NCBI GenBank assembly: GCA_944472155.2
Contig: OX235277.1
Location: 13,340,804-13,404,803, forward strand
Direction of reading: 5' to 3'
DNA from: Trichobilharzia szidati
Lineage: Eukaryota; Platyhelminthes; Trematoda; Strigeidida; Schistosomatidae
DNA: 64,000 nt
Within the stretch, counting starts at the first letter, position 1. Every line of letters starts with the position of its first letter. Under the pieces are notes generated by a model. It was not told the DNA's origin and made no database searches. It saw only the letters and a list, made by a program, of their open reading frames with translations. The translations under genes were made by a program, and so were the position numbers. This document shows positions 1 through 64,000 of the stretch, piece after piece.

Positions 1-369
1 TCTATTCTCATATCCAAAGCTTAACCCTACCCAGAAGTATAGATTTACAGAAATAGATACCTGAGGAATGTAAGGGAATAACTGTCGGGAAAATCCCTCC
101 TGAACTGTCGTCTGATTTTGGATGTTTTACCTACGTAATTATTTTCCGTTTCTCTCCTAGATTCTAGACCATTCCTCTGAAGTTTGCAGAGCATATGTTA
201 GCTTGGTCTGTCTATTTGTCTTTGTTCCTTCTTGTTTAAGTCCTTACTTTAATGTTTCTCTTCGTCTTTGTGTCATAATATTGGTATTATGTTCTTCCAT
301 GACAGGATTTCGTGTGAGTGACTTTGAACCATCTGTGAGAATAGTTGTTTTATTATTATTGAGGTGGTA
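1..369. other. No supported gene
   Basis: I see no recognisable gene, RNA or repeat here. An open frame of 93 codons begins at 203 on the plus strand, but it has no recognisable domain and its 3' part overlaps an RTE relic, so I do not call it. Confidence 0.5.
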
Positions 370-650
370 CAGAGGAGGTGTGAGGTTCAGAAATGCAAGA
401 GAGATAGACCTTCGTTGTCCTGAAATCAGTGTGCGAATCTGTTACATTCAGCATATGGAACAAGCGTTGGATTTTCTACACTGACGTCTAGTCAGTCACT
501 TCTTCTAGATGGTCCTGAGACTTGGTGTTCGCATTACGAAAAGCATTTGGAACAGGCTATTGCAGATGTTTAACGACAACCACTATATTTGGCTCCATAC
601 TAAATATCAAATGGCTGGCTGGCCAGAATGTATTGGCCGTCAAGAACTCT
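370..650 (+). pseudogene. Decayed RTE-B reverse transcriptase C-terminal fragment
   Basis: Split over two frames, the translation resembles the C-terminal part of the RTE-B reverse transcriptase seen more clearly at 17.1-18.3 kb. A piece reading like IRNKIRIFNT and YGSETW (here NQCANLLHSAYGTSVGF, then DGPETWC) is followed by VRITKSIWNRLLQMF, which matches VTKSISNRLLQTF in better copies. Frameshifts and stops make it non-functional. It is 5' truncated and ends before the RTE-B 3' terminus. Confidence 0.55.
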
Positions 651-749
651 AGCTGTGGCGAGTGCTACTGATACGATTTATCAGTAGTATATGAAGAGAC
701 GTTCATTGGTCATTCGCTCTCAGTTTAGAGTACATTGACCCCCTATCAC

Positions 750-1333
750 TAGCTCTGATTTGCCACATTCAAAACAGCCGTCTTTCCTGGCACTCATTCG
801 TAGTACCGCTACTTCACGCTGCAAATCTTCCACTTTCTGTTTTCATTCATTCAATTGCTCTACTGCTGTGCTCAGTAGCTGCCTGGTCACCTCCAGCTCA
901 CTGGTTGAATTGGCTGAGAAATGTAGTCTGGGAAACTCTCGATGAACTAGGACGGCAATAACTGCGACTCCGACTCTTCATCTAATGTGGGGATTGCACG
1001 TCATAGTAGATTCGTAAGCTTCACCGCCAATACTAGTGTTTCTCCGTCCGATCGCAGCTTCGCGGCACAGAACTGATGCATTGCCAGCTGCCTGTCTTTC
1101 AGGCTGTCGAACTCCGACACCAACCATTCAAACAATAGCTTCCAGATCTCCGCCACACCTGACTGCTCCTCACTGTCATACGCCACCTTTGCTCGACTTC
1201 TCAGCAGCGTTTCTATCACGACCGCCTTCGCCTTCGGATCCTTGACGCCTACCAACTCAACGACGTCTTCAAAGTCCCGAAAGAAGCACTCGATGTCTCC
1301 TTCCTCGAAAGCAGCCGGCCATGGGATCTTCAT
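750..1333 (-). pseudogene. Gag relic of a Gypsy-type LTR retrotransposon
   Basis: A 110-codon open frame (1333 to 1001) starts MKIPWPAAFEEGDIECFFRD and continues with the acidic helical pattern of retrotransposon capsid domains. The frame can be followed further, through the stop at 1001 and another stop, to a Q/E-rich coiled stretch (near VEDLQREVAVLRM) and then GCFECGKSE at about 765-790. That is the beginning of a CCHC zinc knuckle, whose second half is lost. Gag packages the element RNA. No protease or pol follows, so the element is truncated. I chose the start because a TATA-like tract and AATAAA lie just upstream, as expected downstream of an LTR. The Gypsy assignment is by capsid and knuckle pattern only. 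Confidence 0.65.
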
Positions 1334-1601
1334 TGTCCGGAGGCAGCGAAGACAATTGAAACGGTTGAAGACGAAGATTTGTTAAAGGAGTGTTTATTTG
1401 GAAATCGGTATCTCTTTGTAGGCAGATTATATACACATTAACTTCAACGCACAATTTGCTCAGATCTGCGTGTTGTGGTACTTCCACTCTTCTTCATATT
1501 GTGTTTCTTTCACGTCTCCCATATGCCTTCGCAACGCTGTACCATTTGCCTTCTGTGAAATCAAATGTATCTTCCTGCTATTTAAAGTTTTTATGCCAAT
1601 G
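1334..1601 (-). other. Possible LTR or leader remnant upstream of gag
   Basis: Read on the minus strand, this stretch contains a TATA-like sequence (TGTATATAATC, about 1425-1436) and an AATAAA near 1396, ending ...TTTAACA about 50 bp before the gag start. That order fits the end of an LTR plus a short leader. No partner LTR or clear primer-binding site is visible, so this is tentative. Confidence 0.3.
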
Positions 1602-1774
1602 AACGTTTCTTTTTGATTTGACACTAGTAACTAGTGTGATGCATCTAGTCCTCTCTTTGGTGCAGACTGAATTCTATCAGTCAGGTTGTAATGTGGCCAC
1701 CATTCTAGGTAGCTCGCCATCACGGTGTACATTGTTTGTGATGATATTAGATGGTTGAAGGCAATCAGCAGGAA

Positions 1775-1819
1775 ACCTTGGACCTAGGTTTCGTGCCATT
1801 TGGCACTCTTCAGCAAGGT
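1775..1819 (-). ncRNA. Hammerhead ribozyme, core and all three helices intact
   Basis: Read 5' to 3' on the minus strand: helix I ACCUUG (1819-1814), core CUGAAGA (1813-1807), helix II GUGCC-AAAU-GGCAC (1806-1793), GAAA (1792-1789), helix III made from the self-complementary CCUAGGU, cleavage triplet GUC (C17 at 1781), then helix I partner CAAGGU (1780-1775). The core follows CUGANGA, where position 7 is variable. Helix I pairs 6 of 6 and helix II 5 of 5. Helix III has no room for a loop because ACCUAGGU is a palindrome, so it is best formed between two molecules or in a dimer, as in other minimal type I hammerheads of animal SINEs. Activity is inferred, not shown. Confidence 0.85.
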
Positions 1820-2047
1820 GTATCTGCAACCTTGAAGCAACTGATGTCCCTTCTGAGATTCGAACCCGCGTCACCCAGTGCTGCAGTCAGAGACGTTACC
1901 ACTGAGCTATTCGGGCTCGCGATTGACCTCTTGTAGGACTGTAGTGGATAGCCCGAATGGCTCAGTGGTAACGTCTCTGACTGCAGCACTGGGTGACGCG
2001 GGTTCAAATCTCAGAAGGGACATCAGTTGCTTCAAGGTTGCAGATAC

Positions 2048-2092
2048 ACCTTGCTGAAGAGTGCTAACTAGCATGAAACCTAGGTCCAAGGT
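2048..2092 (+). ncRNA. Hammerhead ribozyme, plus arm of the S3 dimer
   Basis: Helix I ACCTTG (2048-2053), core CTGAAGA (2054-2060), helix II GTGC/GCAT with loop TAACTA (2061-2074), GAAA (2075-2078), palindromic helix III CCTAGGT, cleavage C at 2086, helix I partner CAAGGT (2087-2092). Helix II is weaker than in the minus arm, with one G-U pair and one pair fewer. All core residues are present. Confidence 0.8.
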
Positions 2093-2138
2093 TTCCTGCC
2101 GATTGCCTCCAACTATCTAAAAACGTTTCTTTATATCG

Positions 2139-2515
2139 TATTATTAGTTCTTAGGAGAACATAGGGCTTCACCCGTGCGTCTCCATTGAGTTCGGTTCTC
2201 TGCTAGAGTCTTCACCTGGCTCCATGTCTGCCCACACGTTTTCATCTCCTCTTCACATGACCTCCTCCAAGTCACCCTTGCACTGACGACCGACTCGCCG
2301 CTTCCCTTTCGGGTTCCACTCGAGCGATGGCTTGTCTTGTGATGTCACTTGATGATTTCCTCAGAGTATTGTCACCAATCCATCTCCATTTCTTCCTGCC
2401 TATTTGTTGCTTAATCGGTTCCTGGTTGGTTTGCTCCGAGAGATCCCTGTCACTGATCTTTCCTGACCATCTGATCTTTAGTAGTATTGAGCCGTTGACT
2501 GACATCACACATTGG
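2139..2515 (-). pseudogene. 5'-truncated RTE-B copy (RT C-terminus and 3' end)
   Basis: The minus-strand translation contains ILLKIRWSGKISDRDL, QTNQEPIKQQIGRKKWRWIG and LRKSSSDITRQA, the C-terminal hallmark of the RTE-B reverse transcriptase (KIRWPE..., KWRWIGHTLR...). The 3' end of the element, with the motif GAAGCCCTATGTTC, lies at about 2165-2145 on the minus strand and abuts the target duplication of the S3 dimer. No endonuclease or RT catalytic region remains. The end of an RTE ORF is mobilised in cis by its own RT, so this is a dead-on-arrival copy. Confidence 0.75.
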
Positions 2516-2957
2516 GCTGACCCAAGAGTACTAATCAGCTGAAAAGGACTCGATGGAACAGGATGACATAAAGATACGCTGATGAATCCCTATTTCTAAG
2601 ACAAATACATTTTTACAAGTGTATCAAAACTTCTACTGTAACTCTTCTTTTCAAAATGTAGTCATTATTTATTTTTCTTAATATATCAATTGATTTTTTA
2701 CAGAAAAAAAGGTTTCATGTTGAAACTTGAATGTGTGCAGTAAAACAAAAAAAACAGAGCAGAAAATCAAACAACATTCAACAAGTTTATGACATAATAT
2801 TTAAAAACAAGTTTAAGAATTTCATTTGAGAAATCTAGTTTTGACGGAGCTATTCTTTCATTTCTTGTAGACGGAAATATTTTCAAACATTCTTGTTTTT
2901 TCTCTGATATCTAGGGTCTTAATATTGGAAAGGGAATGGAGGAAACACCTTCCGAAC
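2516..2957. other. AT-rich stretch without recognisable feature
   Basis: Only A/T-rich sequence with short homopolymers; I see no gene, RNA or element end. Confidence 0.5.
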
Positions 2958-3612
2958 ACATTAGTTTAAGTATAATGAGACTGATACTAACTATTTCGGA
3001 TATGATTGACAGTTAGAAGTATACAGATGCAGATATTTTAGCTGACTGATTCTGTGTGTCTATTAAATCGGGGAGATAGTGTACAGGTCTCGATAGACTT
3101 TGCAGTTCTTTACTCTAAGTATATTTGAGAATACTAAATAAAGAAAGCCAGTCAATGTTTGTTGAGTCGTTTCACGTATGTACTTGTCTTTAAAAAAGAG
3201 GCGTTAAATTTTGATAAATGAACATTAAATTTGTCAGATTTAATAATTACAGCCATAATTACTTTCCTATCAAGGCTCGAACCCAGTGCCCATAGTTTCA
3301 AACTCCAAAGCGTTATCCACTAGACTACTTGGGCCACGAGAGTCACCACTTCTTGTGCAACGGGTCAGATTAATTATTTAATCGAATTTTAGATTTTCCC
3401 GTCGATTGACTGGACCGAAGTGCTCGGTCTCAGGTTGACATGTCTGTTGGCTTCTTGTACAGATGCTTCGACGATGTCTGGGCATGTAATTAGAAGTTGA
3501 TTGATGGATGATGACTAGCAGTGGAGTAATCCTATTTGGGACACGTCAGCCACTGGATTTGCCTGCATTCCGCAGTGAGTGATGATGTTTCCACCGAGGC
3601 TCGAACCCATTA
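2958..3612 (-). repeat. SMα-like SINE block S1, minus arm (tail, head and 300-bp extension)
   Basis: Read on the minus strand, a B box with the following linker and a decayed hammerhead (about 3518-3565) lead into a SINE tail. The tail runs without gap into a new tRNA-like head (ending at a B box near 3270-3280), followed by about 300 bp that reappears at 60.90-61.21 kb. The hammerhead retains GTCCCAAATAGGA but has lost GAAA and the cleavage site. With the plus arm at 3613-4010 it makes an inverted structure centred near 3612. Confidence 0.7.
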
Positions 3613-4010
3613 TCGAAGCATCTGCACAACAAGCCGACATGTCAACCTGAGACCGAGCACTTCGGTCCAATCAATCGACGGGAAAATCTAAAATTCAATT
3701 AAATAAAAATATGGCCCGTTGCACAAGAGGTGACTGTCGTTGCCCAAGTGGTCTGGTGGATAATGCTATGGTGTTTGAAACTGTGAGGGCACTGGGTTCG
3801 AGCCTCGGTAGGAAAATCATCACTCACTGGGGATTGCAAGTGTATTCAGCTGAAGAGTCCCAAATAGGATGAAATGTGCATCCTCGATTCCACTACTAGT
3901 CACCATCCACCAATCAACTTCTAATTACATGCCCAAACATCATCGAAGCATATGCACAAGAAGCTGAAATGTCAACCTGAGACCAAGCACTTCGGCCCAA
4001 TGAGTCGACA
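3613..4010 (+). repeat. SMα-like SINE block S1, plus arm (tail joined to full unit)
   Basis: A tail piece (3613-3705) runs directly into a tRNA-like head, with A box around 3751-3763 and B box GGTTCGAGCCT at 3795-3805. A hammerhead (3844-3888) and a second tail follow. The tail-to-head join is the same as in the minus arm and in the copy at 60.7-60.9 kb, as expected for tandem units. The 3' end is cut by the solo LTR at 4015. Confidence 0.75.
3844..3888 (+). ncRNA. SMα-type hammerhead ribozyme, slightly decayed
   Basis: Core CTGAAGA (3850-3856), helix II GTCC-CAAATA-GGAT (3857-3870), GAAA (3871-3874), helix III ATG/CAT around a TG loop, cleavage triplet ATC with C17 at 3882. Helix I ATTCAG (3844-3849) pairs with CTCGAT (3883-3888) at five of six positions, one being a wobble. 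Helix II loop and flanks match the SMα hammerhead of schistosomes as I know it. Confidence 0.75.
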
Positions 4011-4320
4011 ATAGTGTAACAACAGAAGACAAGGGCCAGGCAACAGATCGTGTATTCAGGAAAATCAACATATATTTATAGGTTTCAATGTACATTATTG
4101 TAGATTATTGTTAGTAGAAAATACAGTCTTTTGATTGGTTGTTTCTCACAGAAAGTTAACCTTGCATCTCTTTGTGGTTGTGTCAGATCATCCATATGCT
4201 AACTGTATCCGCCTACGCAAAGCTTTTGTTTTCGTTCTCATTTTCTCACCACCAATATTGGGTTGGTGGACATAAACATTGACGTCAACTTTGGCTAGCA
4301 GCCAGCTCTCACCACAATAG
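4011..4320 (-). mobile_element. Solo LTR with 4-bp target-site duplication
   Basis: The LTR spans 4015-4316 and, read on the minus strand, begins TGTGGTGAGAGCTGG and ends CTGTTGTTACA (TG...CA). ATAG precedes it (4011-4014) and follows it (4317-4320), a 4-bp target duplication as made by many Gypsy integrases. No internal region is present, so it is a solo LTR left by recombination. A TATA-like TATAAATATA lies in the body. It is homologous to the LTR at 6730-7357 in the opposite orientation. Confidence 0.85.
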
Positions 4321-4839
4321 TAGTATTCAACAGTACATTACGTAACACAATGTCATTCGGTCAGTAGGATAAACCAGTCACTTAAAAGTCAATTTAAAAA
4401 TGTGCCTCAGTATATTTCGCTACCCAGAGATATAATTAAATGATTAAAACAATGGAAAATGGAAAGAAAATTTGATGGAATACGTTGAATGGAAATTCAA
4501 GTAGCTCAGTGATTTATGCAGGCCGCCCCTGTAGCTTATTGTTCACCTGCATTAGAAGTGTACTGGGAATAGAGGATTTTACACAGAAGCCTTGTAAGAA
4601 GAAGAAGAAGTTTCGATACCAGGGATTCAGTAAGCCTGTCTTCTTGGAAAAATACCAAACAGAGATAATTCTCTACGATTGCTTTCACTCCTGCCATACA
4701 GAACGCTTCTAAAACAATCTCAGCAACCATGTACTTCTACTACAATATTAGTTTGTTATTGAAAGAGGGTACTAAATAGGGATCCATTGATAAGCCTGAC
4801 AATAACTTCTCTAGTTACACTGAAGTAGCAGTTTTTGCA
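4321..4839. other. Unassigned sequence
   Basis: No element end or coding homology that I recognise. A short GAAGAAGAAG run lies near 4600. Two overlapping open frames of 64-75 codons show no domain. Confidence 0.4.
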
Positions 4840-5860
4840 ATGTTTGACGTGATACGCCTACCTTCATACTGTTCTGTGACAATGGTTATGAAAGATGAGA
4901 ATGATGCAATGAATATCCTTGACAAGTTTAATGATGCACATTCAGCAATAAACTTTACCATAGAGAAAGAAAGTAATGACAGTATCTCACTCATTTCTAG
5001 ACGTCTTCATGGCAACGAAAAAAGATGGCACACTAAGAAGGAGTGTGTATAGAAAACCTCCTACAACAACGGGTCAGTACACTCATTTTTTGAGTTTTGT
5101 ACCTTTGAAATATAAACGTAACCTGGTAAAGTGTCTGGTTCATAGACCTAAGTTAATCTGTTCAGACGACTGCCTCAATAAAGAGCTTAAGATTATTAGA
5201 GAATTACTTAGAAAAAATGGTTATCCAGATAAATTTATTGAGAAAAATATGAATTCAGCACCTGGGAGAGTCAGTATGGTTACAGTTCCGGAAAAACCAA
5301 TGTTCATAAAATTGCAGTTCCTCGGTGACAACATCAGCGAAATCATAACACAGCGCTTGAGGAATGCAGTTAAAAGAGCTTATTATGCAGCAGAGATACG
5401 TTGTCTCTTTACAATCACTCCTATTCTGTGTTCGAGAAATAAGGATAACCTACCTAAATTTGCCTCTTCTATGTGTATCTACCAGTTTGACTGCAGCTGC
5501 GGAGCCATCTACATTGGCCGTATAATTAGGCATGTTCATCGTCGTATTTCCGAACATCATCCATCACGGTTAAACAAGGGACAAACAAGATCTATTCGTA
5601 GTTCTATTTTAGCACACCTTGCTGATACTGAGCATTAGGTTGATGTTAATACAGCATTTAAAATTATCTATCGCATTCCGACTAATCTTAATTTTGCTCT
5701 AAGAGTTCGTCTTCTACAGACAGTTGAGGCAATCAGAATCCATCTGGAGAAGCCAAGCCTATGTGTTCAGAAGAAATTCGTGCAGCCACTTTCCTTGCCT
5801 TGGCCATCGTTACAAGAATGCATAAACAGGACTACGTCGCCCCCCTCCCCCTAAACCTAT
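4840..5860 (+). pseudogene. Penelope-like element ORF fragment (RT end plus GIY-YIG)
   Basis: The frame runs from the RT palm (ILDKFNDAHSAINFTIEKE, about 4912-4975) through SFLDVFMATKKDGTLRRSVY and QYTHFLSFVPL to the linker NGYPDKFIEKNM. It then enters a GIY-YIG endonuclease domain, CIYQFDCSCGAIYIGR (about 5473-5522), and ends with KPSLCVQKKFVQPLSLPWPS near 5800. PLEs use this RT and nuclease to reverse transcribe at a nick. Breaks: the segment that should hold YMDD reads YCSVTMVMK, there is a frameshift near 4995, and a stop at 5636-5638 is followed by about 70 more homologous codons. The 5' half is missing. It is dead. Confidence 0.85.
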
Positions 5861-6189
5861 AAAAATTATAATTGTCCAAATTATTCTATTTTTATTTTGA
5901 CCATTTCATCTTTAATTACGTGTTATCCTTGTAAAATTAATTTATTCTAACCATTTCTACCTTTTAATTGTGTGTATTGATGTTCTTTGTTAATTATCAA
6001 AAACCCATTGACATTTTGACACTGTTTAATTATTGTTAAAAAGCATATCAGTGTCACTTGATTGTTAAACTGTTGTGTATTGTAATAAAAATGCTATAGG
6101 TGTATATTAGAGTAGAGCCAGAGATGAGGATCTAATTGAAAAGCAATATATTTCTTCGCTCAATCTTTCTGTTTTCCAAATCACTAGTC
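5861..6189 (+). mobile_element. 3' untranslated part of the PLE copy
   Basis: AT-rich sequence after the PLE ORF. The end near 6100-6180 (GTAGAGCC..., then TTCGCTCAAT) resembles the sequence after two other PLE relics, near 8187-8250 and 27937-28000, so I treat it as the element's 3' end. Confidence 0.5.
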
Positions 6190-6725
6190 AGCAACAAAAG
6201 TGGGGATCTTAGGAAACAAAGCGGCACGGATGAAGACGTCTAGTCCACACACCTTCACTAATCTGAAATCAATCTGCAAAATCTGCTGCATTAAGCAGAA
6301 AGACCTGGATTTTCAACACCGATAGTTAGTCAGTTCTGAGACTTGCCATATCACCAGAAGCTTTTCGAACAGGCTTCAGACTTTTATAAACAGAAGCCTT
6401 CAGTTGATACCCAACATCAGATGGTCGACCAGGAAGGGATCAGCAACAAGAATCTTGGGCAAAGAACCACTCGAGGACCTATTTTTATCAAAAAATATTG
6501 TGAGGTATATAAAGATGGATCGGCCACAAATAGAGGAGATCGTTTAGTAACATCATGCACTGCGCCATCGCTCGAATGGAATCCCAATAGGTAGCGTCAA
6601 GTTGGGCATCCAAGGGTGACGTAGAGGAGATAATATGATGAGGAGATGGTAATCTTCGAGCCAGTTAAGAAAGACTGTGGGGAACAGGATGAAGTGAAGA
6701 TACGTTGTTAGAGCCCTATGTTGTC
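6190..6725 (+). pseudogene. Decayed RTE-B fragment
   Basis: In two frames the translation follows the RTE-B C-terminus: a TDEDV/RIGKARNTF-like start (AARMKTSSPHTFTNLKSI), SFSNRLQTFINRSLQLIPNI, and a late PSLEWNPNR matching the ALEWNPKGKRR motif. The end near 6705-6720 has GAGCCCTATGTTG, the RTE-B 3' motif. Multiple frameshifts. The copy abuts the solo LTR target duplication at 6726. Confidence 0.6.
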
Positions 6726-7032
6726 AAAGTGTGGTGAGAGCTGGCTACTAGCCAAAGTTGGTAGACAGTAATTGTCATCATTGCTTATGTCCCCAATATT
6801 GGTGGTGAGTATTTGAGATCAAAGGCTTTGCGTAGGCGGATACAGTTAGCATATGGATGATCTGACACAGTCACAAAGAAATGCAAGGTTAACTTTCTGT
6901 GAGAAACAACCAATCAAAAGACTGTATTTTCTACTAACAATAATCTACAATAATGTACATTGAAATCTATAAATATGTTTTACGAGTTGATCACGTACTG
7001 ATATCAGTTAGAGAACCATTGAAAACCAGGGA

Positions 7033-7081
7033 GTACTGGACAGCTGCTGTTTCATCCTAGTTTGGGAATCATCGGCAGCAC
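7033..7081 (-). ncRNA. S2 hammerhead, minus arm, one core change
   Basis: Helix I GUGCUG/CAGUAC, core CCGAUGA (U4 replaced by C), helix II UUCC/GGAU, GAAA, helix III ACAG/CUGU with a CAG loop, cleavage triplet GUC. U4 is a conserved residue of the core, so activity is doubtful. Confidence 0.65.
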
Positions 7082-7154
7082 GCACCCACCTATCAGGGTT
7101 CGAACCCAGGACCTTCCGGTTACAAGGCAAGCTCTTATACCATTCAGTGGGTGC

Positions 7155-7203
7155 GTACTGCCGATGATTCCCAAACTAGGATGAAACAGCAGCTGTCCAG
7201 TAC
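7155..7203 (+). ncRNA. S2 hammerhead, plus arm, one core change
   Basis: Helix I GTACTG (7155-7160) pairs fully with CAGTAC (7198-7203). The core is CCGATGA with the same U4-to-C change as the other arm. GAAA is at 7183-7186, helix III ACAG/CTGT encloses a CAG loop, and the cleavage C is at 7197. The shared lesion suggests both arms came from one source RNA type. Confidence 0.65.
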
Positions 7204-7479
7204 TCCCTGGTTTTCAATGGTTCTCTAACTGATATCAGTCCGTGATCAACTCGTAAAACATAACTAATCCTTACAAACCAAACTATAGAAAACTATAAAT
7301 GTGTTGATTTTCCTTAACAAACTATCTGTTGCCTGACCCTTGTCTTCTGTTGTTACAAAAGTAAACAAATCAGAAATCGTCATTCACTTGTTGATGTTCT
7401 AAATATGGAAAATAATACTACCAATCAAATCAAGTGAAAAACAATGGAACTATATAAATGAATTTAGGAAGTCGTGTGA

Positions 7480-7700
7480 TTACCTTGATATGATTATGAG
7501 CAATAAATTGTGCTCGAAACGTCATCAGTAAATATTACTGTATAACACTGTGAGACTCTATCAAAATAAAAATATACCCATAATGGAATTACACTCTACC
7601 ACAGTGCCCAAGTTTTATTCTTATATCAAAGACCAGACTTATGTGTACAGAAAAAACTTATTCACTCTCTCTGTCTACCCTGGTCCACTATAAGGTCACT
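7480..7700 (+). pseudogene. PLE remnant: terminal repeat and ORF C-terminus
   Basis: A hammerhead-like motif (7485-7528) is followed by a sequence also found at 35.98-36.09 kb (ACCACAGTGCCCAAGTTTTA), which precedes another PLE there. Then comes a short piece of PLE C-terminus, with DQTYVYRKNLFTLSVYPG matching KPSLCVQKKFVQPLSLPWP. Almost the whole ORF has been deleted between the two parts. Confidence 0.6.
7485..7528 (+). ncRNA. PLE-type hammerhead ribozyme remnant
   Basis: Helix I TTGAT (7485-7489) pairs with ATCAG (7524-7528). Helix II is GAGC (7498-7501) with GCTC (7512-7515). GAAA (7516-7519) leads straight into CGTC with cleavage C at 7523, the one-to-two-base-pair helix III described for PLE hammerheads. 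The CTGANGA core is decayed to ATGATTA with one extra base. Probably inactive. Confidence 0.5.
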
Positions 7701-8250
7701 AGGATCATAATTTTCCGTATTATTATCACCATTATTGTCATTTTGTGATATCATGTCTTTGTTATCCATTTCTCCACCCAGTTTATTTCACCTCATTGTT
7801 ACCCTTAATATTTTGTCAACCTTTGTGATTTTATACTAAACCTACCAATTCTGTAACACCTTATTACAATTTAGCCTATTTATTTTATCATTGGACATTA
7901 TCGGTCAGCCCTCACATTCAATGTCCCCTTTGTTAATGTGTGTTTGTATGTATTTTGTGGTTATCGCATTTCTCTCACCCCAATGACACTTGTATTCTGT
8001 TGACTATAAAACAGCACTATATCACCCAATTGTTCATTCACACCCTATACACATTTGATTGACTATGTTTTAACTAATGGACCATCATCTCAACTTACAC
8101 ATGCACCCCAATCATACAGTTTCTGATGTTATTTTCATTTGCTTTTATTGGCTATATGTACTCTATTAATCATGGATTTATAACTGTAGAGCCTTAAGAA
8201 GAAGAAGTTATCTAAAACACAATTGTTCGCTCAAAATCTTGTTTTGATTT
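7701..8250 (+). mobile_element. Likely PLE 3' untranslated region
   Basis: AT-rich, no coding content. It ends with GTAGAGCC (8187-8194) and TTCGCTCAA (8227-8235), shared with the ends of other PLE copies in the window. Confidence 0.4.
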
Positions 8251-9314
8251 CAATATGGGGATATTTCATTTACTGATATCTAAATAAGATGTATAAATAT
8301 TGTAATAAGGTCGTCCACGAGGGATATTCCAATCAATTTTCCCGTTACAGTTGGTGTCAGTGTTGTTGAACATTGAATAGTTTGTTTATTCGAGCTGGTC
8401 TCCATATTGGCGCGAGACAGGAAGGCTATCATTGCTTAATCGTGTACTGTTTGGCAGAAGAATGCAGAAATACGATTAACCACTCTAAATCCGTTTCGTT
8501 TTCTCTCGAATAATAAATAATCGTGTTTCCCAAGTGTTTTCTGTTGCTCTACATGGGTTACAGTGCATAGTTTTCGGCGTATTAAGCTTGGTGTACTGAA
8601 ACCAGCGATAGGTCCAGGATCTCTGTGATCTGGGTATTCGACAGTTGGTTTTATGTGATTTTGTATGACGTGCTTGGAGGAAAGCTGTAATCGTATCAAA
8701 CATTTCGACTGGTTGTTTTAAAAGTGTGTATAATCTTCAGTTTTTTTTTATACAGCTGAAATATCTGTTGTAGTTTTCGTTCTGCTATGCTTAGAAAAAT
8801 ACCTGTCGATTGATTTTATTCCCACCACCCCTGGTTGATAAATATAATTGGCATCAAATTCATGTGATTCCGTTTAATCCGAATGTGACATCGGTCAAAT
8901 TCACCATTTACACAGTACGAGGAGGTGACTATTTCAACAACTCTAATATCAGTTGGCAACAAATTCACCTAGCCCAACAACAAGAAAAAAACAGTACAGA
9001 ACTGATTGAAATATAACTAACATATGCTCTCAGAGAATGAAGAACGACAGTCTGATAGCTGAGGACCTGTTCGATCGCTTGAAACCGACAGGATCAACTA
9101 TTCCCCGACTCTGATATAACAGTTGTCAATTTATTAATTAATATATACATCTCTATCCATTAGTAACACTCTTGAACCTTTCTCAGTAGACTTCTTTATG
9201 GCCAGTTTGCAAAGCGGCGTTTAAAAATCAATAATAAACAAATTATTACTGTAAAAAATGCACGTCGATCATACCTTTATAGTGTGCCACGATAATTCCG
9301 ATTGTATCCGATTG
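8251..9314. other. Unassigned sequence with a possible primer-binding site
   Basis: No recognised coding sequence; open frames at 8436-8703 (minus) and 8810-9016 (plus) have no domain I know. ATATTGGCGCGAGACAGG at about 8405-8422 resembles an LTR-retrotransposon primer-binding site preceded by an LTR end, and is similar to 55713-55727. Confidence 0.3.
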
Positions 9315-9620
9315 TATCTTACAAGAATTTAATAACTCCCATCCTTCGATTAAATTCACAATGGAATTAGATTCCATTTCTGGATGTGGAATTAACAAGA
9401 GAAGATGACGGAGCCCTGAAGAGATCCATCCACAGAAAACCAACGTGGAACAGTCAACTAACCCATTTCTATAGTTGGATACCTTTGAGACGAAAATCTG
9501 CAGCAGCGATTGCGTGGAAGAGGAGCTCCTATTCCTCAAAAATATCCTGGCTCAAAATAGTCACCCAACACGTTTTTGTCGAAAAGAACATGAAGCCTAA
9601 ACCAAAAAGGGATGAATGTG
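9315..9620 (+). pseudogene. PLE reverse transcriptase fragment
   Basis: LQEFNNSHPSIKFTMELDS, then in a shifted frame FLDVELTREDDGALKRSIHR and QLTHFYSWIPLRRK, corresponds to the PLE RT thumb region (LDKFNEVHPAINFTIEKE...SFLDVFM...RRSVYRKP...QYTHF). One frameshift separates the two parts. YMDD and GIY-YIG are absent. VFVEKNMKPKPK near 9570 matches the FIEKNM linker after a deletion. Confidence 0.75.
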
Positions 9621-10589
9621 CGATTCAGTCCAATTCATCCCACTTTTTCAGTTATAAGAACAGTTATCTTAAGTTTGTCTCCATGCTTTTCCTGTTCACA
9701 TTTATAATTTGTTTAAAATAACTATTTTTCAATTATATCCTAATCCTGTTTAATTTTTGTTTCTTAGAATTTTGTAACCTATATTCCCACCTCCTAATTT
9801 CCATTTCAAGTTGAAATTTTATTATTTAACTTTGTTTCGATGCTCATTTTCTATACACCTGTAATTCGTTATAGTCCTGTGTAATTTTTATTTCTAAGAC
9901 TCTCGTAAACCATATCTAATTGAAAATAATTATCACCTTTTATTCGTGTTCGTAATTATGTTGAATCAAGTAAAAAAAAATAATTGTATCTATGTAAATT
10001 TGTGTACTTAAATGCGATTGTACAGCTACTTTTGAAAATGAAATCGCCGAAAAGATCGCCATCTTTGCTGAACTTGTTATTGGTTCAGTCAGGTTCACAG
10101 TTTCTGTAAATTAATTCGGAACCACCTCACGATCTGACTAGCAAGCACTACAGATTTTTGATGTGAATGGAATGCAACTACTCATATCAACGAATGAGTA
10201 GCATATAGCGTGTGGAATGTTAATTACCTACAATTATTGGCTTTGCATTTATTCACAATTCATTTTTTCAGTTATTCATTTGTTTGAAGTCATTAAATAT
10301 CGTAGATAATAACAACTCGATTATAATTGTGGGCTGTTGTTTCACGTAAATTTTGACGAATAAACCGTCTATGTTGATGTTTAATGTATGGAGATCACGT
10401 GGCAGTTCACTATGTGATTCGCATTCGTTTACTTAACATTTGAGTAGGCGTGTAGTGTAAGGCATGATTGGGGGATTGATTTTTACACAGAGGTATTTCA
10501 AAACCAAAAAGTTTGAAGGAAAACTGAACTAGAATTGAGACATAATATACATATATGAAAAATAATATTTATTTGAGTAACCACCTTCT
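9621..10589. other. Unassigned AT-rich sequence
   Basis: No gene, RNA or element end recognised. The first part may be 3' sequence of the PLE fragment before it. Confidence 0.4.
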
Positions 10590-10712
10590 TGTGCGTCGTT
10601 GGTACAACGGTAGGATGCTCACCGACCATGTATGTGGTCCGGGGTTCGATCGCCGACCACTGGAAAACTTCTTTACCTGGCTAATCCACTGGGACCTAAA
10701 GGAATAAAAAAG
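10590..10712 (+). repeat. SINE-C copy, internally deleted
   Basis: tRNA-like head with A box TGGTACAACGG (about 10604) and B box GGTTCGATCGC (about 10641), followed by a shortened body and the end CCACTGGGACCTAAAGGAAT plus an A-rich run. Compared with 52839-53087 the middle is missing. Confidence 0.7.
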
Positions 10713-10954
10713 CCACTTTCTAATAATTGGTTAGGCAGTGGAGAATTATAGTGGCCGATGATGAACTTCACATAGAAGCAATCAATAATTTAATGAGAAT
10801 ATTTCAATCTGAACCCATTAGGAAAAATGAGGTTAATTTTTATTTTATAAGTGCGTGATTACTTCCGCAAACTCTGATTGGTTACATAAAGATTCATTGA
10901 GTTGGGCGTTCGTTCGTCTAGAGCTCTGTTCTTTAGCTTCACCTGGTATACTTC

Positions 10955-11590
10955 AACTTTAACTATGTTTCAACTACAGGCAGAACGGATGAAGATGTCA
11001 AAAGTGGGTCAGAATCGGAAAAGCAAGATACGCCTTCATCAATCTGAAAACAGTTTGGAAATCTTCTACACTCTGCCTCAGCATAAGGAACAAGATTCGG
11101 ATTTTCAACACCAGTGTGAAGTCGGTCCTTCTATATATACGGGTCAGAAGCTTGTCTGGCATGTAACGGAAAGGATTTCCAACAGCTTGTTGCAGACTTT
11201 TACCAACAGCTGCCTCTGCTGGCTCCATGTTGAAGATCAAATAGTTAGAAAGAATTGGTAACATGAAACTCTGGCTGGCTGGGAACAAATCAACCAAGAG
11301 CCGATCGCTCGACAAATATATGGAGAAAATGGAGATGGATTGGTAGGGAATACATTGAAGAGACCGTCGAATGGAGTCGCGCTCCAGGTTCTCAAGTGGG
11401 ATCCAAATGAGGAGCCAAGAGTGAGTCGTCCTGGAGTGAGATATTGTGGGGAGGAGATGAGATATTATGGGCAATTGTGGAACTAGCCAGCTGTAGAGGA
11501 CAGGAGACAATAGAACAAAGTGGAGATGTGTTGTTGAAGCCCTATATCCAACTCAGAACCCAGTGGAATAATAATAATATTATACTTCAA
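10955..11590 (+). pseudogene. RTE-B fragment with intact 3' end
   Basis: The translation in several frames gives VSTTGRTDEDVKS, IRNKIRIFNTSVKS, FPTACCRLLPTAASAGSML and EMDW, following the RTE-B C-terminus. It ends with TGAAGCCCTATATCC and an (AAT)n-like tail at 11565-11585. It is 5' truncated before the RT catalytic motifs, and frameshifts are frequent. Confidence 0.7.
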
Positions 11591-12284
11591 GATACACCGT
11601 GATTAGTGACCTAAACCAAAACCGTTTTGGTCAAAACCCAGAGAACCGATCTTGGCATCCTGTTCTATAGGTGTCTGAAAATTTCTTGAGAAACACAGAG
11701 TTACAAAATGCCTCCAAAGGCAACAAGCAAAGGGATGATTGTTAGTGACTAGAATCTGTGTGAAGTTCTATTCACCAATAATAACACCGAAAACTAAAAA
11801 TTACCTCAACACTTCCATTAAGCATCTTTACAGGCAAAAGAACTTTCAAATACAAGACAGGTAGTGTAGAAAAAAATCAGTTGACCAAAATTCAACTGTG
11901 AGAGGTGTCTTAGAATCAGGTAGAATAATGCCAACAAGATAGGTGTGAAAACTCTGCCATCAAGAGTCAAGCACTGAAAATTCGCTCAGACAGTCCAAGA
12001 TGAGAATGACTATGGCGTGCTAAAGATGATTCCGGCCATAATATTATTGTGTTTCAACGTTTTCACGCTCAACGATGTGCTAACGTTGTACATGGTCAAA
12101 GATGAACAATGTTGTATAAAGAAGCACAATTGAAAACTTGAAAAGATGTATAGTTAACGAAATCGGATTTCGAAAAACGTGAAAACGAACAAAATGTGTA
12201 TAGCCGCGTAAAAAAGAAAAGCAGCGGTCAATAATACAATAGCAAATATTCCACAAGCAAATGTTAAATTAGTTTCTGTAAGCG
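11591..12284. other. Unassigned sequence
   Basis: I recognise no coding sequence or repeat in this stretch. Confidence 0.4.
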
Positions 12285-13022
12285 TTATGAAAACAACCAA
12301 CCAACAACAACAACAACGGCAGCAACAACATACAGCGCCAATCACCATCAACGGGAGCGATTTGAAAGAGGTTACTTCATTCACTCACTTATCTAGGGAG
12401 AATTGTCTCAACTACAGGAGGAACGGACGGACGAGGATGTCAAATCGAGAATCGGAAAGGCGAGAAACACATTCATCAACCTGAAACCAATCTGGAAATC
12501 TTCGTCACTCAGTCTGCATCAACAACAAAATTCGGATTTTCAATACAAACATCAAGTCAGTCAGTTCTTCTACACGGATCAGAAACTTGACGGGTCACCA
12601 AGAACATTTCCAACAGCCTGTTGCACACCTTTATCAACAACTGTCTTCGCTGGCTCTATACTGAAGATCAGATGGCCGGAAAGAACAAGAACCGACAAGA
12701 AACTATGGGAACAAACAAAACAAACAAGAAGCAATCGCTCAACAAATATGCAGGAGAAAGTGGAGATGGATTGGACACTCGTTGAGGAGGTCGCTCGGTG
12801 ACATGGCACGTCAGCCCATTGCTCGAGTGGAACTCGAAAGGGAAGCGGCGAGTGGGACGTCGGTGCAAGGGTGACATGGAGGAGATCGTGTGAAGAGGAG
12901 TTGAAACAGTATGGACTAACATGGATGACGGTGAAAAATACAGTAGAAGACAGAAGCAGGTGGAGACGTGCAGTTGAAGCCCTAAATTCCACTAGGAAAC
13001 CAAGGGGACAATAATAATAATA
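12285..13022 (+). pseudogene. RTE-B fragment, moderately preserved
   Basis: It starts inside a CAA-rich stretch (12297-12330) that encodes a glutamine-rich linker, then gives INGSDLKEVTSFTHL, RTDEDVKSRIGKARNTFINL, LKIRWPERTRT and EKVEMDWTL in two frames. The 3' motif GAAGCCCTAAATTCCACTAG (about 12976) is followed by (AAT)n. The RT catalytic half is missing. The last ORF codons form the end of the element. Confidence 0.8.
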
Positions 13023-13316
13023 TGCGTATAGCATACGTACATGAATTAGCTTCACAAGCGTGCAGTTGGGCTTCATATAGGCGTGCTACATTACCTTCAT
13101 GCACTCAAATAAAATCACATGCTAAGACAACATGCTATCAATGCCACCACATAATCACAAAGCGAAGCATTCAAATTAGAGACTAAACCGGCAGGGACAA
13201 AGACAAATAATAAGGATTTAATCAATATTTGATATGCATATGTTAGAACAATGACCTATAGAGAAAAATAGACAACAGTTACATAGTTTCATGCAGTGAT
13301 TCCCTTTTTATAAATT
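13023..13316. other. Unassigned sequence
   Basis: No feature recognised between the RTE-B tail and the PLE terminal repeat. Confidence 0.4.
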
Positions 13317-13360
13317 TGAACAAAGAAAGAAGAAACATTGGTGCACAATAATCTGGATCC

Positions 13361-13390
13361 GTTTTATTTCGTTGATTCTCATCAGCTGCG
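13361..13390 (-). ncRNA. Hammerhead-like core in the left PLE arm
   Basis: On the minus strand CTGATGA is followed after eight bases by GAAA. The same arrangement, with nine bases between, is in the right arm (14442-14461, plus). Helix II would be very short and helix III is not convincing, so this is a candidate based on conservation between arms and on PLEs being known carriers of hammerheads. Confidence 0.35.
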
Positions 13391-13603
13391 TACAGCCTGA
13401 ATTCTTTAATAAAATAAAAATAAAGTGTACAATTTTAACAAACTTCTGTCCATTAGCAAGCATATTGTCAGAGCGTCATAGTGAAATGAGGTGCTGCGAT
13501 TTACAAAGTGTCTAAAGTGTTACGGTATATACATATATATATCTTGTTGGGGAGAAGTTCCTTGAAAAAAATAAATTAACAGTTGTGTTGTTGGGGTGGT
13601 AAT

Positions 13604-13655
13604 AATAATAATTTTTGCTTTATTCCAAAAACAGTATCAATGATACAGCAGAAAA
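13604..13655 (-). mobile_element. CR1-like 3' stub inserted in the PLE arm
   Basis: On the minus strand it ends ACTGTTTTTGGAATAAAGC plus an ATT repeat, the same 3' end as at 19561, 20945 and 37920. The right PLE arm lacks it, so it is a very short 5'-truncated insertion. Confidence 0.75.
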
Positions 13656-13689
13656 TTAGTAATAGTTACGTAATTAGATAAGGGAAGAT

Positions 13690-13975
13690 CAAAATTTGTG
13701 TATACCAATTCACATGTATCTGCGGGAGCAGTTACATTGGAAGAACAGAGAGGAGGGCCTACGTCAGATTCTGCGAAAATGTACCAAGGACCCTCCGGTT
13801 AAAGTTACAGAATTGTTTAAGCTCTTCAATCGCCCAACACCTGATTGACACAGGACAGCATCAAGTAGATGTGCTGGAATCATTCAAAATAATTAACAGA
13901 CAAAGTATCTCAAGTCTTCTGAGGTTTGCTGAAGCTATAGAAATAAAACGATTGAAGCCTGACTTATGTGTATGA
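13690..13975 (+). pseudogene. PLE GIY-YIG endonuclease domain fragment
   Basis: Reads KICVYQFTCICGSSYIGRTE, then the basic helix region, AQHLIDTGHQVDVLESFKII and a C-terminus FAEAIEIKRLKPDLCV followed by a stop at about 13974. The two hallmark motifs (VYQF and YIGR, the GIY and YIG positions) are present, and the reading frame appears open over about 95 codons. The RT part is missing. The nuclease nicks target DNA for priming. The short arm-to-arm distance shows a deleted, non-autonomous copy. Confidence 0.8.
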
Positions 13976-14512
13976 AAAGATTTCGTTGTTGGACTTCAAT
14001 TACCCTGATGACTCACTTCTTAGTAATTCTTTGTTTTCTAATTTTGTTAACTTATCTTTTCACTCCCCTCCCCTTTATTTTTCCCTTGACTCTCTTAAGA
14101 GATAATCTTTTCTTGATCTTCTGAGTTCTGCTCACTGTATTACATCATCAACTTCCCAACTGACCTCATGTGCACCGAAATTTTGATCTTCCCTTATCTA
14201 ATTACGCAAGTATTATTAATTTTCTTTTGTTACCACCCCAACAACACAATTGTTAATTAATTTTTTTTCAAGAGACTTCCCTCTAACAAGATATATATAT
14301 ATTTCATAACACTTTAGACACCTTGTAAATCGCAACGCCTTTTTCACTATGACGCTCTGGCAATATGCTTGTTAATGGACAAAAGTTTATTAAAACGGTA
14401 CACTTTTTTATTTTTATTAAAGAATTCAGGTTGCACGCAGCTGATGAGACACCAACGAAAAAAATTGATCCAGATTATTCTGCGCGCCAATGTTTCTTCT
14501 TTCTTTGTTCAC

Positions 14513-15312
14513 GTTAGAAAGTTATTTAAAATGTCTCCATCAGTGAGAACATGGCAAATAAATTGTTCAGGAGGGATTTTTCAAACACTTATTCCGTTAT
14601 ATTAACGTCTAAATTGCAAAAACTATTGGTTATATTATAGAACTAGTGATAGTGGGCAAGTCACAGCAATCATTGGACACTAGCTGATCTTGAGTAGACG
14701 TTGTTATCGCTAGTAGATAGCCTGATGTAATGAGAGAATGAATGCATTGGATGCTGCAGTGATCTGGGAATTAGAGGTAGATACCTGAAAGGGTCACTTT
14801 GTCTGCTGTATCAAGTAATCAAAGATACTGACCTGTTATATACTGAAGATATGATGAGATAATAGGAGCCAGCAGACTCGCTGTTTCCGCTGGCTTTAGC
14901 AGTGCCTATGAAATCAATCCTAGTGATTGAGGTATATCGGTAAAATAAGGCAGTTTAAATTATCAGACAGTTACTTACTGAAGACACAATTCGGTAGACA
15001 AGGTATTCTGTGTTACTGCCTTTGAAGCCTTACCACAATTAGTAAAACACATCTGTTATAAAGGCTTATGAGGAAATCATAATTTCCACGAATATCTATA
15101 TGGGGATCAGAATAAAAAGGCTAATTATCATGAGATGCCCACTATTGACTGGCCCTATTCAAGTAAGTGGTAGTTATTTGGGTTCTAGTGGGAATGCGTG
15201 ACCAGTAGGGTACAGCTGGTCGGGTGTGAGGACAAATACCAGTCGAAGACATTGGCTAGCGGTTGCGCTATGTCGTGAATTGGCAAAAGCTGGAATTCAT
15301 GGACTTGCCATT
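14513..15312. other. Unassigned sequence
   Basis: No coding homology or repeat seen. Confidence 0.4.
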
Positions 15313-15480
15313 GGATAGGGTCCCAGTGGCCTAATGGTATACGAGCTCGCCTTGTAACCTGAGGGTTCGTCCCAATTCAGGACGAAACAGCCAGCTATCC
15401 GGTACTCCCTGGTTGGTTTTCCAATGGTTCTCCAACTGATATCAGCTCATGATGAAATCCTGTAACCTATCAAGGGAAAC
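15313..15480 (+). repeat. S2 SINE with partly deleted hammerhead
   Basis: Head CCCAGTGGCCTAATGG (A box) runs to GGGTTCGTCCCAATTCAGG, where a deletion has joined the B-box region to helix II of the hammerhead. GTCC/GGAC, GAAA and the ACAGC region remain, but CTGANGA is lost. The tail TGGTTCTCCAACTGATATCA matches the other S2 copies. Confidence 0.75.
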
Positions 15481-16004
15481 GTTAGCGTGAAAAACCACTG
15501 GTTGAACTAGAAACACTAAAGACAGTTTAGAAATTCAGAGGCATTGAATGGTCTTCTAAGTATATCAGACATTATTCTTCGTATACAAAATACTCTATAA
15601 AGTGAACATATATGTCTACAGGTCGGATCATTTCATTAAGTTTCATACTTCGTGTGCAAACACAAATGACTGGCAGATTATTGTCAGGTTTTAGGACAAA
15701 TTTCCTCCCTCGTTAACCATTAGGTAGTGAGTACTATGCTTAAATTGAGGGGAAAGCAATCAGTAAAAACATCCAGGAATGATGTTTGGTGGTAAAAATG
15801 TGATGAAGTCGGACTGAGTGATAGAAAGTGTTACATATCGAAAGAAGACAATGAATGTGAATTCTGAGGAGCAATAACATAATACACAAAAGATTAATGG
15901 GGAATACTCGGCCACCTTTTAATTCGTGGAAGATTTCGAACGGGATTGCAGAAAGTCGGAAGAAGTAATTCAGTGTAGAGACTCATCTCAACAACGAATT
16001 CATT
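15481..16004. other. Unassigned sequence
   Basis: No feature recognised. Confidence 0.4.
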
Positions 16005-16110
16005 ATCAACCCATTCAATCGTGCAATATGTATGGCTTTTCATATTAAGGAATTATATACTGGGAGGAGATTGAAACAAGGGCGTGAGAACAAAAAGTGT
16101 GAAACAAAAG
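16005..16110 (+). repeat. Dispersed repeat shared with 18.3-18.56, 26.9 and 33.9 kb
   Basis: The stretch around TATTAAGGAATTATATAC recurs on the minus strand at 18460-18560, and in diverged form at 26880-27130 and 33900-34147 on the plus strand. Its nature is unknown. Confidence 0.6.
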
Positions 16111-16122
16111 TGTCTGTTTGTG

Positions 16123-16290
16123 TGTGGCACAGCGGCTAGGATGCTCACCGACCATGCATATGGTCCGGGGTTCGATCCCTGGCCACCAACGCACTCCTTT
16201 ACCTCGCTTAGCCACTTATAAAAAAGCTGGTAAAGAGGAAAAGTTGGCCATGAGGCTAGCGACCACATCCTGTAAATAAGGGAAGGATGT
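16123..16290 (+). repeat. SINE-C copy
   Basis: A box TGGCACAGCGG, B box GGTTCGATCCC (about 16172), body CACTCCTTTACCTCGCTTAG and AAGTTGGCCATGAGGCTAGC. It is truncated at the 3' side near CCTGTAAATAAGG and lacks the LINE-like end. Confidence 0.8.
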
Positions 16291-16369
16291 ACAGTGAGAA
16301 TCAACAAAATGAAAAAATAAGTAGAGTCAAGGTGTGAACGGGGATTATCGTACTGTAGAATAGACAAAT

Positions 16370-16760
16370 TAGAACTATGAGAGCTGGAGGGATTGAACAA
16401 ACGTTCCCTGTATACAGAGATCTAGCTTTTCTATTTTGATGGCTAGGTTTTAACAGTACAGTTGAATCAGATACGTGGTGATTTGGGCAAAAATCATTTT
16501 TCGTCCTGTAGATACCTTTAAAGAAAGAGGGTGTAGGGATAAGGTCACCGGTATCGAGCGGATGTTCAATTATTGTTTTTTATGAAGCCCCAATTCCACC
16601 TCTTCGTAAGCACGCAGGATAGAGTTGTTGTACTCTCTTGGAGAAAATCCATTTCAAATGACGGATGTACCTAGCTCCACACAAGCAGGCAAATTGGTAG
16701 ACCCATATAGAGTTGGTCAACTGTAGGATCTTGCACTTCAGGTTGTTGAACAGTCATGAT
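16370..16760 (-). pseudogene. PLE GIY-YIG relic
   Basis: On the minus strand TNSIWVYQFACLCGARYI (about 16715-16660) is the start of the GIY-YIG domain. AIKIEKLDLCIQGTFVQSLQ near 16430-16385 matches the PLE C-terminal KPDLCVQKKFVQSL motif. The segment between is frameshifted and shortened. Confidence 0.7.
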
Positions 16761-17049
16761 GGAATAGATAACGCTATTCTAAAAGATCCTGAAGTTCATG
16801 TCCTTTTCAAGGACTGTGAGATTCTTCATTCCACGGACGTCGGCAGCTAAGTCGCCTTTGAATTCTGGGTTCATGTACATCATTCTCTTGGTTACAGACG
16901 TAAAGTCACATTTCCAAGGTCTTGACGTTATGTTCTTGTGGATTTCCACTATTATTATTCTTTCTTATGGAATTTGAGATCATACCGTTATTATTATTCC
17001 CACTATGAACTATTTCTACTATTCTTTCAAGTGTCCCACTTGACCTTGT
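16761..17049. other. Unassigned sequence before the RTE-B copy
   Basis: No feature recognised. The short direct repetition of TTCTTTCTTATxGAATTTGA (about 16958 and 17078) is notable but unexplained. Confidence 0.35.
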
Positions 17050-17553
17050 GAATCAGGTCTTCTTTTGTAGTGTGAAATTCTTTCTTATCGAATTTGACAT
17101 TATACTGTGTAACATCTTTATTCGACAGCGATGACCGCGAAGTAATTTGGAAACTACTCGAGTACTACGGCGTACCCCAAATATTCATCAACCTTATTCA
17201 ACAGCTGTACGACAACGGCACATGCCAAGTGATCCATAACGGAAAATTCAGCGAGGCGTTTGGAGTGAACACAGGAGTCAGACAAGGGTGCTTATTTTCA
17301 CCAATGATATTCCTAATTGTAGTGGACTGGATTATGCGTCAGACAGTGGGAAACGAGAAGACAGGGATATCCTGTCCTGACCGACGTGAAGAACCTAGAA
17401 GACCTGGATTTCGCGCGTGGATGATTTATGTTTGATGTCACACAAAATCGAGGACTTACAAGCGAAAACCGACCGACAAACTGGTCGAAGAAGCAGCCAG
17501 AGAAGGGAGGACTCCAGGTGAACATAGACAAGACGGAGGTCATGAAAATAACC

Positions 17554-17584
<31 letters not shown>

Positions 17585-18295
17585 GCAACATCCAGCGCCA
17601 ATCGCCATCAACGGGAGGGATTTGAAAGAGGTTACTTCATTCACTTATCTAGGGATCATTGTCTCAATTACAGGAGGAACGGACTGACGAGGATGTCAAA
17701 TGGAGAATCGGAAAGGCGAGAAACACATTCATCAACCTGAGACCAATCTGGGAAGGAAATCTTCGTCACTCAGCCTATATCAACAACAGAATTTGGATTT
17801 TCAATACAAACGTCAAGTCAATCAGTTCTTCTATACGTATGGATCAGAAAGTTGGCGGGTCACAAAGAATATTTCCAACAGCCTGTTTCAGACCTTTATC
17901 AGCAGCTGTCTTCGTTCTATACTGAAGATCAGATGGCCGGAAAGAACAAGAACCAACAAGAAACTATGGGAGCAAACAAACAAAAAGAACCAATCGCTCA
18001 ACAAATATGCAGGAGGAAGTGGAGGTGGATTGGACACTCGCTGAGGAGGCCACCGGGTGGGTGACATCGCGCGTCAGGCCATTGCTCGAGTGGAACCCGA
18101 AAGGGAATCGGCGAGTGGTTCGTCGGTGCAAGGGTGACATGGATGAGATCGTGTGAAGAAGAGTTGAAACAGCATGGACTAACATGGATGCAGGTGAAAA
18201 GAACAGCAGAAGACAGAAGCAAGTGGAGATGTGCAGCTGAAGCCCTATGTTCCACTAGGAACCCAAGGGAACAATAATAAATAATAATAATAATG
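17050..18295 (+). pseudogene. RTE-B, longest copy: RT palm to 3' end
   Basis: The first frame (17094-17390) reads DREVIWKLLEYYGVPQIFIN, LIQQLYDNGTCQVIHNGK and NTGVRQGCLFSPMIFL, where GVRQGC is RT motif B, then VDWIMRQT. The catalytic FADD block is split: FA at about 17410 is followed by a 4-bp insertion and then DDLCLMSHKIEDLQAKT. VNIDKTEVMKI, an AAC/CAA-repeat linker (17553-17595), SFTYLG, TDEDVKWRIGKARNTFINLR, LKIRWPE and KWRWIGHSLRRPP follow. The end is AEALCSTRNPREQ-stop, then (AAT)n. The RT would copy its own RNA at a nicked target. The 5' endonuclease half is missing and at least three frameshifts are present. The RTE assignment is by this C-terminal signature. Confidence 0.85.
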
Positions 18296-18560
18296 TGTGA
18301 CGTCTTTATTCGCTTACTAGTCGTATAATCATACATCCCCTTCCAACACCCACTCATTCTATGCACTATTCTATACATGACATTAACTGTTTTGCTACTT
18401 GACATTTCACTATGATTATAATCGCAAACATTTTAATTGCATTTCATATTAATACTATTATTATTTTAAGTATTCTCACGCTTTTGTTTCAAACTCCTCT
18501 CTGGATATAATTCCTTAATATGAACAGCCATAAATAAACACGATTGAATGGATTGATGAG
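18296..18560 (-). repeat. Dispersed repeat, minus copy
   Basis: The reverse complement matches 16005-16110 and 26880-27130. It includes AAATGTCAAGTAGCAAAACA and TTAATGTCATGTATAGAATA, also found at 27050 and 34080. Confidence 0.65.
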
Positions 18561-18677
18561 ATGGATCTCTCCACTGCATGACTTCTTTTAATTTTCTAAT
18601 TGAGAATAATCGGTTGTTCTGGTTGAAACGGCGTTCCATAATCGGGCAGGATAATAATGGCCTATCTGGCTAGTATC

Positions 18678-18905
18678 AGTACGTCAGTGACTTAGTGGCG
18701 GAAGACTGAGAAATCACATAAATGGTCCGGGGTCTGATCACCGGCCGAAGGATATTTTTACCTCGTTTAGTGAGTAACAATCCTGGTAAAGGGAGAAGGC
18801 TGGGTGAGAGGCTAGCAGTGTCATCCCGTAAAAAACACCATTGCTACTGAAACTTCGAAGGTAAAGCTTGAAACAATGTGTTCCACTGGGAACGAATATG
18901 AGAAA
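18678..18905 (+). repeat. SINE-C copy, full length but diverged
   Basis: Degenerate head (GTGACTTAGTGGCGG, GGGGTCTGATCACC), body TTTTTACCTCGTTTAG and CTGGTAAAGGGAGAAGG, and the LINE-like end ATGTGTTCCACTGGGAAC. Confidence 0.7.
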
Positions 18906-19560
18906 AAACTAGCTCTGCATCTTGGATAGATTATATTCAAAATCAAGTCAATGAACAGGAAATATTCTTTGAACAACTGAAATAGAAAGGTAATGAACAT
19001 GAAGGAAATATTCATTAGTCATGAAATTCTCCGTAAAGTGAATATGCTTTTGTATGAGATCAGACAAAACTTTCACGACAATTTTTACACTACTTATAAT
19101 ATTTTAAAGTAGTTAAACGATATAGAATTAATTATTTTTGCATACACTGAAGAACGGATGTCTCCTCCAACTGATATTTACTCACGTATCCATTATTCAC
19201 ATTCTTTCATATCCGCATTTATATGTCGAATTCAAAATTTCAGTCACAGAGTAACTTGACTAGTAACTGACTAACTAACTAACTAACCAAGCATCTTTTC
19301 ACTAGTAAATAAAAAATTTTCTCTGTCCTTAAACCTAGCAAGTCCTACTGTTATTATTCCTATTATATTTACAGTCCTACTTTTTCATGATTGTAAGCAT
19401 CATTAAAGCTCTGTAATAACTGCAATTTTATTTTTGTTTTTCCCCTCATCATGGTATGTCAACAGTAAATTAGATTGAATACTCTAGAACATGCTACGAT
19501 TTCCATGCAGTTTCGACAGTATTGTTTCAACAAACCTACTGTTATTTCAATATTATTATT
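18906..19560. other. Unassigned AT-rich sequence
   Basis: Only a short ACTA-type microsatellite at about 19268-19286 stands out. Confidence 0.4.
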
Positions 19561-20740
19561 ATTGTCATTATTTAATAATAATAATTTGCTTTATTCGAAA
19601 ACAGTACTTGTGATACAGAATGGAATTCTCAGCATTTTTACTACAGTATTGCATCCAGTTAGTACATTATCAATAAATAGAATTCTGCATAGATTAAGGA
19701 AATCTCAGTTCATTATGACAACAACATATTGGCATGTCAGTAGCAAAGCCAAAGTTGGACAGTGTTTGAAGGTGTTAGAAAAGTAGGTGCTGTCATACTG
19801 ACTGGCGTAAGCGGAAGAAAGAAACAAAGCAGCACATAACAGAGAAAAAAAGGAGAGAGAAAAGGAAAAGAAAGAAGGAAAATGCTGTACCTATAAATGA
19901 TATGAGTTGGAAAGACGAGATTCAGTTGTACTACTGACTATTTAATGAATTATAGGTGTCACGCCTAATGCTTTCTTTATCGCACAGAACACGAACTAAG
20001 TAGGGTATGGTTGAGTTTTTGTACTTTCTGGTGAGAGCATATAGTTTTCTATGTAGACTTCTGGTTTTACCTGATGAGATGCAAGGGGAGAGTTGTGAGT
20101 GAAGAGGATGGTGTGAGTTCGATAAAAGGGATTTAGCCCATTTTTCACATGAGTCCATGTGCCTGTCGACCAGAATATTAACAAGCTGGTTAAGTGGCAC
20201 ATTGCTTACCCTACTGACAACCTTTAACATCCTGCGTAATAAGGTATAGTCCTTCAGTAACCCTGAATAAACTAAGGGGGAACAATAGAGAATAATAGGC
20301 AGAATGCGAGAGTTAACGAATTGTAGGAGTAAGGGTTGGGTTATTCCAGAATGTCTTAACTTCTTGATGTAGAAGGTAAGATGGAATATTTTCTTAGAAA
20401 TCATCAAGATATGAGACGACCAGGAGAGGTCAGCATATAGAATGACGCCTAGATATTTAATTTCCGATTTGGTTTCTATTTCAGTGCCGTCTATGCTGCA
20501 CACCTCGTGAGAGCCAACCAGTTTGTTTAGGTTGGATTTATGCCTAAAGGTGAAATTGACTGTTTGGCATTTGGAGGGGTTTAAGGCAAGACCGTTTTCC
20601 TTGGACCACTGGCTGATTTCTGATAGAAAGCCATTTAGTTTAGAGCAGCCACTTTGACATTTGACAGACAAAGATACTGTCAGGTCGTCAGCATATTTGA
20701 CAAAATTAATGTCATTTGAAGATGGTAAGTCATGTTATTA
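19561..20740 (-). mobile_element. 5'-truncated CR1-like LINE with 3' UTR and ATT tail
   Basis: RT C-terminus 20740-19934, 3' UTR (purine-rich at 19802-19880 on the plus strand), and the 3' end GTTTTCGAATAAAGCAAATT plus ATT repeats at about 19585-19565. CR1-type LINEs typically end in short microsatellite repeats rather than poly(A). Head-to-head with the stub at 20741-20945. Confidence 0.8.
19934..20740 (-). CDS. CR1/Jockey-group reverse transcriptase, C-terminal fragment
   Basis: An open frame of about 268 codons without interruption. It starts at the truncation point with HDLPSSNDINFVKYADDLTV, so the catalytic YADD is retained. NGLALNPSKCQTVNFTF (thumb), IKYLGVILYADLSW (the conserved LG box), SRILPIILYCSPLVY and LLRRMLKVVSRVSN follow, and it ends at SLNSQ. 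Earlier RT motifs and the endonuclease are missing, so it cannot act alone. The unbroken frame contrasts with every other LINE here and suggests a more recent insertion. I take the first codon after the stop near 20741 as the fragment start; there is no natural start codon. The best matching families are CR1/Jockey by pattern; SR1-like is possible. Confidence 0.85.
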
Positions 20741-20945
20741 TTATTATTATAGTTATTATTCACATTCTGTACTTTGCACATTTTTGGCATTATTCCTACT
20801 GTAAATGTGGAAGCGTTCCTGTGGTGAATTTTATTTATATTTTAAGTAAATTAGATGCAGTAGTGTGAAAAATACTGAGAATTACATGATGTATTCTATG
20901 TACTGTTTTTGGAATAAAGCAGATTATTATTATTACTATTGTTAT
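20741..20945 (+). mobile_element. CR1-like 3' stub in opposite orientation
   Basis: It ends ACTGTTTTTGGAATAAAGCA plus ATT repeats (about 20920-20940). Its last 80 bp match the 3' end of the minus copy next to it. Both elements are truncated at the shared junction near 20740. Confidence 0.75.
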
Positions 20946-21344
20946 TGAATATCAACTCAATATACGGCTATTGAAGAGGAAAACAGGCACTTGATTGAGT
21001 AGAATTTATGTGAAATAAAAGCTCACATTATAAACGAGTTATTAACTATCTGTGCGATTCATTGACTACACTCACACACTGTAACAGAGATAACTGAGTC
21101 ATACATAAAACACCAATTACTGTGAAGTGGTCAACATTTCTATTGAATGTAATAGTGTGAATTTGAAGGCGGGGTTAAACATGTCAACTTAATGAGAATA
21201 AAAGCATTCGCGAGATATTTTTACGCGCAGTAGAGCAAAAGCCTAAACAGATATTCCTGTAGTTGTGTAAAACATTTTATAACATGAGCATGTTCCTGAT
21301 GCTCTCTCAATTCTCAGTCACTCCGAGATCATCAAATTAGTCGA
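20946..21344. other. Unassigned sequence
   Basis: No feature recognised. Confidence 0.4.
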
Positions 21345-22345
21345 TCAATTGCACCACGACAACCGTAGGGGTATCAGTTTGTTAACAATTGCTTCTAAAA
21401 TATTGTCCGTCGTCTTGCTTCACTGGCTGTACAAAACACGAGAGGAGATGATATGCGAAGAGCAGGCTGGGTTTCGTACAGGCCGTGGATGCGTGATGTG
21501 ATCATGTGTGCTTACCCTTCATCAGTTGTTGAAATACTGCCACACGTATTGCAGGGAAACAATGGTTGGTATTAGGGTTGTCTCCGATTCTTTGCACAGA
21601 ACTTTTCTCTGGGACTGTCTGTTAGAGGGTGGTATACCTGACAAGTTTGTTGGCATCCTGAAAGTCCTATACAGAAACACCTCAGGTAGAGTGAGGGCAT
21701 ACAACCAGCTATGACCACTGTTCCCAACCAACAGTGGGTTTAGATAGGGGTGCCCAAGCTCTCCATTTTTCTTTAACTTTGTCATCAATGACATTTTGGG
21801 TCAGCTTTGAAGGAGGTGCGTAGTGGTGGCGGAGAAAGACTTTTTGAGCTCAAGTATGCAGATGATATCGTCCTTCTGTGCACAGTAGCATTCAGTATAC
21901 CCAGATCGCACTTAATCAGTTGGCAATCAGTATCTGTAAGTAAGGCATGTGCTCTACTCCGTCTAATTGCAAAGTGCTGTTGGGAGATTGACAGAAGCCT
22001 GTTCCTGCAATCACTCTTGCGGATGCACCACTTGGAGTTGTCTATAAGTTCATGTATCTGAGTAGTTGTGCTAGTACTAGTAAAGGTGTGACGGACGAGA
22101 TTACCAACATATTATGAAAGCTAGGTTGGCATGCGTTAACTTGAGCCACGTCTAGAGCCGTCGCAACGTTAGCCTGGCTGTCAAAGGTGGGGTTTACTAT
22201 GCTTCGGGGAGCGCAGTCTTGCTCTGCGCCTGAGAAACCTGGTCTCTTCGAGCTGAGGATGTGCAATGACTCTGCGTCTTCGATCATCGCCGTTCCCGTA
22301 GAACTTATTCCATCCGATGGTATCATTGTGTGAGTAACTCTGAGG
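21345..22345 (+). pseudogene. RTE-A (SR2-like) reverse transcriptase relic
   Basis: Over three frames it reads RRGISLLTIASKILSVVL, EEQAGFRTGRGC, HRTFLWDCLLEGGIPDKF, VLYRNTSGRVRAYNQL, CPSSPFFFNFVINDILGQ, FELKYADDIVLLC (YADD retained, about 21849-21890) and KGVTDEITN. It continues as ETWSLRAEDV and VFDHR to RWYHCVSNSEVQ. This is RTE-type RT from motif 1 to the C-terminal CW-rich region. Frameshifts and stops are numerous. It is followed immediately by a SINE-C-like tail (22352-22400), which marks the left border of the duplicated 7-kb unit. Confidence 0.8.
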
Positions 22346-22659
22346 TCCAGTGGCGTGTAGGGCTAGAAGCCCTATGTTCTACCGGGTTCGTAAATGAATA
22401 AATAATTATAACAATCGGTTGGAAACCCTTGTCCGAAAATTTACCAGTTGTCTATGAATCTGTTTCCTTTTTGTGGACAGATATGATATTTCGAACACGT
22501 ATTAATACTATTGCATTTCTAAACTATCAACAGCTTCTTTCGCTCGGCTGGGGTAGATTTTGTTCGATGTGCTTTATCATGCTGACTTCCACCATTTTAA
22601 TGACTCTCTTCGCATAATAGTCATTCTCTTCGTTCTCATATTTATTTAAGTGAAAATCA

Positions 22660-22770
22660 TGACTGTAGAGACTCAGACAAGTCCTCATGTAAAATGGATA
22701 TCCTCCAGGATTTATCGAGAAAAACATCAAGTTAAAGCAAAACCCTAAAGGCTCTTGTGGAGCAGGAGCA
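22660..22770 (+). pseudogene. PLE linker fragment (unit 1)
   Basis: One frame reads NGYPPGFIEKNIKLKQNPKG, equivalent to NGYPDKFIEKNM between RT and GIY-YIG in the copy at 4.8-5.9 kb. No other part of the ORF is near. Confidence 0.65.
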
Positions 22771-22799
22771 AGGAGCACTTTTGAATTGCACATGTCTAA

Positions 22800-24229
22800 C
22801 AATGTACTCTACAGCAATAATTTAGCTTATATGCTCTACTTACTTATATGCGTAGTCAGTAGTGTGAATAGAATGTCTTGTCTTTACAGCACTCAATCAT
22901 TCATAATGTTTTCGTAGAGGATTTTGAAGGATAGTGAATTCAATTATCTGCCTCAACTTTGTGTTAACCAAATTTGTGTAACTTCAAATAAGCATCATAA
23001 AAGATTTAGTCACATATAAGATTGATTTCTCATCCCTCCGTTATTATCTTCACTAGACATATACGATAATTCCTCAAAAGAATTTGAGTATGATTTTGAT
23101 ACTTAATGCATGAACACTTCTCTCCACTGTCCATCACACGCACTTAAGTTATAACTGTGCTGTGTGAAGAGATTCTGTTTACAAATATTGAAGTTTAGTA
23201 TGAATAAAGATGATTGTCTAATAGTGAACGCAGTCTTCATGTCTAATATATTTTTGTCTTGATCCATTTGTATCCAGTACAAATATCTTAATCAGATATC
23301 TAATGAGATATTCATTGTTGTCTCTCTAAAGGTCAATTATTACGTCAATGTTTCTGTCACACCATATATTCACACTTGTATAATCAACACTTAACCGCCT
23401 TTCTTCTCCTTATCAATAAATATGAAGTGAAGCGCAAGTGATTAAATTTCACCAGCATAGTTGTATAAAGTTGTCCGAGTTTGGAAAAGTGGAGATCACT
23501 GTAGCGTAGACGCCAGTGATCATACGATTACGCATGTTGATAGTCACACACATATCTGACTGAAATACAATTCCTACAGACAGTATCCACAATATCTGAA
23601 ATTCAGTGAAAGGGAAACAGATACTGGAGTGAGAATTTCAATATCCAGCTCGTTTGATTAAGAAGTAAACGAAAAACAAAAAAAACAAATTCATAGTTCA
23701 TTCCTCGTGAGACGGGAATTTTCCTCCAGTGACTATCGATTTTCGGCATTCAACGTGAACGACTGTTCACTGTCTATACGTCTCCATTGACTAACTAACA
23801 CTGATATATTCAAATCTCTATGTTTCATTGGAATAAGCAAACCAATCCTCGCTTTCATAGAAAAGCTGAGTAGGTTGCATTCTCACTTCACTTCCCTTCA
23901 CTTACTTCGAAAAACGACTCAGTGACAGTGATGATAAGACATGAGGGAACATCATCACTAAAATCATTCTTCATCTCAATATTCGGTCTTTCATTGACGA
24001 TGTGGATGCAGATGTAGATGGAATGAATGTTGTCGACGAAAGCCTTGAAAAATGTATAGAGTGTAACACGGTCGGTCGGTTTTCGACATAGAACTTTGCA
24101 CATATGTGCACCAGTTCAAGTCGCCACACTCCCTCTTTGTAGCACACAAAGCAAGAGAAGAAAGTAGGAGAAATGCATATTGGAGAGAGTAAACAGAGGT
24201 GTGAGACAAAGGAATAGTAATAACGAAGA
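22800..24229. repeat. Macro-unit body with landmark L4
   Basis: No coding sequence recognised. 23395-23660 is related to 42.59-43.08 and 49.15-49.62 kb. The segment around AACATCATCACTAAAATCAT and GATGTAGATGGAATGA (23950-24025) is landmark L4, present seven times in the window. A TTCACTTC-type microsatellite lies near 23884. Confidence 0.7.
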
Positions 24230-25820
24230 ACAATATAGTTCCATTGGATATTATAAGTCACAAGGAGTGGATGCATCTCCACCAGCCATTGAGAACGATT
24301 CTGAGCAATGTCACCAATTGTTTCCAACCACTGGTTTTTACCGTCCCGAGGACCCCAACCAGGAAGCCGGTTTACATCTTCCTACGTGGCTTAGACTAAC
24401 TGTTGTAGATTTCATTGACTGGTGCCATGTTTTCGTTTGACCGCCGCTAGCTCTTTTCCAGCCTGGCCCTATATCAGCTAACATTGCCCATTGTCGAGGA
24501 AGGCGATGATTAGGCATACGTAGCACATGTCCTAACCATCTCAGTCGAAGTAATTTCACAGTTTCGTCGATTGATTTCCCCTCCTTACCTAGCATTCGAC
24601 GCCTAACCTCGATATTGCTCACCTTATTATACCACTTCACGCGGGAGATAGAACGCAGACACCTATGATCGAACACAGATAATCTTTTCATGTCTTCTGC
24701 TCTCAATGGCCAGATCTCACAACCGTAAAAGAGGACGGAGCGGACTGTTGAGCAGTACACACGCCCTTTGGTCGATGGCCAGCCGGATATCACGTCTACG
24801 CCAGATACGGCGGAAACTGGCGTATGCGAAACTGGCGTATGCGAACCTAGCCCTCTGTATTCGTGCTGATATTTCGTCTGAAATCAACCCGTTGGCACTG
24901 GCTGATGGTACTTCCCAAGTAAGTGAAGCGGTCAACGTGCTCTACCACTTCACTTCCTATTTCTAATCTAGGGGTCGGTGAAGTCTAATCCTGCATCATC
25001 ATCTTACATTTTACAGGGGTGAATCGCATGCCAAACATACGAAGATTGTTGCCCAAGGTGTTCAGTAGACTCTGCATTGTGTCAGCGTCCTCGCCTAGAA
25101 GGCTATATCATCTGTATATTCTAAGTCGACGAGATTATTCCCTGGTAGCAAGTCAATCCCTGAGTCGCTGAAGTGTGTTAGGGTTAAGTCCATTAGTACG
25201 TCTATGATGAAGTTGAATAGGAATGGGGATAATGGGCATCCTTGACGGACGCCACTAGTCGTCACCACTTCAGATGACAACTCGCCATAAGCCCTCACCT
25301 GGCTGCATGAGTACGAGTAGAGTGCCTTAATCAGTGCAATGTAGTTTCTTGACATTCCCTTTACAGCCAAGCATCGCCAGAGAACCTCTCGGTCGACAGA
25401 ATCGAATGCCGCCTTTAGGTCAGGAAATATAATGGTTGTCGGACGCCGGTAGGAATGCCTATGTTCTAGAATCTGTCGGAGGGTGAAGATATGATCAATA
25501 ACCCTCTTCCTGGCCTAAAACCTGCCTGGTTGTCTCGTGTTTGTGCCTCCCGATATCATTGAGCCTAGGACTTTAGTTACTATATTAGTCAAGCTAATCC
25601 CTCTGTGATTATCACAAGAAGACTTGTCTCCCTTCTTGTATATCGGGATGATCAGTGACTTATACCAACCCGACGGGACTTCCTCTGATTCCCAGACGCT
25701 GCCTAGAACCTCAGTTAACGCAGACAGCAAACTGTCTCCACCGTACTTAAATACCTCTGGAGTCAATAAATCAGGTCCCGCATCAAAATGTTCAACTCTC
25801 TCCTCGTCATACATAAATGC
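24230..25820 (-). pseudogene. RTE-A (SR2-like) insertion, unit 1
   Basis: In minus-strand order: EVFKYGGDSLLSALTEVLGS, WYKSLIIPIYKKGDKSSCDN (RT motif 1 region), GISLTNIVTKVLGSMI, then [90 protein letters not shown] and the end IGDIAQNRSQW. The YADD box has become YTDD and the frame stops shortly after (near 25095). Several shifts follow. The endonuclease is missing. The same insertion occurs in unit 2. Confidence 0.85.
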
Positions 25821-27125
25821 ATTACTAGCTTCACAATTAATTCAACCACATAAACACATTCATTCATCATATAAACAACTCTTGTTTTCTTAACCCTCAT
25901 TATCCGTCGCCTTTTTATTCATCAAATCGTTTGCACCATTGTTGGTTTGCAATTACTCTCATATACACACCCATATGTATAGTATTTGATCTCTTGCTTC
26001 ATCCTAAGCAATGTGTAAACAAAATCTCATATTGTCGAATGAAATTCAAGTTGACTTCGAAATGAGACTATATACCACACCACCGAGTAGAGTTAAACAA
26101 TACAAAGCTCTTTTTACACTTCAATAACAATAAGTATAATATTTATAGTAATAAGTTCTGTAAACAGACGAGACACAAATTTTCTCTGTTTAGAGCCATC
26201 TATTTAGGAATTAAGATGAGAGACAGGGATTAGATGCTTCATGCATATGTCAAAACAACGCGAGATAATTAATTATCTAGACTACTAGTGATAAAAATAG
26301 TAGTATTCGGATAAATAATAATGAGCACTTTGAGGATAGTCTTCACGACACTGTGTTAACGAATTCACTTAATAAATTTAGGTTAGATTTCTTATGGATA
26401 TTTGACTGATAAGTACTGTTTCGTCGTATCAGCTCTGTGTGTATTCTTATGCATTCAACTACTAATTATATGACGATATATTCTCAGAAATGTTGGTTTG
26501 TTTCATTGACTGGTGCCATATTGTGCCAGGCTTTGTGTTACACATAAATCAAATAAAAATCAACATATATTTTATTATTCATCACACTCATTTTCTATTG
26601 TTCAGCCGATTTCAATGATCGCCATCATTGATTGGTTAACTTCTGAACTCATTCTCAAGATTTAACTAAATTGGATAAATGATATATTTCTTCATTTTAA
26701 TTCAATAACATGTGTTTAACTGTAAAATGTCTCAAATTTCATACCTTTTACAACTGAATTCCACGTCGATTTTGTAGACACAAAGTGCTATTTGAACTTC
26801 ATTAACTCCGTGTGTGTGAAATGAAGCCGTGTGAGATAATGGCACATAGAGAAAATCAAAACAAGTGATTCAGTAAAGAGACTCATCCCAACAGCTAATT
26901 TGTTATCAAGTTGTACAATCGTATATATATGGTTGTTTTTAAAAAAATTATATCCGGTGAGCAAATTGAATCTACGGTGTGAATATATAAAACAATAACA
27001 GCAATAGTCTGGAACGAGATTAAAATATTTGTGATTATAATCATACTTAAATGTCAAGTAGCAAAACAGTTAATGTCATATATAGAATAATTCATAGCAT
27101 GTATAGAACTTGGAAGGCGTGTGCA
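25821..27125. repeat. Macro-unit body with landmarks L1 and L2
   Basis: L1 (AAAATCTCATATTGTCGAAT... to about 26190) and L2 (about 26230-26370, including CACTGTGTTAACGAATTC) recur in other units. 26570-26720 resembles 56620-56790. 26880-27125 carries the dispersed repeat of 16.0 and 18.3 kb. No gene seen. Confidence 0.7.
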
Positions 27126-27289
27126 ATTATAAGATTAGTAGGCAAATAGAATAAAAATATACACGTACGTAACATGGTGTGAAATTTGATAACATAGAAT
27201 TTAGCTTTGCAAAACGAAATTGACTTAGAATGACAAGTGGAACAAGTGAAGTAATACTGGGGACAATTCAGAGTGAGAATAGTAATAGC

Positions 27290-27780
27290 ATTAACAATTG
27301 AATAAACAAATCGAAAAAAGGACTTTTAATGCTGGCGAACTACACATCTTATTCTCTACAAGACCGATGGTGCTACCTCGACTGAAAGATGAAGTACCTA
27401 GACTGGCCACTTCAGATTGTATTTATCAATTCAACTGCGCTTGTGGAGCGAGTTACATTGGCCGTTGCTCTAGGAACTTGATTTTTCGTGCTCGAGAACA
27501 TATCCCACTATGGCTAAGTAAAGGTGTAGTTAAAAGTATTAACAGCTCGATATTAGACCATCTGGTGCAAACCGGTCACAAAGCCAGCGTAGACGAATCC
27601 TTCTCCATAATATACCGGGTGCCCAACAAACTACCAAAATCGTCGAAGCACCGCTTACTCCAAACAGCAGAGGCTATTGCAATTCGCCTCAAACAACCAG
27701 CGCTCTGTGTCTAAAAGAAACAAGTCCAGCCAGCCCCTACTACTGCCCTGGCCCTCAGTAGAAACTATAAACACATGAAT
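27290..27780 (+). pseudogene. PLE GIY-YIG endonuclease fragment
   Basis: An open stretch from about 27298 gives KRTFNAGELHILFSTRPMV, then DCIYQFNCACGASYIGRCSR (GIY-YIG motifs), FRAREHIPLWLSKGVVKSIN (basic/acid helix with the catalytic-region RxxEH), FSIIYRVPNKL and AIAIRLKQPALCV, with a stop at 27712. Homology runs on past the stop as KKQVQPAP, so this stop replaces a sense codon of the family. The RT is missing. This segment is absent from unit 2. Confidence 0.85.
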
Positions 27781-28084
27781 TTGTACTATTACCTTTCCTA
27801 ATTCTTCTGACATTCAGTTTATTTGATGTTGATGCTGTTCAGCTGTAATTTATCAATATTATTGATTTGATGTTATTTAAACATTAATGTCGTTCATAAG
27901 ACTAATTAATTCATTCATTATGATTTATATATAATTGTAGAACCTGATGATGAATTTATCGAAAAGAGTTTCATTGTTCAGTGTCCATTCTTTTGAAAAT
28001 CGAAAAAAATTGGGTAGATCCAAAATATGATTTTTTTTATTATAGCTTGATTCCATAAAGTATTTTGGTACAAGTATGAAATTT

Positions 28085-28217
28085 TTTCAGCATGTGATAT
28101 CGGTAACCCAAATTTACCAGGCCGACCATAGATATCAGTTGTATGTTGGTGGGGGATCGAACCTTGGACCTTGTACATGGTCGGCGAGAGTCCTAACCGC
28201 TGTGCCACCGACGCACT
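28085..28217 (-). repeat. SINE-C head, minus copy
   Basis: On the minus strand CGTCGGTGGCACAGCGGTTA (A box) and GGTTCGATCCCCCA (B box), with the 3' body missing. Confidence 0.75.
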
Positions 28218-28229
28218 TTAGTATTGGGA

Positions 28230-28340
28230 GGGGGATTAAGACCATGAAATTTGGATGGGTTGAAAGAAACTTTTTCTGCACACAGAGATCTGGCTTTCCT
28301 GTTTCGATGGCCAAAAATTGGCTTCAGCCATACAAATGGG
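28230..28340 (-). pseudogene. PLE C-terminal scrap (unit 1)
   Basis: On the minus strand LAIETGKPDLCVQKKF is the terminal motif of PLE proteins. The matching scrap in unit 2 is at 34985-35060. Confidence 0.65.
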
Positions 28341-29174
28341 TCGGGCACCATAAATATTATCACCTAAAGACGACGATTTGGAGAAGGACATTATCTAAAT
28401 ATTAGGCGCTTGATGTATTCACGCTAATAGGGCAATCATAGAATGTGGTTGGCACATAAAATGACTAAATCCACGAATTAACAGATGTCAACTTAGACAA
28501 GGACTAGATGAGATAGGCGGAAGATGAACAGCAATCATATCAACAATAATTAAATCAATAATTTTCCTCTAGACGAACATCTGAGAAGTAGCGAAGGACA
28601 CGGTGACTTCAGTGGAGATTATTCTGCTAAGAAAAGCACACTAAGAATGTACTGTTGAATTCGTAATTTCGGTAGAGAAGGGAAATAGTGATAAGGAGTT
28701 CAAATAATTTCCTATGAAATTTTCTATCAGATGGAAAGTGCATTCTCTAATGTCTGAAGAAAATTCCAGCAACGCACTTTACTTTCTGATATGCATTATA
28801 AGTAGTGTAAAACTAATCACGACGTTTTTTGACTGAACACGTGCACAGCTGATATTATGAATATTTCCTTCATCTCATCCTTGCTTATTTCAGTTAACTT
28901 GTTATTGCCTCCGTTCATTTAAAAGATTCGGCTCATTGCCTTCACCCTGAATGGGCTCAGTTAAAATGTTGAAATACATAGTAGGACCCTATTTAAACCA
29001 GTTTACCTGCAGAATAGGTTGGAGCGATTACTCCTTATAAGTTATTTGAGTATTTTCTCCATTCTCAATGCATTTACTAACCAGAATATATTATTACTGT
29101 TTTCTTCCGTTATGTAACATTCATCTCGCTTAAGCCGACTTTAGAACAGTTTCATCACCATCTAATAATAACCG
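28341..29174. repeat. Macro-unit body, no gene recognised
   Basis: 28341-28970 is shared with 35060-35640. 28971-29174 is private to unit 1. Confidence 0.6.
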
Positions 29175-29410
29175 GTTGTGCTTCTGTGACACAGCTGTAG
29201 AATACTTGCCAACTACGCAGGTGGCTCGTGGTTCGATCCCCGGCCGGTGACGGACACCTTTACCTCACTAAGCTGGTAAAAATATTGGTAAAGAGAAAAG
29301 GTTGGACATGAGGCTAGTAATTCCCTCCTGTAAATAAACACCACTGCTACCTCTAGCTAGAAGCCTTATATTCTACCTGGTTCGTAAAAGAATAAAAAAT
29401 AATAACAACC
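29175..29410 (+). repeat. SINE-C at the border of units 1 and 2
   Basis: Head (GTGACACAGCTG..., GGTTCGATCCCCGG), body TAAAGAGAAAAGGTTGG and the end TAGAAGCCTTATATTCTACC plus an A-rich run. The end is also present at 22352-22400, so the duplication breakpoint lies in this tail. Confidence 0.75.
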
Positions 29411-29654
29411 GGTTGGAAACTCTTGTCCGAAAATTTACCAGTTGTCTCATAATGTCGTTACTTTTTGTGGACAGATATGATATTTCGAGCACGTAATAAT
29501 ACCATCGCATTTCTAAACTGTCAACAGCTTCTTTCGCTCTGCTAGGATAGATTTCGTTGGATGTGCTTTATCATGCTGACTTCCACCATTTTAATGACTG
29601 TCTTCGCATAATAGTCATTCTCTTCGTTCCCATTTTTATTTAAGTGAAAATTAT

Positions 29655-29770
29655 GACTGGAGCGACTCAGACAAGTCCTCATAGAAAATGGATATCCTCC
29701 AGGATTTATCGAGAAAAACATCAAGTTAAAGCAAAACCCTGAAGGCTTTTGTGGAGCAGGAGCAAGGAGC
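29655..29770 (+). pseudogene. PLE linker fragment (unit 2)
   Basis: The frame RLRQVLIENGYPPGFIEKNI is open, and clearer than its unit 1 counterpart. Confidence 0.7.
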
Positions 29771-29799
29771 ACTTTTGAATTGTACATGTCTAACAATGT

Positions 29800-31239
29800 A
29801 CTTTACAGCTCAGAATACATTTTGAACGGTAGGTAGCAATAATTTAGCTTATATGCTCTACCTACTTATATGCGTAGTCAGTAGTGTGAGTAGAATGTCT
29901 TGTCTTTACAGCACTCAATCATTCATAATGTTTTCGTAGAGGATTTTGAAGGATAGCGACTTCAATTATCTACCTCAAATTCGCATTTACCTAATTTGTG
30001 CAGCTTCGAATAAGCATCATAAAAGATGTAGTCACATATAGGATTGATATCTCATCCCTCCGTTATTATCTTCACTAGACATATACGATAATTCCTCAAA
30101 AGAATTTATGTATGATTTTGATACTTAATGCATGAACACTTCTCTCCACTGTCCATTGCACGCACTTAAGTTATGACTGTGCTATGTGAAGAGATTCTGT
30201 TTACAAATATTGAAGTTTAATATGAATAAAGATGATTGTCTAATAGTGAAGGCAGTCTTCATGTCTAATATGTTTTTGTCTTGGTCCATTTGTATCCAGT
30301 ACAAATATCTTAATGAGATATGCAATGAGATATTCATTGTTGTCTCTCTAAAGGTCAATTATTACGTTAATGCTTCTGTCACACCATATATTCACACTTG
30401 TCTAATCAACACTTAACCGCCTTTCTTCTCCTTATCATTAAATATGAAGCGAAGTGCAAATGATTAAATTTCAATAGCCTACTTGTATATAGTCGTCAAT
30501 GTTTGGAAAAGTGGAGATCACGGTAGCGTGCAACTCAGTGGTCATACGATTACGCATGTTGATAGTCACACACATATCTGACTGAAATACAATTCCTACA
30601 GACAGTATCCACAATATCTGAAATTCAGTGAAAGGGAAACAGATACTGGAGTGAGAATTTCCCTGTCCAGCTCGTTTGATTAAGAAGTAAAAGAAGAAAA
30701 GCAAATTCATAGTTCATTCCTCGTGAGACGGGAATTTTCCTCCAATGACTATCGATTTTCGACATTCAACGTGAACGACTGTTCACTGTCTATACGTCTC
30801 CATTGACTAACTAACACTGATATATTCAAATCTCTGTGTTTCTTTGGAAGAAGCAAACCAATCCTCGCTTTCATAGAAAAGCTGAGCAGGTTGCATTCTC
30901 ACTTCACTTCACTTCACTTCACTTCACTTACTTCGAGAAACGAATCAATGACAGTGATGATAAGACATGAGGGAACATCATCACTGAAATCATTCTTCAT
31001 CTCAATATTCAATCTTTCATTGACGATGTGGATGCAGATGTAGAGAGAATGAATGTTATCGACGAAAGCCTTGAAAAATGTATAGAGTGTAACACGGTCG
31101 GTCGGTTTTCGACATAGAACTTTGCACATATATGTCCGGCAGTTCAAGTCGCCACACTCCATGTAGCACACAAAGCAAGAGAAGAAAGTAGAAGAAATGC
31201 ATATTGGAGAGATTAAACCGAGGTGTGAGACAAAGGAAT
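29800..31239. repeat. Macro-unit body, unit 2, with landmark L4
   Basis: Equivalent to 22800-24229; L4 at about 30970-31045. No gene recognised. Confidence 0.7.
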
Positions 31240-32830
31240 AGTAATAATGAAGAACAAAACAGTTTAATTGGAAATCATAAGTCACAAGGAGTGGATGCAT
31301 CTGCGCCAGCCACTGAGAACGATTTTGAGCCATGTCACCAATTGTTTCCAACCATTGATTTTTACCATCCCGAGGACCCCAACCAATCAGGAAGTCTACA
31401 CCTTCCTACGTGGCTTAGACTAACTGTTGTAGATTTCATTGACTGGTGCCATGTTTTCGTTTGACTGCCGTTAGCTCTTTTCTAGCTTGGCCCTATATCA
31501 GCTAACATTGCCCATTGTCGAGGAAGGCGATGATTAGGCATACGTAGCACATGTCCTAACCATCTCAGTCGAAGTAATTTCACAGTTTCGTCGATTGATT
31601 TCCCCTCCTTACCTAGCACTCGACGCCTAACCTCGATATTGCTCACCTTATTATACCACTTCACACGAGAGATAGAACGCAGGCACTTATAATCAAAGAC
31701 AGCTAATCTTTTCATGTCTTCTGCTCTCAATGGCCAGGTCTCACAGCCAGCTATAAAGGAGGACGGAGCGGACTGTTGAGCAGTACACACGCCCTTTGGT
31801 CGATAGTCGGATATCACGTCTACGCCAGAGACGGCGGAAACTGGTGTATGCGAACCTAGCCCTCTGTATTCGTGCTGATATTTCGTCTGAGATCAACCCG
31901 TTGGGGCTGATGGTACTTCCCAAGTAATTGAAGCGGTCAACGTGTTCTACCACTTCACTTCCTATTTCTAATCTAGGGGTCGGTGAAGTCCAATCCTGCA
32001 GCATCATCTTGCATTTTACAGGGGCGAATCGCATGCCAAACATACGAAGATTGTTGCTGAAGGTGTTCAGTAGACTCTGCATTTTGTCAGAGTCCTCGCC
32101 TAGAAGGATTATATCGTTCGCATATTCTAAGTCAACGAGATTCTTCCCTGGTAGCAAGTCAATCCCTGAGTCGCTGAAGTGTGTTAGGGTTAAGTCCATT
32201 AGTACGTCTATGATGAAGTTGAATAGGAATGGGGATAATGGGCATCCTTGACGGACGCCACTAGTCGTCACCACTTCAGATGACAACTCGCCGTAAGACC
32301 TCACCTGGCTGCATGAGTACGAGTAGAGTGCCTTAATCAGTGCAATGTGTTTTCTTGGCATTCCCTTTACAGCCAAGCATCGCCAGAGAACCTCCCGGTC
32401 GACGTAATCGAATGCCGTCTTTAGGTCAACAAATATAATGATTGTCGGACGCCGGTAGGAATGCCTATGTTCTAGAATCTGTCGGAGGGTGAAGATATGA
32501 TCAATAACCCTCTTCCTGGCCTAAAACCTGCCTGGTTGTTTCGTGTTTGTGCCTCCCGATATCATTGAGCCTAGGACTTTAGTTACTATATTAGTCAAGC
32601 TAATCCCTCTGTGATTATCACAAGAAGATTTGTCTCCCTTCTTGTATATCGGGATGATCAGTGACTTATACCAGCCCGACGGGACTTCCTCTGATTCCCA
32701 GACGCTGCCTAGAACCTCAGTTAACGCAGACAGCAAACTGTCTCCACCGTACTTAAATACCTATGGAGTCAATAAATCAGGTCCCGCATCAAAATGTTCG
32801 ACTCTCTCCTTGTCATACATAAATGCATTA
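31240..32830 (-). pseudogene. RTE-A (SR2-like) insertion, unit 2
   Basis: The best-preserved RTE-A: an open frame of 211 codons (32376-31741) covers MAVKGMPRKHIALIKALYSY, GVRQGCPLSPFLFNFIIDVL (motif B), VDLEYANDIILLGEDSDKMQ (catalytic box), [18 protein letters not shown] and [19 protein letters not shown]. The catalytic box reads YAND instead of YADD, which removes an essential metal ligand. Upstream GDKSSCDNHRGISLTNIV and downstream [15 protein letters not shown] are in other frames. Same location as in unit 1, so it was inserted before the duplication. Confidence 0.9.
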
Positions 32831-34139
32831 CTAGCTTCACAATTAATTCAACCACATAAACACATTAATTCATCATATAAACAACTCTTGTTTTCTTAAG
32901 CCTCATTAACAATCGCCTTTTTATTCATTAAATCGTTTGCAACATTGTTGGTTTGCAATTACTCTCATATACACACCCATATGTATAGTATTTGATCTTT
33001 CTATTCATCCTGAGCAGTGTGTAAACAAAATCTCATATTGTCAAATGGAATTCAAGTTGACTTTGAAATGAGACTATATTCCACACTACCGAGTAGAGTT
33101 AGACAATACAAAGCTCTTTTCACACTTTAATAACAATAAGTATAATATTAATAGTTATCAGTTCTGTAAACAGACGAGACACAAATTTTTCTCTGTTTAG
33201 AGCCATCTATTTATGAATTAAGATGAGAGACAGGGATTAGATGCTTCATGCATATGTCAAAACAACGCGAGATAATTAATTAACTAGACTACTAGTGATA
33301 AAAATAGTAGTATTCGGATAAATAATAATGAGCACTTCGAGTATAGTCTTGACGACACTGTGTTAACGAATTCACTTAATAAATTAAGGTTAGATTTCTT
33401 ATGGATATTTGATTAATAAGTACTGTTTCGACGTATCAGCTGAATGTGTATTCTTATGCATTCAACTATTAATTATATAATGATATATTCTCAGAAATGT
33501 TGGTTTGTTTCATTGACTGGTGCCATATTGTGCCAGGCTTTGTGTTACACTTAAATCAAGTAAAAATCACCGTATATTTTATTATTCATCACACTCATTG
33601 TCTATTGTTCAGCCGATTTCAGTGATCGCCATCATTTATTGACGAATTTCTGAACTCATTCTCAAGATCTAACTACATTGGATAAATGATATATTTCTTT
33701 ATTTTAATTCAATAACATGTGTATAACTGTAAAATGTCTCAAATTTCATACCATTTTCAACTGAATTCCACATCAATTTCAACAACTGCCTGCCATTTTG
33801 TAGACACAAAATGCCATTTGAACTTCGTTAACTCCGTGTGTGTGTGAAATGAAGCCGTGTGAAACACTGGCACATAGAGAAAATCAAAACAGGTGATTCA
33901 GTGGAGAGACTCATCCCAACAACGAATTTATTATCAAGCTGTACAATCGCAAATATATATGGTTGTTTTTTTAAGAAATTATATCCGGTGAGCGAACTGA
34001 ATCTACGGTGTGAATGCACAAAATAATAATAGTATGGAAGGTGATTAAAATATTTGTGATTAAAATCACACTTAAATGTCAAGTAGCAAAACAGTTAATG
34101 TCATATATAGAATAATTCATAGCATGCATAGAACTTGGA
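32831..34139. repeat. Macro-unit body with landmarks L1 and L2, unit 2
   Basis: Equivalent to 25821-27125. No gene recognised. Confidence 0.7.
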
Positions 34140-34860
34140 AGGGATGTGCAGGAGAATTAGCTTGACTAATATGGTATCCAAATTTCTGGGCTCAATAATC
34201 ATGAGTAGACTAAGTGGTGCTCGGGAGGAGCAGACACAAGAGAACCAGGCAGGCTTTACACCATGGAGAGGGTGTATTGATCATATCTCCACCCTTCGAC
34301 AGATTCTGGAACACAGGCATACTTACCGGCGTCTAACAATCATCACATTTCTTAACCTGAAAGCGGCATTTGATTCCGTCGACTGACAGGTACTATGGCA
34401 ATGTTTCGCCGTGAATTGAATGCCAAGAAAGTGCATCGCGCTGATCAAGGCACTGTACTCGAACTCATGCAGCCAGCCACATGAGAGCCTACGGAGAGTT
34501 GTTATCTAAAATTGTGACAACCTGTGATGTCCGTCAGGGATGCCCAATGTCCTCATTTCTGTTTAGTCAAATCATAGATATACTTATGGACTTAATCCTA
34601 AGTGACTTCAGCAACTCAGGAATTGACTTGTTACCAGGGAAGAATCTCGTTGACTTGGAGTATGCGGATGGTATAATCCTACTGGGTGAAAACGCTGACA
34701 AAATGCAGAGTCTTCTGAACACCTTGAGCAGAAATCGTCTAGTGTTTGGCGTGCGATCTTCTCCTGGCAAATGTAAAATGATACTACAGGACTGGACTAC
34801 ATCGACTAACTCCTAGCTTAAGATAAGGAGTGAAGTGATATAGTGTGTCGACCACTTCAC
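34140..34860 (+). pseudogene. RTE-A fragment, plus strand
   Basis: CRRISLTNMVSKFLGSII, ENQAGFTPWRGCIDHISTL, FLNLKAAFDSVD (RT motif A, about 34350-34383), then in other frames IALIKALYS, DVRQGCPMSSFLFSQIIDIL and VDLEYADGIILLGENADKMQ. The catalytic box reads YADG. This copy lies in the segment private to unit 2 and is more diverged from the two minus copies than they are from each other. Confidence 0.85.
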
Positions 34861-34984
34861 TTATTGTAGAAGTTGTAGCAGCCGGTGCCAGTAGGTTGAT
34901 CGCTGATGATACTTCAGCACGGATACAGGAGGCTTGTTGGCCATTTGCCAAATGACGCCACCCCTAGCTTCGTAAACGTGATAT

Positions 34985-35060
34985 CCAGTTGGCTGTACAC
35001 AGAGATCTGGCTTTCCTGTTTCGATGGCCAAAGATGGCTTGAGCAATACAAATGAGTCGG
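34985..35060 (-). pseudogene. PLE C-terminal scrap (unit 2)
   Basis: VIIFVVPDSFVLLKPSLAIE and TGKPDLCVQ on the minus strand match the end of PLE proteins (YRVP..., KPDLCVQ). Confidence 0.65.
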
Positions 35061-35979
35061 GCACCACAAATATTATCACATCAAGATAACGATTTGCAGA
35101 AAGAAATTAACGGAAAATTAGTAGTAGAGCAACCATAATATGTGTTTGCCATGTAAAATGACTAAATCCACGAATTTACAGATGTCAGCTAAGAGAAGGA
35201 CTAGATGTGAGAGACAGCAGATGAACAGTAGTCATAGCAACAACAATGAAATCAATAATTTTCCTCTAGACAAACATCTGAAAAGTAGCGAAGGACATGG
35301 TGACTTCAGAGGAGATTATTCTGCTGAGAAAAACACAATGAGGCTGTACTGTTGAATTTGTAATACCAGTAGAGAAAGGAAATAGTGATAAGGAGTTCAA
35401 ATAATTTCCTATGAAATTATGTATCAGAAGGATAGTGCATTCTCCAATGTGTGAAGAAAATTTCAGCAGTGCATTTTACCTACTTATATTCATTATAGGT
35501 AGTGTAAATAATCACGACGTTTTTTGACTGAAGACGTACACAGATGATATAATGAATATTTCCTTCATCTCATCCTTGTTTCTTTCAGTTAACTTGGTAT
35601 TGCCTCCGTTCATTTGAAAGGTTCGTCTCATTGACTTCACAGCTATTTAATTGAAGGGAATTTGATGAGATGTTGCAAATATCCATGAATCATGAGATCT
35701 TTGGGAAAATTAGTAGCCATGTCTAGTTGATCTTTGGAAAATGTTTCAAATACATTTTGTGCTACTGATTATGTTTGTCAGTAGGTACAAATTTCGATTA
35801 AAATTTTGTCACATACACTGGGCTGTTGATTCCAGGTGGTAATTTCTGACCAACACAATCAATTTAATTCTTTCTTCATTACTTCATTTCTTTATCAATA
35901 TGCCTATTTAAAAACAACAGTCACAGTGTGCATTGATTAACAGGGTTGCGTCTCCTGAAGTCACTATGTTTTCTTGTCT
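35061..35979. repeat. End of macro-unit 2 and unassigned sequence
   Basis: 35061-35640 is shared with unit 1. It includes an open frame of 71 codons (35140-35355) rich in K, R, N and S whose second half is also readable in unit 1, but nothing suggests selection on it. 35641-35979 has no recognised feature. Confidence 0.5.
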
Positions 35980-36100
35980 ACTTCTCAGTAAATAATACTT
36001 CCAGTAAATAATACTGTTTCACTGTGTGATATACCTAATAAACAAACTAATATGGAATTACTTACTACCACAGTGCCCAAGTTTTACACATATAATAATT
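35980..36100 (+). mobile_element. PLE terminal-repeat fragment
   Basis: ACTACCACAGTGCCCAAGTT and the sequence before it match 7540-7620. CAGTAAATAATACT is repeated twice at the start. A degenerate PLE ORF follows. Confidence 0.55.
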
Positions 36101-36329
36101 CACAGATGTTTGCCTCAGACGAAAATTGATTTTAATTATTGGTTGTTTTGTTGGGATTTCGTTGATTGATTTCACTTTTCTTCCCACACATATTCCTTAT
36201 CTGCTTCTTCTCTTAACTGTTATTTGTGAAATGAGGATTTAACGACGTCATTTTTAATCAAAGAAATGAAGTAGCCATGTGATCTCCCCTATGGGTAACT
36301 CGTAACGGATATCTTCATGACAAGCATAG

Positions 36330-37310
36330 AGAATGGTTCGTTGAAAGAAACAATCTCGAGTCTGTTTGTGTATAGGCTATATATTGACGACACTTTCATT
36401 ATTTGTGATCGCAATCTTTCGACTGCTGAGCTTCTTCGAAAATTTATTGGTCATCTCCCATCTATGCTTTTCACTATTGAGGAAGAGTAGAACTCCGTAT
36501 TTCACTTCTGAGATGTGACGTTAGTGGGAAGTGAGCACGACTCGTGGAAAAGCTCGACTTACCGAAAGCGAACATTTACATGTCAGTACACTAACTTTAA
36601 CAACTGTGCAACACTAGGCCAAAAATATGTCTTATGCGTTCTCTATGCTCGAGAGTTCGGAAAGTATGCTCGATATATACGTTGACATAGATCTAGGGAA
36701 TCTTCCCACAACTCTTTTAAGTAATGGATATAGTAGAAGCTTTATTGACAGAAACTCCAAGAACGAAATTATCTCCAGTCAAATCACAGCCCCAAAGAAG
36801 ACTGTGTATGTGTTTGGCGTTCAGAGGTGCACTGTTACTGAAGTTATTAAAAGTCGTTTATCTAAATGCATCAAATGCTCTTTTTATGCAGCTGACTTGC
36901 ATTCAGTATTTACCAGCTGAAATGTGATTCGACAATGCATGAATAGATAAACTAGTACTTGTGTTCACCTCCATCTGCACACACTCATTCACATGCTCGT
37001 GTGGAGCTGATTACTTTGGACGATATAAACCCGAAGCTGAACAATACCCAGTTTGGTTAATGAAAGGTGAGCATAGAACAAGGAAGTCTTCATTTTGTGA
37101 ACACCTGCTGGAGTCAGGTCATTCAGCTCCACATGATTTATCCTTTAAAGTCATCTAAAGGACCAAATACAACCACTCCGAAAGCTCACGTTTTCTCCAC
37201 TTATGCATAACCAGCCGAAGCTCTAGCTATACCTCAACAGAAACCTAAATTAAGTGTTCAAAAACGTTTTGTCAAACCCCTTTCTTTAACTTGGTTATAG
37301 TTATGTTCTT
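36330..37310 (+). pseudogene. Strongly decayed PLE ORF
   Basis: YRLYIDDTFIICD (about 36375-36410) is the PLE catalytic region with IDD at the YMDD position. LLRKFIGHLPSMLFTIEEE, a CQYTNFNNC-like motif, LPTTLLSNGYSRSFIDRNSK (linker) and FTCSCGADYFGRYKPE (GIY-YIG, about 36985-37035) follow, then EHLLESGHSAPHDLSFKVI. Stops and frameshifts occur about every 100 bp. This is a different PLE lineage from the copies at 4.8 and 63.5 kb. Confidence 0.8.
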
Positions 37311-37659
37311 TTACTTTATTCTATTTTACCACTTGAATTCATTCAACTTGAGTTCATCTTTGCAGTCTTTATTGTTATCATCATCTCACGTTTAATTTTT
37401 TAGATAATAACATTTAACCTATAATAAAGGTTTTTGTATTTCCCAATGAATGAAAAACAAAACGATATTGTTTTTACTGACGTTTCGCTATTTAATGCTA
37501 AGAGCTTTAATAACATCTAACCTAGTTTAAAAAGATCTTAATACAAGTTCACTTATTTAATAATCTTTAAAAGTTTTGTAATTCGTCTACTTTAAATATC
37601 TTTATTCTTATGATACATATATTTACATTCAATGAGCAATTTCTAGTGCCCCTGAGGGG
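37311..37659. other. AT-rich sequence after the PLE
   Basis: Probably PLE 3' region (AATAAA-like signals near 37420); nothing else recognised. Confidence 0.35.
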
Positions 37660-37995
37660 TGTGACAGCAAAATCTCATATCTTCAGATGGAAATCAAGTT
37701 GACTTCAACATGAACGCATGCACCACACCAGTGAAAACAAAACAATCTTCTATTTACACATCAATAAAAATAATACTACTGATGGTGACAATGAATTCTG
37801 TAAACACAAGACACAATTTCTCATAGTTTACACCCTTCTCAGCAATATTGTACTGAATGCTGAAAATTCCTTGCTGTATCATTAGTACTGTTTTTGGAAT
37901 AAAGCAAATTATTATTATTATGGAAACATCACCACTTAAATTATCCCAAATCGCACAAGTGAATCTTTCAACTGCGATATACTTGTAGATGGAAG
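37660..37995. repeat. Landmarks L1 and L4 separated by a CR1 stub
   Basis: L1 at 37665-37840, a CR1-like 3' stub at about 37845-37920 on the plus strand (ACTGTTTTTGGAATAAAGCA plus ATT repeats), then an L4-like segment at 37921-37995. The order L1-L4 is the reverse of other units, so this is a junction between rearranged units. Confidence 0.65.
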
Positions 37996-38079
37996 GAAGC
38001 AATACTGATGAGTACAAAAGCTGTGAATACCATGGAAAATAAGATACAGGAGATTGTTCTATTCATTCATTTTCATAAT

Positions 38080-40681
38080 TTCCATACCACTTTCACAGGA
38101 ATATTCCGTCACAGAAGCATATTCATTTATTACTTCTCAGAAACTTTTGTTTATTATGAATAAATCTGACTACAAATTATCCCGTTATAACTGTTCATTC
38201 ATCAAATCATTTCCATCATCATTGCATGTTCACTCTCGTATTATACATATATATATGGCGTGTGCTACTGAAATGTTTTTCAGTAATATATTTAGAGACG
38301 CTCGTAGGCACAACAATATTAAATAGTGGAGAGATAGATTTGACAACACCGAGAGAAAATGAACTGTCAGTATGGCTGGGAAACATCGGAGACACAGAAA
38401 GAAGACAAAGAAACACATATTGAAAGAATGGCAGAAGTATGGTCACATAGAAGATCTGTGCAAACGGCGACTTTCGTAGAAGTGGATTATAACTTCCTTA
38501 TATGTGTAAATCAAGTCCCTAATGTATCATTTCCGTGCCGCGATGCTGGGACCTAACCGAGACGCGTTAGTATTGGCTGGGAAGCTGATGTAATTAATTC
38601 GTCATGCACTCCTCCGTTCATCGAAAGTGTTCCAGACCACACTTTTCAGCAACCACACACCTAGTTAATACCGCGAAACCCACAGGCATAACTGAGCTAC
38701 CAAAACGAGGCACTGGAGGAAACACTGTCCAAGAATTTGGAGCAGGCAAAGCAATAAACGATACAATTTGTCTTCGTTTCCTGTGATAAGACTGGAAGTA
38801 ATAGGGGTGAACGATTTCTTCTAATAATAAATACATAAGGTTGTATTTGGCTGGATGAGAGACCGTTTAACATACGGGATGGCATTATTTAAACGCATAA
38901 CTGTTAATTATACTTGAAATCTTTGAAATGTGATGATATTATGCCCATCCTGTAAGGGACAAGGCGAAACACTTCAACAAATCATCACACCGACTTTCAA
39001 ATTATTATCGATGATTTATCATATTGGTGGTAATTAGACGATTGATGTTGTCTCTCAGTCGAGGATAACTAGACATTTTGGTCTTAACTTACGTAACCAA
39101 AAGATGAGTCGTTATCGTTAGCTTTCCAAGCTTTCACGACTCCCACACAGTCCACTGTCTTACGTGAACACTGGGAACTACCTGAATAAACTTCTTCGAC
39201 ACAGATATTACGGCTTCACATTTCGGGCAGTGGAAATATGTGGAAACATTCATATAAATTGACCTATGCAGTGACACCGACTGTCTCCTTAAAATATTTT
39301 CAAAAATTATTCGAAGATATTCATGCCTTACAGTTATTTCATTCAGCTAAACATGTCAACCATCCACCACAACTCATCGAGTTCTGGTAGATAGCCCACT
39401 CGTCATCTTCTGTTTTTGTTGTTGTTGTTATCATGTAGAATTGTCCTCCACAACGATCATAAATTCACCAATATCTCAGTCGGCCAAAATAACAGTCTCC
39501 TTCGACTCACTACTTGACGCAGCTAAAAAGATTCCAATAAATGAAATCGTCTCAGTCAGCTGTCTTTCGATTATATTAGGCCGTGTCCGACTAAGCTGTC
39601 AGCTATACATCTGAAATATTCAATTATTCAATTGGTGGAATTCATGGGTTGGCCATTGAATCGGGCTAGTTCCCAGTGGCTGAATGGTATACGAGCTTGC
39701 CTTGCAACCGGAAGGTCCTGGGTTCGAAATCTGACAGTGGGTGCATACTACCGACGATTCTCTAATTAGGACGAAACAGCTGTCCAGTACTCCTTGGTTT
39801 TCAATGGTTCTCTAACTGATATCAATCCGTGATCAACTAGTAAAAACTAAGTCTTTTATTAATGTTCAAATTTTACTTTTAAGATGATGGTAAGTGAGAT
39901 AATGGCAGAATAAAGGAAAATTCAACTGACAATCCAATGTACTTGTGTTTTCATCAGATGAGCTCAGGTCACACCTTCTTCATCTACAAACACACAGATC
40001 ACTTCTTATGATAAATTCCCGTTGGAACAGGGACCGAATGTGTGTTTATTCTTATATATATCGAAGTATATCGAAGAAATATTCCCAGAAATATCCGTAT
40101 GTTTCATTGACAACGACCGACTATTTATGGTTGAATCTGATCTTATCTTTAGTTATTCTTTAAGTCCATTCACCATCGGTATCTTCATGCCGAACACAGG
40201 GCTTCAGTAATACCTGTCGCTTGAATTCTTGATATTGCTTGAGTTGGTTGGTTGGTTCGACTGAACCGCGAACCCTGTGATCGCACTTTGGAATTCCTGA
40301 TATTTGTGTCAGAAGAAAAGTAGTAAAGAGTAGAATCAAATAATGTGAAGTGAATATCACATTCTCTATTGTAGGTAGTTGTCATTTTACTGATATCTTC
40401 TGCCTACTTGTAAGAATTATCAGTAGTGCAATATACAATTTTCAATGTTTTCGAACACTCATGTATACATATTGATTTTACGGCGGTCTTCTAGTTGGTG
40501 AATATATTTCCTTCAACTGATTGATCTTCGTTCGATTAGCTTCCTCACCTCAGCGCTCTTCGCATAGTCTTATTTTGTTTGTTTCATTTTCAACAGACCT
40601 TATAAAATATGAAGTCCTATATGAGGACGACACTTCATCCATCGTATTAGTTCTTTATTCATAACGAATTTATTTTGATTT
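38080..40681. repeat. Macro-block Q/R, copy 1
   Basis: Matches 51570-54430 over its length, apart from a SINE-C insertion in the second copy. 40310-40681 is also repeated at 59930-60290. Start of Q (38.86-39.0 kb) resembles 63.40-63.50 kb. No gene recognised; short open frames such as 38604-38786 are not convincing. Contains an S2 SINE. Confidence 0.8.
39660..39850 (+). repeat. S2 SINE with decayed hammerhead
   Basis: A box TGGCTGAATGG (39677-39687), B box GGTTCGAAATC (39721-39731). Hammerhead remnant at 39745-39790: core CCGACGA, GGAC-GAAA kept, palindromic ACAGCTGT and cleavage GTC kept, CAGTAC kept. Tail ends GATCAACTAGTAAAAA. The same insertion is in the second copy of the block. Confidence 0.8.
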
Positions 40682-40880
40682 TTTTAATTATTCCCTTGGG
40701 TTCCGAGTGGAACACGGGGCTTCAACAACACATCCACATTTTTCTTTACTTTTTGAAGTCCTCTGCAGCTGGCTGGCTCCACGAGTGCCCATAACCAATC
40801 ATCTCTTCCTCTTCCTCCTCGCCAGACGACCTCCTCCATGTCACCCTAGGAGGACCCACTAGTCGCTTCCCATTGGGGAC
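40682..40880 (-). pseudogene. RTE-B 3' end
   Basis: On the minus strand it ends TTGAAGCCCCGTGTTCCACT then GGAACCCAAGGGAAT. VTWRR-like residues precede it. Shared with 60290-60480. Confidence 0.75.
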
Positions 40881-43482
40881 AACGGAATTCATAACTCATA
40901 CAAAAACCAACCTAACGAGTACACTGTACATAAAACTGTTGAGGCTAATATGAAGAAGGAAATATGAAAGACGATCGAAATTACCCGCCGAATATGTACC
41001 TTCCAAAAGCTTCAATATACATTTTTGACATTATCGTCACTTCAGGCAGGATTCGAATAATGTGTTGATAAATCAGACTATGTAGTATCACTGCCATGCA
41101 AACTATTGTAAAACTGGATGAGTGAGGAAGAATGATGCTGATTAATCCCTAACAGTTCAATACTGCCGGGCATCGGAACATGTCACATCAAATGATTCTT
41201 ATTTGTGACATTTTCAAAGCTTGTGTATCAATACTTTTACTAATTATTTCTTATGTTCTAAATAATGTTAGTCTGCGTAGGATGTAGATTATTCCTCTCA
41301 CTCCTGAAGCAGCACTATGTTAAATTGATGATCACTTATGGGATGAAGTATCGTGTTATCTATCTCAAAATTTGGGAATAAATCATTCTTGCGGCAGAAT
41401 TAAACATCTTGTGCCTATGAATATGTTTCCGTATCAAATTTGAAGTTGTAAAGAGATGATGAGAATCAGAAAAGCGTTATTGCAAATCTTGATATTATTC
41501 TCCCCAATCACTGCTAAACATATCACAGTTAAATTCATTATTCGTTTACTTTTTCAGCTTGATATCGAGTTCTATTCACAATGGAAGTATAAGTCATGAA
41601 CGATTTCAAATGCACATACATTTTCACAGTTCCAAAGTTGACACAATTTTGTCTTAATGAAAACAGAATAAATTTGAGCGATTGCAACTTCTTAAAGTTC
41701 ATCAACAAGACTGACAATGTGTGACAAAATAAGCAAATGTTTGAGTTATGTATGAGTGATAATATTTAAGTAGGACGTCATAAAAAACTCTTAAAAAAGG
41801 GAAACAATTCAAATCCGTCTAAATTTCATCACGATCAGGTTACAGTGTTTCTAAATTTAATTAATTACAAGATATAAGCTAAGGAGAGAACACAATTATA
41901 CGTTCCTTAAGTTTACAGTGGTATAGTGAACTTTTCCGCACAGTGAATTCAGCGGTATTTTGATGAACGCTCACACGTCTACGGTACACTATTGCTGAAA
42001 ACTAACTACACCTACACCTTCCATCCTTCATTTGTAAATAATGTTCAAAGAGGACTTCTTGGAGCTGAGTACCTCTAGTTCCCTAGGTGCTCAAAATTTG
42101 AGCAAGTAATTTATGAATGTAAGTGTAGAAAACAGGAATGGGTAGGGTGGAGATTGATATTCCATATTAGAAAAGTTCAATTTAAATATAACACAGTCAC
42201 TGAGTGTAAATAACTAGATGATGCTGATGTGATCAATTTATTAATACCGCCTCACTGTGTGTTATGTCAACTGAACTTATCTAATATGTTCGAGTAATTC
42301 ACTTGTATTTGTCTCTTGATTACCACGTCGGATAACGTTCTATAACGCCTCCGGAAATTGTGCGATTTGTGGCGTTGGTCAACATAACTCAGAACTCATT
42401 GCACAAAATGGGCCCTTTTAATGTCTAATTCACAATTATCTGAAATTAATTCCCGGTTGATTCTTCCGTTTTTATTAGGCAATTCACTATTGTCACCTTT
42501 ATAGGTCCATTTCTTCCACCAATCTACCTTACTTCTGCCTACAAGCTCTTTACAATTGTCTGACGGGATACGTCATCGACACGCTTCAACTTAAAATTAA
42601 ATATCGAGTGCAGCTTAAGTGATTTAATTTCATTAATCTCAACGTATATGGTTTTCACTGTATTCGAAGATGCTGGTCACTGTGGCACAGACGTCAGTGA
42701 TTATACGACTGTGGAAATTCTTTTATTCCTTTACGTTCCCAGTGGAACATAGGGCTTCAACCTAGAAGCTTGAACTTTCTGTAGCAGTGGTGCTTATTTT
42801 CACGGGATTGGGTTGCTAGCCTCATGACCGACCTTCCTTCCTCACCAGTCTTATTACTGGTTTGGCAAGGTAAGTGAGTGCGTCCCCGGCAGAGGATCGA
42901 TCACCGAAACACATATGTGGTTGGCAACCACTGTGTTTATATCTGTAATTTATATTTTACTGTGGATATTTTACTGTGTATATTTATAGTCTTGTAAATG
43001 TGAATCAAACACAACCTTCACAGACAGCATCTAAAATAACCCAGTAAACGCTGACACAAAAAAGACGCCGGAGTGCGAATTTCGATTTACAGGTGGCTTC
43101 AATGGAAAGCCACCAGTAAATTTCCTTCACAGTAACCCATTTTGTACTTCATGAGGATAACTTCAACCCTCCTCATCACTGATTATATGTGAAATTCCAG
43201 TCGCTCAACATCAATCTTCAACATAAAATCTAAAGCAGTACTTCCTCTATAACTTTCATATGCCTAAAGTTGATTTATTCGAAAAGGCCAAGTAATCTTC
43301 ACTGTGATGAAGAGACTGAAGAGACTGCATTTTGATCCTCAAATCCAATTCCTTCAAGGAAGCAATCGGAGACGATGATGAAAGGATGTACGAGAACATT
43401 ATCACTTAAGTCAGCCTACATCTCACAAGTGAATCTTCCAATTATCATGTGAATGTAGATGGAAGAATGGAATGATAGCTAT
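40881..43482. repeat. Macro-block S, copy 1
   Basis: Matches 47490-50030 over most of its length; the 3' part also matches 56.99-57.79 kb. It contains a SINE-C (42722-42935) and landmark L4 (43385-43470). No gene recognised. Confidence 0.8.
42722..42935 (-). repeat. SINE-C, minus copy shared by three units
   Basis: On the minus strand the body GGTCATGAGGCTAGCAACCC runs to the end GAAGCCCTATGTTCCACTGG then GAACGTAAAGGAATAAAAG. The head B box is at about 42890-42900. The same insertion lies at 49280-49490 and 57180-57350 and is absent from 23.5 and 30.5 kb. Confidence 0.8.
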
Positions 43483-44289
43483 TATTATTATATTATTATT
43501 TCTTTTAATTCTTAGAGGAACATAGGGCTTCAGCCATGCGTCTCCATTGCGTTCGGTTCTCTGCTAGAGTCTTCACCTGGCTTCAAGTCTGCCCACACGT
43601 TTTCATCTCCTCTTCACATGAACTCCTCCAAGTCACCTAAACTCGCCACTTCCCTTGTCTAGTGATGTCACTTGATGGTTTTCTCAGAGTATGGCCAATC
43701 CATCTCCATTTCTTCCTGCCTATTTGTTTCACAATCGGTTCCTGGTTGGTTCGCTCATTGCCAGAGATCTCTGTTGCTGATCTTTTCTGACTGGCCATCT
43801 GATCTTGAGTATTGAGCGAAGACAACTGATAATGAAGGTCTGTAGTTTGTTTGAAGGGCTCTTTATGACGCGCCAAGTCTCTGATCCGCATTGTAAGTAG
43901 CACTGACTTCACATTGTATTTGAAAATCCAGATCTTATTTTTGATGTTGAGTGCTGTTGACCTCCACACAGACTTGAGAGTAATGAAAGCTTGTCTTACT
44001 TTTCCGATTCTTGCTTTGATATCCTCGTCAGTTCCTTCCGCCTGTAGTTGAAAAGATGCTTCCCAGGTAGGTAGGTAAAAGAGGTTGTTTCTTTCAGGTT
44101 CCTCCCATTTATGCTGATTGTTGTCTGTTGTTGTTGTTGCTGTTGGTGGTGTTGCCCAGGAATCTTCATCACCTCTGTTTTCTCTATGTTCACCTGAAGT
44201 GAAGTCCTATCTTTGATGCTTCTTCTGCCAACTTGTTGCTTTTCGCTTGCACATCTTCCAGTTTGTGGGAAATCAGACATATATCATTG
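43483..44289 (-). pseudogene. RTE-B insertion with short target duplication
   Basis: Minus-strand order: VNIEKTEVMKIPGQHHQQQQ (glutamine linker), INGRNLKETTSFTYLPG, RISKQESEK, WIFKYNVKSVLLTMRI, RHKEPFKQTTDLHYQLSSL, NQEPIVKQIGRKKWRWIGHT and LRKPSSDITRQGK, then the 3' end AGCCCTATGTTCCTCT and an AT tail. GCTAT flanks it on both sides (43478-43482, 44290-44294). It begins after the RT catalytic domain and has frameshifts. 58300 and 61435 show the uninterrupted site. Confidence 0.85.
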
Positions 44290-44790
44290 GCTATCAATAC
44301 CATGAAAACTATAGAATGCAATGCAAAGCAAAAATCGTATATCTTCTCCATGCAGTAGTAGTAGTAGTAATAGTTTCAATAACCATTTCACAGACATCTC
44401 CATCACAAGAAAACATTCATGCATTCTTCATAAACAAATCCTGTTGTATTTTCGAATTCATTAGCTTAGCTACGCCTAAAAATTACCTTATTATTATTAT
44501 TGTTCTTATTATTGTTTATTCATCAAAACATCATGTCAAGCATCATTGCTCTGCGATTCTTCTTATCCACATCATATCTTGCTTCATCCTGAGAATTGTG
44601 AAAACAAAATCTCATATGTTCAAATGGAAATCAAGATAAAAACAACATGAAAGTATATACCATACAACGAAGTAGAAAAACGAAATGCCTCGATGAACTA
44701 CAACAACAATAATGATAATAGTAAAAGTAACAACGAATTTTGTAAACAGAGGACACAAATTCGCATAATTTACGCCCTTCTCTCTAAAGA
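44290..44790. repeat. Landmark L1 segment
   Basis: Contains GCAATGCAAAGCAAAAATCG, a GTAGTAGTAGTA microsatellite (44355-44370, longer at 50956-51005) and L1 (44590-44780). Recurs at 50.87-51.43, 58.31-58.79 and 61.45-61.93 kb. Confidence 0.75.
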
Positions 44791-45995
44791 CAATATGCGA
44801 AATTTTTATTTCGCCTCCTGTGCACATTCATCACAAATCAACAAATGTGATATAAATATATTGATACGAGGAAAGAGTGTCTTCGAATATTCCTGATGAT
44901 ACTGTCTCAACTCGAATATGAATTAATTAAATTTGTGAGAAACTGGGAAATTGTGTTCACATGTATTTATCAATGGCAATCAGTACGTCCTGATGATTAA
45001 GGAACACGCTACATGATGGACAGATTCCGTCGTGATCCCAGATCAACGCGCGTGAACTGTGACAGAAACAGTAGTTCAACAATTCATTGCACACCACGGT
45101 GTACCAAGGAAGATACTGACAGATCACAGTCCTTGCTTTGTAATTGAAGAATGCACAACCTGTTTGCCGCTGATGAGTAACAGGTAAATCAGAACAAAAC
45201 CATACCTTCCAAAACGAATGGTTTGACTGACAGAGATAACCATACAATAAAGGATCGACTAGCCTCTAAGGGGACGGGGGGTAACTGAGGAACAAAGCTG
45301 CCATTGATTCTACTAGTGCATCTTGCGTCCACCCAGGAACAACAGGGAATTCACCATTCTAGCTGATGTATGACTAGAAACCACGACTAGCAATACACAG
45401 CACGACTGTTCCCTTCACCAAGACTGCAGTATGACAAGAATGGTAACGGAGTGGAAAGAAGCCTATGGAATGTAATCCGTAAACAGGATATGAGTACCGC
45501 CAAATGTGAGCACAGAGGAAAGATGAAATGCACAACGGTTGAATTAGACGATCAATTCAAGTCGAGACGAAGAAAGTAGACGATAAGATGCGGCCAGGTT
45601 CACGGAAACCCCTTCCGCAGTGGGAAGAATCATACACTGTCAACAACAGACGTGGTCCCATTTGTACCATCAAAAGACAGGAAAAAGTAAACGTGTTAAA
45701 ATCAGCCAACCGCCGAAATGGATGCAGTGGGATAAGAAAGCCGGGACCTAGACAACAACGATAGATCACATCTCCATAAAAATAAGATGCGAAATTGTTA
45801 TTTCGCCTCCTGTGCACATTCATCACAAATCAACAAATGGTGATCAATTAGACAACTAATAACAGCAATAGAAGTATTCCGATACGAGGAAAGTGTGTCT
45901 TCGAATATTCTTGATGATACCGCCTCAACTCGAATATGAATTAATTAATTAATTAATTGTGTGAGAAACTGGGAAATTGTGTTCACATTTCAATG
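44790..45995 (+). mobile_element. Gypsy-type pol end between direct repeats, copy 1
   Basis: A direct repeat of about 160-200 bp (44790-44965 and 45783-45995, containing GATACGAGGAAAG and CTCGAATATGAATTAATTAA) brackets an integrase relic. The repeats may be remnants of LTRs, ending ...TTGTGTTCACA. The same arrangement is at 58785-59905 and 61930-63115. Confidence 0.6.
45055..45780 (+). pseudogene. Gypsy-type integrase relic, copy 1
   Basis: ETVVQQFIAHHGVPRKILTD then HSPCFVIEE matches the integrase core HGVP..LxSDxGxxF, and RTKPYLPKRMV followed by LTE matches PYHPQxNGxxER. The D-to-E spacing is 36 residues, as expected for a DD35E-type core. Downstream, in other frames, SMTRMVTEWKEAYGM and KPLPQWEESYTVNNRRG resemble the region after integrase. 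Two in-frame stops (before IRTKPY and before LTE) are shared with both other copies. Integrase would join element DNA to the target; this one is dead. Confidence 0.75.
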
Positions 45996-46300
45996 AACAT
46001 GAGTATAATATTAAGAGTAGTTAATTCTGTCCATAGAACATTCACGAGTTTCCATAGTTTATAGTCATCTGTCTGTAGATTAGATGAGAAAGAGGGATTT
46101 CCTGTCTCGTCCACGTATACATCATCAAAGCAAACAGAGTTAATTAATTTTGACTACTGTGGACGAAAATGGAAGTACTTGGATAGGTAGTAATAAGCTC
46201 TTCGAACACAGTCGTGACGACAGACACTGTGTCAACGAATTCAACTCTCAAATGTAGGTTGGATTTCTTCTGATAAATATTGAAGTGTTCGCTTAGGCAC
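45996..46300. repeat. Landmark L2
   Basis: Segment with AGAGGGATTTCCTGTCTCGT and GACACTGTGTCAACGAATTC, matched at 63115-63400 and, more diverged, at 26.2 and 33.2 kb. Confidence 0.7.
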
Positions 46301-47489
46301 TAACATTATTCACTCTTGAATTTGGATCTGAATACATAGTCTAAGGTTGAAATGACAAAAGTTTCCAAACCCAAAATATCTAACCTAGAACAGAGAGACA
46401 AATACACCTATTCCACTTATTCCACTCAATATTCACCTGATCGAACCAAGCCAGATATCAGGCTTTCCGAAGTCATCTACAGAATACTCGTGAATCATGC
46501 TGAGCGAGTACAAGTCAAAATGAGTGAAGCTGATTAACGCTTTCTATATTAATTGATGGTTACGTGTAATTAACAATTACTCTAACACCTCTTTGGGAGT
46601 GTTACCCTTGTAGCTAAGAACATTTACTAAACATATGCGATTGTACAGCCTGACAATGGTATCCTCCAGAAAAGTAACTCTTACTTGAACATCTTTTCTT
46701 CCACATGACTCGATGGAGACTTTTCAGTTGAATCACTCTCATGATCCTTATGGTCAGGAGGCTATGTTACAAACGAAGACGTTGTACAAATGTATGTTGT
46801 CATAATTGTTGGTTGATTTCCAACCTTTGTCATTAGTCCTATTCGGGTTAGGCCGTTATACTTTAATACAACTTGAAAATATCCTGTATTCTAACGTAAG
46901 AACAGCTGTGAGATTAGGAGTTCATGAGTGTACAAACACAACATAACTGAAATTAAAAATATTTACTGAGGAAGAAATTGGTTCAAAATAGCTGACTGTG
47001 GATCAACCGAAAGATGAGGTCTATCATGTACATATCCTATCAAACTACAGATTTCTGCCTTTTTGTAATAAAAATATGTTTCCACCCTGGTTTGTTTATT
47101 CAAAAGACAACAGAATACAACAGTGAAATGAATTTATCTGAAAATCTAACATGTTGCCAATTACATACATCGTCTCTGTTATGCATCTGTATCTCATTGG
47201 CAACTCATTGGAAACTTTATTTCGACTGTATATCAGAGTGGAATATTTTCTTTTTCGTTATTTGAAGTTAATCTCACCAAATAATGAATGATGAATAGAG
47301 TTAAAAGCAATGCAGTGAAAATCCATACATAATTTCATTGATTTTTATGACTCACGATTCCAGTGTTACATTTATTGCACAATACAAATCTCTATGTATT
47401 GCAGTTAGATTTCGAGACAAGTAAGTAGCTTAACGTAGTATAACTTCAGCCTACATCACTGAAAACAAGATGAAATCTACTCATCACTT
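46301..47489. other. Unassigned sequence
   Basis: No recognised gene. A 61-codon frame (46352-46537) rich in K, R, S and Y has no known domain and no second copy in the window. Confidence 0.4.
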
Positions 47490-50039
47490 TGAAAAATACC
47501 TTCATACAATGCTAGACAAGGACACTAACAACTTATACAAAAACAGACCCTACGAGTTCGCTAGACGTAAAATTAGTAAGGCTGATATGAGGAGGGAAAT
47601 ACGAAAGAAGATCAAAATTACCCGCCATGTATTCATAATACATTTTCGACATTATCATCACTTCAGGCAGGATTTGAATAATGCTGGTTAATCTCTAACA
47701 TTTCAATACTGCCAGTCATCGGAACATGTCACATCAAATAATGTTTCTTATATATGACAGTTTCAAAGCTTTTGTATCAATACCCTTACTAATTACTTCA
47801 TATGTTCTAAATAGTTAGTCTGCGTAGGATGTAGATTAATTTTACCGCAAGAAGGATTGATTCTCACCGTCAAAACTGTCAAATTTTGTGATATATAACA
47901 CGCTACTTCATCCTATAAGCGATCATCAATTTAACATAGTGCTGCTTCAGGAGTGAAAGAAATAAACATCTTGTACCTTTGAACATTGTCTCATTTCTCA
48001 TTTGAAGTTGTAAAGAGCTGAGGAGAATCAGCATAGCGTTATTGCAAACCTTGTTATTATTCTACTTCATCCCTGCTCAACATATCACGGTTTATTCATT
48101 GTTCGTTTTCTTTTTCAGCTTGACATCGAGTTCTATTCACAATGGAACTATAAATCATGAACAATTTCAAATGCACATACATTTTCACAGTTCTAAAGTT
48201 GACACAGTTTTGTCTTCATGAAAACAGAATAAATTTGAGCGATTGTAATTTCCCAAAGATGTTCAACATGACTGACAATGTGTGACAAAATAAGCAAATG
48301 TTTGCCTAATGTATGAGTGATAATATTTAAGTAGTATGTCAAAAAACACTTGAAAAAGAGAAACAATTCAAATCCATCGAAATTTCATCACGATCAGGTT
48401 ACAGTGTTTCTAAATTTAATTAATTACAAGATATAACCTAAGAAGAGAACACAATTATACGTTCCTTAAGTTTATAGTGGTATAATGAACTATTCTGCAC
48501 AATGAATTCAGAGGTATTTTGATGAACGCTCACACGTCCACCATACACTATTACTGAACACTAACTAATTCTCCTGCACCTTCCATCCGTAATTTGTAAA
48601 TAATGCTCAAAGAGGACTTCGTGGAGTTGAGTACCTCCAGTTCACTGGATGCTCAAAATTTGAGCAACTAATACAAGAATGTAATTGTAGAACTCAGGAA
48701 TGAGTGGGGTGGAGATTGATATTCCATATCTATAAAGTTCATTTTAAATATAACACAGTCACTGAGTGTTAATAACGAGACGATTCTGATGTGATCCATT
48801 TATTAATATATCGCCTCAGTGTGTGTTATGTCAACTGAACTTATCTAATATGTTCGAGTAATTCACTTGTATTTGTCTCTTGATTACCATGTCGGATAAC
48901 GTTCTATAACGCCTCTGCAGAATTGTGCGATTTGTGGCGCTGGTCAACATAACTCAGAACTCATTGCACAAAATGGGCCCCTTCAATGTCTAATTCACAA
49001 TTATCTGAAATTAATTCCCGGTTGATTCTTCCATTTTTACTAAGCAATTCACTATTGTCACCTTTAATAGGTCCATTTTGTTCACCAATCTACGTTACTT
49101 CTGCTTACAAGCTCTTCAAAGTTGTCTCAGGGACACCTCACTGCCAGGCTTTAACTTGATATTAAATATCGAGTGAAGCATAAGTGATTCAATTTCACTA
49201 ACCTCAACATATGTAGTTTTCTACGTCTGGAAGATACTGGTCACTGTAGCATAGACTTCAGTGATTATACGACTGTGTAAATGTTTTTAATTCTTTTACG
49301 TTCCCAGTGGAACAAAGGGCTACAAGCTAGAAGCTTGAAGTTTCTGTAGCAGTGGTGCTTATTTTAACAAGATTAGTTTCCTAGCGCCATGACCAACTTT
49401 CCCTTCTTACCAGTCTTATAACTGGTTTGGCAAGGTTAGTGAGTGCGTCTATGACCGTGGATCGAACCCCGAAACACATATTTTATATTTTACTGTGGAT
49501 ATTTTACTCTGCATATTTATAGTCTTGTAAATGTGAATCAAACACGACTTTCACAGACACCATCTAAAATAACCCAGTATACGCCGATACACAGAAGATG
49601 CTAGAGTGCGAATTTCGATTTACAGCTGACTTCAATGGAAAGCCACCAGTAAATTTCCTCCGGAGTAACCCATTTCGTACTTCATGAGGATAACTTCAAC
49701 CACCCTCATCACTGATTGCATATGAAATTCCAGTCGCTTAACATCAATCTTCGACAAAAAATCTAAAGCAGTACTTCCTCTATAACTTTCATATGCCTAA
49801 CCTTGATATATTCAATTCACTCTGTTTTTGAAAAGGCCAAGTAATCTTCACTGTGATAAAGAGACTGAAGACGCGATATTTTCGTCCCAAAATCCAATTC
49901 CTTCAAGGAAGCAATCGGAGACGATGGTGCAAAGTTTTATGAGAACATCATCACTTAAATCAGCCTACATCTCACAAGTGAATCTACCAATTATCACGTT
50001 GATGTAGATGGAAGAATGGAATGATAGCTATTGTTATTA
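47490..50039. repeat. Macro-block S, copy 2
   Basis: Matches 40.9-43.48 kb. It carries the shared SINE-C (49280-49490, minus) and L4 (about 49935-50015). A 73-codon basic open frame at 47470-47691 (KISKADMRREIRKKIKI) lies at its left edge; the equivalent sequence near 40.93-41.05 kb is broken, so I do not call it a gene. Confidence 0.75.
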
Positions 50040-50870
50040 TATTATTATTTCTTTTAATTCCTAGAGAAATATAGGGCTTCAGCCGTGCGTCTCTATTGCG
50101 TTCGGTTCTCTGCTAGAGTCTTCATCTGACTGCAAGTCTGCCCACATGCTTTCATCTCCTCTTCACATGACCTCCTCCAAGTCACCCTTGCACTGACGAC
50201 CAACTCGCCACTTCCCTTTCGGGTTCCACTCGAGCAATGCCTTGTCTAGTGATGTCACTCACTTGATGGTTTCCTCAGAGTATGGCCTCCAATGCACCTC
50301 CATTTCTTCCTTCCTATTTGTTTCACAATCGGTTCCTGGTTGGTTCGCTCCAAGAGATCTCTATTGCTGATCTTTTCTGGCCATCTGATCTTGAGTATTG
50401 AGTGAAGACAACTGTTAATGAAGGTCTGTAGTTTGTTTGAGATGCTCTTCATGACGGGCAGTGCAAGTCTCTGATCCATATAGTAGCACTGACTGACTTC
50501 ACATTGGAGTTGAAAATCCGGATCTTATTTTCATTTTCGTGCTGAGTGCTGTTGACCTCCACACAGACTTGAGAGTAGTGAAAGCTTGTCTTGCTTTTCC
50601 GATTCTCGCTTTGATATCCTCCTCAGTTCCGTCCGCCTGTAGTTGAAACGATGCTTCCCAGGTGGGTGGGTAGGTAAAAGAGGTTGTTTCTTTCAGGTTC
50701 CTCCCATTTATGCTGATGGTGTCTGTTGATGTTGTTAGTGGTGGTGTTGTTGCCCAGGAATCTTCAACACCTCTGTTTTCTCTATGTTCACCTGAAGTGA
50801 AGTCCTATCTTTGATGCTTCTTCCCCTGCCTACTTTTAGCTTTTCGCTTGCACATCTTCCAGTTTGTGGG
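50040..50870 (-). pseudogene. RTE-B insertion, copy in second block
   Basis: Same element and same insertion site as 43483-44289. SISNKLQTFINSCLHSILKI, RWPEKISNRDLLERTNQEPI and KQIGRKKWRCIGG are readable on the minus strand (50479-50255). The 3' motif lies at about 50075-50085. It moved here by block duplication, not by a new insertion. Confidence 0.8.
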
Positions 50871-51569
50871 AAATCAGACATACATCATTGGCTATCCATA
50901 CCATGAAAACTATAGAATGCAATGCAAAGCAAAAATCGTATATCTTCTCCATGTAGTAGTAGCAGTAGTAGTAATAGTATTAGTAGTAAAAGTAGTAGTA
51001 GTAGTTTTAATAACCATTTCACAGACATCTCCATCACAAGAAAACATTCATACATTCACGATAAACAAATCCTAATGTATTTTCGAATTCATTAGCTTAG
51101 CCACGCCTAAAAATTACCTTATTATTGTTATTGTTCCTATTATTGTTTATTCATCAAAACATCATGTCAAGCATCATTGCTCTGCGATTCTTCTTATCCA
51201 CATCATATCTTGCTTCATCCTGAGAAGTGTGAAAACAAAATCTCATATGTTCAAATAGAAATCAAGATAAAAACAACATGAAGGTATATACCATACAAAG
51301 AAGTAGAAAAACGAAATGCCTCGATAAACTCCAAAAACAATAATGATAATAGTAAAAGTAAGAATAAATTCTGTAAACACAAAAAAAAATTCACCTTGTT
51401 TACACCCTTCTCTCTAAAGATAAGATGCGAAAGTTTTATCTCGACTTCTGTGCACATTCATCAAAAATCGACAAATGGTGATGAATTAAACAAGTAATAG
51501 CAGCAATAGAATTTTTTCGATACGAGGAAAGAGTGTCTTCAAATATTCTTGATGATACTGTCTCAAATC
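50871..51569. repeat. Landmark L1 and part of the integrase-flanking repeat
   Basis: L1 at 51230-51430 and one copy of the direct repeat at 51430-51569. The integrase relic is absent here and the repeat runs straight into block Q. Confidence 0.7.
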
Positions 51570-52825
51570 GAATATTCCTTCACAGAAGCATATTCACTTA
51601 TTATTACTCAGAAACTTTCGTTTATTACAAAGAAATCTGACTAAAAGTTATCCTGTAATAATTGTTTATTCGTCAAATCATTTTCATCATCATTGCCTGT
51701 TCACTCTCGTATTATACATATATATGTGGCGTATGCTACTGAAAGGTTTGTCAGCAGTATATTTACAGACGCTCATAGGCACAACAATATTAAATAGCGG
51801 AGAGATAGATTTGAAAACACCAAAAGAAAATGATCTGTCACTATTGCTGGGAAACATCCGAAACTCATAAAGAAGACAAAGAAACACATATTGAAAGAAT
51901 GGCAGAAGTATGGTCATACAGAAGATCTGTGCACATGACGACTTTCGTAGAAGTTGAATATAACTTCTCTATATGTTTATATCAAGTCCCTAATGCATCA
52001 TTTCCGTGCGGCGATGCTGGGACCTAACCGAGACGCATTAGTGTTGGCTGGGAAGCTGATGTAATTAATTCGTCATGCACTCCCCCGTTCATCGAAAGTG
52101 TTCCAGATCAAATTGATCAGCAACCACACACCTAGTTAATGCCTCACAACCCACAGGCATTGCTGAGCTAGCAAAACGAGGCACTGGAGGAAACACTGTC
52201 CGAGAATTCGGAACAGTCAAAACCATAAACGACACAATTTGTCTTCGTTTCCTGTGATAAGTCTGGAAATAATAGGGGCCAGCCATTTCTTCTGATGATA
52301 AAATAAATAAGGTGGTATTTGGCTGGATGAGAGACCGTTTAAAATACAGGATGGTATTATTTAAACGTGTTAATCTGCATCATACTTGAAATCTTTGAAA
52401 TGTGATGATATTATGCCCATCCTGTAAAGGACAAGGCGACTTCACTTCAACATATCATCACAACGACCTTCAACATTATTATCGATGATTCATCACATTA
52501 GTGGTAATTAAACGGATTGATTTTGTCTCTCAGTCGAGGATAACTAAGCATTTTGGTGTCAACTCACGTAACCAATAAACGAGTCGTTATCGTTAGATTT
52601 CCAAGCTTCCACGATTCCCGCACAGTCCACTGTTATATTCTCAATATGTCACTGTGTTACATAAACACCGGGAACTATCTACATATTACAGCTTCACATT
52701 TTGGGCAGTGGAAATACATTTAACATCTATATAAATTGATCTATACAGAGACACCAACTGTCTCCTTTAAATATCTTCAAAATTTTTCGAAGATAATCAT
52801 GTCTTACTGTTATTTCATTCAACTA

Positions 52826-53100
52826 AACATGATAAGTAGGTGTTCGCCTGCTTTGTGCGTTGGTGGCACGGCGGTTAGGACGCTCACCGACCATGCACAT
52901 GGTCCGCGGTTCGATCACCGGCCGACGCAGTCTCTTATCTCGCTAAGCCAGAAATAATGCTGGTGAAGAGGAAAGGTTGGGCATGAGGCTAGCGACCCCG
53001 TCCTGTAAAAATAATCACCACTGCTACAGAAACTTCAAGTCTCTAGCTTGAATCCCTATGTTCCACTGGGGAACGTGAAGGAAAAATAACATGATAGGTA
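52826..53100 (+). repeat. Full-length SINE-C with 13-bp target duplication
   Basis: SINE body 52839-53087; flanks AACATGATAAGTA (52826-52838) and AACATGATAGGTA (53088-53100). A box TGGCACGGCGG (52864-52874), B box GGTTCGATCAC (52908-52918), body AGGTTGGGCATGAGGCTAGC, end CCCTATGTTCCACTGGGGAA then a short A-rich tail. Block copy 1 (about 39350) lacks it. This is the reference copy for the family. Confidence 0.9.
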
Positions 53101-53444
53101 ATCATTCATATGATATCCTGTCAACCGTCCACCACAACTCATCGTGTACAAGGTAATAATGAGTTCTGGTAGATAGGCCACTTGTCATCTTCTGTTGTTG
53201 TGGTTGTTATCATGTGGAATTGTCCTCCACAACGATCATAAATTTACCAATATCTTAGCTGGCCAAAATAACAGCCTCCTTCGACTCAATACTTGACAGA
53301 GCTAAAAAGATTCCAATAAATGAAGTCGTCTCATTCAGCTGTCTCTCGATTATATAAGGCCGTGTCCGACTAAGTTGTCAGCGATACATCTGAAATATTG
53401 AACTCGTCGTTTGGTAGAAGTCAGAATTCATGATATGGCCATTA

Positions 53445-53635
53445 AATCGGGTCCCAGTGGCTGATAGGTATACGAGCTTGCCTTGTAACCGGAAGGTCCT
53501 GAGTTCAAAACCTGGCAGTGGGTGCGTACTGCCGATGATTCCCAAACTAGGCTGATGAAACAGCTGTCCAGTACTCCCTGTTGGTTCTCAATGGTTCTCT
53601 AACTGATATCAATCCGTGATCAACTCGTAAAAATT
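53445..53635 (+). repeat. S2 SINE, second block copy
   Basis: Same insertion as 39660-39850. The hammerhead remnant at 53526-53574 has GTACTG/CAGTAC helix I intact, core CCGATGA, a 3-bp insertion before GAAA, and ACAGCTGTC intact. Confidence 0.8.
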
Positions 53636-54439
53636 TAGTCTTTTATTAATGTTCAAATTTTACTTTTAAGATGACGGAGAGTGAGATGATAGAATATTAA
53701 AGGAAAGTTCAACTGACAATCCGATGTACTTGTGCTTTCATCAGATGAGCTCAGCTCACACCTTCTTCATCTACAAATACACAGATCACTTCTCATGATA
53801 AATTCCCGTTAGAACAGAGGCTGAATGTGTGTTTATTCTTTTATATATATCGAAGTGCTCATTATATGAAGAAATATTTCCAGAAATATCCGTATGTTTC
53901 ATTGACAGCGATCGACTATTTATGGTTGAATCTGATCTTATCTTCAGTTCATTTACCTTCGGCATCTTAATGCAAAACACAGGGCTTCAGTAACACTTGT
54001 CGCTTGCATTCTTGATAGTTCTTGAGTTGGTTGGTTCGACTGAACCACGAGCCCTGTGATTACACTTTGGAATTCCAAATATTTGTGTCAGAATGAAAGT
54101 AGGAAAGAGTAGAATCAAATGATGTGAAGCGAATATCACATTCTCTATTGTAGGTGATTATTATTTTACTGATATCTTCTGCCTACTTATAAGAATTGTC
54201 AGTAGTGCAATATACACTTTTCAATGTTTTCGAACACTCACGCATACATATTGATTTTACGGCAGTCTTCTAGTTGGTGAATATATTTCCTTCAACTGAT
54301 TCCATTCTTCCTTCGATTAGCTTCTTCACCTTAGCCCTCATCGCATAGTTCTATTTATTTTGTTTCACTCTCTAAAGATCATATAAAATATGAATTCCTA
54401 TATAAGGACGATGCCAAGAACATCGTCCATATATAGGAC

Positions 54440-54769
54440 TTATATAAAACTCCAATGTGAAGTCAGTGCTACTATACAGATCAGAGACTTGGCGCGTCAT
54501 AAAGAGCATCTCAAACAAAATACAGACCTTCATTAACAGTTGTCTTCACTCAATACTCAAGATCAAATGGCCAGTCAGAAAAGATCAGCAAGAGAGATCT
54601 CTTGGAGCGAACCAACCAGGAACCGATTGTGAAACAAATGGGTGAGAAGAAATAGAGATGGATTGACCATACTCTGAGGAGACAAACCATCAAGTGACAT
54701 CAATAGACAAGCCATTGCTCGAGTGGAACCCGAAAAGGAAGCGGCGAGTTGGTCGTCAGTGTGAGGGGT
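54440..54769 (+). pseudogene. RTE-B fragment, plus strand
   Basis: MKSVLLYRSETWRVIKSISN, KIQTFINSCLHSILKIKWPV and RKDQQERSLGANQP are readable from 54457. It lacks both the RT catalytic core and the 3' end, stopping abruptly near 54769, where a possible LTR begins. Confidence 0.8.
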
Positions 54770-55735
54770 TGCAGGCGTACTGGTGTAAGTCCTGCGTTTC
54801 TTCAAAGGAATTACATCAAGACATTGTCTTCGAGGCTATGTGTACTGTTCGTATATATGCATGGTGCATCGTATTAATTGGTGTTTTTGGATTCACTGTG
54901 TTTACTTGTTGTTTTCGTATTTTGTTGTATTGTATAATTTTGACAAAATTTTCGTCGTGTTTACTTCTGAAGTTGTTTCGAGTCTTCTACATCTGTGAAT
55001 GAATTGATTGATGTTAAAGACAGCAGATGGGTTGTATAAGCCAGGTAGGCTAGTGCTGAGAATGACATGCACACATAGACAAGCATCAGCTGTGAAATCA
55101 ATGACTGAGAATGAATGTTTCGATTTAGGCTGTGATCCCACGCACCGGGGAGCGAGAGTGTTGACGACTGAGGCTTGCATAGGTCACCGTTACTAGGACT
55201 GAGGCAGAATGAGTGAAAAGTGATAGCAGTGGTAATTTGTACTGAATAGATAAGAGGGTGTGCGAAGAGTATCATGAGGTGCTGCTACGGTCATGTTGCT
55301 TTCTGCAAGAGTCATTCTAGCAAGTGGCGTTTGTATTGCAAGATGTCAAGAGGATGCCTTTAACTGGAAGGCGCAGGTCGTCGTCGACGAGTGAGATTGT
55401 GCTGTGGGTATGCCTGTGGTGTGTTGACTTTGCTGTTTGTTTTCCATTTCAGCTTCGTCCTTGTGGCCTAGGTTCCCGTATTGGGATCCAAGTCAACGTG
55501 TAATGGTCGTGATGGAAAAAGGAGATGGATCCCTTTTTGCAGGGGAGTGTCAATGTAGTTGAAGAATGAACTAGTCACCGATACTGCAGTCATCGTTCTA
55601 TCGTACTCTGTTCGTTGGAAGACGGAGAAATACTATCAGAGGTATTATTGTGATTAATTGTTATGACATTTATTCTTAGACTTTGTGTATAATAACCTTA
55701 TTGTTGATTACATATTGGCGCAAGAATAAAGGATT
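54770..55735 (+). other. Possible LTR with primer-binding site
   Basis: Interrupts RTE-B. It may begin TGCAGGCG (about 54771) and end GATTACA (about 55711), a few bases before TTGGCGCAAGAATAAAG, which resembles a primer-binding site. A TATA-like GTATATATGC occurs near 54850. I see no second copy in the window and no target duplication, so this is weak. Confidence 0.3.
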
Positions 55736-56569
55736 CTCGAGTCACCAATCTGTGTTCTGTTTTTTCACGTTGGTTATTGCACATTGTTGCTGAAGGTCTT
55801 CTAAGGACAGCGTTAAGTCCAGTTTCGTTAGACCTAGACATTGACAGGGTATCATCTTTACGATATAGAAATCGACTATGAATTACGTACACCAATCTCA
55901 ACAACACGGATTCTACTAAATTAGTTGGTTATGTGTTGAATGGACAAGGCGTTGATGTCTGTAACTGATTCGAACGAGAAACAACTTCCCGATTTCTAAT
56001 GCTTTCGAACAATCACGAATGTCTATCTCTAATAGTTATCAGATAAGGAGAGCACACAATCCATCAATTCATTCAGCCATTATCTCACTACATTAGACAA
56101 GCTTCCAGGAATAAAATTGTCTCATCAAGATCACTTGTTTTGCAAATAACCTTTACAGATTCCACTCTATCAACATAACAATAACTGAAACTCACACTAA
56201 GCGAATTCTATCAATTCTACCTCTCGACATTCAAGAATAGTCACACAAACGAAGGACAAACTCGTTGAGTCACCAATCATGGTTGGTTTCAGTAATGACC
56301 ATATTATAATGGTGCACATGAGTTTCTGGTTAGAAACGTGTGCTTTTCATGATTTGTAGAATTACTTTGTCGCCAAAAGACTCCTCAGACTGAATCTCTC
56401 ACATCATTCCTATCCGTAACTCCACATTATAGCCCTTTATTCTAGTCCCATGAGAAACTGATAGGTACTGATGCTATATTTAAAATACTGGTATCCATTC
56501 ATATAAACTTACACATCTTCACATATTCTGTGTCATGCCTATTCTATTCCTCAACTAAATAAACCTGGT
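55736..56569. other. Unassigned sequence
   Basis: If 54770-55735 is an LTR this would be its leader or internal part, but no gag or pol is recognisable. The minus frame at 55698-55907 has no domain. Confidence 0.35.
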
Positions 56570-57803
56570 TTTTTATTCACTACTCTGTCACCTCAACATC
56601 CAGCAGACAGTCGTCCACTTCTATCACTGTGTACTTTATTCATCACACTAATTTCTCGTTGTTCAGTCGACTTCGTTGGTCAAGATCACTTATTTCTCCA
56701 ACATTTAAATCCATTCTAAGAAGATCTGATTACTTTGGATCGGTGATGAATTGGTTTATTCTAATTCAATAATATGTAGCGAAAATATTCATTCAGACAT
56801 CTATAAAACACAAAATGATTGAGCAAAGAATATCGTTTTCGATAATTTCCTCTACTGGCTCCACAATTATATGTATATGTTTATATACATAGGATATTCT
56901 AGATTGATATTCAATAATAGTATTAATGTATTTTAAATATTATCGATTTGTCAATTAAGATCATTGGAAATACAGTTCATTAAAGATGCTTAAATTATTT
57001 TAATAACATTATTGTCACATTTATAGGCTCGTTTCATTCACTAATCTACGTTACTTCTGTCTACAGGCTCTTCACAACTGCCTGAGGGATACTTCATCGC
57101 CACGCTTTAACTTAAAATTAAAACTAAAATACTGCTCAATGCGCAGTAGACTTCAGTGGTTATACGACTGTGTAAATATTTCAAGCTAGAAGCTTGAAGT
57201 TTCTGTAGCAATGGTGTTTATTTTTACGGGATGGAGTTGCTAGCCTCATGACCAACCTTCCCTTCTTACCAGGCTTATTACTGGTTTGGTAAGGTTAGTG
57301 AGTGCGTCTGTGGCCGTGCATCGAACCCCGAAACACATACGTGGTTGGCAAGCACTGTGTGTATATTTATACTTGATATTTTACTGTGTATATTTATAGT
57401 CTTGTAAATGTGAATCAAACATAACTTTCACAAATAACCTAGTATACGCCGATACACAAAAGACGCTAGAGTGCGAATTTCGATTTACAGCTGGCTTCAA
57501 TGGAAGGCCAACAGTAAATTTCCTTCAGAGTAACCCATTTTGTACTTCGTGAGGATAAATTCAACCATCCTCATCACTGATTGCATGTGAAATTCCAGTC
57601 CCTCAACATCAATCTTCGACATCAAAATCTAAAGCACGACATCCTTTTTAACTTTCATATGACTAACCTTGAGATATTCAATTCAATATGTTTTCCATAA
57701 AGTTCACGTAATCTTCACTGTGATGAAGAGACTAAAGAGACTGCATTTTAGTCCACAAACCCGAATCCTTCAAGAAAGCAATCAAAGACGATGATGAAAA
57801 GAT
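56570..57803. repeat. Macro-unit segment with shared SINE-C
   Basis: 56620-56790 resembles 26.57-26.72 kb. 56.99-57.80 kb matches 42.48-43.39 kb. SINE-C (minus) at 57180-57350 lies at the same position as in blocks S. Confidence 0.7.
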
Positions 57804-57874
57804 GTATGAGAACATTGCATCGAGGATTTCATCGTAAGCTGGCATCAGTTAGAGAACCACTGGAAAACCTGCGA

Positions 57875-57921
57875 GTAGTGCACAGCTGTTTCGTCCTCGT
57901 TTTTGGACTCTTCAGCAGTAC
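57875..57921 (-). ncRNA. S2 hammerhead with intact core, cleavage base changed
   Basis: GUACUG (57921-57916), core CUGAAGA (57915-57909), helix II GUCC/GGAC, GAAA (57892-57889), palindromic ACAGCUGU. The triplet reads GUG instead of GUC; G at position 17 does not support cleavage. Helix I partner CACUAC pairs at five of six. Confidence 0.75.
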
Positions 57922-58068
57922 GCACCCACCGCCAGGGTTCGAACCAAGGTCGTTCTGGTCACAAGGCAACCTCGTAGACAATTGAGTCACTGGGATCCGA
58001 TACAATGATCCTTTAATTGCAGCTCGACTTGTAACCAGAAGGTCCTGGTTTCGAACCCGAGTGGATGC

Positions 58069-58114
58069 GCACTGATGAAGAGCCCCAAACGAGGACGAAA
58101 CAGCTGTGTAGTAC
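58069..58114 (+). ncRNA. S2 hammerhead, plus arm, decayed
   Basis: GCACTG then ATGAAGA (C3 changed to A), CCCC/GAGGAC helix II region, GAAA at 58097-58100, palindromic ACAGCTGT, triplet GTG, TAGTAC. Probably inactive. Confidence 0.6.
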
Positions 58115-58222
58115 TCCCAGGTTTTCCAGTGGTTCTCTAACTGATGTTGGCTGCTAATGAAATCCTCCATGCAATCAAACAAAAGTCCTTACAAAACCAA
58201 TACTTGAAAAGTATGAGAACAT

Positions 58223-58784
58223 CATCACTTACATCAGCACACACCTCACAAGTGAATCTTCCACTTATCATGTGAATGTAGATGGAATAATACAATGATA
58301 GCTATCAATGTCATAAAAACTATAGAATGCAATGCAAAGCAAAAATCGTATATCATCTCCATGTAGTAGTTTTATTAACCATTTCACAGACATCTCCATC
58401 ACAAGAAAACATTCATGCATTCACGATAAACAAATCCTAATGTATTTTCGAATTCATTAGCTTAGCCACGCCTAAAAATTACCTTATTATTGTTATTGTT
58501 CCTATTATTGTTTATTCATCAAAACATCATGTCAAGCATCATTGCTCTGCGATTCTTCTTATCCACATCATTTCTTGCTTCATCCTGAGAAGTGTGAAAA
58601 CAAAATCGCGTATGTTCAAATGGAAATCAAGATAAAAACAACATGAAAGTATATACCATACAACGAAGTACAGAAATGAAATGGCTCGATGAACTACAAC
58701 AATAATGATAATAGTAAAAGTAACAATGAATTCTGTAAACACAAGACACAAATTCGCATTGTTTACGCTCCTCTCTCTAAAGAT
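58223..58784. repeat. L4 and L1 without RTE-B (uninterrupted site)
   Basis: L4 (58210-58285) is followed after GATAGCTATCAA (58297-58308) directly by the sequence that lies beyond RTE-B at 44.29 kb, then by L1 (58590-58785). Confidence 0.8.
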
Positions 58785-59905
58785 AAGATGCGAAAGTTTT
58801 ATCTCGACTTCTGTGCACATTCATCACAAATCAAAAAATGATACGAGGAAGGAGTGTCTTCGAATATTCTTGATAAGACTTTCTCAACTCGAATATAAAT
58901 TAATTAATTGATTAATTGTGTGAGAAACTGAGAAATTGTTTTCACATCTATCTATCTATCTATGGTAATCAGTATCTCCTGGTGATGATAGAACACGCTG
59001 CGTGATGGACAGATACCTTCGTGATCCTGGATCAACGCGCGTTAAATGTAAGGGAAACAGTAGTTCCACAAGTAGTTGCAGACCACTGTGCACCAAGGAA
59101 GATACTGACAGATCACAGTCCTTGCTTTGTAACTGAAGAATGCACAACCTGTTTGCCACTGCTGAGTAACAGGTAAATCAGAACAAAACCATACCTTCCA
59201 AAACGAATGGTTTGACTGGCAGAGACAACCATACAAAAAAGGAGTGACTCTCCTCTAAGGGGACGGGGTAACTGAGGAACAATGCGGCCATTGATTCTTC
59301 TAGTCCATCTTGCGTCCAACCAGGGACGACAGGGAATTCAACATTCTAGCTGATGTATGAGAGGAAACCACGACTAGCAATACACAGCCCGACTGTTCCA
59401 TTCACCAAGACTGCAGTATGACAAGAATGGGAATGGAGCGGAAAGAAGCTCATGGAACATAAACCGTAAACAGGATATGAGTACCGCCAAATGTGAGCAG
59501 AGAGGAAAGATGAAATGCACAACGGTTGAATTAGATGATCAATTCAAGTCGAGACGAAGAAAGTAGACGATGAGATGCGGGCCAGGTTCAGGGAAACCCC
59601 TTCCGTAGTGGGAAGAAGCATACACTGTCAACAAGAGACGTGGTAACATTTGTACCATCAAAAGTTAGGAAAAAGGAAACACGTTAAAATCAGCCGACCG
59701 CAGAAGTGCATGCAGGGGGATAAGAAAGCCGGGACCAAGACGACAACGATAGATAACATCTTAATAAAGATAAGATGCGAAGTTGTTATTTCACCTCCTG
59801 TGCACATTCATCACAAATCAACAAATCATGACTAATTAGACAACTAATGACAGCAACAGAAGTATTCCGATACGAGGAAAGCGTGTCTTCGAATATTTTT
59901 GATGA
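58785..59905 (+). mobile_element. Gypsy-type pol end between direct repeats, copy 2
   Basis: Integrase relic with ETVVPQVVADHCAPRKILTD then HSPCFVTEE (about 59055-59140) and RTKPYLPKRMV, with the same two stops as copy 1. Flanking repeat halves at 58785-58950 and 59768-59905. A TCTA tetranucleotide run at 58947-58963 replaces GTATTTATCA of copy 1. Confidence 0.7.
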
Positions 59906-59929
59906 TACTGTCTGTCAGAATTAAAGTAG

Positions 59930-60289
59930 AAAAGAGTAGAATCAAATGATGTGAAGTGAATAGCACATTCTCTATTGTAGGTGGTTGTCATTTTACTGTT
60001 ATCTTCTGCCTACTTGTAAGAATTTCAGTAGTGCAATATAGATTTTTCAATGTTTTCGAACACTCACGCATACATATTGATTTTACGGCGGTCTTCTAGT
60101 TGGTGAATACATTTCCTTCAACTTATTCATCTTCCTTCGATAAGCTTCCTCACCGTAGCCCTCATTGCATAGTTTTATTTTGTTTGTTTCACTCTCAACA
60201 GATCATATAAAATATGCGGTCCTATATATGGACGATACTTCATCCGTCGTATTAGTTCTTTATTCAAAACGAATTTATTTTGATTTTTC
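59930..60289. repeat. Block R, third copy (partial)
   Basis: Matches 40310-40681 and 54080-54420. The junction with the previous element is at about 59913-59930. Confidence 0.75.
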
Positions 60290-60659
60290 TAATTATTCCC
60301 TTGGGTTCCTAGTGGAACTTGGGGCTTCAACGACACATCCACACTTTTCTTTACTTTTTGAAATCCTCTCCAGCCGGCTAGCTCCACAACTGCCCATAAC
60401 CTCTAATCTTCTGCTCCTCCTCACACGACGACCTCCTCCATGTCACCCTAGGACAACCCACTGGTCTCTTCCCGTTAGGGTTCCACTCAAGCAATGGCCT
60501 GCATTATGTGTAATGTCATTCGACGGACCCCTCAAAGTATCCCCAACTGATCCATCTCCGTCTTCTCTATGTCATCCTAGAGTCCTGTTGTCTGTGGCTG
60601 CTTCCTCTGCCAGCTTGTTGGTTTCCGCCTGCAATTCTTCAAGTTTGTGTGAGCGTATA
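60290..60659 (-). pseudogene. RTE-B 3' end, minus
   Basis: The 3' end on the minus strand is GAAGCCCCAAGTTCCACTAG then GAACCCAAGGGAAT (60330-60295), with the WNPNGKRP-like region near 60480. The upper part (60575-60650) matches the linker region near 44.2 kb, so an internal deletion is present. Confidence 0.75.
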
Positions 60660-61212
60660 TATACATCCACCAATCAACTTCTAGTTACATGACCAGAAAT
60701 CGTCGGAGCATCTACACAAAAGCCAACATGTCAACCTGAGACCGAACACTTCGGTTCAATCAATCGACAGGGTAAATCTAAAATTCAATTAAGTAATTAA
60801 TATGACCCGTTGCACAAGAGGTGGTGACTCTCGTGGCCCAAGTAGTTTGGTGGATAACGCTTTGGAGTTTGAAACTATGGGCACTGGGTTCGAGCCCTAG
60901 TGGGAAAGTTATTATGGTTGTAATTATTAAGTCTGACAACTTTAATGTTCATTTATGAAAATTTAACGCCTCCTTATGAAGACAAGTAAATACGTGAAAC
61001 GACTCAACAAACCTTGACTGGCTTTCCTTATTTAGTTTACTCAAATGTACTTAGAGTAAAGAACTTCAACGTATATAGAGACCTGTACACTACCCCCATT
61101 ATATAGACACACAGCATCAGTTAGCTAAAATCTCTGCATCTGTATACTTCTAACTGTCAATCATATCCGAAATAGTTAGAATCAGTTCCATTAAATCTAA
61201 ATTTATGTGTTC
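60660..61212 (+). repeat. SMα-like SINE block S1, third copy
   Basis: Tail (60666-60800) joined to a tRNA-like head with B box GGTTCGAGCCC (60888-60898), followed by the 300-bp extension that also occurs reversed at 2958-3262. The hammerhead-bearing start is truncated. Confidence 0.8.
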
Positions 61213-61350
61213 AGATGAAGAGCCCCAAACGAGGACGAAACAGCCGTCCAGTACTCTCAGGTTTTCCAGTGGTTCTCTAACTGATGTCAGCTCATGATAT
61301 AATCCTCCATGCAATCAAATAAAGTCCCTACAAAATCAATACGTTAAGAG
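61211..61350 (+). repeat. Right arm of an S2 dimer, truncated
   Basis: CAGATGAAGAGCCCC, GAGGAC-GAAA, CAGCCGTC (cleavage C at 61248) and CAGTAC, then the complete tail and ATGAGAACATCATCACTT. It corresponds to the plus arm at 58069-58222 and was copied with its surroundings; its left part is replaced by the S1 block. Confidence 0.75.
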
Positions 61351-61929
61351 AATGAGAACATCATCACTTAAATCAGCCCACATCTCAAAAGTGAATCTTC
61401 CAATTTTCATGTGGATGTAGATGCAAGAATACAACGATGGCTATCAATCCCATGAAAACCAAAGAATGCAATACAAAGCAAAAGTCGTATATCTTCTCCA
61501 TATAGTAGTACTAGTAGGTTTAATAACCATTTCACAGACATCTCCATCACAAGAAAACATTCATGCATTCACGATAAACAAATCCTAATGTATTTTCGAA
61601 TTCATTAGCTTAGCCACGCCTAAAAATTACCTTATTATTGTTATTGTTCCTATTATTGTTTATTCATCAAAACATCATGTCAAGCATCATTGCTCTGCGA
61701 TTCTTCTTATCCACATCATATCTTGCTTCATCCTGAGAATTGTGAAAACAAAATCTCATATGTTCAAATAGAAATCAAGATAAAAACAACATGAAAGTAT
61801 ATACCATACAACGAAGTAGAACAACGAACTGCCTGGATAAACTCCAAAATAAATAATGCTAATAATAGTAACAACACATTCTGCAAACAAAAGACACAAA
61901 TTTGCACTGTTTACACCCTTCTCTCTAAA
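61351..61929. repeat. L4 and L1, last unit
   Basis: L4 at 61350-61425, uninterrupted RTE-B site GATGGCTATCAATCCC at about 61436, L1 at 61740-61925. No gene. Confidence 0.75.
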
Positions 61930-63115
61930 GATTAGATGCGGAAAATTTATCTCGACTTCTGTGCACATTCATCACAAATCAAAAAATGATACGAGGAAGG
62001 AGTGTCTTCGAATATTCTTGATAAGACTTTCTCAACTCGAATATAAATTAATTAATTGATTAATTGTGTGAGAAACTGAGAAATTGTTTTCACATCTATC
62101 TATCTATCTATGGCAATCAGTACCTCCTAGTGATGATGGAACACGCTATGTGATGGACAGATGCCGTCGTGATCTCGGATCAACGCGCGTGACCTGTGAC
62201 GGAAACAGTAGTCCGACAAATCGTTGCAGACCACGGTGTACCACGGACAATACTGACAGTTCACAGTCCTTTCTTTGTAACATAAGAATGCACAACCTGT
62301 TTGCAACTGCTGAGTAACAGGTAAATCAGAACAAAACCATACCTTCCAAAACGAATGGTTTGACTGACGGAGATTACCATACACTAAAGGAGTTACTGGC
62401 CTCTAAGGGGGAGTAATTGAGGAACAAATCTTCCATTGATTCTACTAGTGCATCTTGCGTCCAACAGGGACGACAGGGAATTCACCATTCTAGCTGGTGT
62501 GTGAGAAGGAACCACGACTAGCAATACACAACACGACTGTTCCCTTTACCAAGACTGCAGTATGACAAGAATGGTAACGGAGTGGAAAGAAGCCTATGGA
62601 ATGTAATCCGTAAACAGGATATGAGTACCACCAAATGTGAGCAGACAGGATAGATGAAATTCACAAGGGTTGAATTAGACGATCAATTAAAGTGGAGACG
62701 AAGGAAGTACACTATAAGATGCGAGCCAGGTTCACGGAATCCCATTCCGCAGTGGGAAGAATCATAAACTGTCAACAACAGACGTGGTCCCATTTGTACC
62801 ATCAAAAGACAGGAAGAAAGAAACGCCTTAAAATCAGCCAACCACAGAAATGGATGTAGTGAGATAAGAAAGCCGGGACCTAGACAACAACGATAGGTCA
62901 CATCTCCAATAAAATAAGATGCGAAATTGCTATTTCGACTTCTGTGCACGCCCATAACAAATCAAAAAATGATGACTAATTAGACAACTAATGACAGCAA
63001 CAGAAGTATTCCGATACGAGGAAAGAGTGTCTTCGAATATTCTTGATGATACTTTCTCAACTCGAATATGAATTAATTAGTTAATTGTGTGAGAAACTGG
63101 GAAATTGTGTTCACA
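61930..63115 (+). mobile_element. Gypsy-type pol end between direct repeats, copy 3
   Basis: ETVVRQIVADHGVPRTILTV then HSPFFVT, RTKPYLPKRMV and LTE at about 62200-62365, with the two shared stops plus one of its own. The Asp of the TD motif is changed to Val. Flanking repeats at 61930-62098 and 62925-63115. Confidence 0.7.
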
Positions 63116-63540
63116 TTTCAATGAACATGAGTTGAATATTAACAGTAGTAAATTCAGTCCATAGAACATTCACGAGTTTCCATAGTTTATAGTCATCTGT
63201 CTGTAGATTAGATGAGAAAGAGGGATTTCCTGTCTCGTCCATGTACACATCATCAAAACAAACAGAGATAATTAATTTTGACTATTAGTGACGAAAATGG
63301 AAGTACTTGGATAGGTAGTAATAAGCTCTTCGAACACAGTCGTGACGACAGACACTGTGTTAACGAATTCATCTAATGAATGTAGGTTCGATTTCTTCTG
63401 ATGGTATATGGTGGGTTGAGAATCCGTCTAAAGTGCACGGACGTATTATTTACACATGGAATTGAATAACACCTTTAATATCTGAAATGTCAGAGTATCA
63501 TGGCCATACATACATACATACATACAACAAAGCGAATTCA
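63116..63540. repeat. Landmark L2 and start of block Q
   Basis: 63116-63400 matches 45.99-46.29 kb; 63400-63500 matches the segment near 38.86-38.95 kb. A CATA microsatellite lies at 63508-63528. Confidence 0.65.
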
Positions 63541-64000
63541 CTTCACCAAATCACCACATCGACGTTATACTCCCTACCCTATTGCCACTTTTTATTCAAT
63601 AAGGAACTATATAGACAAATCGATGGTGTGGCAATGGAATCACCACTAGGACCAATTCTAGCCGACATTTTTCTTGCGAAACTGGAAAATGGGCTTTTGA
63701 AGGATGTTATTGATGAACTTGAATTCTGTTATCGGTACATGGATGATACATTTTTGATTATGAAAAATGAGGAGGAAGAAAAGAACATCCTGGATAAATT
63801 TAACGAGGTTCATCCTGCAATAAATTTTACTATTGAGAAAGAAAAAGACTCTAGTATTTCATTTCTAGACGTATTTATGACCAGAAAAGGGGGTTGTGCA
63901 ATAAGAAGAAGTGTATATAGAAAACCTACATCAACGGGTCAGTATACTCACTTTCACAGGAGTAAAAGATAAACCGCCTAATTCGCCTCTCCCATGTGTA
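63541..64000 (+). pseudogene. PLE reverse transcriptase core with internal deletion, runs off the window
   Basis: RQIDGVAMESPLGPILADIF (motif with SPLGP, about 63615-63675), FCYRYMDDTFLIMKNE (catalytic YMDD intact, about 63723-63772), ILDKFNEVHPAINFTIEKEK, SFLDVFMTRKGG, RRSVYRKPTSTGQYTHF. After about 63957 the sequence jumps to one matching KDNLPKFASSMC just before GIY-YIG in the 4.8-5.9 kb copy, so roughly 340 bp of linker are deleted and the frame ends at 63972. The RT part is the best preserved PLE sequence in the window; the nuclease should follow beyond 64000. Confidence 0.85.

Follow-up and report, generated by a model that had tools for sequence, protein, structure and literature searches.

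A 395-bp insertion in the genome of Trichobilharzia szidati is made up of two copies of a short repeat unit, here called S2, which stand head to head within a single target site duplication, and it was probably produced by one two-sided, target-primed integration of a non-autonomous tRNA-box hammerhead SINE by Penelope-type machinery. The insertion was one event, the element has an inner and an outer 3' stop, and this dimer and a second one in the same stretch of DNA originated separately. From the scar left behind we infer the enzyme, priming on both target strands, and a template that was either a pair of RNAs or a single circular or multimeric one. All counts of pairs and insertions refer to the window, that is, the whole 64-kb stretch that was analysed. 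The features of the 58-kb locus and its relatives are as follows.

57804–57815: left target site duplication GTATGAGAACAT, exact 12-bp match to 58211–58222
57816–58007, reverse strand: left arm, S2 unit inverted, with the longer 5' head (from alignments; inner limit approximate)
57875–57921, reverse strand: type I hammerhead ribozyme motif of the left arm (RF00163, 35.8 bits; gathering score 34)
57936–57945, reverse strand: B box GGTTCGAACC of the tRNA-like head, left arm (pattern scan)
58008–58210, forward strand: right arm, S2 unit direct, with a shorter 5' head and the complete 3' tail (from alignments; inner limit approximate)
58069–58114, forward strand: decayed type I hammerhead motif of the right arm (RF00163, 29.8 bits, short of the 34 needed for gathering)
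58174–58210, forward strand: A+C-rich tail extension of 37 nt, right arm only (76% A+C; left-arm end fixed by the duplication)
58211–58222: right target site duplication, exact 12-bp match to 57804–57815
43388–43399, forward strand: empty site in a paralogous block (one-mismatch match, block alignment)
49937–49948, forward strand: empty site in a paralogous block (one-mismatch match, block alignment)
61214–61349, forward strand: right-arm copy in a segmental duplicate, broken in the hammerhead core (block alignment)

A search of the 64-kb window finds GTATGAGAACAT exactly at the two positions that bound the insert (57816–58210) and, with one mismatch, at three more (43388, 49937 and 61350). 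The perfect 12-bp duplication around a 395-bp inverted S2 pair, with which the preliminary description began, is therefore borne out. A blastn self-comparison returns 57814–58175 as a single match between inverted repeats (77.5% across 369 columns when gaps are included), and a repeat search gives arms of 89 nt that are 88% complementary. An exact 12-mer repeat at a spacing of 407 occurs in just one place among 63,579 positions of the window, and flanks of the same size placed at random reached 12 bp once in 3,000 trials, the 58-kb locus itself having been left in the sampling. The paralogous blocks at 42756–43482 and 49323–50031 align unbroken across the insertion point, as had been claimed for them, and their empty sites, GTACGAGAACAT at 43388 and TTATGAGAACAT at 49937, each differ from GTATGAGAACAT by one substitution. 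A third block, 61214–63057, derives from the filled locus, of which it retains the right arm and right duplication only, so that the 58-kb insertion appears to be older than that segmental duplication. When an inner duplication was sought around either arm alone, no repeat longer than 6 bp was found in the stretches searched.

The empty sites come from a set of four related segmental blocks (41130–46274, 47676–51575, 57180–59913 and 61214–63402), which are about 9–11% apart by substitutions where measured over at least 597 sites. The last of these begins, at 61214, within the right-arm hammerhead core and lies directly against a copy of another repeat family, S3, as if the break lay between two ribozyme-bearing repeats.

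As judged from its sequence, each arm of the 58-kb pair is a tRNA-box SINE that includes a type I hammerhead motif, which the preliminary description had overlooked. The order within the unit is A box, B box, hammerhead, 61–65 nt, inner 3' stop, 34–37 nt of 76% A+C, outer 3' stop. The left arm ends 37 nt short of the 3' end of the right arm (35 if a 2-nt microhomology is counted), in keeping with the earlier description of an inverted 5' arm cut in its tail. The accompanying claim of a complete 3' arm holds for the tail of the right arm and fails for its head, which is shorter than that of the left arm (match starts on the 53-kb monomer listed below at 53475 and 53440, respectively, so that the left arm reaches 35 nt further into the head). 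The inner limit of the left arm is 58007 by comparison with the 53-kb monomer and up to 58024 by the 15-kb monomer, and the right arm matches other S2 copies securely from 58021, the 13 bases at 58008–58020 being assigned to neither. No ORF of at least 120 codons is present in the insert. The right-arm copy at 61 kb scores 31.5 bits against RF00163 (61209–61254), again below gathering. The ribozyme cut position reads GTG in both 58-kb arms and GTC in this 61-kb copy; the shared GTG may reflect arm-to-arm conversion or coincidence.

The tRNA likeness of the heads of these hammerhead SINEs is confined to the level of the boxes, because no Rfam tRNA match at E ≤ 10 was obtained in 57816–58210 or in 1720–2150, the latter covering a pair from another family described below (the miRNA matches in 1720–2150 all lie below their gathering scores and were disregarded). 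An exact B box occurs in the left arms of both S2 pairs and in neither the 58-kb right arm nor the three S2 monomers; the A box occurs in all three monomers and in none of the S2 arms, and both boxes are exact in no single S2 copy. By the same pattern scan, both boxes are present in both arms of the pair at 1.7–2.1 kb and in S3. The single copies of S2 are these.

53440–53632, forward strand: single S2 copy whose 3' homology end is that of the 7-kb left arm (homology to the 7-kb right arm, compared with its flanks, breaks off at 7258/53632 and 7258/39845)
15280–15461, forward strand: decayed single copy of S2 from which the 5' part of the hammerhead is missing (from alignments)

A further copy, at about 39671–39845, sits in a segmental duplicate of the 53-kb monomer region. 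None of the 39-, 53- and 15-kb monomers has a convincing duplication, the S2 tail matches no other repeat in the window, and self-comparison reveals no direct tandem of S2 there.

Self-comparison identifies four close head-to-head pairs of hammerhead SINEs in the window (1747–2120, about 2951–4010, 6978–7292 and 57816–58210), which belong to separate sequence families, namely S2, S3 and the family at 1.7–2.1 kb. The three pairs other than that at 58 kb have the following features.

6978–7292: second S2 head-to-head pair, left arm inverted and right arm direct, with the same anatomy as the 58-kb pair
6967–6979: left duplication of the 7-kb pair, CTATAAATATG(TT), 13 bp with one mismatch to 7293–7305
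7293–7305: right duplication of the 7-kb pair, CTATAAATGTG(TT), 13 bp with one mismatch to 6967–6979
4069–4081, reverse strand: empty site of the 7-kb pair, CTATAAATATATG, in an inverted paralogous block (alignment)
1747–2120: a different tRNA-box hammerhead SINE, paired head to head; its two ribozymes score 46.7 and 39.2 bits, each above gathering
2951–4010: S3 head-to-head arrangement with a 330-nt period; hammerhead at 3844–3888 (47.1 bits)

A duplication together with an empty site is confirmed for two of the four, 6978–7292 and 57816–58210. The duplication of the former can alternatively be read as 21 bp with three mismatches (6959/7285), which moves the right limit of the pair from 7292 to 7284. 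For 1747–2120 and 2951–4010 no convincing duplication was found. The recurrence of an inverted pair within a single duplication, which had been claimed earlier for three cases, thus stands for two of the window's four pairs and not for the other two. S3 shows some further peculiarities: a copy reads through head to tail with a period of 330 nt (3608–3679 against 3938–4009; the family lies at 2951–4010 and 60664–61215), its left arm runs on into an unrelated stretch of about 300 nt that is common to two loci, and its arms begin at different points of the S3 unit.

Comparison of the four S2 arms bears directly on how the pairs were formed. At 7 kb, as at 58 kb, the left arm reaches further into the head than the right, by 55 nt (53461 against 53516 on the 53-kb monomer). 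Both clean pairs therefore have reciprocal unique ends, with head sequence found only on the left and tail found only on the right, and it follows that neither arm is a plain copy of the other. Among 111 sites common to the four arms, 15 group them by dimer, one by side and none crosswise, and a 3-nt insertion is common to both 7-kb arms. A maximum-likelihood tree, built on an alignment in which this insertion is misplaced, likewise unites the two 7-kb arms (97/92) and the two 58-kb arms with the 61-kb copy (98/96). The central junctions of the two pairs also differ. The preliminary description had taken the inverted dimer to be a recurrent mobilised form and had proposed that arm divergence be compared within and between dimers; the grouping of arms by dimer, together with the differing junctions, indicates instead that each pair was most likely made anew, from a single unit or one source type, and speaks against the dimer as the form that moves. 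Conversion between arms after insertion would produce the same dimer-wise grouping.

Measured downstream from the hammerhead cut position, the 3' stops lie at 65 and 102 nt in the 58-kb pair and at 61 and 95 nt in the 7-kb pair, giving tail offsets of 37 and 34 nt (26 nt for the latter if its duplication is read as 21 bp); the extra right-arm tails are 76% A+C. The independent insertion represented by the 39/53-kb monomer loses homology exactly at the inner 3' stop, the copies being very few overall. Inspection by eye shows that, where the left arms adjoin the duplication, 2 nt at 58 kb and 4 nt at 7 kb could pair with the target strand, and that the centre of the 7-kb pair was possibly joined through 3 nt, CAG. 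Given the boundaries adopted, both right arms end in GAAAA beside the duplication.

A Penelope-type reading is preferred because the pairs resemble the integration products of EN+ Penelope-like elements in the orientation of the copies, in having two 3' stops separated by about 35 nt and in their duplication. A Penelope-type reverse transcriptase with a GIY-YIG endonuclease would cut the two target strands with a stagger of about 12 nt, and each strand would then prime cDNA on S2 RNA from its newly freed 3' end. For the right arm, the primer would start at the outer 3' stop of the RNA, and for the left arm about 35 nt further in, aided by 2–4 nt of pairing. The two cDNAs would extend toward the 5' head and be joined head to head, possibly via a 3-nt overlap in the 7-kb pair, and filling of the stagger would give rise to the target duplication. 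The purified Penelope protein of Anolis does cut and extend both target strands, and its cDNA synthesis begins inside the RNA at either of two neighbouring sites, most frequently within an AC-rich stem-loop; the interval separating these starts forms an optional genomic 'tail' of 30–40 bp, a feature described as unique to Penelope-like elements (PMC11167929). The S2 pairs display this style of integration in their head-to-head copies within one duplication and in two discrete 3' stops separated by a tail of 30–40 nt. Some observations count against the reading. In the Anolis assay reverse transcription begins alike on both strands (PMC11167929), so that a left arm from the inner stop beside a right arm from the outer stop is not predicted. 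Moreover, only two pairs have both a duplication and an empty site, and the 7-kb offset may shrink from 34 to 26 nt. The 3' region of S2, although rich in A+C, folds more weakly than the shuffle mean in all four stretches folded (z +0.6 to +1.7), with no special fold predicted.

The closest parallels are found among EN+ elements of the Penelope/Poseidon type, such as Pen2a_Av of Adineta vaga, which share head-to-head inverted repeats with the S2 pairs. The available account describes an Adineta insert with a 9-bp TSD, in which an inverted pLTR lies beside a direct one and is 37 bp shorter than full length, at an end that is not specified, and states that head to head is the commonest inverted arrangement (PMC3846280). 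This shortening compares with the S2 offsets of 37 nt at 58 kb and 34 or 26 nt at 7 kb, and Penelope duplications are put there at 8–10 bp (PMC3846280), those of the S2 pairs measuring 12 and 11–21 bp. Other Penelope elements carry a hammerhead at the pLTR, much as S2 carries a hammerhead motif. S2 itself, in contrast, does not code for protein (neither a reverse transcriptase nor a GIY-YIG ORF) and has no recognisable pLTR sequence; it carries A and B boxes of the tRNA type, and its sequence gives no match to Penelope. A derivation of S2 from a Penelope pLTR was considered and is not supported, the translations of its 3' region being unlike 13 protein starts inspected by eye. The 3' regions of S2, S3 and the 1.7-kb family showed no similarity to Penelope N-terminal coding sequence among these 13 starts (8 of which begin MGIF or MGFF and look like genuine N-termini), a comparison that is weak because no full-length Trichobilharzia N-terminus was among them.

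SMalpha of Schistosoma, which has a tRNA-like promoter, resembles S2 in having a type I hammerhead in a SINE-like element, a likeness of architecture. We take the S2 unit to have this SMalpha/retrozyme architecture; S2 contains the hammerhead within the unit and the A and B boxes at box level. The hammerheads of other schistosome satellites share the very short stem III (PMC8490949), and in the literature on SMalpha, as far as the accessible text extends, no description of head-to-head pairs with one duplication was found. Metazoan non-LTR retrozymes have in common with S2 a type I hammerhead, the lack of an ORF and a suspected dependence on Penelope (PMC7229834). They are described as direct tandem repeats, whereas the close pairs of S2 are inverted; a direct tandem is seen in part in S3.

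Elements that could have supplied an enzyme are present in the window, which is rich in retroelements.

13317–14511, forward strand: 5'-truncated Penelope-like element with inverted pLTRs; GIY-YIG-like C-terminal coding fragment at 13700–13975

The coding fragment, which lies between the pLTRs, is 43% identical over 98 columns to a reverse transcriptase protein of Schistosoma spindalis and 40% to one of T. szidati; against a protein of T. regenti named for GIY-YIG it reaches 43% in 100 columns. The best match of an ORF at 4964–5638 on the forward strand is from T. szidati (71% over 97%), and its last 55 residues are 82% identical to a GIY-YIG domain-containing protein of T. regenti. Pfam finds no GIY-YIG domain in the Penelope-like fragments, which we take to be such from the reverse transcriptase matches, the GIY-YIG-named relative and characteristic motifs. 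The pLTRs at 13.3 kb are 85.7% alike over their main stretch and have no clear tail offset, no secure duplication was found for this copy, and the S2 arms do not match its pLTRs. Putative hammerhead cores of the form CTGATGA...GAAA lie in the pLTRs at 13367–13385 (reverse strand) and 14441–14460 (forward strand). Rfam does not score them, a silence that would fit the minimal variants reported for Penelope hammerheads in PMC7761336; the core pattern occurs 18 times in the window against 7.2 expected by chance. A further Penelope-like endonuclease fragment lies at 27295–27964, with such a core 230 nt downstream (27944–27964), the pattern alone being weak evidence. LINE-type reverse transcriptase fragments are also present, and the elements are presumably RTE-like. 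The three best matches of an ORF at 31741–32520 on the reverse strand all come from Trichobilharzia (78% identity to T. regenti at 97% query coverage, and 88% to T. szidati at 77%). A 4.8-kb direct duplication (22362–27125 and 29356–34150, 92% identity) contains LINE-type fragments. Phages yielded no relatives, and neither did viral contigs, searched by DNA pattern and with Penelope protein, or genome contigs, searched with LINE protein.

The resident LINE-type fragments raise the question of whether an RTE-like LINE mobilised the SINE, the pair being a twin-priming variant or the result of the LINE reverse transcriptase switching from one RNA template to another. LINE twin priming, too, typically leaves long duplications and shows microhomology at either end, and 639 of 2,068 recent L1 insertions (30.9%) are 5'-inverted (PMC2912911). 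L1 5' inversions indeed resemble the S2 pairs in two-sided priming, microhomology and a single duplication. In these, however, one RNA is split between the arms, whereas the S2 pairs carry the 3' part in both; the earlier objection that twin priming on one linear RNA does not fit is upheld, since single integrations carry the same tail region twice. Short RNAs mobilised in trans seldom invert, in 1 of 5,554 cases for Alu and 4 of 477 for SVA (PMC2912911). Four independent S2 insertions are recognised in the window (the 58-kb pair, the 7-kb pair, the 39/53-kb monomer and the 15-kb monomer), two inverted and two single, and the chance of at least two inverted among four would be 2e-7 at the Alu rate, 4e-4 at the SVA rate and 0.36 at the L1 rate; primate rates and a small sample picked for its pairs make this comparison an indication only. 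The reported exclusiveness of the two-start tail to Penelope-like elements and the lack of a match between the S2 tail and any other repeat in the window also argue against a LINE, and such an origin is distinctly unlikely.

A different question is what the two primers copied. The preliminary description favoured a switch between two RNAs or a dimeric or circular template, and of these two RNAs are compatible with two target-primed cDNAs from two cut strands. That both primers instead used a hammerhead-processed circular or head-to-tail multimeric RNA, which is a variant of the Penelope-type integration and not its opposite, is fairly unlikely. A single RNA is possible at 7 kb, where the arms differ at 2 of 113 sites. 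At 58 kb the arms differ at 18 of 144 sites (12.5%), not clearly more than the flanking duplicates of the locus (159 of 1,597 sites, 10.0%, and 69 of 606, 11.4%), and one and two template RNAs are therefore not separated. The hammerhead motif in each arm could give circles, retrozymes form circles in animals (PMC7229834), and S3 reads through head to tail. That read-through is confined to S3, however, no S2 arm crossing a tail–head junction; the 7-kb arms have a changed core, CCGATGA, and the 58-kb arms have GTG in place of GTC at the cut position, though this may be later decay. Insertion by the Anolis protein in vitro is, moreover, independent of ribozyme cleavage (PMC11167929). The near equality of arm and flank divergence at 58 kb would also allow arms that started out identical, as in a snap-back of the first cDNA onto itself to be copied into the second arm, and self-priming on an antisense template has been proposed for Penelope (PMC3846280); the reciprocal unique ends contradict this in both clean pairs and make it very improbable. 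S2 is repeated in the region, which might suggest two separate, adjacent insertions, a reading of negligible probability given the one outer duplication, the two empty sites, the lack of an inner duplication above 6 bp in the stretches searched and the same layout seen twice.

The pattern of Penelope integration has been described before, and what is new here is a hammerhead SINE with Penelope-like two-sided integration; a literature search, to which most subscription journals were closed, found no earlier report of head-to-head hammerhead SINE pairs. Cervera and de la Pena (2020, PMC7229834) already regard Penelope-like elements as a strong candidate for the mover of animal hammerhead retroelements, given that the two co-occur, form tandem copies and have ribozymes in common. 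Being short and clean, the S2 pairs can also constrain how Penelope itself integrates, in that a plain snap-back, akin to the self-priming proposed for Penelope palindromes, is excluded at two loci. More broadly, the balance tips slightly towards hammerhead SINEs of the SMalpha/retrozyme class being Penelope-dependent parasites that integrate by two-sided priming from two adjacent RNA starts, the head-to-head pair with its offset of about 35 nt being the scar. Such a scar is seldom left by LINE-moved SINEs but is left by Penelope copies, which would make the question of the enzyme testable by counting. If the dependence on Penelope is true, the scar would point to the missing enzyme of animal retrozymes.
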